From Loxodes magnus (lineage: Eukaryota; Ciliophora; Karyorelictea; Loxodida; Loxodidae): DNA of 64,000 nucleotides. Where the stretch lies: positions 1-64,000 of the forward strand of contig CAMPDV010001734.1 of assembly GCA_946699065.1 (NCBI GenBank), written 5' to 3'. Shown here piece by piece: positions 1-64,000 of this stretch. The number at the start of each line of letters is the position of its first letter. Positions within the stretch are counted from its first letter, which is position 1. The position numbers were made by a program, and so were the translations under genes. Under the pieces are notes generated by a model. The model saw nothing but the letters and a program-made list of their open reading frames with translations, did no database searches and was not told the DNA's origin.

Positions 1-48
1 AGCCATAAATTTAGTTTCTTTTAATTTTTAGTTTATTCAAAAAATAAA

Positions 49-1840
49 ATGCAAGCATCTTAATGTAAAGCTTGCGAAAAAGGCTTCAACTAAGAGCTTA
101 AAAAGCCTAGAAGATGTGATTGTGGATGTATCATCTGTGAGAGATGTTTGAAAGGTATCTACAAAGTTTAAAAGAAGTTCATATGCAACAATCACAACAT
201 CATCACTGATAGACCAATTGAAGAATTGGAAATACTAGATTTACATCTTTAAGAGGAGTCCAAATAAAGCTAATTGAGTATATGTTAGTAGCATAATGAG
301 ATTCTATCATTGTATTGTCTGAGTGACAGTGCATTAATATGTGAAAAAATGTCAATAGGATTCTCATAAGAATCATCAATGTGTTAGACAAGAGGAGATC
401 GTTTCCTATTATGTAAGTTCGTATGGAAATGACTTTGAGTGTTATAAAGGAGAGGTTGAAGCAATATTCTTCTGTTTTAGTTCAATGATAAAAGTAGTTG
501 TCTGAGGATTACAAGTTAAATAGAAAAATATATAATGTAGATCTATTAAAAAATCAAGAGAAGTTTAGAGTAAGCATGTGAGGAGGTGGTGATAAGGAGT
601 ATAGGACTAAGGTGAATAGTGTAGGTAGGAAATGGGTTAAAATAATCTTTTTGAAAGACTAGAGAGTATCGGGTCAATGTAATAGGTTACTATATAGTAA
701 TGTGAGAAAAAGAAGGTGGAGATAGAGAGATTGGAGGTATAGTTGTAAGAGAAGTGAATAAAGGATGAGTAAGAATATTCTAAGTATAAGGGTATTCTTA
801 GTTTAAAGAATATGGAAGTTTAGGTCTTTGAGAAAATGATAAAGGAGATTCAGCCGCTATAGGAGTTGCGAGTTAGAGAATAGAAATAATCTTTTTAGAG
901 AACTATATAGCATTTATGAAAGGAGTTATAGTTGTAGGCTAAATCATAGGAGAATGTCAATTAGAAAAGTGAAGAATAAATCTAAAAGTTGCTTTAGGTA
1001 ATAAAGAGATAAGGATATGTTGTTGACTGACTAGAGGGAATAAATATCTCGTAACAAGAAAGTAATAGAGGATCAATAATTATAAATAAAGAGTTTGGTC
1101 TAGTAGTAGAATGCTATCTTGCAGTAAAAAAGTTTCGAGTTATAAGGTTATAAAGATAAGTTAGAGGAATATTCTAAGAGTTTGAGTGAGTAAATAAAAA
1201 AGTTTATCGAGTGAGGGTGTTTAATATCAATTGCGAATAAGTGAGTTGTTGTAGGATGTTCAAGAGAAGGATTAGAGGAATATATTTTTAATAGTAGTAG
1301 TATGAAAAGCAAGATTTATAGAAAGAGTAAAGGATAAGAGAGTTGTAGAATGAGTTTGATCTTTAGAGAGAGGACAATGATCATTTAAGGGTTTAAATCA
1401 ATAGATTGAGTGAGTAAAATAGTTAGAGAGAGAATGATTTGAATGTGGTTACTAAGGTTAATAATAATAATATTTCATTAAATCGTGAGTAGGGTTAGTA
1501 GATAGAGAGTTTGAAATAGGAGAGATCTAATTTGGAGAACTAGATATAAATTTTTATTGGAGGAAAGGAAATAGTTAACGAGTTAGATTGAATGAGTTAC
1601 GAGCAAGAATAATGAAATATGCAATCGAAATATCGATAGTATCTCCGAATAATAAATATGTGAAGCTTGCGGTTAAGCAAGACACTACTATCTGATAGCT
1701 ATATGAAATGATAGAATAATAAACTAAGTTATACGAATGGTCATTGGACATCTATAAGAATGGCAATAAGTTAGAGAAAAGATAGACAATGCAATCTTAT
1801 AATATAATGGATGGGGAATAGTTATAAATGGAATGGAGTT
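49..1840 (+). pseudogene. RING / B-box / coiled-coil / ubiquitin-like protein, decayed copy A
   Basis: From ATG 49 with TAA/TAG as Gln, the frame opens with a zinc-binding RING: CKAC (codon for the first Cys at 64), then CDCGCIICERC, where Cys pairs are spaced as in RING fingers. A B-box-like stretch follows near 283 (CQQHNEILSLYC). This resembles TRIM-type E3 ubiquitin ligases. The frame then breaks, and long heptad-like Gln/Glu/Lys-rich coiled coil can be followed in shifting frames between about 560 and 1590. At 1630-1825 comes a ubiquitin-like fold: the IYKNGNKLEKRQTM and MDGEQLQMEW segments match the ubiquitin beta-strand/turn pattern. In-frame TGA codons (for example where copy B has TAA) and frameshifts mark it as a pseudogene. 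E3 function is inferred from the family only. Confidence 0.65.
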
Positions 1841-1926
1841 AATTTTTTTATAATATATGTAGATGGTAAATAATCTAATTAAAGGAAGTACGTTACATTT
1901 TCTAAACTTTTATTTTTTTAAAATAG

Positions 1927-2382
1927 GTAAGTCATTTTAATATTCTTAACTTATAGTTGGTAAGTATTTTAATATTCTTAACTTATAGAAGGTAAGTATT
2001 TTAATATTCTTAACTTATAGATTGTAAGCATTTTAATATTCTTAATTTAGGTAAGCATTTTAATATTCTTAACTTAGGTAAGTTATTTTGATATTCTTAA
2101 CTTATAGCATGTAAGTATTTTAATATTCTAAACTTAGGTAAGCATTTTAATATTCTTAACTTAGGTAAGTTATTTTAATATTCTTAACTTAGGTAAGTCA
2201 TTTTAATATTCTTAACTTATAGAGAGTAAACATTTTAACATTCTTAACTTAGGTAAGTTATTTTAATATTATTAACTTAGGTAAGTTATTTTAATATTCT
2301 TAACTTAGGTAAGTTATTTTAATATTCTTAACTTAGGTAAGGCATTTTAATATTCTTAACTGTATAGAATGTAAGTATTTAC
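1927..2382 (+). repeat. Tandem array of intron-like units, copy A
   Basis: About 16 units of 27-32 bp. Each begins GTAAG, carries TTCTTAAC (branch-point-like) and ends TTAG or TTATAG. Units are either directly abutted (TAG|GTAAG) or separated by exactly three bases (TTG, AAG, ATT, CAT, AGA, AAT). No unit contains TGA. The array lies just after the ubiquitin-like segment and ends at a TGA at 2383. It could be a plain minisatellite or a string of micro-introns. Confidence 0.8.
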
Positions 2383-2389
2383 TGATTAG

Positions 2390-5300
2390 ATGGTAATATA
2401 CAATTTGACACATATGTTTTATAAGTTCGCAATAGTAATATATATTTTAATCAATATTAGAAAAAGGTATTTTAGGTTTAGATATTTTAATTAGGGTGTA
2501 ATAATTGGAGTAAATATTAGTATGTAAGGTTGTTTTTTTTACGTTTTAATTAAATAGATGGTAAGTTTTAATTAATATAAGTTGGTACAAATGGTTTAAA
2601 GATAATGTAATAGAGTGTATGTTTTGTGAAATAAGGGGGTGAGTTTGTTAATGTGAATTCAGGTTGTATGAATTTTATGGTTGTAGTGATGGATGAGTCT
2701 GGTCACAAAGTATGAGAGTGAACAACTGATATACTTAATAATAACTCTTATTAATTAAAAAAAATTAAATTAATAACTATATGTTTATATGTTTTATATG
2801 TTTATGAGTTTATATATTTATATGTTTATGAGTTAATATATTTATATATGAAAGATTGTTTATAAGTTTAAATAAAGTTGGTTATAAATACTATTTTAGT
2901 GTGTGTATGGTTAGTAAATAAAAGTTGGTTATAAAATATTATTTAGAGTATTTAGAGTATAAATACTATTTAGGGAATATAAATATTATAAAGAGTGAAA
3001 AGAGTATAAAGAGTGTTAAGGTATTTTTTTTTAATGAGTAAATTGTTTTTTAGATAAAGTTAAATTTTTGTGGATAAAGAATAGGAAGGTAATTATTTAT
3101 TAATTTAAATTTTATTATTTATAGTTTAATTATAATATTATTTATAATTTTATAATTTTATTATTTTAATTTTATTACATATTATTTATTTTAAAGATTT
3201 TACGTTTAATAATTTAAGGATGTGTAATAGTTTAATATTTAAATTAATGTTTTTTAAATGTTTAAAAATAATGAAAAATAATGAAAAAAATGAAAATAAT
3301 GAAAAAAATGAAAATAGAATATTTGATTGCTCATTGTTTTTGTACTAAAAAAAAAATTTTTTCTGTGGGAACAAAAGTGATTTTTTTTTGACATAAAATA
3401 ATTTGAAGCATAACTAATAAAGAGTAAAAAAGGGATGGTAATGTTTAATGAATATATTAAAGAGTGAGGTTTTATAAGTTTAAGTTTTAATAAGATTAAG
3501 AATGGATTAGTTAAAAGGGAGAAATGGAATTAGTTGAGAGTTTATACTTTTGTTTAATTTAAGAGAGGAGAGTGCAAAATTTTCTATTTGAAAAAAATAG
3601 TTTGAGTTGCAAATAAAAAAAAATTAGTTTTAGAATTTTTAATTTCAGAGAGTGGAAAATAATTTTTTTGTTAATTAAGTAGTGTATTTTTTTTTAATGT
3701 AAAGTATTATTTTAATTAAAGAATATTAAAATTTTTAAGACAATTCTTAAAATAAGAATTGAAAAAGTTAAAAAGTTTTTTATATAGTATAAAAATTAAT
3801 GAAAATAAAATATTTGTTTTTTTTGCTCAGCGTTTTGCACTATAGGGAAAAAGTTGTGTCGGAACAAAAAGTGTGAAAGTTAGGACAAAAAAATTTGAAA
3901 TGGAACAAAAAAGTGTAAAAAGGGATAAGGGATGGGAGTGTTGATAGAATTATTAAAGAGTGAGGTTTTTTTAAGTAAAGGATATGAAGGAGAATGGATA
4001 AATTTTAAAAGGAGAAACGGAATTAGTGAAAAGTTTATATTAATATTGGGAATAAAAAGTTGGATTAAAAAAAATTTTTTAAATTAAAATTTTTTTTAGA
4101 ACTGCAATAAGACAAAAAAAATTTAAGATTTTTTAATTTCAAAAAAAATGCAAAATTTGTTTTCGTTTTAGTTTGGAGTTAATTTTTTTTTTAAGAACAA
4201 AGTATATTTTTGGTTTCAAGAATTTAAAAATTTTTTAAGATTAATTTTGAAAATAAATATTTAAAAAGTAAAGAATGTTTTTTACAGTCAAAAAGCGTGA
4301 AAATTTATTTTTGTTTTTTTGCTCAGCGTTTTATACTACAAGAGTTTTTTCGGACGGAATAAGAAAAAATTTTTTGATTTAAAGAGATCGGATAATTTTT
4401 TAATTTAAATAATCGAATATTTATAAAATGAATATTTTTTTAAGGTTATGGATTAAAAAATTTGGGGAGCCATAATGTAATTAAGCATTGAAAAGCATTT
4501 TTTTTTAATTTTGACAATTTGAATATAAAATGTCTAATAAAGTTATTTAATAATCTCTATCAGTTATTTTTTAACTATAACATCGAAATAAAATGGAAAA
4601 ATTTTTATTTTGTTTTTTTTGCTCAGCGTTTTTACACTACAAGAGATTTTTCGGACGGGATAAAAATTTTTAAAATTTTAATGCTAAGGCTTTAAATATT
4701 CTTATAAAGATAAAATCATTAGAAGTATAAATTTTTTAGATAAAAAGTATTAGAGAAGTTAGTAATATAAAAAAAAATATTTTTTAAAATTTCTTTTTTT
4801 TTATTTCAGGAAATTTTAAAGATGGACAAAATTTTTTAAGGAGATTATATATTAAAAAGAGTAAATATTTTTAGATATATTTTAATAATGTAAATAATTT
4901 TTATCTACATAAATTGTTAATTACATCTCTCTAAATTTAAAATAAAAATATTTATAATATATATTTATTTTATACAATTTTTACTTTTTATAATATAAGA
5001 ATTTATTTATTTTGTTATTTTTGATATTTATTATAGGTAAGGATTATAAATTTAATAAAAAGGACAGTTAGAAAATATTTAATTTTTTTTCATATATATT
5101 TATGAATTCAGAATTGCTAAATAGCAAATTATGATTAAAAATTTGTTTTTCATCATAAAATAAATTAATTATAAATTATTAAAAAAGAGATGAGAGAAAA
5201 ATAATATATTAAATAGTAAAAAAATTTAAATCTTTCAAGCTAGATCTTTTGAATGTTTGTTGATCTACTAATAAAGCTTAAAAGGTTTAATTTTTTTAAT

Positions 5301-7065
5301 TTGAGAAAACAATTTAATTTTTTATTGAAGATATGAAAATTATTTATTTTGATATTCATTAATTCAAATCCTAATATAATAATTTAATATGTACTTATTA
5401 AAAAATTTAAATCGTTAATTTTAAATAATTTTAAATTTATACTTAGTGCGCGATAATACTAACTCTAAAATTTATAATTAAGACAAAGATAATCTGAATA
5501 ATTTTTAAAGTAATACAATTTTAAATGTTTAATATTAAAATAATTATTCTATAATTTTACTAAAAAAGGTTATTTTTTTAATCTATAAGACAAAATTTTA
5601 AATAGCGTTGATTTTTTAAGTTTGAATTAATTCAGTGTAGATTTAATCTCATAGCATATAAAAGTTACTTAGCTTTAAATTTAAATTTTGAACAAAAGAG
5701 TTTTTGAAAATTTTTAATTATTATAAATGCTTTATTTACCAAAAGATGCTTGTGAATTTTTTTTAGTCAATGAAGTATTAAACTTTTAATATTTGTGAAA
5801 AAGTAATTCTCATCATGTTTCTTTTTCTTAATGAAATTTTAAATAGTTATAAACAGATATACTTCCAATCAGTTTTTGCAAACAGATAATATATTGAGTA
5901 ATGAATATAAATTCGAAAAATTATAAACTTCTAACCATTATAAAGTCAGATAATTTTCAAACAAACTTTCTTCAAAATCTTGGAAAATACAGCGGGGAAA
6001 CTCTCTAAGATTAAATAATGTCATTATTAAAACGATCTTTAAAAAAACAATAATATATGTTAATTTTACATTAAAAACAAGTCACTTTACAGCATAATAA
6101 TGCAAGTTAAGAACAAAAAAAAGGAAATCTGAGGAAAAAACTACATAATGAAGTAGCTGTAAATATAGCAAAATAAAAGAAAAAATAAAAAGACTAAATT
6201 GTATTGTTTAAACTGATTAAAAGACATACTAAATAATAATTGGAGGCTTAATTATTAAAGAATTAATTTTCATACTTAGAGTAAAAACAAAAGCATTAAA
6301 AGATTATAATAAAAAGAGAAATTAAAAAAATGTATAAATAAAAAATATCTTTATAAATGCTTTAATTATATATAATAAAAAAATAATGATAAGAAAACAA
6401 ATATAAAAAAAGCTATTTTTAATAAATTAATAAAAATTAAATATAAAAAATAGTTTAAACTTTATTATAATAGCATAAATTATAAAAAACTCAGAAATTA
6501 ATAAAAGTTATAAATCTTAATCTAACATCTTATGTCTATTTTTTTTTAATTTTGTTGATTCTTTATTCTTAGAAATTTAATTTTTGTCGTATTATAAAAA
6601 ATAAATCTTTATTTTAAGATATTAATTAAGTAATTTTAGAAGTTATAAAATTAAAAAATTGAAATAATTAGTTTAACTTAACGAATAGTTAAAGAGGTTA
6701 ATAATAAAATTAGTTAAAAAATAAAATAAAAGATCTTAAATTAGTATTCTATATAAAGAAGAATAAATGTTTTATATTTATTTAAAATAAGTACAAGATA
6801 TTTAATTAAATCATAACAAATAATAAAATAACCTTATATTTCATACCAAATCTAGTTTTAAAGCAGATTGGTTAAGAGATAAATCTTTAATAATCATTTA
6901 ATAAACCTAAAACTATCAAATTTATCATTAATTCACTTTAATCAAATTCCTATTAAATGAAGCTTCTGATTTAATTCAGAAGTATCACTTTATTTAAGTT
7001 TATGTTTAAAAATGTCAAACTTCTATTTCTCATGTTGTTTCTTAAGTCTTTTTGTTTTTTACCAT
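2390..7065. other. AT-rich right part of element A, no gene recognised
   Basis: Very AT-rich DNA with homopolymer runs. It holds three copies of a TTTTGCTCAGCGTTTT-like motif followed by TTCGGACGG or TGTCGGAAC (3828, 4321, 4620), which recur in element B (34127) and more weakly in C (44440). At 2935-3010 a few imperfect AGAGTATAAAGAGTG units occupy the place where copy B has its long 9-bp array. I found no coherent protein frame. Confidence 0.6.
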
Positions 7066-7209
7066 GCGTAAATATCTTAATTTTTAATTGGTTTAATATA
7101 ATCTAAAGCTTTTATACGTAATTAAATACATAGTATGCTTTACCTAATAGTAATAATAAAACTTCTTAAATTGTAAAATTAAAAGTCTTAATAGTTATTA
7201 CTTTCTCTC

Positions 7210-7925
7210 AACTTATTATTTTCCACTTTCTCACAGTATTATCATATCCTCCTGATACTATTTATTTCTTGTCCTTACCCAATGCTATAGAATTTAGATC
7301 ATTTTTTAGCCTTAAAGAGTTTATATACATTCACCTATATAAAAGTTCCATATCTACATGATCCAGAAATTGAAACACTTGAAGCATTACTAAATTGAAT
7401 ACTTGATACATTATTTGAATGACCTTGAAGAGTTCGAAGTAGCTGACTAATTGTGGACCCCCATATATTGATTATCTTAATCAATACTTCCTGATATGAT
7501 CAGTTCTGCTCACTTGAAATCGCTACAGAAAACGCAGAATCTGTATCTCCCCACAAAGAACCCTTTACATTAGCTAGTCCCATTTATTGATCGATTTATC
7601 ATAACTTACCAATAAAATTCAATTCCAATCACTTGATATCGCTAAAGAATTTACACCATTCGTGTGTTCTTACAAAGAACTTTTTAACTAACCAGTTGCT
7701 AAGTTCCATATCATTATCGTACCTTCAGAACTTCCCACTACGATTCCTTTTTGGTCTCTTGAAATCGCTACAGATAATAAAGGATTCGTATGTCCCTATA
7801 AAGTACTCTTATACTAGCCAGTTGTTAAGTCCCATATCTTTGTCGTACTATCTCTACTTCCTGATACGATTCAATTATAGTTACTAGATATCGATACAGA
7901 TAATGCAGGACCGTATGTTCTTGGA
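7210..7925 (-). pseudogene. WD40-repeat protein pseudogene
   Basis: Read on the minus strand from about 7925 to 7210 with TAA/TAG as Gln, this gives at least four WD repeats, for example SGSRDSTTKIWDLTTGQ, then QGHTNPLLSVAIS and GTIMIWNLATGQLKSS, with the usual GH...WD spacing. Such beta-propellers are protein-interaction scaffolds. Frameshifts occur in the fourth and fifth repeats, so the copy is broken and neither terminus is recognisable. In three repeats a TGA follows Asn at the same site before the IVSGS strand (near 7872, 7617 and 7500). This is either a Trp read from UGA or a nonsense change spread by repeat copying. Partner or pathway cannot be told. Confidence 0.75.
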
Positions 7926-8589
7926 ATATTTTATCTAAATATTAAAGACCTACCTTTAGTTTTATCGTGGTTGACTATATTTTCCATTTTTAAAAAACAA
8001 TATAGGTAGAATTTCATATTTAAGAAAAAAAGTAATTTTACCTAGAGAATAATTAGGTAATTTAAAATATTAGTTAAACAGATACTCTAAATAAATTATA
8101 TATTTTTATTTTGATTTATAATTTTATAACTTACTTTATAATAGTTTAATTATATTATCTGATATAAGGAAAATAATATCCTGACTTAGTTTAAATAGAA
8201 TTAAGTATAAAAGTATTAATTAATTAATTATACTTATAAGTATATTATTATTAAAACATATTTACATCCTTTTAAATCATTTAAATATAAGAAAAATATT
8301 TTATTTTCTTATATTTTTGCTATTATTTTCTATATAACTTAAATTAAATATAATGCTTATTCCTTTAGATTTTTATGCTATAAGCAAAACTGTTTTACCA
8401 TTTATTTAAAGAGATCAACGAACTATCCATTAGAAAAATATATTTAAGTTAAAATTAAATTAAAATAATTAAATATTATATACAATAATCAATTAAAATT
8501 TACTATTTACCTTATAAACTAAATTTATCATTCACTTTATTTTTATCCTTTCATTACCTACTATATAAAAAAACTAACATTTTACGCTA

Positions 8590-9020
8590 AAATCTCTTCT
8601 GAATAGGATCTATCCCAATCAAATACGAATAGCAAAATTTAATTTAAGAACTCAAATTATGTAATAGGAGAATTTTAAACCTTTAAGAAATGTATAAGAG
8701 CTTGAAGGGGAAAATCGCATATTAAAAAGACTTAAAATAAGTACTCAGCAAATATTAGAATCGAATGATTAGAAACAAAATTCAGCAACTTTGCAGTGCT
8801 AACCGAAAGCATATTCCTTTAAAATGAGTCAATGGATGTAGATCTAAAAGATCAACCAGAAAAAAATTTTAATTAAAGAAGTGAAAAAAGAAAACTGATC
8901 ATATTAAACATAAGCACTACGTTTCAAAGAATAGCTAAGAGGAGTGCAGTATACATTATATCCAAATAATCCTCTGTCAAAAACTTCTGAATCTGCTGTT
9001 TAAGTATTAAAGGTAAAAGA
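8590..9020 (+). pseudogene. Coiled-coil gene fragment (family with 37.6-38.2 kb)
   Basis: In the plus-strand frame, after IYPNQIRIAKF comes the heptad-like QELEGENRILKRLKIS. The nucleotide sequence is clearly related to the reverse complement of 37560-38170, including the AATAGGAGAATTTTAAAC block and a GAGTGCAGTATA block. The two copies have different frameshifts, and comparing them gives a coiled coil of the form QQENFKLQRNVQELEG. Function is not recognisable. It is preceded by about 600 bp of AT-rich DNA and followed by non-coding sequence. Confidence 0.5.
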
Positions 9021-12000
9021 AAAATAAATAATGAAAAGCTTAGGTAATTATAATATACCAAGAGCTATTAAGCTTTTTATAAAGTTTATACTTAGAAGAA
9101 TTTTGATTAAAAAAGCATTTCTTAATTGAGTAAGGAAGAGAGTTTTTGGTTATTATTGAGGTATTTGTCTTGATGCGAGTATATAATAACTAGAGCATAC
9201 AAAGAAGAATATAAGTTTAAGTTTTGGAAGTTTGAAAAATAAATCTATTGATTAATGAATTACTAAAGTAGTGATTTATTGTATCTGTGGTTATTAGTTT
9301 AGCAATGCACTCGCTTTTATATTTATTGAATAGATCTTACAGTTTTATAAAATGATTCTAGCTTTGATGTATTGTTTGTATTAATTTAGTGTATGATTTA
9401 GTTAATTAAAAATAAGAGGATGATAATTTGATAGGAGGGTTTATTAAAGATATACTAATTTGATGTTAAATCTGATATTGAAATTAAAGAGAAAATGTAT
9501 TAATATTGGGTCTATTAAGCTAAAATTGAATCTATAAACTTATATAGATCAAAATAAATAGCTAAAATAAACTGCAAATTGCTTATTTATCTTAATATTA
9601 TTTTGACAATGAAGTTCTATAAAATTACTTATAAATTAAATATTCTATTTAAAGCTATTCAGGAAGAATTTTCAATTATAAAATATGAAAATGTATTTAG
9701 TAGTAATTGAATACATTCAAATAACGATTTAAAGCTTATAATATAGAAATCAAATTTAATTAATTAATATTTTTAGTATCTGTCAGAAAACTCAAGCAAC
9801 TAATTAAAAAACTAAATCCTTATTTTATTTAAATAGCATAAGGACATAGATTTCTAGATGAGCTTCAAATATAGCTTAAATTTATTTATATAGACTTCTA
9901 TTTCACATAAATTGAAAAAAAGCTACATAAATCTTTATTATAACCATATAATGAAGTATTAAGCTTAAGAATAATAATGAAGGTTATTAATAATTTAGGA
10001 TTTATCTATATTAAATTTTTTCTTAAAAGATTGAAATATGAATAATGATTGCTCCTAGAAACAAAACTTTGAACAAAGAATATTAAAATACTTATAATTA
10101 TATATTAGTTGGAACCAAAAATATATGATTTTTAAATAAAAACTAATAAAAAATTATTAAGATTATATTTTATAAATATTAATCTCTAAAATAAATTTAG
10201 AGAAATGCTTTTTTTCTAAAGAAATGTTTATTCTTAACTATAAAGTTAAAGTCTAAATAATTTTAAGCTTAAATTAATTTGATAGAAAAATGTTAAATTT
10301 TTAGTTAAGTTTTATAATTTTTAAAACATTTTCTATTTAAAGGATTGTAAGTTTATTTAATTAATCTGATCTTCCTTTTTAATGAAAATAAATAGAAAAA
10401 ACCAGATAATTAAAGCTTTATTATATAATTCTTTAAGCTTATATTTATTTATTTAATTTTTTATATTAAAGGTTTGATTCATTTATCTTATTTATAAATT
10501 TAAACTTAAACAGTTCAACAAAAACTCAAAGTTTAATATATTCATTATAACTAATTAGCTTTCATGAACACTTCATAAAATCTTCTATTGCTTTTAAACA
10601 CTATTCTGTTCATCTGCTTTAGAACTGATTTATCAAAGCCAATTGAAAAGATTAAATTTTTAATTAATGGCATTTTATTACAATATTGGTTCTTATAAGT
10701 TCTAATCATTCCAAAAATTATTTTGTATGCACACTATTTTATATATTTCAACTTACTTTAATAATAATTTTTCAAATTAATTAACAGTTTTTAGTAGTTA
10801 TAAGTAAATACAGCTACTGTCATTTAACTAAATCAAAAAAAGCCTAAAAACTGAGAAATATTTGTCTCCTAATTTAATTAAATTAAATCTTTTAGTTGAC
10901 TGATAGAAATTTTAGGTTCATATATAACTAAGCCTTATACTGTGTAAAAAGGAATGGTCACATTTAATTAAGCAGTTAATTTTTTGGTTATAATTTTTAT
11001 AAATTTATTCTAAAATAATTTTTTTATAAATAAACTAGTAAAAATAAAATTTAAATTTTACATTTATTTTCTATTTTTTATCTTCATTAGTTTATCTACT
11101 TTTCTTTTTTTTCTCTTTTTTCTCAAATCAACTATTTTCCAGAATTAAAAAAAATTCCTTTTCAATTTCCTAAAAATGTATTTTTCTCATCTTAAGCGCG
11201 AACTTTAGTACAAAGATGTCTAAGTTAATTAATGATCCAAAATTTGATTTATTCACAGATGAGTAAAAACTTTTGAAAGCTTTAAAATGAATTCTAAAAT
11301 TAATCTTAATTTATTTCTTTAATTTATTTATTTCTATTTTATTTATAAAAAACTTTAGTTAAATCCACATTCTATTAGCATGCATTAAATAAACATTTTA
11401 GGTACAATAAAATAAACATTCAAGCACGTTAATTGTAGAGTTGCTAATAGATTGAAAATAAATGATTCGCTTAAGATATTATAATAGACTTTATGCTTAA
11501 TTTCCCTCTAATCCTCTAATAAATCAATATAATACTTAAATTATTTTAATTTATCAATCAACTTAAATACTTTATTCATATATACTCTGATCTGTTTAAA
11601 TTTATGAATCACTTCTTACTAAAATTAAATATTATAAATGATTTAAGTTTTATCAAATGATTAAGGCATTTATTGAAAAAAATAGATATAAGCACCTTAT
11701 GAAATATTTCTTAAATTAAAATTAATTTAACTTTTTAATTTAGTTTTTATCATTATTAATATCTTTTTTCGATTGCTAATAATTTAATCTTATCCATAAT
11801 TCTTCAATTTTATTTAACAACTAATAAAAGATCAAATATTATTATGTTTCCTTTTTTAAACCAAACTCATATACTTAATGTAAAGCAATAGTTCATTTAA
11901 TATATCAACTATTTATTCATTATAATCAAAATCTTTATTGCTATCTTTAGAGTCAACAACAACTTACTTAGATCACTATGTATCATATACAATAGATAAG

Positions 12001-12525
12001 TACAGTATAGTGCCTTTATCCTTATAACAAAACAAATCTAACACATACAAAATCAAATTCAAACTGTATACCATTCAAATTATTCTACACATCACCTTTA
12101 ATGTCTATTATACCTATAAACTAACCTAAATACAGTCACTACGCTATACAACAGACTAGTAATTCTATCAACAAAATCTATATTTAATTATGCCAACCTA
12201 TCAATAGGAACCACAACCGCTATAACTTTTATTAGACAAACTAAACTTTAAACAGCTTTCGTTAATATATCAATAAGAATAAACATTTTATAAACCTCTT
12301 GAGACTTTTGATACTAATCAAATAAACCTAACTACCACTGTTAATATTCCTCTACACTCTTATTATGGATTAAATTCAACTTAATGCTACAACTAATAAA
12401 TATAAAATACTACTCCATAATAAATCACTAAGATGCTAAGACTCTATGCTGCTCCTGTACTTTACTATAACCAGATATTTGTTGATAAGCTTTCGCTATG
12501 CTTTAAATTTACCTTTTATAAATTA
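9021..12525. other. AT-rich DNA without recognisable genes
   Basis: About 3.5 kb of AT-rich sequence with frequent homopolymers. No frame in either strand shows protein-like composition or motifs with TAA/TAG as Gln. No tRNA, tandem array or inverted repeat was seen. Confidence 0.6.
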
Positions 12526-12529
12526 CAGC

Positions 12530-14750
12530 TGATAAATACCTTTAGATATTAGGATTAGAATCTTCTTATTTGATTAATCCAGAAGTAACTTAATTAGTTT
12601 TAATCCAATACCTAAATTCATATCAATGTTCTAGACGACGGAGTTATTGGAATTTACTCCGAAAGGATTTATTCCGAAATCCTATTTCGAATTGACTGCA
12701 TACTATACGACACTTTCCTTAACTTTTGTTTCTTAAGAAAGCTACTTTACCAATAAGCAAATGCTCAAGCAACTCTTTAATCAAAATAATAAAATAAAAG
12801 CCTAGTTTTCTGTTTATAATAACTAGAAAGAATAGCTTGATGAAGTTTTTTCAAATATCTTAGGATTGGGTAATATAGAAGAATTCAGTGCTATATCCAG
12901 GACAAATTTACACTCCACCTGATAATTTTTTATATAGATTTTTCTTATTCGACTAACTCTAACGGATCATAAATGTCTTCAGCTTAATCGATTCTTTAAT
13001 TACCCTTTTATCACATTCCTTGTGTAGTTTCTTACATAAACACAGAAAAAAATAATACCAGAAAGATCTTTACTTAAAGAGAATCCACTGTCTATGGTTG
13101 GTTGTATTTCAACTTAAGCTTTACTTTATAAGTACTTGCAGATAATAAAGTGATATAGGAATTAGCCATTTAGCGTCTTTGATTATATCAAATTGAGGTC
13201 CAGTTTATTTTACTTTCTAATAACTTGGAATTAATATTCCTTATATTATTACAAGTAAAGAAGATCAACTTAACAACACCAATCTCTATAGTAATGTTCT
13301 AGATAACTACATTTCCTGAAATTTATTTGGTATAATGTACCTCAAATTAACTGAAAAAAATGAATTTAAATAAAGTTGGAATTGTTTTCGAAGATTTCGA
13401 GCCTTCAAATAGATAAATTTGAAATTTTAGCATATAAAATCTTTAAGAAACTTATAGAAACTGTAATGAACTCTTATGATACTACTTTCATAAAAGGAGA
13501 TAATGTATGAAATCTTCAAGTATATGAACAACTTGCAAATCAAATCATGCAAAGGGAAATCAAAATTATCTTTTCCTCACCTGCTGCTAATTTTATTTTG
13601 GTTTTCAGTTGATAAACTAATGGAACTAGGATGATAAGAGGGAGATACTAATTTTGTGCTTTTTATATAATGCTTATAATTACGAAGCTTAAAATTTAGC
13701 CTGAAGTACTCAAAGCTGTAAGAAGACTTTTAAATGGTTTAATGACCATAACTCCAATTGAGTATGTAGAAGAAGAAGGCTAAAATTTACTAGAAGTACA
13801 AGAGTAATGCAATAGCTCTATTCATTTCACTTCTTGCTACTACTTAAAAATAGCCAATAATATTAGCATATGGTCTTTAGCAATGCATAGAAGAAGGCTT
13901 AGACTACTACATTCCTGCTAATCTGATTTAAAAAATGAGAAATGAGAAATTTTTAGGATGTAATGAAAGCATAAAATTTGAGAAAAATAGCATCTTTAGA
14001 GATAATCAGAACTTCTTCTTTATGAATAATTACTATGATTCTAACTGAAATCTACATCTTGTGCCTTATCTTGAGTACTTTAAACTTGTGCTATCGTTTG
14101 AACTAAACATAATGAACCTATTTGAAATGATAATACAACTAACATTCCTAAAGATTCATTTGAACTATATAGTGATAACTGTGATTTTACAGTACGGAGA
14201 GTTAAAAAATATGAGAGAGGATGCAACGCAATAATAATATAATAAGTAGTACTATTTAGTATAGCTTTGTTAACTTCACTTTTTGGATTTAAAATATGAA
14301 AATCTAGAAAATAGGAAATTTTGAGCAAAGAAGTATGAATGACAAGTGAAGATTAATTCTTTTCATAGATACTTTTTATTTAATTTGCCTAATACATTTT
14401 ATTAGGACCTGATTTAAGGCCACTTCTATACTAAATAAGTTCCGTTTAGTCTATTTCGTTTAGTTATTTGACAACGAGAGTAACAGATTTAGCGTTCTGA
14501 GGTATAATAAAGCTATGAAGTGGTTTTGGTTTCTTAACAGTATTACTGGCAATAGCTTTTCTATTATAATTTGAAGTTACTTAGAAATAAAGGAAAACTA
14601 ACTTATAAATGCTCTCCAGCTTTGATAGAAATAACTTTGATAGGAGTAATTTTCTTACTAGCTTAAATAATGAGATGTAGTTATGGAAGGGATAGTAATC
14701 TAAACTTTGAAATAGAAGTTTGAGAATCCTTTTTAGACTTAGATTGTTCC
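12530..14750 (+). CDS. Putative multi-pass membrane protein with GPS-like region (partial)
   Basis: One plus-strand frame (codons starting at positions equal to 2 modulo 3) reads protein-like from about 12530 to at least 14700 without a frameshift, with TAA/TAG as Gln and TGA as Trp (for example 12920, 13151, 13352, 13361, 13508, 13610, 13943). It gives soluble segments such as ELLEFTPKGFIPKSYFELTA and KFEILAYKIFKKLIETVM, then a Cys/Trp-rich stretch (TCAIVWTKHNEPIW ... SDNCDFTV) reminiscent of the GPS autoproteolysis motif. It is followed directly by a hydrophobic span (VVLFSIALLTSLFGF), and later FGFLTVLLAIAFLL. This is the order seen in polycystin/adhesion-type proteins and resembles the gene at 50.1-52.6 kb. 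If TGA is only a stop, this is a pseudogene. Neither end is certain; no ATG was assigned. Confidence 0.45.
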
Positions 14751-14899
14751 AAGTAGTGTCTTTCTTAACCTCATATAATAACTATAATATTTAGTAATTT
14801 AGCTTTATTTTTCTATGTTCCACTAGTTATATTGATTCGTCCACATTGATAGGAAGTTCAGAAAGACACCATTAATATAAAGTAGAAGACATGATTCAT

Positions 14900-15650
14900 A
14901 ATTCTAAAGACTTTGATTTGCTAATTTCTAGTACTTATTAACTAGATACTTAATTGTATCCTATTAGTCATGCTATCATATACTCTATTACCTTCTTTAC
15001 TTTTGCTTAGTTTTAATAAAAAAGGTAATTACTTACTAGAAAGTTAACTGACTATAGTTTATTCTTCTTTTACTAGTAGCATTAGTAGGTCTTAACACCA
15101 ATTTACCTTCACACAGATTTAGGAGATCATGTACCTTTGACTTTGTCACTCGAGGTATTTTCGGATCACTCTTCCAAAGATGGAATTACATCAAGTTCTC
15201 TATATACGGTCAGCTGCTCTGACATATATAGTCTGAATCCTCATCTTTCTTTTGGTTTACGCGTTCGTCTTCTTCGAACCTTCTCTCTTTCTCATCTTCT
15301 TCAATTCTGCTTAGTTTCACATCTTTTTAAAGTAATCTAACTTTCTTATTTTTTTGGAATTCTTTCTCGGATAAAATATCAAGAGGGTAACAACAGGCTC
15401 TTTTTTAACAATCAGCTTAATATTAAACTTTTTTTATCTTCTTCATCAAATTCTACTAAATCTATAAATTTATAATGAGCCTTACTCAGAAATTGATTTA
15501 TGTAATTAGGAATTATACATTTGCTCTAACAAGATTTAATTAGATTTTTATATCAATAGAAATGTTTCAAACAATGCAGCAAAGCCTGTTATAAGCCTGC
15601 TAAGCTTGCAAATGGACCTATGATGTTATTCGGTCCATGTTTTTTTTCTG
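14900..15650 (-). pseudogene. Unrecognised charged protein, decayed
   Basis: Minus-strand frames give strongly charged, protein-like sequence: FIDLVEFDEEDKK near 15440, then, after one frameshift, KDVKLSRIEEDEKERRFEED near 15300, and further on LWKSDPKIPRVTKSKVHD and LLNLCEGKLVLRPTNATSKR near 15100. An upstream stretch near 15570 has Cys/His residues (LHCLKHFY, SCQSKC) that could bind a metal. It lies on the same strand, just downstream of the helicase-like pseudogene, and may belong to the same prokaryote-derived block or be a ciliate gene next to it. No family recognised. Confidence 0.4.
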
Positions 15651-16630
15651 AAAAAGATAGAACTCTACAAAAAGGGTTAGATGAATCTCAATTTTTTGTA
15701 ATTATCCCTGTATTTAAAGGAATTATATTATTTTAGGAAAAATTTGAGTAAAACCAAAGATTATACATGATTTTAATTATACCTGGTACAGATGAGATAT
15801 AGACATCTAATGCAAAGAAAGCTGATAAATTCTCTCTTTTTATATTTGAGGACATTTGGTTAGGCTAATTTATCCAAAATGCAAGCCTCAGCTAAGCTGT
15901 GCTGCAAGTATTTCGCTAATATTTCCCCTCATTTAAAGAAAGCCAGTGAAAAGAATACACATGCCAGAATACATAGAATATTATGAGTGTAAGCAGCCAG
16001 AGACGAGCTTGGAAGATAATATTTCTCTTTAGTCCTTTTCAAAAGATGATATAAAACGTTTTTGACATCTGCAAATTATAACTTTTCTAAAAGTAGCATA
16101 TTTAGTAGGAAAAACCTATTCATCAACTCAATTCCCGGATTTTTGAGAAGATGGATTTCATCAATGAATATTACTTAAATGTTTAGAATCCAGGGTGCAT
16201 GATGCCTAAGCAATGAGTCTAGCTTTTCGCTTGTGGTTATGATCAAGTTATATTTTGCAAGATAGGGCTCAGATATCTCAATGCAACCAATAAAAAGAGC
16301 AAATTTGGCAAAAATATTCAAATTTTATCTTAAATTCCTTGTATTTTTTAGATGCAAATGCCTCTAATGGGACAATACAAAGCTTCTTTCCTTTTCCTTA
16401 AATCAGAGATGTAAGTAATTTAATTCTGTGGTCAGTTTTTTTTTAGATGCAGTTGGCGTTTACACAAGGATATGCTTTTTTTTCGATAATTCTGCTTTTA
16501 TTACCTCCATTTGTGTTGGCCTTAGCTTCTGAATCTTTTCTTTTTCATGTACTTCATTAAGTTTTTTTGGAATCATTTTCTTAATCTATTCATGCTTCAT
16601 AAGCAGAAAGATATATTTGATATTATAAAC
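15650..16630 (-). pseudogene. Hel308-type (Ski2-like) DNA helicase, decayed
   Basis: Minus-strand motifs in order match superfamily 2 Hel308 helicases, which unwind DNA at stalled forks in archaea (HELQ in animals): Q-like KIQKLRPTQMEVI near 16530; Walker A HILVQTPTAS followed by KKK instead of GKT; motif Ia in another frame (CIVPLEAFASKKYKEFK); LIITTSEKLDSLLRHHAPW; and the DEIH box in VIFIDEIHLLKN near 16140. Downstream, SSSLAA resembles the motif V region, but motifs III-IV are missing or scrambled. The wording TTSEKLDSLLRH and DEIHLL is typical of archaeal Hel308. Frameshifts and the lost GKT lysine/threonine context show it is dead. It lies about 40 bp after the exonuclease-like gene on the same strand, as in a prokaryotic operon. 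Confidence 0.8.
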
Positions 16631-16636
16631 TAATTT

Positions 16637-17250
16637 TTAGGGATGATTCACTGTTTCTTGTAGCCTATCTATTGTAAAGTCAGCAATTATCTTGAGATTA
16701 GCAACATCTTCTTCATTGTATTTAAAGAGAAGCTTTAAATAATACTCATCTGCCTGTTGCCTGATACATCCTCTATAAGCACACAGGATCACCGCCATAA
16801 AAATTTTATTATCTTTTTTCATTGTATACCTAGTTACTTTCAATCACTTTAAGGCCGCCTAATTACCCTACTCTCCTATTTGTTGCCTTTACAACAAAGA
16901 GTGGGATTTAGGCAGTATGTCAGGATCTTTCTTTTTTAGGAAAGGTATTCCAATAGATTCTCCATTAAAGGTAATAATAAGGCTATATTTGCTCAATTCC
17001 TGATTTAATGCAAAAAGATTGAGATTAATGCCTTTAACATTGTTTTTGTATCAATCCCATCAAGCAAACCAATGTCAGTAAGCTCATCATACTTAAGAAC
17101 GTCTGTTGCTTCTATGCCAAGGAAATCAACCCTATTCCTATAGAATTCATTCAATCTCCATGTTTTAATCCATATGAAGCTTGTCAGCAAGTTAGTCTGA
17201 GTTTAGAATATTAAGATTTTTTTTGCTTCCAAAAACTTTCTGTCAAATTA
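16637..17250 (-). pseudogene. YprB-like RNase H-fold 3'-5' exonuclease, decayed
   Basis: The minus strand shows the landmarks of the YprB/RNase H-like predicted exonuclease family (COG3359 type): RVDFLGIEATDVLKYDEL (about 17130), then after a frameshift LSKYSLIITFNGESIGIPF near 16960, a H-x-L stretch (PKSHSLL), and the conserved LFKYNEEDVANLK near 16690 followed by a terminal helix. In the family the acidic residues coordinate metals. The FNGxxFDxPF motif has an intact FNG, but the Asp is replaced (GESIGIPF). The frame runs past NHP into TAA at 16637-16639. In a standard-code donor this TAA would be the natural stop, with the helicase ATG about 50 bp on. Several frameshifts make it a pseudogene. 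Confidence 0.75.
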
Positions 17251-17269
17251 ACTTTTACGGGTATTTGAC

Positions 17270-18200
17270 AATCCCTTTACCTTGTCTCTTGCAATAAAAT
17301 CATCTCAGTTTGATATGCGGACACAGTATTTATCCATTTCTAGAAAAAATAACTGTTTATTATTATGGTAAACTGTCTAAGTGACAATGAACAGATCATT
17401 TTGGGCGAAGCCTTAGTACATCGAGGTTGTCTGGATACTAGAATATCCTAGTAAGAATTAAGTTGAGCTAACATCATAGCCATTCTTAGTAAGATAAGCT
17501 GCAAAGGTATGCTTTAAGGTATGAGGATGTACATACTTTTCAATAACAGCACTTAAGACAGCTGCTCGATAAATTTGCTGCACATTCCGAACATAGGATG
17601 CCCATTTCTTCTCGAGAAAAGCAATGAGCTATTATTATTCCTCTTATACTCCTTTATTTTATCCTCAAGGCTGTCTGCAATGGCAAACAATATATCCTTG
17701 CTATATTTGCCTTTACATTCTCATCTAAATCCTTTCTTGAGGTCAAGATTAACCATTTTTAACTAGATAATCTTATTTACTTTAAATCCTGCTGAATAGA
17801 TAAGTTTCACAATAAGTTTGTGCTTTGGATTATCAATAGTATTAAGCAAGGCCTTTATTAAAAAATTAGGTAGCATTTTTGGTATTTCTAATAGCATATC
17901 CTGAGCAAGAGACTTTTATGCAATTTCTTGATATTGAAAATTTAAGGCTGCTCATATGCACATTTAATGTATTTCCCGGGAAATTTCTGCCAACTAATCT
18001 ATCAAGAAAATCCTTTATAGCTATCATATAAATTTCAATAGGATCCTTTGGATATTGTATAAATAACCTTTGTATACAATTAAGATAGGTTGTGATTGCT
18101 CGGATATTTAATCCTCCTCTGAGCGTCTACTTTCATATTAATTTAAAAATATCCATTTTACTGTTATCCAAACAAAACTAGTTTAAGTATCTCACGTATT
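17270..18200 (-). pseudogene. XerA/XerD-like tyrosine recombinase, decayed
   Basis: The minus strand encodes a site-specific tyrosine recombinase (strand cutting and rejoining). The N-terminal SAM-like domain includes AITTYLNCIQRLFIQYPKD and NTLNVHMSSLKFS (about 18080-17960). After a frameshift comes the catalytic domain: NTIDNPKHKLIVKLIYSAGF (about 17830), NLDLKKGFR, GKYSKDILFAIADSLEDKI, then HPHTLKHTFAAYLTKNGYDV (about 17510) and LLGYSSIQTTSMY, with the nucleophile Tyr near 17417. The catalytic Arg of the GLR motif is Lys, HxxR is HTLK, and the second His (GHSS) is Tyr, so the active site is lost. Wording is closest to archaeal/bacterial Xer proteins rather than eukaryotic Cryptons. Upstream 18216-18437 may hold a small helix-rich ORF. 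Confidence 0.85.
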
Positions 18201-19760
18201 CATCTATTATAGTTACTAGGAATAGAAAACTTTTAGTTTAATCGGATTCATAAGCGAAATTATATTTTGTTCAAGTAGCGCAATTTTAATATTCTTAGGA
18301 AATGAAGATATCTCTGTACCTGTTGAAATTAGCTTATTAATTGTGAGAATGGTACTGATGGAAACATCAAAACTTAGATTGCTTGAATAAAAGGTCTCCT
18401 GCGTTATTACTTTCTCAGGAAGCTTCGTTTTCTTCAAATATTTCCCTTTTTGTTAGTTCCAGCACTCAAAAACTATCGCTTTTGGTGCGAATTCGCGAGG
18501 GAGAGGGGCATAACATCGTTATATTCAATATTACTCTGAATTTTTCTCTATTGCGTGCTATAATAATAGAAAATTTCTCGATAACTGGCATCTGACTGAT
18601 TTTCGAGGGAAAATACCAAAAATCCCATTCCACTTAACACAATCCTCTATTTCGTAGGGGCATCTAGCGAATAACCAAATGAAAACTCAAAATTTAAACC
18701 AGGGGAATATCAGCCTGGCTGCATTTTATACAAAGGGTTAGGAACTTTGTATTGGCCTTATCTTTCATTAGCTGAAGATTTGGCAGAAGGAGTTTAGAAG
18801 AGATATATTAAGGTTCTTTTGACAAATAGAACTCATTTTTTTGACGATCTATAGTAGGAATTAAGTTCAATGGCTCTTGACAGTTTTACTAACTACTTTT
18901 TACTCCTAAAGTAAACTAACTACTGAAAAAGCTTATACAAGTAATTTAAGCAATTAACTATTTAAAACCTTTATTACTTTCAGTATCCAAAAGACTAAGT
19001 TTAAGACTTACTTAAATGTACTTCCGATTCTAAGGAAAGAGCTAAAATTCTTTTCATGCGAACAGATATTCAATTTTTTTTTTAAAGCCACTTCAAATTT
19101 TAGAACGTAATATTAGAAATTCACACATTTGTATTAAATATGAATCTTCCAAATGTATATTGCTATAAAAATGATAAGTGATCCTGTAATATATGTGAAG
19201 AAGCTTTCTTTTCGAGAGATGATTCTTTTTCTTTACTTGATGAATATTGTTATTCATGAAGCTTAGCAAGGGATATTTCGGAAGAGCCTTATTTTTTTGG
19301 AACTGAAAATCTAAAAATACATAATCTCTGATAAAGATCATTCAAGAAAAACTGATTTTAAATAACGTTTAGTTTCATTAGTTTTCTAAGCATCATCGTA
19401 ATTAGATTGAATGCTAATCTTGTAATTTAGAATTCAATGACAGACTTTTAGTTTCTTGATTCATAAAAGTATTTAGTTAGTATGTATTGAGTATTAGAGC
19501 ACGAAGAATTTGATTGTGGAAGTCTCAAATTTAATAGAGGGAGTGAAATAAATTATTTCCATAATTTAGATTAAAAAAGTGGAGATTAAAACTATGCAGG
19601 AATTGCGTTTCATGGACTTTAAAATCAAACCAGACTCAACTAATCTAAACAAACGAAGTTACCTTCACTAAAAGCTTAATTTGATCATATTTATACTATT
19701 TATACAATGAAATTGAAGCTCTCTTTTTGATTCAGAACTGTAAGTTATTTAGCAGGAGAT
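18201..19760. other. Mostly non-coding; possible short remnants
   Basis: A minus-strand 73-codon frame at 18216-18437 (KNIKIALLEQNI) could be a leftover of a small regulator upstream of the recombinase, but no motif identifies it. Around 18470-18520 the base composition is locally GC-richer (GCGAATTCGCGAGGGAGAGG), unlike the surroundings, perhaps still foreign DNA. From 18640 to 19760 I see short, unconvincing frames only. Confidence 0.4.
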
Positions 19761-19764
19761 TTAA

Positions 19765-20440
19765 ATGACTGTTATTAAGATATTTAAAACTAAGATACTT
19801 GGTATGAGAGCGATTTTAATGGCACCTAATAAAGAGCAGCAAGAGAAGGCTAAAATGGTAAATAAAATGGTTAGTTTAGCTATAACTTAGTTACATCAAT
19901 AATTTGAGTAGTTAAATATAAGTGATACTGAGCAGCAATATATTGAGCCATAATTAGAGGTATTCAGAAGAAAGGTTCCGAAAATATTGTCCCATAAGCA
20001 AAGTAATGTTAAACTACACATAATTGGTTTTTTAAAGTCTTAAGGGTTTTAACTTTAGATGCTTAATAAGAAATGATATAGAAGTTAAGAGGTAAAAAAG
20101 CAGATTTTTCTGTGGCTTGTGTCTATAAGATGACAATTTTGGAATAGTTGAAGATATAATATTTGAGTAAATAAGAATGGTAGAAGATATTAAGATGACT
20201 AATTGTAGCTTTTGCTATAACTAAATCTGAATGAATAACTGATTGACTCAAAATTGAGTTGAAACAGATTTTGGCTATATTAGTTGTTGAATTATAGTTA
20301 ACTCTGCATATCCATTTTAATATATTTTCTGATAACTATAATGAAAGAGGTGGAGGAATGATAGTAAACTGAGTATAGGACTGCATAAGGAATGATAAGG
20401 CGCAAGAATTGTAATTTATAGCCTTGAATGGAAATTAAGT
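19765..20440 (+). pseudogene. Hypothetical protein, one frameshift
   Basis: From ATG 19765 with TAA/TAG as Gln the frame gives a hydrophilic, helical sequence (APNKEQQEKAKMVNKMV, VFRRKVPKILSHKQSNVKL) to about 20075. It then shifts and continues with LRGKKADFSVACVYKMT, QEWQKILR and WLIVAFAITKSEW, the last two needing TGA as Trp. The hydrophobic segment near 20270 (ILAILVVELQLTLHIHF) may be membrane-bound or core. No family recognised. It could be the 5' part of the large membrane protein gene that follows, but no continuous frame joins them. Confidence 0.4.
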
Positions 20441-20449
20441 TCTGGTAAT

Positions 20450-23400
20450 AAGTGCTGATAACTAATTGCACATTTTCCTAAACTAGCAGTTTAAATAATA
20501 AAGACTAGCTATCTAATAATTAGATAAACTAGAATGCTTAATGTAAATGGAAAAACTTAAACTGCCTCCTTTAAAATTTAGAACACTTTTTTAATGGAAA
20601 ATATAGGTTGAATGGCAGCTGCAGATTTGAAACTAGCCAGGATGCATAATATAGTAAATTTGTAAATAATAAACAGTAAATTTTAGGGAAGCAGCGGAAA
20701 ATAAATTTGTAGTTTCTAAATTTTGGATAGAATGTTATTAAGGATTGATAGCAAAATTAGAAATTCTGAATTTTCTAACTAAACCTCTACAAAATATTTG
20801 ATTGCTTTGTAAAATTGGAATTATTTATAGTTCATATTAGTAAAGTTTAAGTACAATACTCTAATAAACCAAAATTCCAGCTTTATTAATGGGATAAAAC
20901 TCTCTGAATTAAGTTTGAGAAATATACTTAAAGTAGTGTGAATTCAGCTATAACATAGATACAGGCAATCAATTTAATTTTGCATACTTAATCTAGACAA
21001 AGTGGGATGCAGGATATACAATAATAATAAGAACGGAAAACTGTACTTTCTTTAAGAATATTGGTTTGATTTTTGGTTTCCAAGATGTGAATTATGATGA
21101 TAGAGACTGAATCTTTGAGCAAAACTATTACTATTAGACTTGTTTGGGATATTTTAGAAGCTTTGGATTTCTTAATTTGATATCTTTTGAAAGAACTAAA
21201 ATGATAGAAAATACATCACAAGATGTTTTACTTTGCTTTGAAGACGTAGAAGCTTAATTTATAAATGTAAGATTAGTTGGGAACACTGCCTATAAAAAAG
21301 GATAAATTTAGCTAGTTAATGTTAGAATGAATATATAAAACTCATCTTTTACTAGTAACTATGCTTATCAATATGCTGCTCTATATCATTCATTCTCCTC
21401 TATTCTAAGTAAAAAATTCCCTTTTTAATAAAAACCAACCATATTTATATGCAGACTCTTAGTAAGCGCAAAAGTCACTTAGCCAAATTTTGAGAATGTT
21501 TCTTGCAAATAATGTTTCTTTAGGATGCGCTATTTACTTAACTTCAAACGCCTAGCTAATTTTATCTATGTGCACGGCGTTTAATAACTCAGCTGATAAG
21601 CAAGGAGGCTTCGTATATGCTGAGTCAGAATCATAGATATAGATTAAAGATTCGAATATATCTTGAAACTCCTGCAAAAGCCAAGGATCAGCTATATCTA
21701 TAATATCTTCCCTTTCAAGCAATAAGATCTAAAATTCAGTTCTTACTAGTAATATAGCAAGCCTAGCTACTATTTATATGCTCAAATCCAAATTTATAAT
21801 CAACATCTCAAAATAAAGCAAGTAACTGTTTTGCACCAGTACTACCTATCATTTCAGTAAACCTTTTATAATTAAATACCAAACTAGCTATCCTTTATTA
21901 CTAACTGATACCTAACTATTTCCAATTCTTTACTTCTTTAACCATATTCTTATCAAGGAGGCGCTGTCTATTCTTTCAAAGGCCAAGTCTAAATATTCAA
22001 TACCCATTTCAGCACAGAGGGAAATAAGAAGGAGCCATTTTTGGAAATTATATCAATTTAAGTTTCTGGGGAAATAAGTAAGAGAGCAATGATACTTATG
22101 GAAGTATTTAATGTAATAACTCTAAGTTACATTGGACTAAGATTTCTTCGTAAACTTTAGCTTAAGATATGTTTATTTAATTTCTCCAGCACTGTCACTT
22201 ATAGTAAAAACTATATTTAGAGATGGAAGAGGATAAAAAGAAGGAGGAGCTATTTATCTAGAAGAAAGTAAGGACATTACAATTTAAGATTCTATATTCT
22301 ACAATATTACAGAAGCTTCTGGTGGATGCTTATCAATTATTAACGCTAATAATGAAAAACTTTAACTTCATAAAAATCTTTAACTCTAACTTTAGTTATT
22401 GAAGTGCTTATCAAGACGGAGGTGCTATTTTAGTGCTACAGGCGAATGTAAGTATACCTAGCAATACTTTTTATTAAAACTCAGTTGGAAAAAATGATCA
22501 AGCTGATAAGCCCAAGGGAGGAGCTATCCGATTAGTGTGTTTTGACTATCTTTGGTAATTTAATTTATCTTATAACACTTTTTAGAATAATTAAGCCCTA
22601 TAGGATGAAGGTGGTGCTATCAGTTGGGCAAATAAAATTCCATATTTATATCCAGAAGATACAGAATAAGAACTATTCTGCTAATATTATTTGAGCAATT
22701 AAGCAAAATATGGAAATTAAATAACCTCTTAAGCTAATTTTTTGGATATGTTATTATCTAATTAGAAAATATTTACAATATGATTCCTAAGTGTTCTAAT
22801 GATAGATTGCTTAAAAAGCAAATAAAATGCTTAAAAAATTATGTAGAAGTTTACGCTCCTGTACAGGCAAAAAGGAAGCCTACCATTTTATATTAATAGA
22901 TTCATTTGGACAGCAAGTTATACATCTCAACATACTGAACTTTTATTCTAAATTTAAGAAAGATTTAAAGACTAAGCTACTTTTTCTGGGCAAGTCTAAT
23001 TTTACTCTGACTAAGGATTATTTAATGTAAGTGGTCAGATAATGCAAGGAGCTTAAAGCTCTTATATTGGTATAAAAGCAGTTGTTAGAGAAATTAATGA
23101 AGAGTTTGGCTAGTAAAATGATCTATTTTCATTCAAGGGTTGAACTTCTCAAGTATTTACCATAAATTTAAGATATTGTATAGAAGGTGAAATTTATCAG
23201 TCTGCTGGAATCTGTTACGTTTGCGATTAAACAAAATACTCTTTAAAGCTAAATGCCATTGGTTGCGAATCGTGTCCAGACGAGTTGAATGCCCAGAAGG
23301 AACTGATATTTTTCCATAATCAGGATACTGAAGTAATAATGTTATAAAATATCCTGGAGTTAGCAGTTGTCTTGGAACTGACGTTCCTAATTCTGATTTA

Positions 23401-25890
23401 TTAGCAGATAAAAACTATCGAAGTGCCATTAACTGAAAAGAAGAATGTGCTGCAGGTTATACAAGTAATTTATGCGACTCTTACCTATTAAACTACGAAA
23501 GAGTAGAAGAAAATAAATGTGGACCTTGTCCTGACTCTTAAGTTAATATTATAAGAATATTAATGATTATAGTAATCATTATTATAACTCTTGTTGTCAT
23601 AATAAAAAGCATAATAAGTACTGCTAAGAGAGCTGAATAATTGCATCAGTATATTTCAAAATTTTAATGAATTATTTGTAGTTATCAGTGTTAACAGCTT
23701 CGTTTAAGTTTAATTGGCCTGACTCAGTTATATCGCTATTCAGTATAAAGAAACAAACAGGAAATGCGAGTTCATCACTTTTCAGTTTTGGTTGCTTTAT
23801 GTAGTCTAAATCTTAGGAGCAAGCTTAGCAAGCGTTTTATAGAAAATTAATCCTAATGGCGCTTTTACCCATTTTTATCTTCGTAATTTCTACTATTTTT
23901 AGTTGCATTAAAAGTTTACTCTTTACTTGAAAAATGAATACATAACTACCGTTGTAATTGCAGTTTTTTCATTTCATCCAAATATCGGGCATAGTATGCA
24001 GTCAGTATTTTCCTTTATGAGTATCAATGGCAAGATATTCAGTAATTATGATACTGAAATTGAATGTTGAACTTTAGAGCATAAAACGTATGCCATTACA
24101 GTTGGACTACCTGGTATGATAATTTGGGGAATAGGAATTCCAGCTCTATTCTTTTAATTATAAGAAGAAATGAAGATGCCTTTAGTCTTATAAAGGTAAA
24201 ACCAAAGTATGGATTCCTTTATGTTGGATAAAAAAATAATTTTTTGTACTGGGAATTTATAATTTTATATAAAAAAATATTAATCTCCACGATATCTGCT
24301 TTATTCCAGTCCTTCGATGTTCAAATTCAAGCTCTGAGTATACTGCTAGTCTTGGCCTTAGCTTTTTATTATTAGCACTTGTTATAACCTTTCTAAGCAA
24401 CTTCTCTAAACAAATGTGAGCAGTATAGCATACTAGTAAGTGGAGTTGCTGTCTACTGTGGTTTATTTTTCCTTTCTGGAGCTCTAACAATTTAGCAGGT
24501 TTGGTTCTGTTCTTTATAATAATAGTGGCAAATGTAATATTTTTATAATTCTAAGCTAGACAAATGATGTCAAGCATAATGCAAGTAATAATGTTCAAGT
24601 CTCATAAATTCTTTAATACTTTTTGTTCATGATTCTATGTGTCCAATGGCAGACTCCTAAATATGATTGGAGAAATGGACCTAGAAAACTTCAAGCATCG
24701 TAAAAGGTACATCAAAAAATTCATCAATAAGAACTTAGATTTTGAAAGACACCAAGAATAATTATTCAGCGATCTAATGAAAGTCAAGCTTTTGACTAAA
24801 ATTGGAACTTTGAAAAGAAAATAAATGATTTGGTATGTCGATCTGTTCAGACAAGGAAAAGAAAACTTGGACAAGCTAATATAAGTTAATCTAAATGTTT
24901 GGAATGCCAGCGAGTAAATTTTTGAGGACTCTTTAGTAGATTAAAAGTAATAGAAGCAAGACACAAGTTAAAGCCTAAAGAATTTTTAGAATTCTATAGA
25001 GTTTAATAAATCATTTAGAAAAAAGACTGCTTGAGGTAAAACTCATGATGTAAGTGAGGAGTTTAGTGGCTTGAAAGCTGATTTGACTTAATACTTTACA
25101 GATCGAATAAATAACCCTTTAAAAATACAAAGCTAAGGAGTTTATATTCAAAAACTTATTGAAGGTTCTTTTGAATAAAAATCAGAATCAGTAGAGTAAA
25201 ACCAATCTTAGTAATAGTTTAAAACTATTTAAAGCGATTAAAGCTCTTTACTAGAAAGAAAGAATCTAGTTTTAAATTGAATTGAAAACAATTAATCTGA
25301 TGAATCTTAAGATTAAAATTAAGAAAGAGATAGAAAAAAATCTATTTCGAGCATTAGAAAATTGAATCCTATAATAGAAAACTAGAGAAAATTAAACTTA
25401 CCTGAAGATTTATTAAAACAATAAGATACTAAAATGTAGCATCTTTATCTTTGATATCTGATAATATAAATTAAACAAATACTAGCAAAGATAGCAAAAT
25501 TAAAAATTAAGAACTTCCAGAAATAAAAAGAAGAAATAGTTAAAAGATATCTGAAAGATAAAGATATAGAAGAAGCAAGAGAAACAGAAAAACACTCAAA
25601 ATAAGGAAATCTATCTCACTAAGTCTCTAAAAGATTAAATATTTGCTATTCTAAGTGTAAAATAATTAATATAATGAGTTAGGCTAAGAAAATCAATTCT
25701 TCAATTATAACTCTTAGCTTGAGTTAAACTCCCTTAGTTCTGAGGATGTCTAAGTAACTTAATAAATAATATAGGACTTATAAGAAACTTAAAAAGAAGA
25801 GAAAATTGACTTTAACTTAAAAAAGAATTAAAAAAGCTTCAAATAAGAAATTGAAGTTTATGATTTCATCCATTTAAATTGAAAGGAATA
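20450..25890 (+). pseudogene. Beta-helix, cysteine-rich multi-pass ciliate membrane protein, decayed
   Basis: The middle part (about 22240-22720) has Pmp-like beta-helix repeats with GGAI and N-S/F-xxN motifs (KGGAIRLVCFDYL, DEGGAISW). Around 23200-23530 comes a Cys-rich region (CESCPDEL, EECAAGYTSNLCDSY, KCGPCPDS), then transmembrane spans (RILMIIVIIIITLVVII near 23570) and the ciliate-typical block LMNYLQLSVLTASFKFNWPD (about 23680). YDTEIEC-TGA-TLEHK and LPGMIIWGIGIPALFF follow near 24050-24150. The tail to 25.88 kb is Gln/Lys/Ser-rich and cytoplasmic-looking. This order is common in large ciliate surface or secretory membrane proteins of unknown role. At least three frameshifts are visible, so it is a pseudogene. 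TGA sits where relatives have Trp (GYW, CW). Confidence 0.65.
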
Positions 25891-26234
25891 TAAAAAGCAA
25901 GTTTTTAATCAAAGGATGCTTTTAGTAAAGTAAAAATATTTTTTATTTTTATGATTTAACAAGTAAAGAAAGTAAAGAAGTTCAATAAAATAATTAAGGA
26001 ATGCTAAGGGAATTTGATTTAAAATGAAAATATATAATCTAGTATCTCTTATTCTTTTTTGTAAGTAAACATTTATTTATTTTTAATAAATTATGCAAAG
26101 GATTAAAATTTAAATACTTCTAGTATTTTCAACTTAAAATGTTCACTTTCATCTTCTTTCTTACTTTTATTAAATGCTAATAAAAAGAATTTTTTCAAAT
26201 TTCCTTTTTCTCTTTTTTTATTTTTTTGAATAAA

Positions 26235-26307
26235 AACTCAACGTGGGGCTCGAACCCACGAACACCAGATTAAGAGTCTGACACTCTACCGACTGAGCTA
26301 GCCAGGC
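26235..26307 (-). tRNA. tRNA-Lys (anticodon CTT)
   Basis: The reverse complement folds as a 73-nt cloverleaf without intron: D stem GCTC/GAGT, anticodon arm TCAGA-CTCTTAA-TCTGG giving anticodon CTT, and T arm GTGGG-TTCGAGC-CCCAC. D, anticodon and T arms are canonical. The acceptor stem (GCCTGGC against GTTGAGT) is poor, with one C-A mismatch and several G-U pairs, so it may be drifting toward a pseudogene. No CCA is encoded, as expected in eukaryotes. A T run follows at the 3' side (26221-26227 in plus coordinates), a plausible Pol III terminator. Confidence 0.85.
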
Positions 26308-26309
26308 TT

Positions 26310-28525
26310 ATATTTTATTAAATAAAGATACTATAAGTATAAAATTTAGTGATCTCCTTTTTTAATAAAAATCAGTTAATTTATTCAGGAAATTCTTAAT
26401 TCTTTTTAAGTTTAAAATTTTATTTTTGCCTTTTAATTATTTTATCTCATTACTAAAAGTTAAGCATTGTAGAATATTCTCGAGACATGTTTTAATAATT
26501 TTTTATTTAGAGCATAATTATTGATTTATCTCTTATTATTTATAGTAAGGTATATTTGCTTTTATTTAACAAAATTAAATCCAATGGCAATATAATTTTT
26601 TTTGGAAATAACCACAAAAAAGATTCCAATTTGTCTAGGTAATTAATGATATAAGCGTAAAATAATAAAAATATTGATATCAAAACCCTTAAAATAATGC
26701 TTCATTCTCACTTGTTTTTTTCATATTTTTTCCATTAAATTTTTAAGATTTGTACCTTACAACTATCACAAAACTATAATTTCCACTCTTAAATAACCTG
26801 CAAAATTTAGTTTACTCTTTAAAAATTCAGATTTTGGAAATTATTTAATTTACTTCATAAGTTTAATCATTATATAGTTTTCACTTTATTCTATGCAATA
26901 AATAGAAAAATAAGGATATTAAAAGGAAAGTTAGTTCTATTTAAGTTTATAAGGCAATAGCTATTAAAATGTATCTACTCAACAGAAAAAATAGATGAAG
27001 CTTGTATGCTTCTATACTTTATATTGAGATTAAATCTAAACTTAATAAATTAAGTTTCATATCGAATTTTTTAATCCAGTAAAGGTTTTTAATACAATCA
27101 ATCATTTATATAATATCTTTTTAGTTTAATTTAATCTTTATAATGTCATTATTCTTTTTACTCCCATTAATTATCTTTTTAGCTTTTATATACTCCAGTT
27201 TTATTAAATACCTTAAAAAATTTCCATTAAGAATGTTCATTCATTTCACAAAAAAAAACTTTCTTTAAGTTTAAACAAACTAGAAAATAAAGAAAAGATA
27301 GCCAAACCTTTTATCTTTATCAATTTATTTAGCATCACTTTAACTTTTTTCACTTAATATAGCTTTGCTATCCTTTAATGAATAACTAGTGTAATATTAA
27401 AGAAACTTTTAAAAAGAATTAAGAACTGTATAAAAGTAAATACCTTTGTAAAATGCTTAATTTATATAGATCAGATATATTCAGGTTCAATTAATTTGGC
27501 CTACATTTAAATGGAGTTGTTAATTTTATATATTACTTGCATAGAGAAAAAACGAGAAGAATCAAAAATAAAAATAAGCTAATAACGAAAAAATTTTTTA
27601 CTAAGCAATACATAAGAATTCGTTAACAGGAAAATGAAATATTAGAATTCATAAAAGTACTATAAATGAATGTTGTTGTAAAAGGATTAAAGTTAATTAA
27701 TTTTATTCAAATGGTAATAATTACATAGATCTAAAGTAGAACAAGCAATAACTTAAGGAGAAGAAAATAAAAATCAAAAAAAGTATCTTAACTAGAAGTA
27801 AATTTTTAAATTAACTAAGTGTTTTAATAGTCAATTTAATATAGATTGCATCACTAGAGGAATTATTTCTAAATCTATTTTAAAATACCGATAAAGCGTG
27901 AATAATAGATGAAAATCATTAATACATGTATAAGAAAAATGAATGGTACTAATGTGAAGTAAGAGTTATTAAAAAGGCATAACTTCAAATTTTAATTATA
28001 TATTAAATTTTTATTCTTGTATATGCAAATAAAGTATAATAATAGATTAAAATATTTGAAACTAAAATATATAAAAAGAAGAGTATATTTGAGCGCTTCT
28101 AATATATTTAATCATTTTTCTTAAGGTATTCTGTTTTTTAATACAATGAAAAATTATTTTCTGTGGATAAAGCTAAAGTAATAAAAGCTAGAGTTAGATA
28201 ATTTGATTTGATAATTATATAAAATAAAAAGTTCTTTTGTAATTAAGTATTCTAATCTTAACTTTGAGTACTTTGGATTGACTGATATATATAATTTAAC
28301 AAAAAAATATTAAATAAAACTAAAATCAAGGAAAAAAGCACATTAAATAGGGAAAAGTTAAGATTAACCTTTAAGCTAAAAAAGAATAAAAAAATTATAA
28401 AAATATCTTAAAAAAAGTTTATAAACAAATGGAATAAATAATAACAAAAAATTTTTAAGTAAAATATTCTCAAATTATTATAATTTAATTAGTTTTAAAA
28501 AGGCTAATCTTAATTTTTAATTTTA
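26310..28525. other. AT-rich DNA without recognisable genes
   Basis: About 2.2 kb, AT-rich, with no coherent frame, RNA gene or repeat recognised. Confidence 0.6.
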
Positions 28526-28529
28526 AACT

Positions 28530-29150
28530 AAAAGAGTTTTTGGACTGCAACTTCTTGCAGTTTAACGACTCCAACACTCCCTTCATGGGATAACGGGGAT
28601 ATCCTGTTTCTTTCGAAAAGCAGCTGCCAGGGAGCTCCATCGCTATGGGTAGCCAGGCTTCAAGCCCCTACCAGGAGTGGATAATCAAGAGACCAGGGAC
28701 TTTCTAAGCGACAGGAAAGGAACTTGTTCCTAGCCATAAAACCAGAAAGTATGATTCAGAAGTTCAATCTCAGCTCCCACCATCTTTTTAATATAAAAGG
28801 CTAATCTTAAAAAAGTTAAGTTTTAATCTTTAAAAATAATTATCTAATAATTGAAAAGATGTGGGAGATGAGAATGACCTTCGTGACAACACGTTCTGGT
28901 TTTATGGCTAGGAACAAGTTCCTTTCCTGTCGCTGAGAAAGTCCCTGGTCAGAGTCATTTTCTGAAGGGAACGCTGTCTTTGAGATTATCCGTTCTTGGT
29001 AGGGGCTTGAAGCCTGGTTGCTCATAGCGATGTAGCTCCATAGTAGCTGTGCCTAGAGCACAACAGGATATCCCCATTATTCCATAAAAAGAGAGCGTCG
29101 GGTTGTACAATCGGAAAGGAGTTTCCTGTCCAAAAGCTTTTTTAGTTGAA
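28530..29150. repeat. GC-rich imperfect inverted repeat (foldback)
   Basis: Left arm (about 28530-28790) and right arm (about 28855-29150) are imperfect reverse complements around an AT-rich spacer. Shared blocks include GGCTTCAAGCCCCTACCA, AGCGACAGGAAAGGAACTTG followed by TTCCTAGCCATAAAACCAGA, and GGGGATATCCTGTT. Arms are roughly half G+C, in sharp contrast to the flanks. It could be a MITE/foldback element, a hairpin RNA source, or a tail-to-tail duplication of a foreign gene. Each arm also has a matching short frame with QASSPYQE, so a coding origin is possible. Confidence 0.75.
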
Positions 29151-29679
29151 ATTAATTTAAAAAAAATTATCTAAAAATAATTTTAATTAAAATAAAATAA
29201 ATAACGGAAAAATAAAAAATTAAGAGGTTTAAATCTCATCTTTGAGTAAAATTTATTTTTAATTTATTATATTATATTTCTTTTAGCTTTTTCTCTTACT
29301 CATTTTAAGGTTTTGCATTAAAATTACATTTTTTAAATATTTTTTTAAAAACTTTAGTGCTTTAGAAATTTCAATTTATTAATTTTTTCTTTTAAATTAT
29401 CTTAAAATATTTAATTTTTTTATTTAGTGAGCTTAAAAATTAATTTAAAATTAAAAATAATATAATATTTAAATAATATTATAATAATATTTTAATTGTT
29501 TAATATTAATAATTTATTATATGTTTATATTTATAAAAATAGATATAATTCATAAAATAAGATAGTAAGTTTAATATTTTATTATTATTTCTGTTTAATT
29601 CTTGTAAATGTGCTTATTTTTGTCTAGTAAGAGTTATTTGTTTTAAGGATGAAATGTTCTAAAAATAATAATAAAAGAA

Positions 29680-30675
29680 ATGCTCTAGGTTGTTAAATGT
29701 CAATCTTGTAATGGAGATTTCGATGGATAGAGGAAAGTTCCAATGGTCCTTCCATGTAACCACAATATTTGTCTCACTTGTGCATCTGATTAATATTAGA
29801 GAAACTTGAGTATCAAATGTTTCGACTAATCTTGCTAATAGATCCATAAGTTACGTCCTTATTAGTTACCAGAGGATACTCAGTTGTTAAAGTGTTTAGA
29901 GTAAAAGGGGATACAAAGTAACATTACTTTATTTGAAGCTTATTAGACTAAAATCCGTTCAGCATATACAATGTTGTCTGAGTAGCAGTCTAGCTTTCTC
30001 TAATAGCTAATAAATAATCTCAACCAATATGTTTTCAAGAATAGTTTGGTTAAATAGAGAGATTTAAAATAGTTGGCTAGATAGTTAAGTTAATAGTTAG
30101 GATATCTCAAGTATTAGTAGCTATAGATCAGTAAATAAGGTAATGTTTAATAAGCCACCTAAGAAAGTAGTATTCATCCTAGAGTGGAGTAGTTGGTATC
30201 AAAGTTAGTTAAGGAAGCTTAAGAAATCTTTTAATAGATCTCCTAGGTATCGGTTAATGTTTTTGAGGAGAGGGATAGAATGAAAGTTTAAATGGATACA
30301 TTAAGTCAGGTTAACGGTGATTATCTAGCTTAGATTTAGTAGTTGAGTTAGCAAGTTTCGAGTATTTAATAGGAGAGAGCACAAATAGTAAATGAGTTGG
30401 TTGTAACTAAGGATGCTTTGAAGAAGCTTAATTAGTTTAGTGGTGACAATGACAGAAAGATTGTGCAGATGGGATAGTAGTTTTAGGATCTATAGAGTTA
30501 GAAGATGAGTATTGAGAAATAGGTTTAGGATCTGTTGAATGAGAAATAGGTGCTTGCGACATAGTATCATTATTGTTAGTAATAATTATCTGAGGTTAAG
30601 TAATAGAATATGTTGAAGCCAGTTACTCCTTAAGAGGTATAAAAAGTTAAGCCATAGTAAGTTTCCTAATCTTGA
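29680..30675 (+). CDS. RING-finger coiled-coil protein (copy B, 331 aa to first TGA)
   Basis: Start ATG 29680 is the first in-frame ATG after an upstream TGA. With TAA/TAG as Gln the frame is open for 331 codons. Residues about 7-55 form a RING: CQSC, then VLPCNHNICLTC, then CFDQSC, giving the C3HC4 zinc ligand pattern; a ubiquitin-ligase role is inferred from the family. Residues about 90-325 are Gln-rich coiled coil (SQQVSSIQQERAQIVNEL, QKMSIEKQVQDLL). The terminal TGA at 30673 lies in VSQS-TGA-WKKV. The same frame continues into a ubiquitin-like segment, and copy C has TAA at this site, so TGA may be a premature stop or a Trp codon. It is the most intact gene of the family in the window. 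Confidence 0.75.
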
Positions 30676-30928
30676 TGGAAAAAGGTCACGAATAAAGAAA
30701 TCTAAATATCGATAGTATCTCCGAATAATAAATCTGTGAAGCTTATGGTTAAGCAAGGCACTATTATCTAATAGCTATATGAAATTATATAAAAATAAAC
30801 AAATTTATACTGATGGTCATTGGCTATCTATAAGAATGGCAATGAGTTAGAGAAAAAATAGACAATGCAATCTTATAATATAATGGATGGGGAATAGTTA
30901 TAAATGAGATGGAGTTAATTTTTTATAA
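30676..30928 (+). other. Ubiquitin-like segment in frame after the RING gene
   Basis: Continues the frame of the RING gene: ISIVSPNNKSVKLMVKQG, a central helix IIQQLYEIIQKQ, then LAIYKNGNELEKKQTM, SYNIMDGEQLQMRW. The strand-helix-strand order and the YNGxxL...DGxxL pattern are those of ubiquitin folds. There is no C-terminal Gly-Gly. One in-frame TGA (30811, LY-TGA-WSL) stands where copy A has GAA. With UGA as sense the ancestral protein would be RING-coiled coil-Ubl. The region after 30928 (Phe/Ile/Gln-rich) does not look coding. Confidence 0.6.
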
Positions 30929-30998
30929 TATATGTAGATGGTAAATAATCTAATTAAAGGAGGTACGTCACATTTCTAAGTTTTTATTTTTAAAATAG

Positions 30999-31875
30999 GT
31001 AAGTCATTTTAATATTCTTAACTTATAGTTGGTAAGTATTTTAATATTCTTAACTTATAGTATGTAAGCATTTTAATATTCCTAACTTATAGTTGGTAAG
31101 TATTTTAATATTCTTAACTTATAGGAGGTAAGCATTTTAATAATCTTAAAACTATAGGCTGTAAGTAAAGGTTTAATATTCTTAACTTATAGTTGGTAAG
31201 CATTTTAATATTCCTAACTTATAGTTGGTAAGGATTTTAATATTCTTAACTTAGGTAAGTTATTTTAATATTCTTAACTTATAGGAGGTAAGCATTTTAA
31301 TAATCTTAAAACTATAGGCTGTAAGTAAAGGTTTAATATTCTTAACTTATAGTTGGTAAGCATTTTAATATTCCTAACTTATAGTTGGTAAGTATTTTAA
31401 TATTCTTAACTTATAGGAGGTAAGCATTTTAATAATCTTAAAACTATAGGCTGTAAGTAAAGGTTTAATATTCTTAACTTATAGTTGGTAAGCATTTTAA
31501 TATTCCTAACTTATAGTTGGTAAGGATTTTAATATTCTTAACTTAGGTAAGTTATTTTAATATTCTTAACTTATAGGAGGTAAGCATTTTAATAATCTTA
31601 AAACTATAGGCTGTAAGTAAAGGTTTAATATTCTTAACTTATAGTTGGTAAGCATTTTAATATTCCTAACTTATAGTTGGTAAGGATTTTAATATTCTTA
31701 ACTTAGGTAAGTATTTTAATATTCTTAACTTATAGAATGTAAGCATTTTAATATTTCTTAACTTATAGCTAGTAAGTATTTTAATATTCTTAACTTATAG
31801 CATGTAAGCATTTTAATATTCTTAACTTAGGTAAGTTATTTTAATATTCTTAACTTATAGAACGTAAGTATTTAC
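30999..31875 (+). repeat. Tandem array of intron-like units, copy B, with higher-order repeat
   Basis: Same units as copy A (GTAAG ... TTCTTAAC or TTCCTAAC ... TTATAG) but about twice as long. A composite block that contains the divergent unit TTTTAATAATCTTAAAAC followed by GGCTGTAAGTAAAGG recurs four times (near 31128, 31284, 31418 and 31574), about 134-156 bp apart. Spacers between units are mostly TTG, AGG or none. It ends at TACTGA (31873-31878), as does copy A. Confidence 0.8.
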
Positions 31876-32563
31876 TGATCAGGGGGTAATATACAACTTG
31901 ACATATGTTTATAAGTTTGGGATAGTAATATATATTTTAATCAATATTAGAAAAAGGTATTTTAGGTTTAGATATTTTATTTTAGAATGTAACAATTGGA
32001 GTAAATATTAGTATGTAAGGTTGTTTTTTACGGTTTAATTAAATAGATGGTAAGTTTAAATTTATATAAGTTGGTACAAATGAGTTTAAAGATAATGGCT
32101 ATAGGGTGTATTTTTTGTGAAATAAGGGGGTGAGTTTGTTAATGTGAATTCAGGTTGTATGAACTTCATGGTTGTAGTGATGGACAAATCTGGAAGCAAA
32201 CTATGAAAGCGAACAACTAATATACTTAATAATAACTTTTATTAATTAAAAAAATTAAATTAATAACTATATGTTTATATTTATATATTTATATATATGT
32301 ATACATATTTATGAGTTTGAAGGTATTTCTTCTTCTATATTAATATGTATATATATATATAAATGCATATATTTATATATATTTATATATATTTATATAT
32401 ATAAATACATTTATATATGTGTATATTTATATATATGTTAATATTTTTATGAGTTTATATGTTTATATATGAAAGATTGTTTATAAGTTTAAATAAAGTT
32501 AGTTATAAATACTATTTAGTGTGTGTATGGTTAGTAAATAAAAGTTGCTTATAAATACTATTT
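31876..32563. other. AT-rich spacer with TA/TATA microsatellite
   Basis: Conserved with 2383-2930 in copy A up to about 32270, then an insertion of alternating TATA/ATTTATATAT repeats (about 32270-32470) absent from A. No gene seen. Confidence 0.6.
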
Positions 32564-33387
32564 AGAGTGATAAGAGTGATAAGAGTGATAAGAGTGATAA
32601 GAGTGATAAGAGTGATAAGAGTGATAAGAGTGATAATAGTGATAAGAGTGATAAGAGTGATAAGAGTGATAAGAGTGATAAGAGTGATAAGAGTGATAAG
32701 AGTGATAAGAGTGATAAGAGTGATAAGAGTGATAAGAGTGATAAGAGTGATAAGAGTGATAAGAGTGATAAGAGTGATAAGAGTGATAAGAGTGATAAGA
32801 GTGATAAGAGTGATAAGAGTGATAAGAGTGATAAGAGTGATAAGAGTGATAAGAGTGATAAGAGTGATAAGAGTGATAAGAGTGATAAGAGTGATAAGAG
32901 TGATAATAGTGATAAGAGTGATAAGAGTGATAAGAGTGATAAGAGTGATAAGAGTGATAAGAGTGATAAGAGTGATAAGAGTGATAAGAGTGATAAGAGT
33001 GATAAGAGTGATAAGAGTGATAAGAGTGATAAGAGTGATAAGAGTGATAAGAGTGATAAGAGTGATAAGAGTGATAATAGTGATAAGAGTGATAAGAGTG
33101 ATAAGAGTGATAAGAGTGATAAGAGTGATAAGAGTGATAAGAGTGATAAGAGTGATAAGAGTGATAAGAGTGATAAGAGTGATAAGAGTGATAAGAGTGA
33201 TAAGAGTGATAAGAGTGATAAGAGTGATAAGAGTGATAAGAGTGATAAGAGTGATAAGAGTGATAAGAGTGATAAGAGTGATAAGAGTGATAAGAGTGAT
33301 AAGAGTGATAAGAGTGATAAGAGTGATAAGAGTGATAAGAGTGATAAGAGTGATAAGAGTGATAAGAGTGATAAGAGTGATAATAGT
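32564..33387 (+). repeat. 9-bp minisatellite (AGAGTGATA)n, about 91 copies
   Basis: Nearly perfect head-to-tail array of the 9-mer GAGTGATAA. The only visible variants are four units with TAG instead of GAG (ending 32640, 32910, 33081 and 33387), at spacings of 30, 19 and 34 units. One frame reads Arg-Val-Ile repeats and another contains TGA in each unit. Such homogeneity implies recent expansion. The corresponding place in copy A (2935-3010) has only a few imperfect units. Confidence 0.95.
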
Positions 33388-33389
33388 AT

Positions 33390-36300
33390 TTAGAGTGTTA
33401 AAGGTATTTTTTATGGAGTAAATTGTTTTTTAGATAATAAAAGTTAAATGTTTGTTTATAAAAGAAGGAAGATAAGAATAATTTTTTTATAAGTAAAGAA
33501 TTTTATAATTTTAATTTTATATTTTTAAAGTTATTATATATTATTTATTTTAAAGATTTCAAGTTTAATAATTTAAGGATGTGTAGACGTTTTATATTTA
33601 AATTAATGTTTAAATGTATAAAAATAATGAAAATAAAGAATTTATTTTTAATTAGAATTTTGCACTATAAGAGATTTTTCTGTTGGAACAAAAGTGTGAA
33701 AGTTTGGACAAAAAAAATTTGAAATGGAACTAAAAAAGGGTAAAAAGGGATAAGGGATGGGAGTGGTGATTTAATTATTAAAGAGTGAGGTTTTTTAAGT
33801 AAAGGATATGAAGGAGAATGGATTAATTTTGAAAGGAGAAACGGAATTAGTGAAAAATTTATATTAATATTGGGAATAAAAAGTTTTTTTTAATTTTTTT
33901 TTTAGAACTGTAATAAGACAAAAAAATTTTAAAATTTTTTAATTTCAAAAAAAATTCGAAATATTTTTTTTCGTTTTAGTTTTGAGTTAATTTTTTTTTA
34001 AGAACAAAGTATATTTTTGGTTTCAGGAATTTAAAATTTTTTTAAGATTAATTTTGAAAATAAATATTTAAAAAGTAAAAAATGTTTTTACAGTCAAAAA
34101 GCGTGAAAATTTATTTTTGTTTTTTTGCTCAGCGTTTTATACTACAAGAGATTTTTCGGACGGAATAAAAATTTTTAAAATTTTAATGCTAAGGCTTACA
34201 AATTTTTTTTAAAGATAAAATCGTTAGAAGTATAAAAATTTTGTATATAAAAAGTATTAGAGAAATTAGTAATATTTTAAATATTTTAAAATTTCTTTTT
34301 TGCTTTTTTCACTTCAGGAAATTTTAAAGATTGACAAAATTTTTAAGGAGATATATATTAAAAAGAGTAAATATTTTTAGATATATTTTAATAATGTAAA
34401 TAATTTTATCTACATAAATTGTTAATTACATCTCTCTAAATTTAAAATAAAAATATTTATAATATAGATTTATTTTATATAATTTTTACTTTTTATAATA
34501 TAAGAATTTATTTATTTTGTTATTTTTGATATTTATTATAGGTAAGGATTATAAATTTAATAAAAAAACAGTTAGAAAATATTTAATTTTTTCATGTATA
34601 TTTATGAATTCAGAATTGCTAAATAGCAAATTATGATTAAAAATGTATTTTTCATCATAAAATAAATTAATTATAAATTATTAAAAAAGAGATGAGAGAA
34701 AATAATATATTAAATAGTAAAGAAATTAAAATCTTTCAAGTTAGATCTTTTGAATGTTTGCTGATCTACTAATAAAGCTTAAAAGGTTTAATTTTTTTAA
34801 TTTGAGGAAACAATTTAATTTTTTATTGAAGATATGAAAATTATTTATTTAGATATTCATTAATTCAAATCCTAATATAATAATTTAATATCTAATTATT
34901 AAAAAATTTAGATCGTTAATTTTAAATAATTTTAATTGATGCTTAGTGCATGATAATACTAGTTCTAAATTTATAATTAAGACAAAGATAATCTGAATAA
35001 TTTTTAAAGTAATACAATTTTAAATGTTAATTTTAAAATAATTATTCTATAATTTTACTAAAAAAGTTTACTTTTTTCAATCTATAAGACAAAATTTGAA
35101 ATAACGTTGATTTTTTAAGTTTGAATTAATTCTGTGTATATTTAATCTCATAGCATAATAAAAGTTACTTAATAATTTTAAATTTAAATTTTTTAACGAA
35201 AAAAGTGTTTGAAAATTTTAATTATTATAAATGCTTTATTTACCAAAAGATGCTTGCGAATTTTTTTAATCAATGAAGTATTAACTTCTAATGCTTGTGA
35301 AAAGTAGTTCTCATCATGTTTCTCTTTCTGAATGAAATTTGAAATAATTATAACAGATTTACTGCTAATCAGTTTTTGCAAACAGAGAATACATTGAGTA
35401 ATGAATATAATTTCGAAAATCATAAACTTCTAACCCTTATAAAGCCAGATAATTAAAAAAAAAACTTTCTTCAAAATCTTGGAATAGACCGGGTAACTCT
35501 CTAAGATTAGAGATATTATGACAATTTAAAATTTTACTTACTTCATTTTTTTATTATGCCTTAAATCTCATCATTTACTAATAAATCTTATTTTCTTCTT
35601 ACCTTTTACTTCATTCTTTTAAGCCTTCTCCGTTTCCAACAATTAAAAGATTTTTGAATTTAGAATCCTGTGAAATATTTATATTTGCAAGTGTAGATAT
35701 AAAATTAATTATTCTTATTAAATAAAATTAATTAATGTAATTATTAAAATTAATCTTTAAAAAGCAATAATATATGTTAATTTCACATATGAATAAGTCA
35801 TTTTATAAGATAAATATACTAGATAAGAACAAAAAAAGAAAATTTAAGGTAAAACTACAGAATGAGGTAGCTTTAAATATAACAAAATAAATAAAATAAA
35901 AAGATTAAATTGTATTGCTTAAACTGATTAAAACACATAATTAATAATATTGGAGGCTTAATAATTAAAGAATTGGCTCTCATAATATATTAAAGTAAAA
36001 CAAAAGCATCAAAATAAAATATTATAATAAAAAGAGAAATAAATGAACAATTTATAAATAAAAACATCTTTATAAAAGCTTTAATTATATATAATAAAAA
36101 ATTAAAAAAGATAAATAAAAATAATGATAAGAAAACAAATATAAAAAATCTATTTTTAATTAATTAATAAAATTGAATATAAAAAAGCTAAACTTTATTA
36201 TAATATCATAAATTATTCAAACTCAGAAATAAAATAAAGTAATAAATCTTAATCTAACATTCTATGCCAAATTTTTCTATTTTGCTGATTCTTAATTCTT

Positions 36301-36800
36301 AGAAATTTTATTTTGTCTTGATATAAAAATAAAATTTTAAATTTCATTTTTTTTTTAAGATATTCATTAAGTAATTTTAGAAGCTATATAAATGAAATAT
36401 TTTTTTAACTTAACGAATAATTAAAGAAGTTAGTAATAAATTAGTTTAAGAATAAAATAATAGATCTTAAATAAGTATTCTATATAAAGAAGAATAAATA
36501 TGTTTTATATTTATTTAAAGTAAATACAAGATATTTAATTAAATCATAAGAAATAATAAAATAAATTTATATTTCATAGTAAATATAGTTTATAGTGAGA
36601 TTAATAAAGAGATAAATCTTTAATAATAATTTAATAAACCTTAAACTATAAAATTTATAATTATTTCACTTTAATAAAATTCCTATTAAATGAAGCTTAA
36701 GATTTAATTCAGAACATCACTTTATTTAAGTTTATGTTTAAAAATGTTAAACTTCTTTTCTCACGTGGTTTCTTAAGTCTTCTTGCTTATTATCATCGCT
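33390..36800. other. AT-rich right part of element B, no gene recognised
   Basis: Closely matches 3000-7065 of copy A (for example TTTTGCTCAGCGTTTT at 34122 and CTTCAAAATCTTGGAA at 35469), with an internal deletion of about 0.5 kb near 33900-34080 and an extra 150 bp near 35520-35750. No protein-like frame. Confidence 0.6.
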
Positions 36801-37555
36801 TATAAAATTATCTTTTAATTATACCTTTAACTCTATTTAGTTTTAATAGATATTTTAAAATATTTAATTTCTTTTTCTTTGTAAAATCTTAATATAATTG
36901 AAAATTTATTTCTGATATTTATTAAAAATAAATGGTTAGTTTAAGTAGATTGTGTCTTATATTTGTATTCTTTACAAATTATTTAAGGAAATGTATAAAA
37001 AGTAGAGATGATTGAAAATGTGTGTATGTATTTTGGTGCACACATATATTTAGTATATTTATGTGGGAAGTATTTAAAGTATAAGAATAAATAGGTAATT
37101 TGAAGATTGATATTTTGGTATATTAGTTGTTGAATATAGTTAATGAAATTAGTGATTTAAAATGTTGTATAGTTTTGATATCTGTAGTTAGTAAAATTAG
37201 ATAGTAATTTGAAATAATGTTGTTAAATATTTAAATGTTTATAATTATTGATTCCAACAAAATATCTTAAAATTTATAAACTAATAAATAATTATATAAA
37301 CATTATATTTAAATACATACTTTACTAAGATAGACATTACCAGATTAACCTAATAAATCAGCTTTGATTTTTATTAAATATCAACATAGACTATCATTAA
37401 TTAAAAATATATAGATAATATAACTTAACATAATATTATTTATTTACGTGACAACATCTTTATTTGGTTTGCCACTAATCAAAAAGTTTAAATTTAAAAA
37501 TTATCTTAAGTATTATTCTATTTTAAATCTTTTTTCTGATTCTTCTTCTTAGGAT
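36801..37555. other. AT-rich DNA without recognisable genes
   Basis: Unrelated to the sequence following copy A. No coding or RNA feature recognised. Confidence 0.5.
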
Positions 37556-37559
37556 ACAT

Positions 37560-38170
37560 ATTTTGCAGTAATCCATTCACCCTTTTTACTTAAAGGTATC
37601 TTGCTTCAATCGAGTTCGATTCAAAATATTCAATATTTTTCTTTATTGAGCAAATGCAATGTCCTTCAAGAGTTCATTTCCTATGTACATATTTTTCTGT
37701 TTAATAAACCTTCTGGAGTGCAGTATAAATTATTTATGGATTTTCATAACTTAAAGCTTCGAGTTTTTATTTTATAAGAATTTTCAGCAATATCTTAAAT
37801 GTGACCATATTTCCTAAAATATCAGCATTAATTTCTATTTTTTACTATTGGAATTTTTGCTGGTTGGATATTCGGTTCCTTATCCATGGGATCATTTGTT
37901 GTTGTATTTTTTAGAAATAAGCTTTCAGTCAATTCTACTAATTGATTGAATTTGACTTCCATTTGTTCAATTTCAGATTGATTGGTTAGAAATTTTCATT
38001 TTTTAGTATTGATGTGTTAGACATTAGGTATGCGATTTTTCCTTCAAGTTCTTATACATTTCTTTAAAGTTTAAAATTCTCCTATTACATAGCTTTGAGT
38101 TCTTAGAGCATTTTTTGCTAATCGTAAATGAATTGGGATGAATCCTAAGAGACTTTTTACAAGAAATGTG
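37560..38170 (-). pseudogene. Coiled-coil gene fragment (family with 8.6-9.0 kb)
   Basis: The minus strand, with TAA/TAG as Gln, gives a coiled coil (QELKAMQQENFKLQRNVQEL) near 38080, then in another frame TNQSEIEQMEVKFNQLVEL and PMDKEPNIQPAKIPIVKN near 37900. Further on come ALSYENPQIIYTALQKVY (37720) and ELLKDIAFAQQRKILNIL (37660). At least two frameshifts. Homologous to 8590-9020 on the opposite strand. Function unknown. Confidence 0.55.
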
Positions 38171-38174
38171 GCAT

Positions 38175-39475
38175 TTTTTAATCATAGATAACAGCAATAA
38201 AATAAGTTTAGTTTGATTAATGGTTTTTTCAGGTTATAGTAGATAATTAAATAAATAATTTGGAAATTGGAATTAAATTTCTAAAAGTGGTGTTTTTTAT
38301 CTGGAATATAAAGATATTTTGGGTATTGTAAATATAAGTAATGATATTAATGGTATAGTATAATGTTAATCTTGAGAGTATTAGTTATTATATTATGTTA
38401 TAATAGATTGAATGGTTGGTATTAATGGTTGAAATTAACTTGTTTGATTATATTAGTTTGAGAAATTTTAGAGAAGAACTGTTGATTATTGATTTAAATA
38501 ATCTGTTTAGATAATACTATCTTTAGTTTAAATATTTGCATATAATGTTTAAGTTTATGAATTTACATATTACTTCTTCTAAAATTACTAATTCCCTTTG
38601 TATGTTAGATTGGAAAATAATAGTTTAATAATTTGAATTTGGTGATTTGAATAGAATTGAATTTAGAAAAGTGATATTAATTTGATAATTGATAATGTTT
38701 ACTAATGTAATTAAAGATGAAAAGATTTGCATTTAAGCTTTGTATCTATAAAGTTATTTTAGTTTTATAGAATATTAAGAATGATACAGTATGAGTTAAG
38801 GTTATTATTAGTTATTAGGTAATTTGTTGTATTAGTTGTATTCTATTATTAGTTTTATTTAGAAAGTGATCTGTTTAGTAAAATTTCAATTTTATTAAAG
38901 TTTTATCATTATGAATTATTTGCTGCTATCATTTAAGCTTAGCTTTAATTAGCATTGGCTTCAATTTAAATCTCTTAATTAGATTATAGTTCATCTATTG
39001 AATTTACTTAATTCTCATAGTTTTGCTATTACATTTCTTAAACTATACTAATTATTTCATGATTTAGCTACTGTAATAAGTGGAGAAGTTAGTTTAAGTA
39101 ATGAACTAGTTATTTTGGTAGTTTTTTGTGATATATATCAGATTTGAGTGACTAAAAATAATTCTATAATAGTTTATATTTCTAATACATTTTATTTATA
39201 TAAGTTTTACAATATACTTTTGATATTTCTTAGTTACTTATCAAAGTTTAAATATCTCGTTCATATTTTGCTATATTAATTAGCATTTCATTATTGCTTC
39301 TTATCTATTAGTCATATTATCTTATTAAGTAAATCACTTTTCATTAGACTAATTCATTATATTACATTTCTTAAGTCACCAGTTTAATTTTAAGCTAAAG
39401 GTAAATAATATTATTATCAGCATTAGTAATATTGCTTTATCACTAATTTCATTATTTTACATTTAATACTATTAT
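38175..39475. other. AT-rich DNA without recognisable genes
   Basis: AT-rich sequence of simple composition. No supported frame, RNA gene or array. Confidence 0.5.
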
Positions 39476-39479
39476 TCAT

Positions 39480-40440
39480 TACTATTATTCCAAAATTACT
39501 CTTTTATCTTCTTTTTACTACCATCAAAGCATATCTTTATTTACCATTTTAACTATATCTTTAGAATTCAATTTCTACCATTATTTCTTATTTTTACAAA
39601 CATTTCCTAATCCTTTGTCTATTTTAGGCCATTTATCTTTTTATACCTTCCTTTCATTTTCATAATACGCTCTATCCAGTTTTTGCCAGTACTTTTGCTT
39701 ATATTTTCTTAGTCATTAACTAAAGAGGTTACTCTATGCCCTTCTCCTTTTTTAATGCTTATTATTAGCATTTCATCACCTATAAAACTAAGAAATTCAT
39801 GCATTTGTCTTCGTTTAATTGGATGAATTATTAACGAAAGACTAGCGCTGCCTAGTTTAGATGCTCATTCTGCTTCTATGCTATGTGCTAATATATCCAT
39901 AAAGTAAATGACTTATTTACTGCTTTTGTTTTAATTTTATCCTTGAGCTTTTCTATTTAATTGCTTAATTCCTTTAACTAATCATTAAAACACCACTGAC
40001 TGTTTTTAAATAAGAACTATGTAAGATTACTTGAGACACCAATAAGGTGGCTTATAAGCACACAGTTGGAAGATTAGATTTATAATTAATAAAAAGTCTA
40101 GATTGCAGCATGCTTTTTCTAATACTCTTCTAGTCTTTTGATATATTTATAGTACTGCTTAAAGTTTGTTCATGTACTGCGTATTCTTAATGCTTTTTCT
40201 CATTGTCCAGTATCAACTTTAGTATCTTTATATTGCCTATTAATTCTTCATGCTTCTTCCATTTTAAGTCTTAAAAGATTTAATCGTTACCTTTATTGAT
40301 GCTTTGGATGTGGTTGAAGTTCCTGAATAGAGTCTTACTTTTTAATTACGATTAATGCCCACGTTGAAGAGAGTTTCTAAGTAGTTTAAATTGAACGCGT
40401 ATGAATTAGTTTTCCGGTTTTTGACTACAATTTTTAAGTA
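39480..40440 (-). pseudogene. Hypothetical coiled-coil protein, at least one frameshift
   Basis: Minus-strand frames read NDQIFQDLKWKKHEELIGNI (about 40270), then after a shift KQYYKYIKRLEEYQKKHAA (about 40130) and QLKELSNQIEKLKDKIKTKA (about 39950). They continue to HIAQKQNEHLNQAALVFRQQ (about 39860) and GKNWIERIMKMKGRYKKI (about 39650). The composition (Lys, Glu, Gln encoded by TAA/TAG) is clearly protein-like and rich in coiled coil. It lies upstream of, and opposite to, element copy C. No named family. Confidence 0.5.
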
Positions 40441-40689
40441 GTTACCTTAATAAATTAATTATTAGGTTTATTTATTTAATTTATAGCAACTCCAGATCTT
40501 TTGGAGGTTTATTGCATCTGTTTGTGCTTTCCCTATGAATTTCTAGCTTTTTTGAAATTAATTAAAGAAGAGTCACATTAAAAACTAGTTAATTCTATAT
40601 TTCGTCCATCTTTTTTATTAAAGAATAGATTTAAACATTACTTTAAGCTACTAATGAGTATGATTTGGATGATTTGGTGTTGAATGACT

Positions 40690-41520
40690 TAAGAATATAA
40701 ATATCTCACAACTAGAAAGTAATAGAATTATAGAGTAAAAGAATGTTCTAGCAGTAAAATACTATCTTGTAACAAAATAACTTCAAATTATAAAACTATA
40801 AAAATAAGTTAAAGGAATAGTCTAAGAGATTTAATTCCAAAATTTATATCAAAACCATAATATTCATTACAACCAGTTACAGACTCTTAAACAAAACCAT
40901 AAGTGCAATTTATCTTTATACCACTAAAAACACTACTATCAAAAACACAAACATAACACTTACAGAAACCATAATCATCTGCAAACTAGATTAATACGTA
41001 GAAGCCAAATTTATTTACTTACTAAGCTTAACAATAATCATCTTTCATACAATCGGGAGTTAAGTTAGTAAATTATCAATTTATAATAGGAGAGATCTAA
41101 TTTACCAAATAGATCAAAAGTTTATTGCAGGAAAGAAAATAGCATACATGTTAGTTGAATGAGCTTCAAAGTATGTAAATATAAGTTTAATAAAGTTAGT
41201 AGTAAGTCTAGCAATAAATACTTCTTAAAATCAATAAATCAAAAATACTTAAAATACCTAGGAGAAAGCTTTTAATCTTAATCGACAAAGGTCGTAAATT
41301 AAGAAATCTAAATATCGATATCACTAAATTATAAATCTATGAATCTAGCAGTTAAATAAGATACTACTATAGAGTAACTAAAGAGCATGATATAATAAGT
41401 TATACCCATGGTGATTGAAGATGGTTAAGAATAATAATGAGTTAGAATGAAACTAGACGATCTTATAATATGATGGGTAATAGCTGTAATGGAAATGGTT
41501 TTAAAAATAATAATAATATG
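40690..41520 (+). pseudogene. RING-family gene, 5'-truncated copy C (coiled coil and Ubl)
   Basis: Nucleotide similarity to copy A coiled coil at 40690-40850 and 41080-41170 (AGGAGAGATCTAATTT is shared). Then comes the Ubl-like frame from about 41290: SQSTKVVNQEIQISI and LAVKQDTTIEQLKSMIQ, where Gln is TAA at the site that is TGA in copy B. The RING is absent. The Ubl is interrupted after its helix. Clearly non-functional. Confidence 0.55.
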
Positions 41521-41589
41521 TAGATGGTAAGTTTAAAATAAATAATCTTATTAATGGATGTAGGACACATTTCTAAAGTTTATTTTTAA

Positions 41590-41740
41590 TATAGGTAGGT
41601 TTATTTAAAAATATTGTCTTAAAACACAGGAAGTAAGTTGACATTAAAGATTTTTTACACACAGGATGTAAGTTGACATTTAATATTGTATGGACCAATA
41701 AAGTAAATATTTAAAATTCTAATAAGTGAGTAATTTAAAA
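41590..41740 (+). repeat. Remnant of intron-like array in copy C
   Basis: Two or three diverged units with GTAAGT near 41632 and 41669 (AGGAAGTAAGTTGACATT, AGGATGTAAGTTGACATT), at the place where copies A and B have their long arrays. Confidence 0.5.
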
Positions 41741-42839
41741 TTTGACATATGTTTAAAGTTGGTAAAAGTGATTGTACTTTTTACAATATTAGAGGTAATT
41801 TGATTTGAATAATCCAATATATAATGTAATTGGAATTTAATTAATTTTGATGTAAGAAAGTTTATAGAATATCTTCCATTTATAGATTGTAATTTGTTTA
41901 TGATTATTTTAATTTTAGGTGGTAACATATTTATTTTTTATTATAATAGAATGCAAGTTAATATCTAAAAAAATAAGGGGGTAAGTTTGTGGATTAATAT
42001 AAATAAAGGTGGTGTTGATTTACTTTAGTGATAAAATAAGGAGGCTAACTATATACTTAATTATGAATCTTATTAATTTAAATCTTTAAAAAATATTAAT
42101 AATTATTCTTTTTATACGTTTATATTAGTATCAGATATAATGATAGAATGATTATTTGAGTATTCAAAGGTTGGTTATAAGTATATAATAAACAATTATT
42201 AGCTTTATTTGTGAGCATTAGAAAGTGTTTTTATTGTAGTTTATTTATGTTGTTTTATATATTTAATGAAAATAGCAAATATAATAAAATATATATATTT
42301 ATTGATAAAATTTAATTTAACTTATGATGCTTGATAAATTTTATCATTTATAATTGTAGACAACCTAGAACCTTAATTATCATTTATTTTCCTCATGCTC
42401 TAACTATATTTTTTTAACTCACTACTATACAACTTTCCAAATATCATTTAAATACACCTAATTAACCAAAATTTAATATATCAATTATTATACTTTAAAC
42501 CTAACAAATCACCTTAAACGCAATCCTCTATTTTTATTCAAGCACAGCGCCAATTCCTAATATCAGTGTGTAGATTCTTTATTGCTAAAGATGGCTATAA
42601 AAGTAAGAATTTAAACCTTAAAACTATTAAATACTATTAATACAAAAAATATCCAGTTTATAAAGCCTAAGTTTACTTATTTTATAAAATTGAAACACAA
42701 AATACAATCAATTATGATTTTAATTAATTATACTATTTTATAAAGCTATTTGCTAATCTTTTATCTTTAATTAGTTTTATATTTTTAAATCTATTAAATT
42801 TAAATAAAAGAGCTTTTTGAAAATTTTATACTTTTAAAT

Positions 42840-43630
42840 CATTTTTTTATTTAGTTAATTTGGTTAATTTAGTCAATTTAGTTTATTTTTTTATTTTTTT
42901 GGTTAATTTGGTCAATTCGGTTAGTTTGTTTATTTCGGTTAATTTGATTAATTTGGTTAATTGGTTAATACGTATAATTTGGTCAATTCGGTGAATTCGG
43001 TTAATTCAATGAATTCGGATATCTCGGTCGATTCGGCTAATTTGGATAATTCGGTTAATTCGGATAATTTGGTTAATTTGGTTAATTTGGTCGCTTTAAT
43101 TAATTTGGTTAGATCGGCTAATTTGTATAGTTCGGTTAATTCGGATAATTTGTTTATTTTGGTTAATTCGGTTAATTCGTAAAATTTTGTCAATTTGGTT
43201 AATTTGGTTAATTCGGTTAATTTGTTTATTTTGGTTAATTTGTTCATTTTGGTTAATTTAGTTGCTTTATTTAATTTGGTTAATTCGGTTAATTTAGTTA
43301 ATTCGTAAAATTTGGTTAATTTGGCTAATTAAGTAAATTCGGTTAATTCGGTTAGTTTGGTTAACTTGTTTAATTTGGTTAATTCAGTTAATTTGGTTAA
43401 CTTGGTTAATTCGGTTAATTTGGTAAATTCGGTTAGTTTGGTTAACTTGATTAATCTGGTTAATTCGGTTAATTCGGTTAATTTGGTTAATTCGTAAAGT
43501 TTGATTATTTTGTTAATTTGGTTCATTTGGTTAGTTTGGTTAACATGGTCATTTTGATCAATTCGGATAATATTTTTATTTTGGTTTATTTGTTAAATTT
43601 GGCTAATTAGATCAATTAGGTATGGTATAT
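42840..43630. repeat. 9-bp-periodic minisatellite (TTCGGTTAA/TTTGGTTAA)n
   Basis: About 85 imperfect units of TT(C/T)GGTTAA with frequent point variants and a few 8- or 10-bp units. The minus strand reads (Thr-Lys/Glu-Leu)n and the plus strand (Val-Asn-Ser/Leu)n, both free of TGA over long stretches, a by-product of the 9-bp period. It occupies the position within copy C equivalent to that of the unrelated 9-bp array in copy B. Confidence 0.9.
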
Positions 43631-45640
43631 TTTTGTTTTTTATTAAATTGTCTTAAAACATTTACAAAATTTTTTTTTAACTTATCGATTAGAACAAGTT
43701 TGCTCTTTATTTAACGTAATAATAAAGTAAAAGTTGGATAAAGAGATGCAAGTCATAATAATATCTCAAAAATGTAAAGAGTGCTGAGTATTTAAATAAT
43801 TTTTTTAAATTAAAATTTTAAGTAATGGCACAAAGTTTACGAATTGATTTAATTTATATTATTTTAGGACTAAATATGAGTATGAAGAAGTTAAAATTTT
43901 TAAAATGTTTTGAAAAAAATAGTTGAAATATATTAAAATTAGTTTTGAAAAAATATAGATTTAAAACATAAAAATTTGATATATTATATGCAAATAAGAG
44001 AATAATATTTTAAGGAATTTTATTTCAAAAAAAAGCGCAAATTTTTAATTTTATGTTAGAGTTAAATTTTATTTTTCAATATAAAGTATAAATTGATATG
44101 CTTTTTATTACAGAATTCGAAAATTTTTAAAGAGAATGTACGAATTCATTTATTTAAATTTTTAAAAGGTTTAAAATAATTAAAACATTCTTTATTTTTT
44201 GGAAATTAAAGAGTGGATAAAAATTATTTTATAGTTGAGAAATTGACAAGTTAAAAAATGAATTTTTTTAATGTTATGTGTTAGAAAACTTGAAAATAAA
44301 AATGTCATTTTTAATTAAAAAGAAAATTTTAAAAATTTTGTGAAAATAAAAGAAAATTTTAAAAACTGAATATAATATGTCTAAGAAAGTTTTTTATGTT
44401 AACTTTTAATTATTTTTAAACTAAACAAATAATTTTCGCTTTTTGTTCAGCATTTTATACTAAAGATTTTTGTACGGAATTTTTAAATTTTATTATTTAG
44501 GCTAAAAAAATGATAATAAAAATAAAATAATGATAAAGTTAAAAATTATTAGATAATAAGTATTAGAGGATGTTTAATATTTAAAATAGTTATAAGATTA
44601 ATTTATTGTTTTTGGTAAGAATTTAGATGAAGAAAAGGTTAGTGTTTTAATAGTAAATATTGGATATATATTTGAATAATTGATTTGAAATATTGATCCT
44701 ATTAGTGATTTGATAGAATGTTTAGTTTTTTTAAAATAAGAATTGATGAATTTAGTTATATATTTAATATAGGTAAAGATAATGTAATAAAAAGACAATT
44801 AATGATTTGATATGTATATTTATGAATTGAGAATTGCTAAAATTATAACTAAAAATGTATTTTTCTTTGTTAAATAAATTGAATATAAATATTTAACAAA
44901 TAGATGAGTGAAAAAACATATTAATTAGCAAAAAAGTTAAAATGTTTCAAGTTAGAACTTATGAATATCTGTTGATCCACTAATAAAGACTTGGTTAGTT
45001 TTTTGATTTGAAAAAGGAATTTTTGAATAGAAGATAAATTTAGAATTTGGATATTGATTAATTCTAAATGTGAATATAGTAATTGAATATCTATGATTTA
45101 AAAATATAAAGGTTTGATATAATTTGAAGTTTATGCTTTGTGCACAATGATGTGAGCTAAAAAATGTATAATTAAGACATAATTTGAATAATAGTTTTTT
45201 AAATGATACAATTGTTAATTATAATTATATTTTATAATGTTACTAATAAATTACTCTTTTTAATTTATAAAACTAAATTTTTTAAATATCCTTAATTTTT
45301 ATAAATTTGAACTAGATTAAATCTATTAACATAATGAAAGGTACTTATTTTAAATTTAGATTTTTGAACTAAAATTAGAAGAAAAATAATAATATTAGTA
45401 AAAAAATTAAATTGATTTAGTAAAATCATTAATTTAATATTTATTGTCTATAAATCAAAATATACACCATGATAAAATCAATAACATTTTCAATACTAGA
45501 AATCAACAAACCTCAACAAGTAGAACACCAGAAAGATCCAATTATTAATTATCAGATATAAGGCATAATTACAAAAATTACCATCATCAAAAAATTGTGA
45601 TACAACTATTTTTAAATGTGATTATATTTCTAATCTAAGA
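43631..45640. other. AT-rich right part of element C, no gene recognised
   Basis: Diverged counterpart of 3640-5700 of copy A. No coherent coding frame. Confidence 0.5.
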
Positions 45641-45950
45641 GAGTTCTCTGATTGGATCCAAGATTTTGAAGGGTAAATGTTGAAGATTATCTGGTTTTAG
45701 TAATGGTTATATATTAAAATTTTCTAATTTATATTTATTACTTAATGTATTCTCTGTTTGCAGCAATTAGCAGAATTTACATATAATGACCATTAAAAAT
45801 ACATGCAGAAAAAAGAGTAGGAAGAGAATTAGTTTTCTGGAATATTAAAAGTTAATAGTTAAATGATTAAAAATATTAGCAAAGATCTTTTGATAAAGAA
45901 AGTATTTATGATAATTAAAGTTTTCAAAAATCCCTTTTTTAATAAAATGA
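45640..45950 (-). repeat. Inverted piece of the element's right region
   Basis: The reverse complement matches 5700-6010 of copy A and 35200-35500 of copy B (CTTCAAAATCTTGGA, TTTGCAAACAGAGAATACAT-like). Thus copy C runs into a short segment in opposite orientation before copy D starts at about 46010, evidence of a rearranged or palindromic junction. Confidence 0.6.
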
Positions 45951-46009
45951 TATTTTAATTATATTTTTATTGCTTAAGATTAATATAAAAATTAATTCTT
46001 TTTAATAAT

Positions 46010-46595
46010 TATTATATAGTAATAGATATATAAAATAAGATAGTAACTTTAATATTTTATTATTCTTTTTCTTTAATTCTGCTAATTCTACTCATCTAAG
46101 CTAACCATTCATTTTCTAAAAATCATCATCAAACTAATTACCTTAAATGTCAATCTTCCAACCCAGATATCGATAGATCAAAGTCCCCATGCTTCTTCCA
46201 TGTAACCACAATATTTCTCTCACTTGCGCATCTTATTAATTCTAGAAAAATTTGAGCATCAAATGTTTAGACTAATCTTGCTAATTGATCCATAAGACAC
46301 ATACTTTTAATTTACAGAAAGATGAATAATTACTTAAACCTTTAGAGCAAAAGGGGATACAAAGTACCATTACTTTATTTTAAGCTTATTAGACTAAAAT
46401 CCCTTCAGCATAGACGTTATTGTTTAAGTAGCAAGGAAATCTTATTTTTTACCTAATAAATAATCTCAACCAATATGTTTTCAAGAATAGAGAGAGTTAA
46501 ATAGAGAGAGTTAAAATACTTGGCTAGATAGTTAAGTTAATAGTCAAGTATTAGTAGCTATAGATCAGTAAATAAGGTAAGAAATAAATTAATAT
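46010..46595 (+). pseudogene. RING-type gene, 3'-truncated copy D
   Basis: Clear nucleotide similarity to 29540-30135 of copy B, covering the upstream leader, RING and first coiled coil. The RING is damaged: CQSC has become CQSS, frameshifts lie inside the zinc-binding region, and LTCAS is preserved only in another frame. It ends abruptly near 46595, where a LINE-like segment begins. Confidence 0.65.
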
Positions 46596-46639
46596 AATAG
46601 AAATAACGATTACATATTAAAACTCAAAAAGATATATTT

Positions 46640-47155
46640 AAAAGAAAAAAACTAGTACACCAAAATGTAAAAAGAACAACAACAGCAAAATACTAATTAT
46701 TAATCAATATTCCTAAATGCTAATAATCAAGAAATGCCCAATTAACCCAAAAATATTTTAAACCCAAAAAAAGGAACAAAAATTAACCTGACGAAAATGT
46801 AATAAGAAGACTTCATTCAAAATTGGGAGAAAAATGTATTAGATAAATAATAAAATCTTTCTCTAAACTAAAATAACTAAATTAATAAAGAAATTTACAA
46901 AATCTATGGAACTAATATTAAAGAAAGATTAAAAATAAAAAATGAGAAAATATTCTATACTAGTAAGTATGAGATGCAATAAGATTTTTACTAACAATAA
47001 GGCTCAAGGATTTGATTCAATATCAAATGAACTAATAAAAAACGCATTACACGAACTATGATAAATACTATGCAAATTTTTCTAAAATTGTTAACCTCAA
47101 AGCTTTCTACAAGATCCTTGGAAATTTAACACTCGTTTTGTTTTAATGTTATTTT
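46640..47155 (+). mobile_element. Non-LTR retrotransposon (LINE) reverse transcriptase fragment
   Basis: A plus-strand frame with TAA/TAG as Gln begins MQKEQQQQNTNYQSI (46672) and continues with EDFIQNWEKNVLDKQQ. After one frameshift it reaches the LINE reverse-transcriptase signature NKAQGFDSISNELIKN (about 46995-47042), equivalent to the KAPGPDGI...LLK block, followed by QDPWKFNTRFVLM (about 47110), equivalent to P..Wk.s.vvli. A TGA between them falls in HEL-TGA-QIL. The catalytic YxDD region is absent. The fragment stops near 47155 at a minus-strand pseudogene. Confidence 0.7.
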
Positions 47156-47199
47156 TTAATTTATTTTACTCAAAGAAAGTACAGAAGAAACCTACTGAG

Positions 47200-48680
47200 A
47201 CTAAACAACTTTCAGTCTTTTTCATGCGGGAATTGATTATTCTCTTCGAACTAAAACTCATTTTCTGGCATTTTAAATGATTAGTCAAAATCTATAAGCT
47301 ATTACCTTTTTTCGTTTAGATGATTACGTTCTTTTTATTTTTCTGACCTTAGAATTGTTAGCTTTGTAGGATTTTGATTAAAGTATGAATCTAATTATCT
47401 TCGGACATATCTGATTCATTTTTTATCACAAAATTAAAGAACAAAAAGCTGCATATCTTAAATTTTTAATCAATTATGACTCTTTAAGATAACAGTCAAG
47501 AGCTCAAAAGAAATAAGTAAATCTAAGATAAAGCTTCGCTAATTAAAATTCTGATTCTGCTTTATCTTATCATTTCAAAATTACTTGAAATAAGTTGTTC
47601 CTTATCTTATAACGTTTATTTGTAATCCAAATTACTGCAATTTTCTTTTAAATACTCATTTTTTCAATCTTATTTTCTTTAATATTAGGAATGCATACTT
47701 AAGACCTTTTAATTTCAAGCCTTGATTTACACACTCAAGTTGCTTCAATTATTTTTCTTTTTCATTCTTAAGTTTCAAAATCTCAGCAATGAGGCTTTAA
47801 CTCTCCTACTACAAATCTTAAAACTGCTAGCGTCAGATATTAACACTTTGGTTTTATCCTCTTTAAGCTGGTTTATTTAGTTCTCTTATTCTATAATCAG
47901 CCCTGTCTTTTTATTTAAATCTGCTTATAGTTATTAAATAAAGGATTCAAGCTCTTAGGATTTTAGAGCACTATCATGTTAATAGTCTATGAGCATCTAA
48001 TTGCTCTCCAGAATTTTTTGGTTAGCCTCATCTAACTCTTTTTACAGTCTCTAGTTCTTCTCCTTATATTCGACTTGCTGCTCCTGAATTAAGCATATTC
48101 TTGCATTAAGCTTTAATAGTTATTTTTATAGCTTTAGTGGTCTTACTTCTATATACCAAGGCTAAATTAAACTTACATATCACTCTATTAGCTTCTCCTA
48201 CTCGTGCTAGTAGTTTTGCTAGTTCTCCTTTTTTTCATTCATCTGCTCTATTAAATCCATATACTACTAGTTCTGGTTATAAAGCTCCTAGTAATCCTAA
48301 GTCTGCTTGTCTAACTTAGTCTCTATGAATTCAATTTCCTAATCCTTTCTCTAGCATTGCTAGCAGATCATAGGTGCTTATCTATACTCAGCTCCTTAGG
48401 TAGATACAAATTTACTTTTCCCTTAGAAAGGTATTTTAGCTCTGGCTAGTCTGGCTAGGAGTATACTTATCAACTCTGTGTCAGTAATTTCTGATTTATG
48501 CTCACAAACCTGACACAAAAAGCCCAACTCCTAGAGTTTCTACTAACTCTACCTACTCTTTACATAATCCTATAAGAAACAGTCCTTACAATACCCATGC
48601 TTACATATCAAAACCTAAGCTTCATATACAGTCTTACTCCTACAATAGCATCACACTCCTTAAATTTAAGCTTAATTAGT
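47200..48680 (-). pseudogene. RING-finger coiled-coil protein, decayed (copy E, minus strand)
   Basis: From about 48660 downward: CYCRSKTVYEAQ, VLICKHGYCKDCF and GFLCQVCEHKSE give a RING-like pattern of Cys/His pairs; the first CxxC needs Cys at a TGA. Then come QQCQRKDQEIEFIETKLDK (48370) and long coiled coil: EYKEKNQRLQKELDEANQK (48050), SQELESFIQQLQADLNKK (47930), AEILKLKNEKEKQLKQ (47780). The C-terminal part (47450-47200) reads NESDMSEDNQIHTLIKIL and further. At least two frameshifts and two TGAs. It is a relative, not a copy, of the element-borne RING genes, being too different at the DNA level. Confidence 0.6.
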
Positions 48681-49049
48681 TTACATTTTTAAGGGTATAA
48701 AAGTAAGGTAAATTTATAGTGTACCTTTATTAAAGAAACTAAGCTTGTTAGATCAGAAATCAATTGAATTCCAATATAAATCTGGGAATTTTCTAGTCTT
48801 AAGGTTTGAAAACTGGATGTTAGATGGTTTGATACCCTTAAAGGAGCTTTTAGATGGTATATGAAGTATGTGGAGTTTAGCTGGTGTTTGGCTTTCTCTT
48901 TAAGATGTGCTTTGTCCTTTTTTACCTCACCTTAGGGGTTTATTTTGTCAAGGTTAATATATTTAAGCTTAAGGTGGAAGAAGTTTGAATGGTTTAAAGT
49001 ATAAAGCTGAGATTTTATGCTTTAACTGAAGAGAAGTGGATGAAGATAG

Positions 49050-49720
49050 AGTCATTCTGTAGATTTGCTGATGCTCATACTCCTTAAAAGGTTTAGCTTA
49101 TAGCTCCATTAGCTGGTTTACTATTAAATAAGAATGATGTGTTTGAGAAGGGCTAAAAGAGAAGACTCTTGAGCTATCCTTCTTTTATTTACTCCTAAGA
49201 TGTTTAGAATATTAACTATAACTTAGCTTTAAGCTTTGTTGTATTGTAGCTTGTAAAAATTTTAGCTTTACAATATTTTAACTTTTATATCTAGCAATGA
49301 AAGCTACTGCCTGGGATATTTTTCTAGATATTACCCCAGTCTCTTTATAACTCTCTTGAACCTTTAAGATGATCGTATAAGCTTCCTTAATCTTCCATTA
49401 AAATCGATATTTTGATATGAGATTTACTCCAGTTTTTCCAATGCAACTCCTACTTTTTGTTCCTTTTACTAGCTTAGTATCCTTGATCTCCTTACTAAAT
49501 CTTCATACCATTAAACATCAAATCTAAGCATCTTGCATTCCTTTGCCTTTAGCTCTTTAACCATTTTCTTGCCTAGTTTTTTAGCCTAGGATTATGAGCT
49601 TAGCTCAAAGAGTCCTGTTGGGATCTATTTCCCTCTCCTTTCCTTATCTCCCCTAACTCTACTTTATTGTCTTACTAGTCCTGAAAAAAGTTAGCTAAGA
49701 AGAAAGACAAGAAATAACAA
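49050..49720 (-). CDS. Hypothetical basic protein, possible
   Basis: A minus-strand frame open for about 220 codons with TAA/TAG as Gln. It has balanced, basic composition: KERRGKQIPTGLFELSS, MVKELKAKECKMLRFDVQWY, EKLEQISYQNIDFNGRLRKL, RLGQYLEKYPRQQLSLLDIK. It ends at TGA after SISKSTE near 49056. No start is certain (ATG near 49568 in MVKEL). The plus strand over part of this range is also open (RFYALTEEKWMKIESF), so strand choice is not secure. No family recognised. Confidence 0.35.
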
Positions 49721-50080
49721 TTTAAGCAGCTTTTAGCAAAGCTTGATAAGCCTTTTTTAAAGTGAGTGCATAGTGTTTGGTGTTTAATACCTGGATTTGG
49801 AATGAAACGGTATGACATAAAATAAAGTTTCTGATATCAAGTCTCATTCTTGCTGCTTTCCTCATAGGATGGTTTAGGCCAAGCCTATTAAAAGTTTAAA
49901 ATGAAGCCATAATTATTCACTTTAATTCACTTAAGCTAACAGGTTAGATCTTACTACCTGTTATTTAGGTTGCTCTTACATACTGATAATAGATACTTAA
50001 ACCAATTTTAAAAGCTTGAAGATAAATAGACTTATAGAAATAAGGATAATCAATAATTAAAGTTCAAGTATAGATTTCAT
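49721..50080. other. Intergenic, nothing recognised
   Basis: No protein-like frame or RNA gene seen. Confidence 0.4.
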
Positions 50081-50082
50081 TT

Positions 50083-52614
50083 TCACTATTGGTTATTTTT
50101 CAATGGGTCTAAGTTGATTCTTTCATTATAGTCTTCTACATCCATAGATCTAAATTAAAGTATATTTATCATTTTTTTTTCTTCATCTTGAGGGTTCTAA
50201 ACTTCCTTTTTAGAATGAGGATTTTTGGGTGAAGAATTAGAGTAAGAAGGAATGATTACTTCTTCTTCTTAGTTTTGCATACAGGTTTATGCGTCTTCAG
50301 ATTGATTTAAAATTTCCTGTTTAGTTTCCGGGTTTTCCTTTTCAATGTTCTTATGGAATAACAATTCTGTCCCTCTATCTGTTTTATCCTTTATCTCTCC
50401 ACCATTATTGATATGAATACTATCCAAATATTGACCTTTAATTTTCTGATGCAAATAAGATTCATTAGCATCACGTTGGGTAGTAATTTATGTTTGCTAT
50501 AGTGTGTCTTTATTCAAGTAGGAAGTGTTATCTTCAACCATAACATCGATCTAGAAGTTACTTATCAGGTTAGCTATGTCACTCTTTTTCTCCTTCTAAC
50601 CCTCATTCATCTACTTACCATCTTAAGATGGATGTACTGCTTATGACACTTAGGATTTGCTTTATTCACTTGTAGATCTAAACATCTTATTGGAGCATAA
50701 TATCATAATCAAAAAGACCAGAATTGGATCAAATAGGAGATAGTAGAAAAAGTAGCTGATAAAGAGACAAGGTATTCAAGGAAAAGTTTCTGCTGTGTTA
50801 AAAGCAGCGCAAACGCAAGAAATGACAATTAAGCATGAAACGCAGTAGATGAAAATAAGGACTTACTAGATTTTCTAACACTAGATTAGGATCTTTATGC
50901 ATATCTACTTTCATACAGACATTCCTAAACCTACTAAAACCGCAACTCCAAAATCTTAGCCTTTAAATTACCCTAATCTTGTCTATTAAGTAGCAGTTAT
51001 AAGATTTATCAGTAAGCATCAGATTGTAATAGTAAAGTCTATATACAACAATGAAGTTTTTCTTAGAGTTTGGGATTGAACCCTTACTCAAGGGCTTATT
51101 ATGGAAACATAAGATGCTCATTGTGATAGTTTTGGTAGATTTATAGAACTAAAATCTAAAGGTTGATCTAAATTTTCTTTTGTCTTTTGACACTAAAATC
51201 AGAATTATAAGCATCTAAGTTGAAAAAATATGAAGCATAAGATTACTAATAAGTAAGCAGGAATTGGAGGCTTATAGCTTGATTAATTTTCATGCTTTCT
51301 TTTTTCATCTAAATCAAGGTCTAAGTTTGATTCTTCTTCATTTTACATTTCTTCACTTACTTCTTCCTAAGCTTATTCCTCTTAATCTTGCTCTTCTCCA
51401 CTCTCTTCCTCCTCTTGTTCCTCTTGTTCTTCTTGCTCCTCATTTTCTTATTCTTCTACCTCTTATACAATTGAAGCGAGTCTAATAAGTCCTGACTAGC
51501 TACATTTACACCTGTAATAGTTAGTTAGTTGGGCTTTTTCAATAGAGTATGAAGTTCCATTATCTCACCTATATTCGTTGATATCTCACATTTGGCATAC
51601 TACGTTTGAAGATGTCTAAGTTTGGGTATAGTTCAGAACATACTCAACTTAGATGTTCACTTTCTTCAGACTATCCTTCTCGATATAAAATCCTTCTTAC
51701 GTCTTTTCAGATATTTAGTATACTTCAAGACTTAAATAATTGATATAGCTCAAATCATCCATCCCACATGGATTGTTTCTTCAAATAGTAAAGATTACAA
51801 CAAAGCTTCCTTAGAGATCATTAGAGTAGCTTAGTACTTAGGCAGAGAAATTCCAATACTATCATTACTTCTCCTTTAGAGTTTCAACAGTTTAGATCAT
51901 AAAAAAGAAAAGACTCTAGTCTCATAGCTCTATTTCTTAAGTAGGGATTTCCTTCTCCTTTGTATAGGATAGAAGAATTACTTGCAAGATTTATCAAATT
52001 TAGACTTTAGAAGTTTGATAGGTTAAAGTATGATCGTTTGTATAGTTAAAGGTACTTCTTCTAGTTATTAGACTAGCTTATACTTCTTGTTCGATGTTAA
52101 GCTTTATATAGTAGAACTGTTTAATGATCTGCATAAGCTAAGACATCTAATTTTAGGATATCTGGTACTTTGTTTACTAGTTAAGACATTGGTAGATGCT
52201 GTCTATATAGTTCTGCAGGTTTTCAGATGTTACGTTTAGTCTTACTTCATAGTAGCTTGAAACTGGTATTGTTATCTATTCTTGGTTCTCTATTTTTTAG
52301 GATAGATATCATAAGAACTGTTTCATATCTAGAGGAGAAAGATTAGGAGCACTGGTACTTATTTGAATAGCTAAGTCATGCATAAAATTCTAAGAAATAT
52401 AGAGTTTTGGAAAAGAGATCATCATTCTTTAGTTCTTTTAAAAAAATAGATTGAAGATGATTAACGCATCCTTTATAGGTATTCAGAAAATATAATAATT
52501 TATTCTCTGAAGAAGGATACAAATTTAGCTTTAATTTTATCAGCTACTTAGTCTTTAACAATTAATCCTAGTATTGAGGTCAAGCCAATCTAAAATCTTG
52601 TCGATGAAACTAAG
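50083..52614 (-). CDS. GPS-containing, polycystin-like membrane protein (5' partial)
   Basis: A single minus-strand frame, with TAA/TAG as Gln and TGA as Trp, runs about 840 codons with no frameshift to TGA at 50083-50085 (after DPLKNNQQ). Order: an extracellular part (FIDKILDWLDLNTRINCQ, YEVRLNVTSENLQNYI); a GPS-like motif VVCQM-TGA-D...YR-TGA-D with a later CKC near 51510, where both TGAs sit at the conserved Trps; an acidic linker of Glu/Gln (51300-51480); a first transmembrane span (AYLLVILCFIFFQL, 51240). Then come SIISP-TGA-VRV, as in polycystin-type proteins, further spans near 51020, 50840 and 50720 (FFYYLLFDPILVFLIMIL), and a hydrophilic tail from 50685. The tail alone (50083-50685, starting ATG) has no internal TGA. 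The 5' limit may be an intron end (AAATAG at about 52615). Confidence 0.6.
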
Positions 52615-53138
52615 ACTCCTATTTAAATAAAATAAGTAAATAGAAAATTAAATGAAAGGAAGAAGTAAAAATATAAAATAAATTTGAATCTTAGTTGAAA
52701 CAAATCTTCAAGTTATACTCCCTTATAGCAATAATAACAACATATAATCATCATGTAATAAAGCTATAATTCAATAATATCATATCTAGGGATATTATAA
52801 CTCATTTCAATCTTAAATAATAGCTAAGACAAGAGATTAAGAAAGAAAGTTTAATCTAATTCAAAACTTAATAATAAAGAAATAGAATAGCAACTTAATT
52901 ATTTACTAATTTAATATATAAACATTTGAAAAAGGTTTAGAACTATTAGAGAAACAAATTTCAAAGAATAATTCCAATATATAATATAAAATTTAATACT
53001 ACCTATATTTAAAACTGTGGAAATATAAGAGCTATAGTAGTTTAATTAAGTCAGCATGTTTATGTTCGATTCACTACTATATTTAATATAATTTAATTCA
53101 AGAAATCATTATTTATTTTTTATATAAAATTGGCTGGA

Positions 53139-54126
53139 TCATAGAATTGGGTATGATACAGAGGTTGCAACTCCGCATTGTCCACCCGAGGAACTTGAGT
53201 CGGTTTTCTTCCATCTAATGTATCCATTCTCTCCTCACCATGTATTCCATGAGTTCTTGATTCTCCAGTAGTCTTGTCCATTTTTAGTTCCATAACCGAT
53301 AAGTGTTACATTATGATCAAGTTAAGTTGAGCAATATACATCATAAATGCCGCCAGAGCAATAAGACCAACTTGAAGAATCAACTGCAATTGATACAACA
53401 CGTCTTTGACTGCATTTTTCAAAGCAGCTTCATAAGTGGGGACGTCTACAAAACTAGTTAAAACAGTAATAGCTTTGGATGAGTCATATTTGCAACTTCC
53501 ATCTTAACCGGTGTATGAAAATCTGATTCAGTTTCTTCGCTATTCTATTGCCAATATTGGAAGGCAGAGTCCATCCATCCATTGCATCCTTGGTTGCAAA
53601 ATGAATTAGAGCAGTCAATTAATTATTATTCAGAGAAGGATACAAATTGTCCAGTTTTTATGAAGTAAGCTCCTTCCAAACTTCCAACAGCATTGGAAGC
53701 ACAGCAGCTTTCGCATTGGTTTTAATCTTTGACAGATGTTAAAGCTCCCTTCAATTCCCAATCAAGAGAATCAGCTACATTTTATACATATTCATATATG
53801 TAGTTTTATGCCCTGTTTAAGTATCCTTGTATCCAAAGCAAGTCTTTCTGAATTCTTCGTTAATTCAAATCAGTGAAATGGTTAACGGCTAATCTTGTGA
53901 TCATGTTTCTCTAGTTCTAGATTTTAATCCAGCAATAGTTGTCATGGAAAATATTGTATCTTTGCTATATCTCTTAGAAGGAATTATAAGTCTTGTCGAA
54001 TTTCTTTGCGAAGGCTTGGAATTCAACCCATGATTTTTCAACACTATCATAGAACTTCAATTTTCCCATCAAAGCTCTTCCGTTATTTGGTGTTGCAAAC
54101 ATCACCAAAGCGACTAAGCCTTGCAT
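53139..54126 (-). pseudogene. Cathepsin L-like cysteine protease, decayed copy 1
   Basis: Papain-family (C1A) lysosomal/secreted protease. The minus strand from ATG 54126 gives an inhibitor-type propeptide (SWVEFQAFAKKFDKTYNS, RLAVNHFTDL), the mature start DSLDWELKGALTSVKDQNQ, and the catalytic Cys in ESCCAS (family QCGSCWAF; Trp changed to Cys). It continues with SFSEQQLIDCS and GCNGWMDSAFQYW. After a frameshift come VVSIAVDSSSWSYCSGGIYD, the catalytic His in LDHNVTLIGYG (near 53315) and the Asn in IKNSW. The frame ends at TGA 53139 after SYPIL. Defects are frameshifts in the propeptide end, near SDFHTP and near NAVKD, and a TGA at 53235-53237 replacing the Trp of SWGENGY. Copy 2 (61.5 kb) lies in the opposite arm. 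Confidence 0.85.
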
Positions 54127-54794
54127 ACGAAAGCGAATAATGCAATAATTGTCTTAGCTGAGGTTATTTTAATTTATTAAATTAGGAATTTTTCTCTTGA
54201 ATAGCCTATTTTAAAGTAAAATTAAGTATTAAAATTTAATAATCTAAGTGTTAAATTCTCTTACTGATGTCTATTTTTTAATAGTTAATACTTAAATCCT
54301 TTTAACTATTTATTTCCTTCATTCATTTATAAGTTTTTGCTTCTAGTCCACTCTTCTATGAGTTGAGAACAAGGTAAAGAGTATTATTTATTTAATAGTT
54401 AGAGTAAAATTATATAGCTTTTATATGAAAAAGAGTGATAGATTATTCTTAAATTAATAGTGCTAATAGAAATTAAAAGTTTAGGCTTAGAAATTCTTCC
54501 CAGCTTTTTATATGAAACAAGCTATTTAAATAAGAAAATTCTTTTAATAGTCTGTTGTTGGTGATAGATCTTGTTTGTATATATCAGCATGACTATTTCT
54601 AAAGCTGCATTTATGAAAGGTAGGTGAGTACCTTACTCTTTAAATTTATGTTATTATATGGAGCAAGAAATGAGTGAATATCAAAATATTTAGTAAAAAT
54701 ATATCTATATTCAGAGTCTAGTTTATATAGTTACATCAGCTGCTTAAATTCCCTTATTTAACTAAAAATACTCTATTTTCTGAGCTTATTTAAA

Positions 54795-55184
54795 ATGCTT
54801 AAGTATCAAAAAATTCCTTAGATTGGACTGAGATGCTCCAATATTAGAGCATTTAAGAAGAAATATCTCAGCAATAAAAGAACTGATTATGAGTTTAGCT
54901 AAAAGTAAATAAATTTTGAAAACAGGTAGCTCAAGTAAGGAGTTTCTTAGTTTATGAATGTTAAAATAAATAAATCAGTTAAGAATTATGAAACAGAAAA
55001 GACGCTTTAAAAGTTTATGATATTTTTCCATTTATGGCCTGAGAATAAACTTATGTTTAAAAATCTTAGATATAGAGTAAAGACAGACGTACGTTTAGAT
55101 AAAAAGGAGATAAATCCACCAAATCATAAAGACTAGTAAGGGCAATAGCATTTAAAGGCTTGTTTCTTTATAAAAGAAAAATGA
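54795..55184 (+). CDS. Hypothetical protein (129 aa to first TGA)
   Basis: ATG 54795 opens a frame with clear coding composition: MLKYQKIPQIGLRCSNIRAF, KKKYLSNKRTDYEF, NYETEKTLQKFMIFFHLWP, YRVKTDVRLDKKEIN. It ends at TGA 55182. If TGA is sense it runs on to about 55450 (RERLKKKWPLSLDYLKRS, DFNKARIAILLIYLFSSQI, RGKFYQPRLSG). The segment ARIAILLIYL...IHLVKQG vaguely recalls the first half of a tyrosine-recombinase catalytic domain, but no catalytic set is visible. A diverged copy lies inverted in the right arm near 60.3-60.9 kb. Confidence 0.5.
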
Positions 55185-55837
55185 AATTTCAAGAGAGAAA
55201 GACTGAAGAAAAAATGACCATTGAGCCTAGATTACCTTAAACGGTCATTAAGTGTAATTCTAGGTTATTTTAAGTCTTCAATAGATTTTAATAAAGCAAG
55301 AATAGCCATTTTATTAATATACTTGTTTAGTTCATAAATCCATTTAGTTAAATAGGGCTACTTCTAATCTGGATTATACAAAAAGATAGATAATCTAAGC
55401 TAACTAGTAAGAGGCAAATTCTATCAACCTCGGCTATCTGGAATTGAATTCTAATAATTTTTACATGATACTACATTATATTATTTGCTACTTGATTATT
55501 TTACCTATTTGAACAGCTTTACAAAAGTGAATATTATGATTTATACCAATTAAAATATACTTATTTTCTCTATAGTTACTAGTGTATAAGGTTTTAGAAT
55601 TTAAACTAAAGTATTAATAACTTGTTTATTTCATACTAAAAGATTTTTAAAGACTTATAGCATATCTTATTCAAAATCTGTGAGTTTACTAACTCTCAGC
55701 AGAATTGTAATTATTCTCTAAAACTTGATTTTGCTAAAATCTTATATTAATATTGCTCTTTTTCTTCTAAGCTTTTTCGCCAATCTCTAGCAATAAAATA
55801 ATATAGTAAATAAAATTGGTTATTTAAATCTGCTACT

Positions 55838-56423
55838 TCATTAGAAAGATTTTCTCTAAGGGTAAAAGTAATCTCTACTAAAGAGATTATGCTGCTTTAT
55901 TTTCTTGGAAGAGACAGTTTGTCTTCTTGATTTCCAAATCTAATTTTCTTTATTTTTATTATTATAGTGCTTAAACTTTATTGCCTTGCTTTTTTAATTA
56001 AATTCTTGAGAGCTACTCAAACTAGACTGGCTTTGATTACTTCTTTCGTTAAGAGTGGAATATGAATACTTTTTGATGAATCTTTAAATTTAGTTTTGCT
56101 TATTCATGTTTTGATTTAGATCCTCCAAATTTTCAATAAAAGACTGATCTGAATCTTTAAATCTTTCAGTATAGACTGTTCCGTCAGCAGCATAGTAATC
56201 ATCGCAAATTTATCGCATCTTCAAATGCTAGAAGTTTTAATTATCAGTACCCTCAAAGCTTTTCTATTCCTCCTTGCTTTTAAGCTTTTGCTAGGATCCT
56301 TTCTCCTAGTAACTCATCCATAACGAACACGCCTACCCTTATTTGCCCAAGAAAAGCTTCTTTTTCTTACCCTCTAACCCCAAATTCTCCTAATTTCTTC
56401 TTATAGATATGCGTTGTTGACAT
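55838..56423 (-). CDS. Hypothetical protein with one +1 frameshift
   Basis: From ATG 56423 on the minus strand: STTHIYKKKLGEFGVRGQEK, VFVMDELLGERILAKAQKQG. After one extra base near 56260 it continues NFQHLKMRQICDDYYAADGT, VYTERFKDSDQSFIENLED, then Asn/Ser/Gln-rich to QRKSFQ and TGA at 55838. About 195 codons. The clean reading on both sides of one base suggests a recent frameshift, an assembly error or programmed shifting. It lies in the loop between the inverted arms. Family unknown. Confidence 0.55.
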
Positions 56424-56429
56424 TAATCT

Positions 56430-59400
56430 GTATCTTTCTTCCACATTTTTAATTATAAAATACCTACAATTTAAATTTTAGTGAAGGTTTAATTAAATTA
56501 ATAACTTATTAAAAATTCCTTGCTAGCTATATGCTAAATATGAACTATAAATTAAAGGTAATTTAATTATTAAACGTTTACATTATATTAATAAACTAAT
56601 GAAGTATTTCTAATAAACATATATTTAAAAGCATAGATATCAGTTAATAGATATTATATTTTATAAATTATTAAATTAATAAAGCTGAACATTTTTAAAA
56701 GGAAAATTAACTCTTCTAGTCAAAATCATAAATATCAACTGCTATCTCATTATTTCAGCAAAATGAGACATAAAGTATATTGATGCTACTTTTAAGAGAT
56801 AAATATACAAAGTTGACGTTTTTTATAATATAATAATTTTGCTATTCAAGGAAGTTAGATTAGTTTTGAGAATATTTATCTATAATGCGCTAATTATACA
56901 ATAAATTCTGCATTATATAATTGGATAAATTTTTATTATTTAAGTGAATTTCATATCCCTTTAAATGTATAATTGATAAGACTCTATCATCTTTGAAAAA
57001 TTTATCTTCTGATCAATTTTCAAGCAAGTCACTAAGAAATTAATAGCTCTTTTATCTAATTTTAATTAAAACTAAACATTTATCTTTTGATTTTATTTTA
57101 TTCAACTATATGAATGTGCTTTTCATATAAATAATAGCAGATTAAAATTACTAAATATAATTACTCTTATTTAAATTTAGTTTTTTAACCTATTTTTAAA
57201 TAGATTATTTGTAATGCTTTATTTGTAAAATCTCTTAGATTTTCATTTTAATTACTTAAAATATCTCTATTATAAGAGATTATATCACTTATTATTTTTA
57301 ATTAAATACATATTAAAAATTAGATTTTGTTATATGTATCTAGCTTCCTTTTAAAGCTATATTATATTTAATTAAATTAGTTATTATTATATCATATCAC
57401 TTCAAAAAAGAGTAGGAAGCTTGTTTAGTTTCTGAGTAACAAATTTCTAAAATATCCCTATTCTCTTACTTTGTAAGCACTTAATTAAGTTATTTATCTC
57501 ACGTGCTTATTTTATTGCTATTCGTTAATCTCAGAATTCTACCTTTACCTACTCTTATAGCAATTATCAGATATTTTGCTCCTGTTTATCTTTTTAATTT
57601 CTAGATTTAAAAGTATTGGTGAATACTTATCATCTACCACTCTATTTCTAACTCTTCCTTTTATCTTCTTAGTAATTTTATCTTCAATATCTTATTGTCA
57701 ATAAATTAAAATCTGATTAGCTACTTAAAGTTGATATTTCTATCTCTGTTCTTAAGATTTATTTTTCCTCTTAATATCATTATTGCTATCTAATTAAATG
57801 TAGAAGCTCATTTATTAACTAGCTTACATTTAGATAAAAACACTAGAACTGTTCTGATCATAATAGCCATATCCTAATCATACGCCTGCCACTATTTCTT
57901 ACTTACATATAATCCTTCAGATGCTTATTTCTATTTAACTATCTAACATATAAATACCTAGCTTGACTATACATAATCATACAATTATTGGGTAATAAAT
58001 TAAACCTAACTTATTTGAATATCATAAGGCTATTTAGTAGATAACTAGTCGCAACCAGAGTTAAGTTAAACTAAAATACTAAATATTAAAAATGCCAGGT
58101 AAATAAACAAACTAGGTATCATACACTTCTAATTTTAATTAAAAAAACTTAAAAGTTTTTCAACATTTATAATAATTCATTTGGCCTTCTATCCTCTAGC
58201 TGTCACATCAATTTTTTCTTAGTGAGACTGTCATTTAAAGATTTTATTGTTTAAATCGCATTCATGCTATTTACTTTTGTAAATAATCTAGAATTCTATT
58301 ATTAAAGAAAGTACTTTGAATGCTTTGATTACTTATCCATTACTTTAATAAATTCTGAATAGAAGCTTACAATTAATTTTTGATCTACTTGCAAGAATCT
58401 TTGGCTATTAATTGTTTCCTACTAAATATTATATTCACTTACACATATTTAATTTAAAAGTATTTCCTTTTTCATTCTTTTTACTCTCCTTATCAAAATT
58501 CCTAATTTTCATTAGGAATTTATTCATATTTTTCCTGGCAATTATAAGAATAAAAGCTTTTATCAGCCTTATAGATCTTAATATTGGATATTAATTTACT
58601 TTGAGACTTTAACTTATTCAATCTAGTTTGATTTCTTTTTATTTTAAGCAATATTACTATATTATATTCTTTTGTAGGAGTTAAACCTAATTCTTATATT
58701 TTATCTTCTATTTTAATTTATTATTGGCTCTTGATAATTAATTTTTACTGACTATTTACTTTTCTTTCTGTTTCTAATCTCGCATTTAAATTCCTTTAAT
58801 AAAGTCTTCTTTGATGCAATTATCCTAGCTATTCTTTAATTAATTTTTATTATTCTAGATTAGTTTATTTTAAATGTTTCTTTGTTAAGATTCAAGTTTT
58901 CTCATTCTGTGTTAGTAGTTTCTAAAACTAGGACAGTTTTTGTAGCATTTTCATTAGCTTTAACTTAAGGAGTGGTTAAGTTTGGTGTTAAGATATGCTC
59001 TAATATTATAAAGGGGTTTTTTAAGATTTCTGAGTAATAATTGATTTCTTATGGATCTATTAATGTTTGATTATTAAAGTAGTATGAGAAGATATGTTTA
59101 AGGATTTCCTTCTAAGATAAGAAGAAAGGAATTCTTGAATTAACTAAAGTTATACAGAGAATCTCATTTACAGTTGGTCTTTAGTCAGGATTTTAACTAA
59201 ATAAAGGCACACTAAGAACTAAATTTCTTATCTATGTTACTATGGTAAAAGGTTATACTTGCATTTGATTACCTTGATGGGGATTTATCTATGATGATTT
59301 GTGGAAATTTGGTTCTAAATATGATTTAAAAGGTTTAGGTAGAAAATCTAATGAATGGGAATGTAAGGTAATAGTAATAGATAATTGGTAGTTAATTTGA

Positions 59401-60245
59401 AGTTTGAAGCATATGAAAAATAAGATAGGTTTAAATAAAGCAGAAAGAATTAAAATTAGAAGCTAAGTAAAATAATAGATAGTTAGTAACTTAAACATGT
59501 TTTGCATCTATTATTACATTTCCAGAATATACTAATAAAGATTTAGAAAAGCTTAATTTAAATTATAATTAACTTAATCTTGCAACTTCAAACACATTTT
59601 TCTCATAGCAGCATAGATCTTTACTCAATTTAAGCTATAAATTCATAAACTTTTGTGATTGTTTTTAAAAATATGACTAGCTACGAACTATAAGGTAAAA
59701 CTAAGAAAAAATAAAAAAGAAAAGTAAATTGAAGTAATTTAATAAGTGCTAATATCATTTGGTAATTAAGACAGCTTATTCTTTTTAATATGCTTCGTCA
59801 TTTCTTTAAAAAAGAATGGATTAGTAAAAGAGATGATTAAGCACTAAATAAAAGCTTAATTAAAAGCTAATAAAGTATATAAATTTAATAGATAGTAAAA
59901 TTAAACCTAAAATAATCCTTAATATTAAAATAATCCTTAGTGTTGAGAGGCACACAAATATATTTCCATTTTTCTTAAACAACAAGATAGATTTATTATA
60001 AGTAAAGAACTTCTATTTTATTTCTAAAAATTAAAAGAAAGCCCATATATAAAAAGTCTTTAGTGCTAAAATAATAATCTTAATAGGTTTTTTAATAACT
60101 ATCTGATTAAATAGTTTGAAATATGCTTCAAATATTAAATAGAGATATGAATAAAGAAAGCATATCTATTTATACTTTTAGTTATAGTTATATAATCTCA
60201 AACTTATTTAATAACTAAAGCTATTAATTCACTAATCCCTTCATA
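56430..60245. other. AT-rich loop between inverted arms, no gene recognised
   Basis: About 3.8 kb of AT-rich sequence. Short frames exist on both strands, but none shows sustained coding composition or motifs. No tRNA or tandem array seen. Confidence 0.5.
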
Positions 60246-60299
60246 GTTAACTATAATCCTTTTATTTATAATACTGACTAACTTTCTTTTTATGCTTTA

Positions 60300-60930
60300 G
60301 AGTATAAAATGCAGGAGTAATATACCTTCTTATTCATTAAATTGGAAAATAAAGGATTATTTATTAGTATTAATAGATGTAAATTGTCTATCTAACTTGT
60401 TAGCCTAAGAGTAACTTAGAGCTTCATTCTTTAATACTCTTCTCTATTTTTAGTCTAACTTAAGCAAGTCTAAAAAGGCTTACTTCACTTCTTGAAGCAT
60501 TCATTTTTACTTGATATTGAAATAAGTTTTTGTATAGTTATTGCATTTTCTATCCTTCATCATTTGGTTGATTTTATTCATTTACTTAGACTAAATGTAT
60601 CTTGCTTCACTCTACAACTAAGCCTCTTAATCTCAAGCCCTGTCTTTGTAAAATATCAAAAATTTCTAAAATACCTTCAGTATTACTAACTCTCAACAGA
60701 TCTTCTTTATTTTACATCCATGAACTAAATAACTCCTTTCTTGAACTACCAGTTTTCAGACTTTTTTCCCTTTCAGCCTAATTTATAATTATTAAGCTTT
60801 TATACCTTATACATTTCTTCTTTAATACTCTAATATTTGAGCACTTTCTGTTCATTTTTAGGAATTTGCTGATGCTTTTGCTTTTGAACTTAGTTCAGAA
60901 ACTTGAATATTTCTAGCTAAATCTAAGAAA
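60300..60930 (-). pseudogene. Diverged copy of the 54.8-kb hypothetical gene
   Basis: The reverse complement of about 60480-60700 aligns with 55050-55250 (CAACCAAATGATGAAGGATAG versus CCACCAAATCATAAAGACTAG; AAAAATGAATGCTTCAAGAAG versus AAAAATGAAATTTCAAGAGAG). Frames are broken. The plus-strand frame at 60492-60689 is its antisense. Confidence 0.45.
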
Positions 60931-61504
60931 TTAAGTAGCTGATGTAGCTATATCAATTAGACTGTGTTTATTGATAAGTTTTTATTTAGCTTTTTGATAT
61001 TCACGCATTTCTTGCTCCATCTAAAAGCTTAAATTAAAAGAGTAAGGCATTCACTTATATCTCATAACTGTAGCTTTATTGTCATGCTGATGTATACCAA
61101 CAACAGACTATTAGAAGGATTTTCCCATTTAAATTCTTTCTTACACATTACCTGAACTGGAAAAATATCTTAGCCTAACCTCTTAATTGCTATTTACACT
61201 ATCAATTCTAGAATAATCTAACACTCTTTTCCATACCAAAGCTATATAATTTTTCCTTTAACTAAAAAGATTATACCCTTTACCCTGTAATCAACAAAGA
61301 ATGAAAAATGAATGAAGTAATAAGCAAGCTAAAAGGATTAAAACCTTAAACTAGTAAAGTATTAGACATAAATAAGTGTATTTAATGCTTAGATTATTAA
61401 ACTTAACTTTATTTTACTTTCTAGTTAGCCAATTAATAATACCTAATTTAATAAATTCAATGCCTTCTACCAAGCTAATTAGTAAATTATTGCCTGTCCT
61501 AAAC

Positions 61505-62490
61505 AGTTTAGTCGCTTTAGTGATGCTTGCAGCAAAAAAAAGGGAAGAGCTTTGATGGGAAAATTTTAGTTTCAAGAAAGTGCTGAAGAATCATAGATTT
61601 AATTCCAAGCCTTCGATAAGAATCCAACAAGACTTATAGTTCTTTCTAAGAGATATAGCAAAGCTACAATATTTTCCATGACAACTATTACTGGATTAAA
61701 GTCTAGAACTAGAGAAACATGATCAAAAGATTAGCCGTTAACCACTTCGTTGAATTGACTAACGAAGAATTCAGAAAGACTTGCTTTGGATACAAGGATA
61801 CTTAAACAGGGCATAGAACTACATATATTAATATGAATAAAATGTTGCTGATTCTCTTGATTGGGAATAGAAGGGAGCTTTAACATCTGTCAAAGATTAA
61901 AACCAATTCAAAAGCTGCTATGCTTTTAGTACTATAGAAGTTGGGAAGGAGCTTACTTCATAAAAACTACTATTGGTATCTTTCTCTGAATAAGAACTAA
62001 TTGACTGCTCTAATTAATTTTGCAACCAAGGATGCAATGGTGGATGGATGGACTCTGCCTTCCAATATTGGTAATAGAATAGTGAAGAGACTGAATCAGA
62101 TTATCTTTACACTGGTTAAGATGGAAGCTGCAAATATGATTCATCCAAGACTATTATCGGAATAGCAAACTTTTTAGAAGTTCTCTCTAATGAAGCTGCT
62201 TTGAAAAATGCAGTAAATGGACATATTGTCTCAGTTGCAGTTGATATTTCAAATAGGTCATTCCATTCTTGAGACATTTATAATGGATAATGTTCATCTT
62301 AACCATAGTGTAAATCTTGTTAGTTATGGTACTGAAATGGACAAGACTACTTGAGAATCAATAATTCGTGTGGTACATAATGAGGAGAGAAAGGATATAA
62401 TAAATTGAAGAGAACCGATTCAAGTATCTCGGTTGGACAATGTGGAGTTACCTCAACTGATGAAGCCAACGAGCATGTAGACTAAATTGT
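61505..62490 (+). pseudogene. Cathepsin L-like cysteine protease, decayed copy 2
   Basis: Plus-strand relative of the gene at 53.1-54.1 kb. Recognisable are ELTNEEFRKTCFGYKDTQTG (about 61755), DQNQFKSCYAF around the catalytic Cys (Trp changed to Tyr), the Cys-rich NQGCNG region (62030), DYLYTGQDGSCKYDSSK, ALKNAVNGHIVSVAVDIS (62210) and NNSCGTQ-TGA-GEKGY (62381), the last with TGA at the conserved Trp as in copy 1. The His region is altered. Frameshifts are present, one at the same AAAATGT site as in copy 1 (propeptide/mature boundary). Confidence 0.8.
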
Positions 62491-62959
62491 TGTTTTTTTC
62501 AATTAAATAATAATAAATAAAGTGGTAAGCCAACTTAGGTATAGCCACTTAATTAAACTACTATATCTCTTCAATTTCTTCGTTTTAGACATAGCTAACA
62601 TAATACTTTACATTCTGTATCGCAATCATTTTTTACGAAGTTATATCTCTAATATTTCACCAGTTAGTTTTATTTATCTATATATAGCAAATAATGAATT
62701 TACCATTTTATATCTTTATTATTAGGTTTTTACTAAGATTAAACATTCTTTCTAGTCTCTTGTTTAGTTTCTATTTAAAGAGTTCTAATTTGCATAGGCA
62801 CAATATCATTGAATTTGAGCTTGATATATGATGATTATATAGCATTATTATGGATAAGGAGGGAGTTTAACTTTATAGATTTGCTTTCAGCTTATTTTTA
62901 GTTGACTTTTTATATTTACTTGAATTTCTTCTCTGCTTTTGATGTTCTAATTCACTCTT

Positions 62960-63240
62960 TTTATATAATCGAAAGTCTTAGCATCATCGATAAAATTTTA
63001 AATTGGTTTAGCTTCGGCACTAGAATTGATTCTTTAAGACTAAATAGCAAACTTTAAGCTGATAAAGTAAAAGCTTAACTTTCTTCCTGTCTTCAGAGAT
63101 TGATTTTGTCATAATTCTCTTAGAGCCTTTAAAGGAAGCATTTACCACCTTCAGTCTATTCTTCTAAAAGGTCTAAATAAAGCTACCTTTTATTCCTAAT
63201 CTTAACTATATTTCTTAGTCTAAAACCTGTTATCATGTAA
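62960..63240 (+). pseudogene. 5' fragment of the GPS-type membrane protein gene
   Basis: The plus strand reads SLSIIDKILNWFSFGTRID, homologous to SLSFIDKILDWLDLNTRIN of the gene at 50.1-52.6 kb, then CLQRLILSQ and onward. It lies just downstream of cathepsin copy 2, as the full gene lies downstream of copy 1. It is cut off near 63240. Confidence 0.6.
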
Positions 63241-63377
63241 CTCTATTCTAAGGCAACATTTCATATGATAGATTGGTCTCTTAAGGAAGGATAGCGAAGA
63301 GACAGTAAAAGGTAGTAATTAGATGGGAATAAGTTAGTAAGCGATTTTGAAGTAAAGGGTAGATAGGAATAGAATAA

Positions 63378-63436
63378 AGGTAGGTGGTCTAGTGGTATGA
63401 TTCTCGCTTAGAGTGGGAGAGGTCCCGGAACAGCCC
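63378..63436 (+). pseudogene. tRNA-Pro-derived pseudogene (anticodon loop now AGA)
   Basis: D arm and anticodon arm are those of eukaryotic tRNA-Pro(AGG): GGTCTAGTGGTATGATTC, then CTCGC-TTAGAGT-GGGAG, AGGTCCCGG. The anticodon loop has AGA where AGG is expected, the anticodon stem has one mismatch, the acceptor 5' half is lost, and the T arm is cut after GTCCCGG. Not functional. Confidence 0.75.
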
Positions 63437-64000
63437 TTTTAAAAGTGTGTTAATTATACTAAATAAAGACTTCATAGAATAGTATAATATATTAAATTAT
63501 AAAAAATATTTTAATTTTAGGATTTAATACTGCAAGTTCTAAAAGGTATAGCTAACTATATCTAGTTTGGTAATACTTATCTATATAACACTTACCAAAA
63601 TTTTTGTATTTAAAAGCTATTCTTTTTTATTAGGTAAAAATTTTAATTTAAATTTAGCGTAATCTTTTCAGCAATTGTCTCAGAAAATAATTTTAATTAA
63701 AGTCTAACGTTAGCTTATTTAAGGGCTAAGTATCATGATTTATAAAAGTCTAATATATTAATCCAGTTTTTCAAGATATTTATCTTTCTTAAATATAAAT
63801 TATTAAGAAACTAAAACTTAAAATATAAGTATTAAACTTAAATAGTTAAATTGATATAAAGCATATTTATTATATATAGAGAATAATTCTTTAAACTATA
63901 TTCGAAATATAACATTTACCATTTTAGTAAATTTAATTAAGACACTTAGTTAAAGAAATCAAATTTAAGGTTTTATATCGATACAATAATAAAACCTACT
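63437..64000. other. AT-rich DNA, nothing recognised
   Basis: No gene, array or RNA feature recognised to the end of the window. Confidence 0.5.

Follow-up and report, generated by a model that had tools for sequence, protein, structure and literature searches.

How three genes of prokaryotic appearance came to lie, broken and in a row, within the DNA of a ciliate is the question raised by the locus of Loxodes magnus that we analyze here. Nuclear inserts of organelle and bacterial symbiont DNA are a familiar phenomenon, numts, nupts and inserts of the Wolbachia type being known cases. The MAC assembly of Loxodes magnus, built from PacBio CCS reads, has a reported size of 706 Mbp, and the species uses NCBI code 27, in which UGA, the sole stop, is ambiguous (PMC11441545). 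The same report describes a Rickettsia-derived gene cluster in this species, bacterial in origin and called recent (PMC11441545). The locus considered below resembles that cluster in being prokaryotic DNA in Loxodes magnus and differs from it in being archaeal; the main text of that report contains no word beginning with "archaea".

The block and its three broken genes

The window, the stretch of 64,000 nucleotides that was analyzed (C1734:1-64000), carries on its minus strand three broken genes in the order XerA, exonuclease and helicase (Table 1), "broken" denoting frame changes, gaps and TGA codons relative to the archaeal proteins. Three minus-strand pseudogenes in this order had been claimed in an initial annotation, and they are indeed present: against ORFs from Woesearchaeota loci the best matches reach E values of 2.5e-39 for XerA (locus L149), 2.6e-34 for the exonuclease (L047) and 1.1e-36 for the helicase (L126; 43% identity over 161 residues). 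The range first given, 15650-18200, does fall on the block; its limits have been widened to the points where the homology of seven divergent copies to the window stops, at 15540 and at 18659-18660. XerA and the exonuclease are split over frames in the window, and the helicase lies in one frame.

Table 1. Features of the window; positions are those of the 64,000-nucleotide stretch.
Feature	Position	Strand	Remarks
Host repeat carrying the block	8015..28276	.	Matches in C655, C1285 and C2188; lower bound
Woesearchaeota-related block	15540..18660	-	Common to 38 copies; limits set by the loss of homology to the seven divergent copies
Block remainder, from helicase toward MgtE remnant	15540..16131	-	Without identified gene; MgtE only in divergent copies
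Junction of 183-nt helicase deletion	16132..16133	-	In window, C116 and C715; absent from the seven divergent copies
Pseudogene, short Hel308-like helicase of Woesearchaeota (ORFs of 211-261 residues)	16133..16615	-	Walker A region degraded (by eye)
Pseudogene, RNase_H_2 (PF13482) exonuclease	16655..17340	-	Two pieces
Pseudogene, archaeal XerA tyrosine recombinase (accessory archaeal clade)	17389..18189	-	Three pieces

The specificity of these matches was examined with the same archaeal ORFs. With 2,832 ORFs from the exonuclease loci, 175 of the 176 window matches at E<=1e-3 fell inside 15540-18660, as did all 94 of those obtained with 1,077 ORFs from the helicase and XerA loci; when the ORFs were reversed there was no match in the window, and 2 and 1 weak matches in other targets. 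This control tests these genes and not archaeal genes in general, because the loci of the ORFs were picked for them. Read with the bacterial code, the window has a single ORF of at least 100 residues, situated over a 9-base tandem array, and with the ciliate code 121 frames are open over at least 200 residues; the length of such frames carries little information, TAA and TAG being read as amino acids in the host. A six-frame Pfam search of the flanks (window positions 7001-15602 and 18601-27002) returned nothing but WD40-type matches.

Pfam recognizes Phage_integrase (8.6e-11) and RNase_H_2 (5.5e-05) in the window copy, both above the curated cut-off (PF13482 scores 23.6 bits against a gathering score of 22), and finds no match to DEAD there. 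In a less decayed copy, C10, the integrase match improves to 1.6e-22 in the XerA frame and DEAD appears in the helicase at 1.4e-06; in one frame of this copy PF13482 attains only 14.8 bits. The C10 helicase is matched by the NCBIfam models PRK00254 (1.4e-25) and Hel308 (2.5e-23). The top NCBIfam model of C10 is XerA_Arch (NF040815) at 1.6e-29, but its 103.3 bits fall short of the cut-off, 220, and the XerA of C10 is therefore a remnant and not a working member of that family. The closest families are archaeal XerA (NF040815), RNase_H_2 (PF13482) and Hel308; here all three genes are broken.

Relatives of the block among archaea

Judged by matches and trees, which for the ciliate draw on sequence from C10 alone (as does the codon test below), the relatives of the block are Woesearchaeota and DPANN. 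A database search with the exonuclease gave 14 matches, all of them PF13482 (best identity 54%), and the two that are named by organism are both Woesearchaeota. A scan of genome contigs found 122 exonuclease relatives, the best 80 of which were kept: 72 are titled Woesearchaeota, Nanoarchaeota or Nanoarchaeia, 6 only "archaeon" and 2 other archaea. One of these 80 loci had no ORF spanning the match, and 79 were used. In the tree the ciliate row lies in a clade of 18 rows whose named members are Woesearchaeota (99/97).

The XerA search returned 684 matches, the best with 41% identity. The tree built from 44 of the 120 listed database matches and 27 locus sequences places the ciliate row in a clade of 30 rows (100/99), together with five Woesearchaeota genomes and two rows that are named as archaeon; all rows with bacterial names fall outside it. 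Three genomes (G003, G011 and G039) have one XerA inside this clade and another elsewhere in the tree, and as placed here the ciliate XerA belongs to an accessory archaeal clade. At the first arginine column, which is R in all 32 of 32 rows, C10 has TGA and the window K, and the HxxR motif of the window reads, by eye, HTLK; we take these two arginine positions to be catalytic.

The helicase has a relative in 34 of the 41 Woesearchaeota-type genomes searched. In all 30 loci fetched these relatives are ORFs of the short kind listed in Table 1, corresponding only to the first part of Hel308, and piece hel_c of the block aligns to the final residues before the archaeal stop. The Hel308 model match spans positions 20-207 of 704, well short of a full-length Hel308 with two RecA domains, later domains and about 700 residues; the block helicase fits the short Woesearchaeota form instead. 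The tree groups the ciliate row in a clade of 31 rows with the short Woesearchaeota helicases, set against two full-length ones (100/100); its exact placement there is unsure because the ciliate branch is very long. The ciliate branches in the three trees measure 1.25, 1.44 (XerA) and 2.49 (placement unsure according to the tree program), and the sister pairings of the ciliate rows are weak, at 97/46 (the exonuclease with P0121) and 80/73.

Tyrosine recombinases and Ski2-type helicases also occur in eukaryotes, and eukaryotic Ski2-like chains are among the 17 PDB matches of the helicase, observations that would suit a eukaryotic transposon with a Crypton-type recombinase and a HELQ-like helicase, or a gene family of long standing in ciliates. 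We consider such an origin very improbable. The best eukaryotic chain, ASCC3 (4.1e-09), is weaker than a Hel308-type chain (6.2e-13), no HELQ-named chain is found among the 17, and archaeal-type Hel308 and XerA chains head the PDB matches (we take PDB 4a8e to be an archaeal chain). The best models are archaeal, CAA or CAG is kept in C10 at three of the four conserved glutamine columns, and the trees, whose rows included neither Crypton nor HELQ, place all three proteins among Woesearchaeota and DPANN. The initial view of an archaeal-looking block, worded unlike eukaryotic Cryptons or HELQ, is thus borne out by trees, NCBIfam models and PDB matches, and these establish the archaeal affinity.

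The gene order is another matter. First described as operon-like, it is not the archaeal norm in our sample of 140 loci: the three genes occur together in none of the 80 exonuclease, 30 helicase and 30 XerA loci, the latter 60 having only about 1.5 kb of flank each. Some 3 kb from the exonuclease, L072 has a tyrosine recombinase (29% identical), and L052 and L067 have full-length helicases at a distance of about 8-9 kb, but all of these are other genes. The explanation is either rearrangement in an unsampled donor lineage or rearrangement of the fragment during or after its entry.

Multi-copy integration, shared decay and passage between repeat families

A DNA search of the whole genome (705,730,643 bases in 7,843 contigs) located the block at 38 places, 31 of them window-like (94-100%) and 7 older (73-88%); this count is a lower bound, as 40 of the 46 candidates were scored, and two partial copies (C846:47265 and C902:123150) lie outside the 38. 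The 79 exonuclease matches in the genome are all within these copies, and in none of the 79 is a full-length exonuclease contained in one TGA-free frame. Contamination by an archaeon or symbiont, or a chimeric assembly, might be suspected in an assembly so rich in repeats, where the block has the same coordinates on C2484 and C1051, and again on C1090 and C846; some window-type contigs may be redundant. It is nonetheless scarcely credible as the explanation of 38 copies with graded identity and nested shared gaps, which lie in host contigs, some of them up to 1.78 Mb long, and are accompanied by no free prokaryotic contig with exonuclease or block DNA. The reported assembly, moreover, was made from accurate CCS reads with Falcon and Racon (PMC11441545). 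With an archaeal 16S probe, 5 of 1,041 candidates were scored; these were genes of about 1,670 nt, probably the host 18S, and an archaeal 16S gene may still be present.

The flanks shown of the seven divergent copies continue to resemble one another beyond the block (C10 and C108a are 89.9% identical over 13,050 columns, that is, over 13 kb), yet the homology to the window ends at the block edges, and two large repeat families must therefore share the block. On the window side, C655, C1285 and C2188 match the window over 8568-28276, 8175-28128 and 8015-28031, with small gaps; these spans are the limit of the sequence fetched, so the repeat is about 20 kb or more. A flank probe from 24-26 kb found 16 full-length copies at 94-100% and 6 further ones that keep two thirds at 96-97%, along with weaker ones. 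In a tree of ten copies the window type nests with the divergent copy C343 (98.7/99): the window type is derived from the older one and has spread inside a host repeat that is at least about 20 kb long.

Decay is shared along the same lines. The 183-nt helicase gap was found only in the three window-type copies aligned, the divergent C383 having a different gap of 70 nt, and an 11-nt gap in XerA is common to 9 of the 10 copies in the alignment; the tenth, C108b, retains the bases, from which we infer that bases were lost. This decay along the copy tree within the host argues against both sequencing error and separate imports. Among the older copies (n=7; 21 pairs, three stretches) pN/pS is 0.75 in frame and 0.68 and 0.61 out of frame; there is no sign of protein selection, because the in-frame value is no lower than the out-of-frame controls. 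The proposed decay in the host is accordingly upheld by frameshifts, stops and deletions, by shared gaps and by the lack of frame-specific constraint. The in-frame TAA and TAG codons of C10 fall at a glutamine column in 1 of 12 cases and elsewhere in 11; the codon counts are small, and with the glutamine codons already cited they suggest that the block is still written in the standard code and has apparently not been adapted to that of the host.

The older family carries further prokaryotic DNA. After the helicase of C10 comes an MgtE transporter domain (Pfam 1.4e-06, above cut-off), for which the database holds one relative at E<=0.001, P0135; this protein matches each of the seven older copies, with 39-57% identity over the longest segments and a best E of 9.4e-34, and has no match among the archaeal loci compared. 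The affinity of the MgtE remnant is prokaryotic, and we infer that its origin is archaeal. Of the 20 MgtE matches in the genome, all are in the seven older copies and at three further loci (C2281, C567 and C237:331 kb), and none in the 31 window-type places. One MgtE match on C237 extends across the protein in a single frame, interrupted by one TGA in the ciliate code, but reads out of frame in its middle. About 2 kb upstream of the block, in all three copies read there (C10, C108a and C237), lies a piece that we take to be RelE-like (best E 8.7e-14), with relatives in the Woesearchaeota loci L061 and L148; in the latter the relative, presumably also RelE-like, adjoins a XerA of the same clade at about 390 bases. 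Because the older copies add this piece and the MgtE remnant, the DNA that entered would have measured about 5-6 kb or more: some 5 kb from the RelE-like piece to the helicase (7.2-12.2 kb in C10), and some 6 kb with MgtE. Wider C10 flanks (L023:3301-6602 and L024:6601-9900) gave no Pfam matches. A Glyoxalase and an LRR match near C10 are below cut-off.

Entry, persistence and meaning

We conclude, with a probability of roughly 0.9, that Woesearchaeota-type DNA was transferred by accident to the nuclear genome of Loxodes magnus, decayed there and was amplified as an inert passenger. About 5-6 kb or more of such DPANN DNA would have entered the nuclear DNA of an ancestral ciliate, most simply once; the source may have been the DNA of an eaten or resident archaeon, and the uptake an accident followed by a repair-type joining, with access to the germline. 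The genes, not adapted to the ciliate code, would then have decayed by frameshifts, stops and deletions. Duplication of the fragment with its surrounding DNA could have produced the older family (seven XerA-exonuclease-helicase-MgtE copies and three further loci holding MgtE remnants), and the 3.1-kb part of one older copy would have passed to another host repeat, at least about 20 kb long, and with it to 31 places including the window, presumably amplified by whatever copies host repeats. The block most likely does nothing as a protein today.

The initial annotation had proposed that a piece of an archaeal genome, plasmid or virus entered, perhaps by an integrating element with its own recombinase. 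The archaeal origin holds; for a carrier, be it an integrating element, a plasmid or a virus, there is no positive proof. RelE-like genes are of a kind that is often mobile, and self-integration of a Woesearchaeote plasmid, virus or integrative element with XerA and this gene would accord with the accessory clade of the ciliate XerA, with the second XerA of the three genomes noted above and with the proximity of the two genes in L148. We find it improbable, as a pattern scan of IMG/VR gave no exonuclease relatives, none of 80 viral XerA loci (the best 80 of 199) contains the exonuclease or the helicase, and the ciliate piece matches the best viral XerA at 78 bits but that of Woesearchaeota locus L147 at 127. 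In all five loci read, moreover, the short helicase lies near an FtsY-looking gene, which we take to be the SRP receptor FtsY, and is for this reason probably chromosomal. Visual inspection of the 40-60 bases displayed at the ends of the block revealed no terminal repeats, and since recombinase residues are lost in the window and C10 as well, self-mobilization in the ciliate is without support.

The accidental transfer of Woesearchaeota-type DNA resembles numts, nupts and Wolbachia-type inserts in that a dead multi-gene prokaryotic fragment decays neutrally and is carried by host duplication; it is unlike them in its DPANN donor, in its ciliate host with its own code and in its roughly forty copies. 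Inserts from prokaryotes into nuclei are known; a DPANN donor in a ciliate appears to be new, since none of the literature matches listed (titles and abstract starts, with few subscription papers and no bioRxiv preprints) describes DPANN DNA in the genome of a ciliate. Woesearchaeota are uncultured, and most are described as predicted symbionts, thought to live on other prokaryotes; some are possibly host-independent and the symbiont view is disputed (PMC8421398). It is tentatively conceivable, and in our opinion rather doubtful, that ancestral Loxodes had lasting intracellular Woesearchaeota symbionts, the fragment being then a fossil of organelle-like leakage of DNA to the germline; if this were true, further pieces of the same archaeon would be expected elsewhere in the genome. 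A multi-gene fossil of a Woesearchaeote in a ciliate would mean that such DNA has reached a eukaryotic nucleus, and would be a physical record of contact between the two. The block would show, in addition, how foreign DNA persists and multiplies in a ciliate that is reported to lack extensive DNA elimination (PMC11441545).

Repeats and genes outside the archaeal block

Close to each of the two direct repeats that flank the archaeal block there is a tandem array with a 28-32-bp unit, and the repeats themselves are perhaps long direct terminal repeats or, alternatively, a tandem unit surrounding the block. The WD40 fragment is presumably a host gene; the tRNA gene falls within the host repeat that carries the block. 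The 9-mer array is accompanied by a strong strand skew (GC skew 0.84, window 32-34 kb), and a pair of inverted arms, together with the 6-kb centre that they enclose, resembles a large inverted-repeat element.

Repeats and genes in the window
Feature	Window position	Strand	Details
Direct repeats	1614-6981 and 30690-36714		pieces 81-99% alike; spacing about 29-30 kb
WD40 repeat gene fragment	7571-7903	-	Pfam WD40, 5.3e-19
tRNA-Lys(CTT)	26234-26308	-	Rfam, 51 bits
9-mer tandem array AGAGTGATA	32564-33387		about 92 near-perfect copies
Inverted arms, each about 1.6 kb	53169-54831 and 60847-62449		pieces 77-95% complementary

Possible further pieces of the archaeal fragment

In C10, an older and less decayed copy of the block, a Glyoxalase-family match (6.9e-05, above the cut-off; about 8594-8767, minus strand, of the fetched stretch L023) lies between the RelE-like piece and XerA and may be one more archaeal gene. 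MgtE remnants at C2281:67117, C567:116591 and C237:331274 of the ciliate assembly G000, sites where a whole-genome DNA search did not find the recombinase block, are perhaps further parts of the same fragment.

The short helicase of the Woesearchaeota

At all 30 Woesearchaeota loci (L117-L146) the nearest Hel308 relatives are single-domain ORFs of 211-261 residues, and near the short helicase, in each of the five loci read, lies a gene that resembles the one for FtsY (SRP receptor). The short protein would be a lineage-specific half helicase, one that merits separate study.
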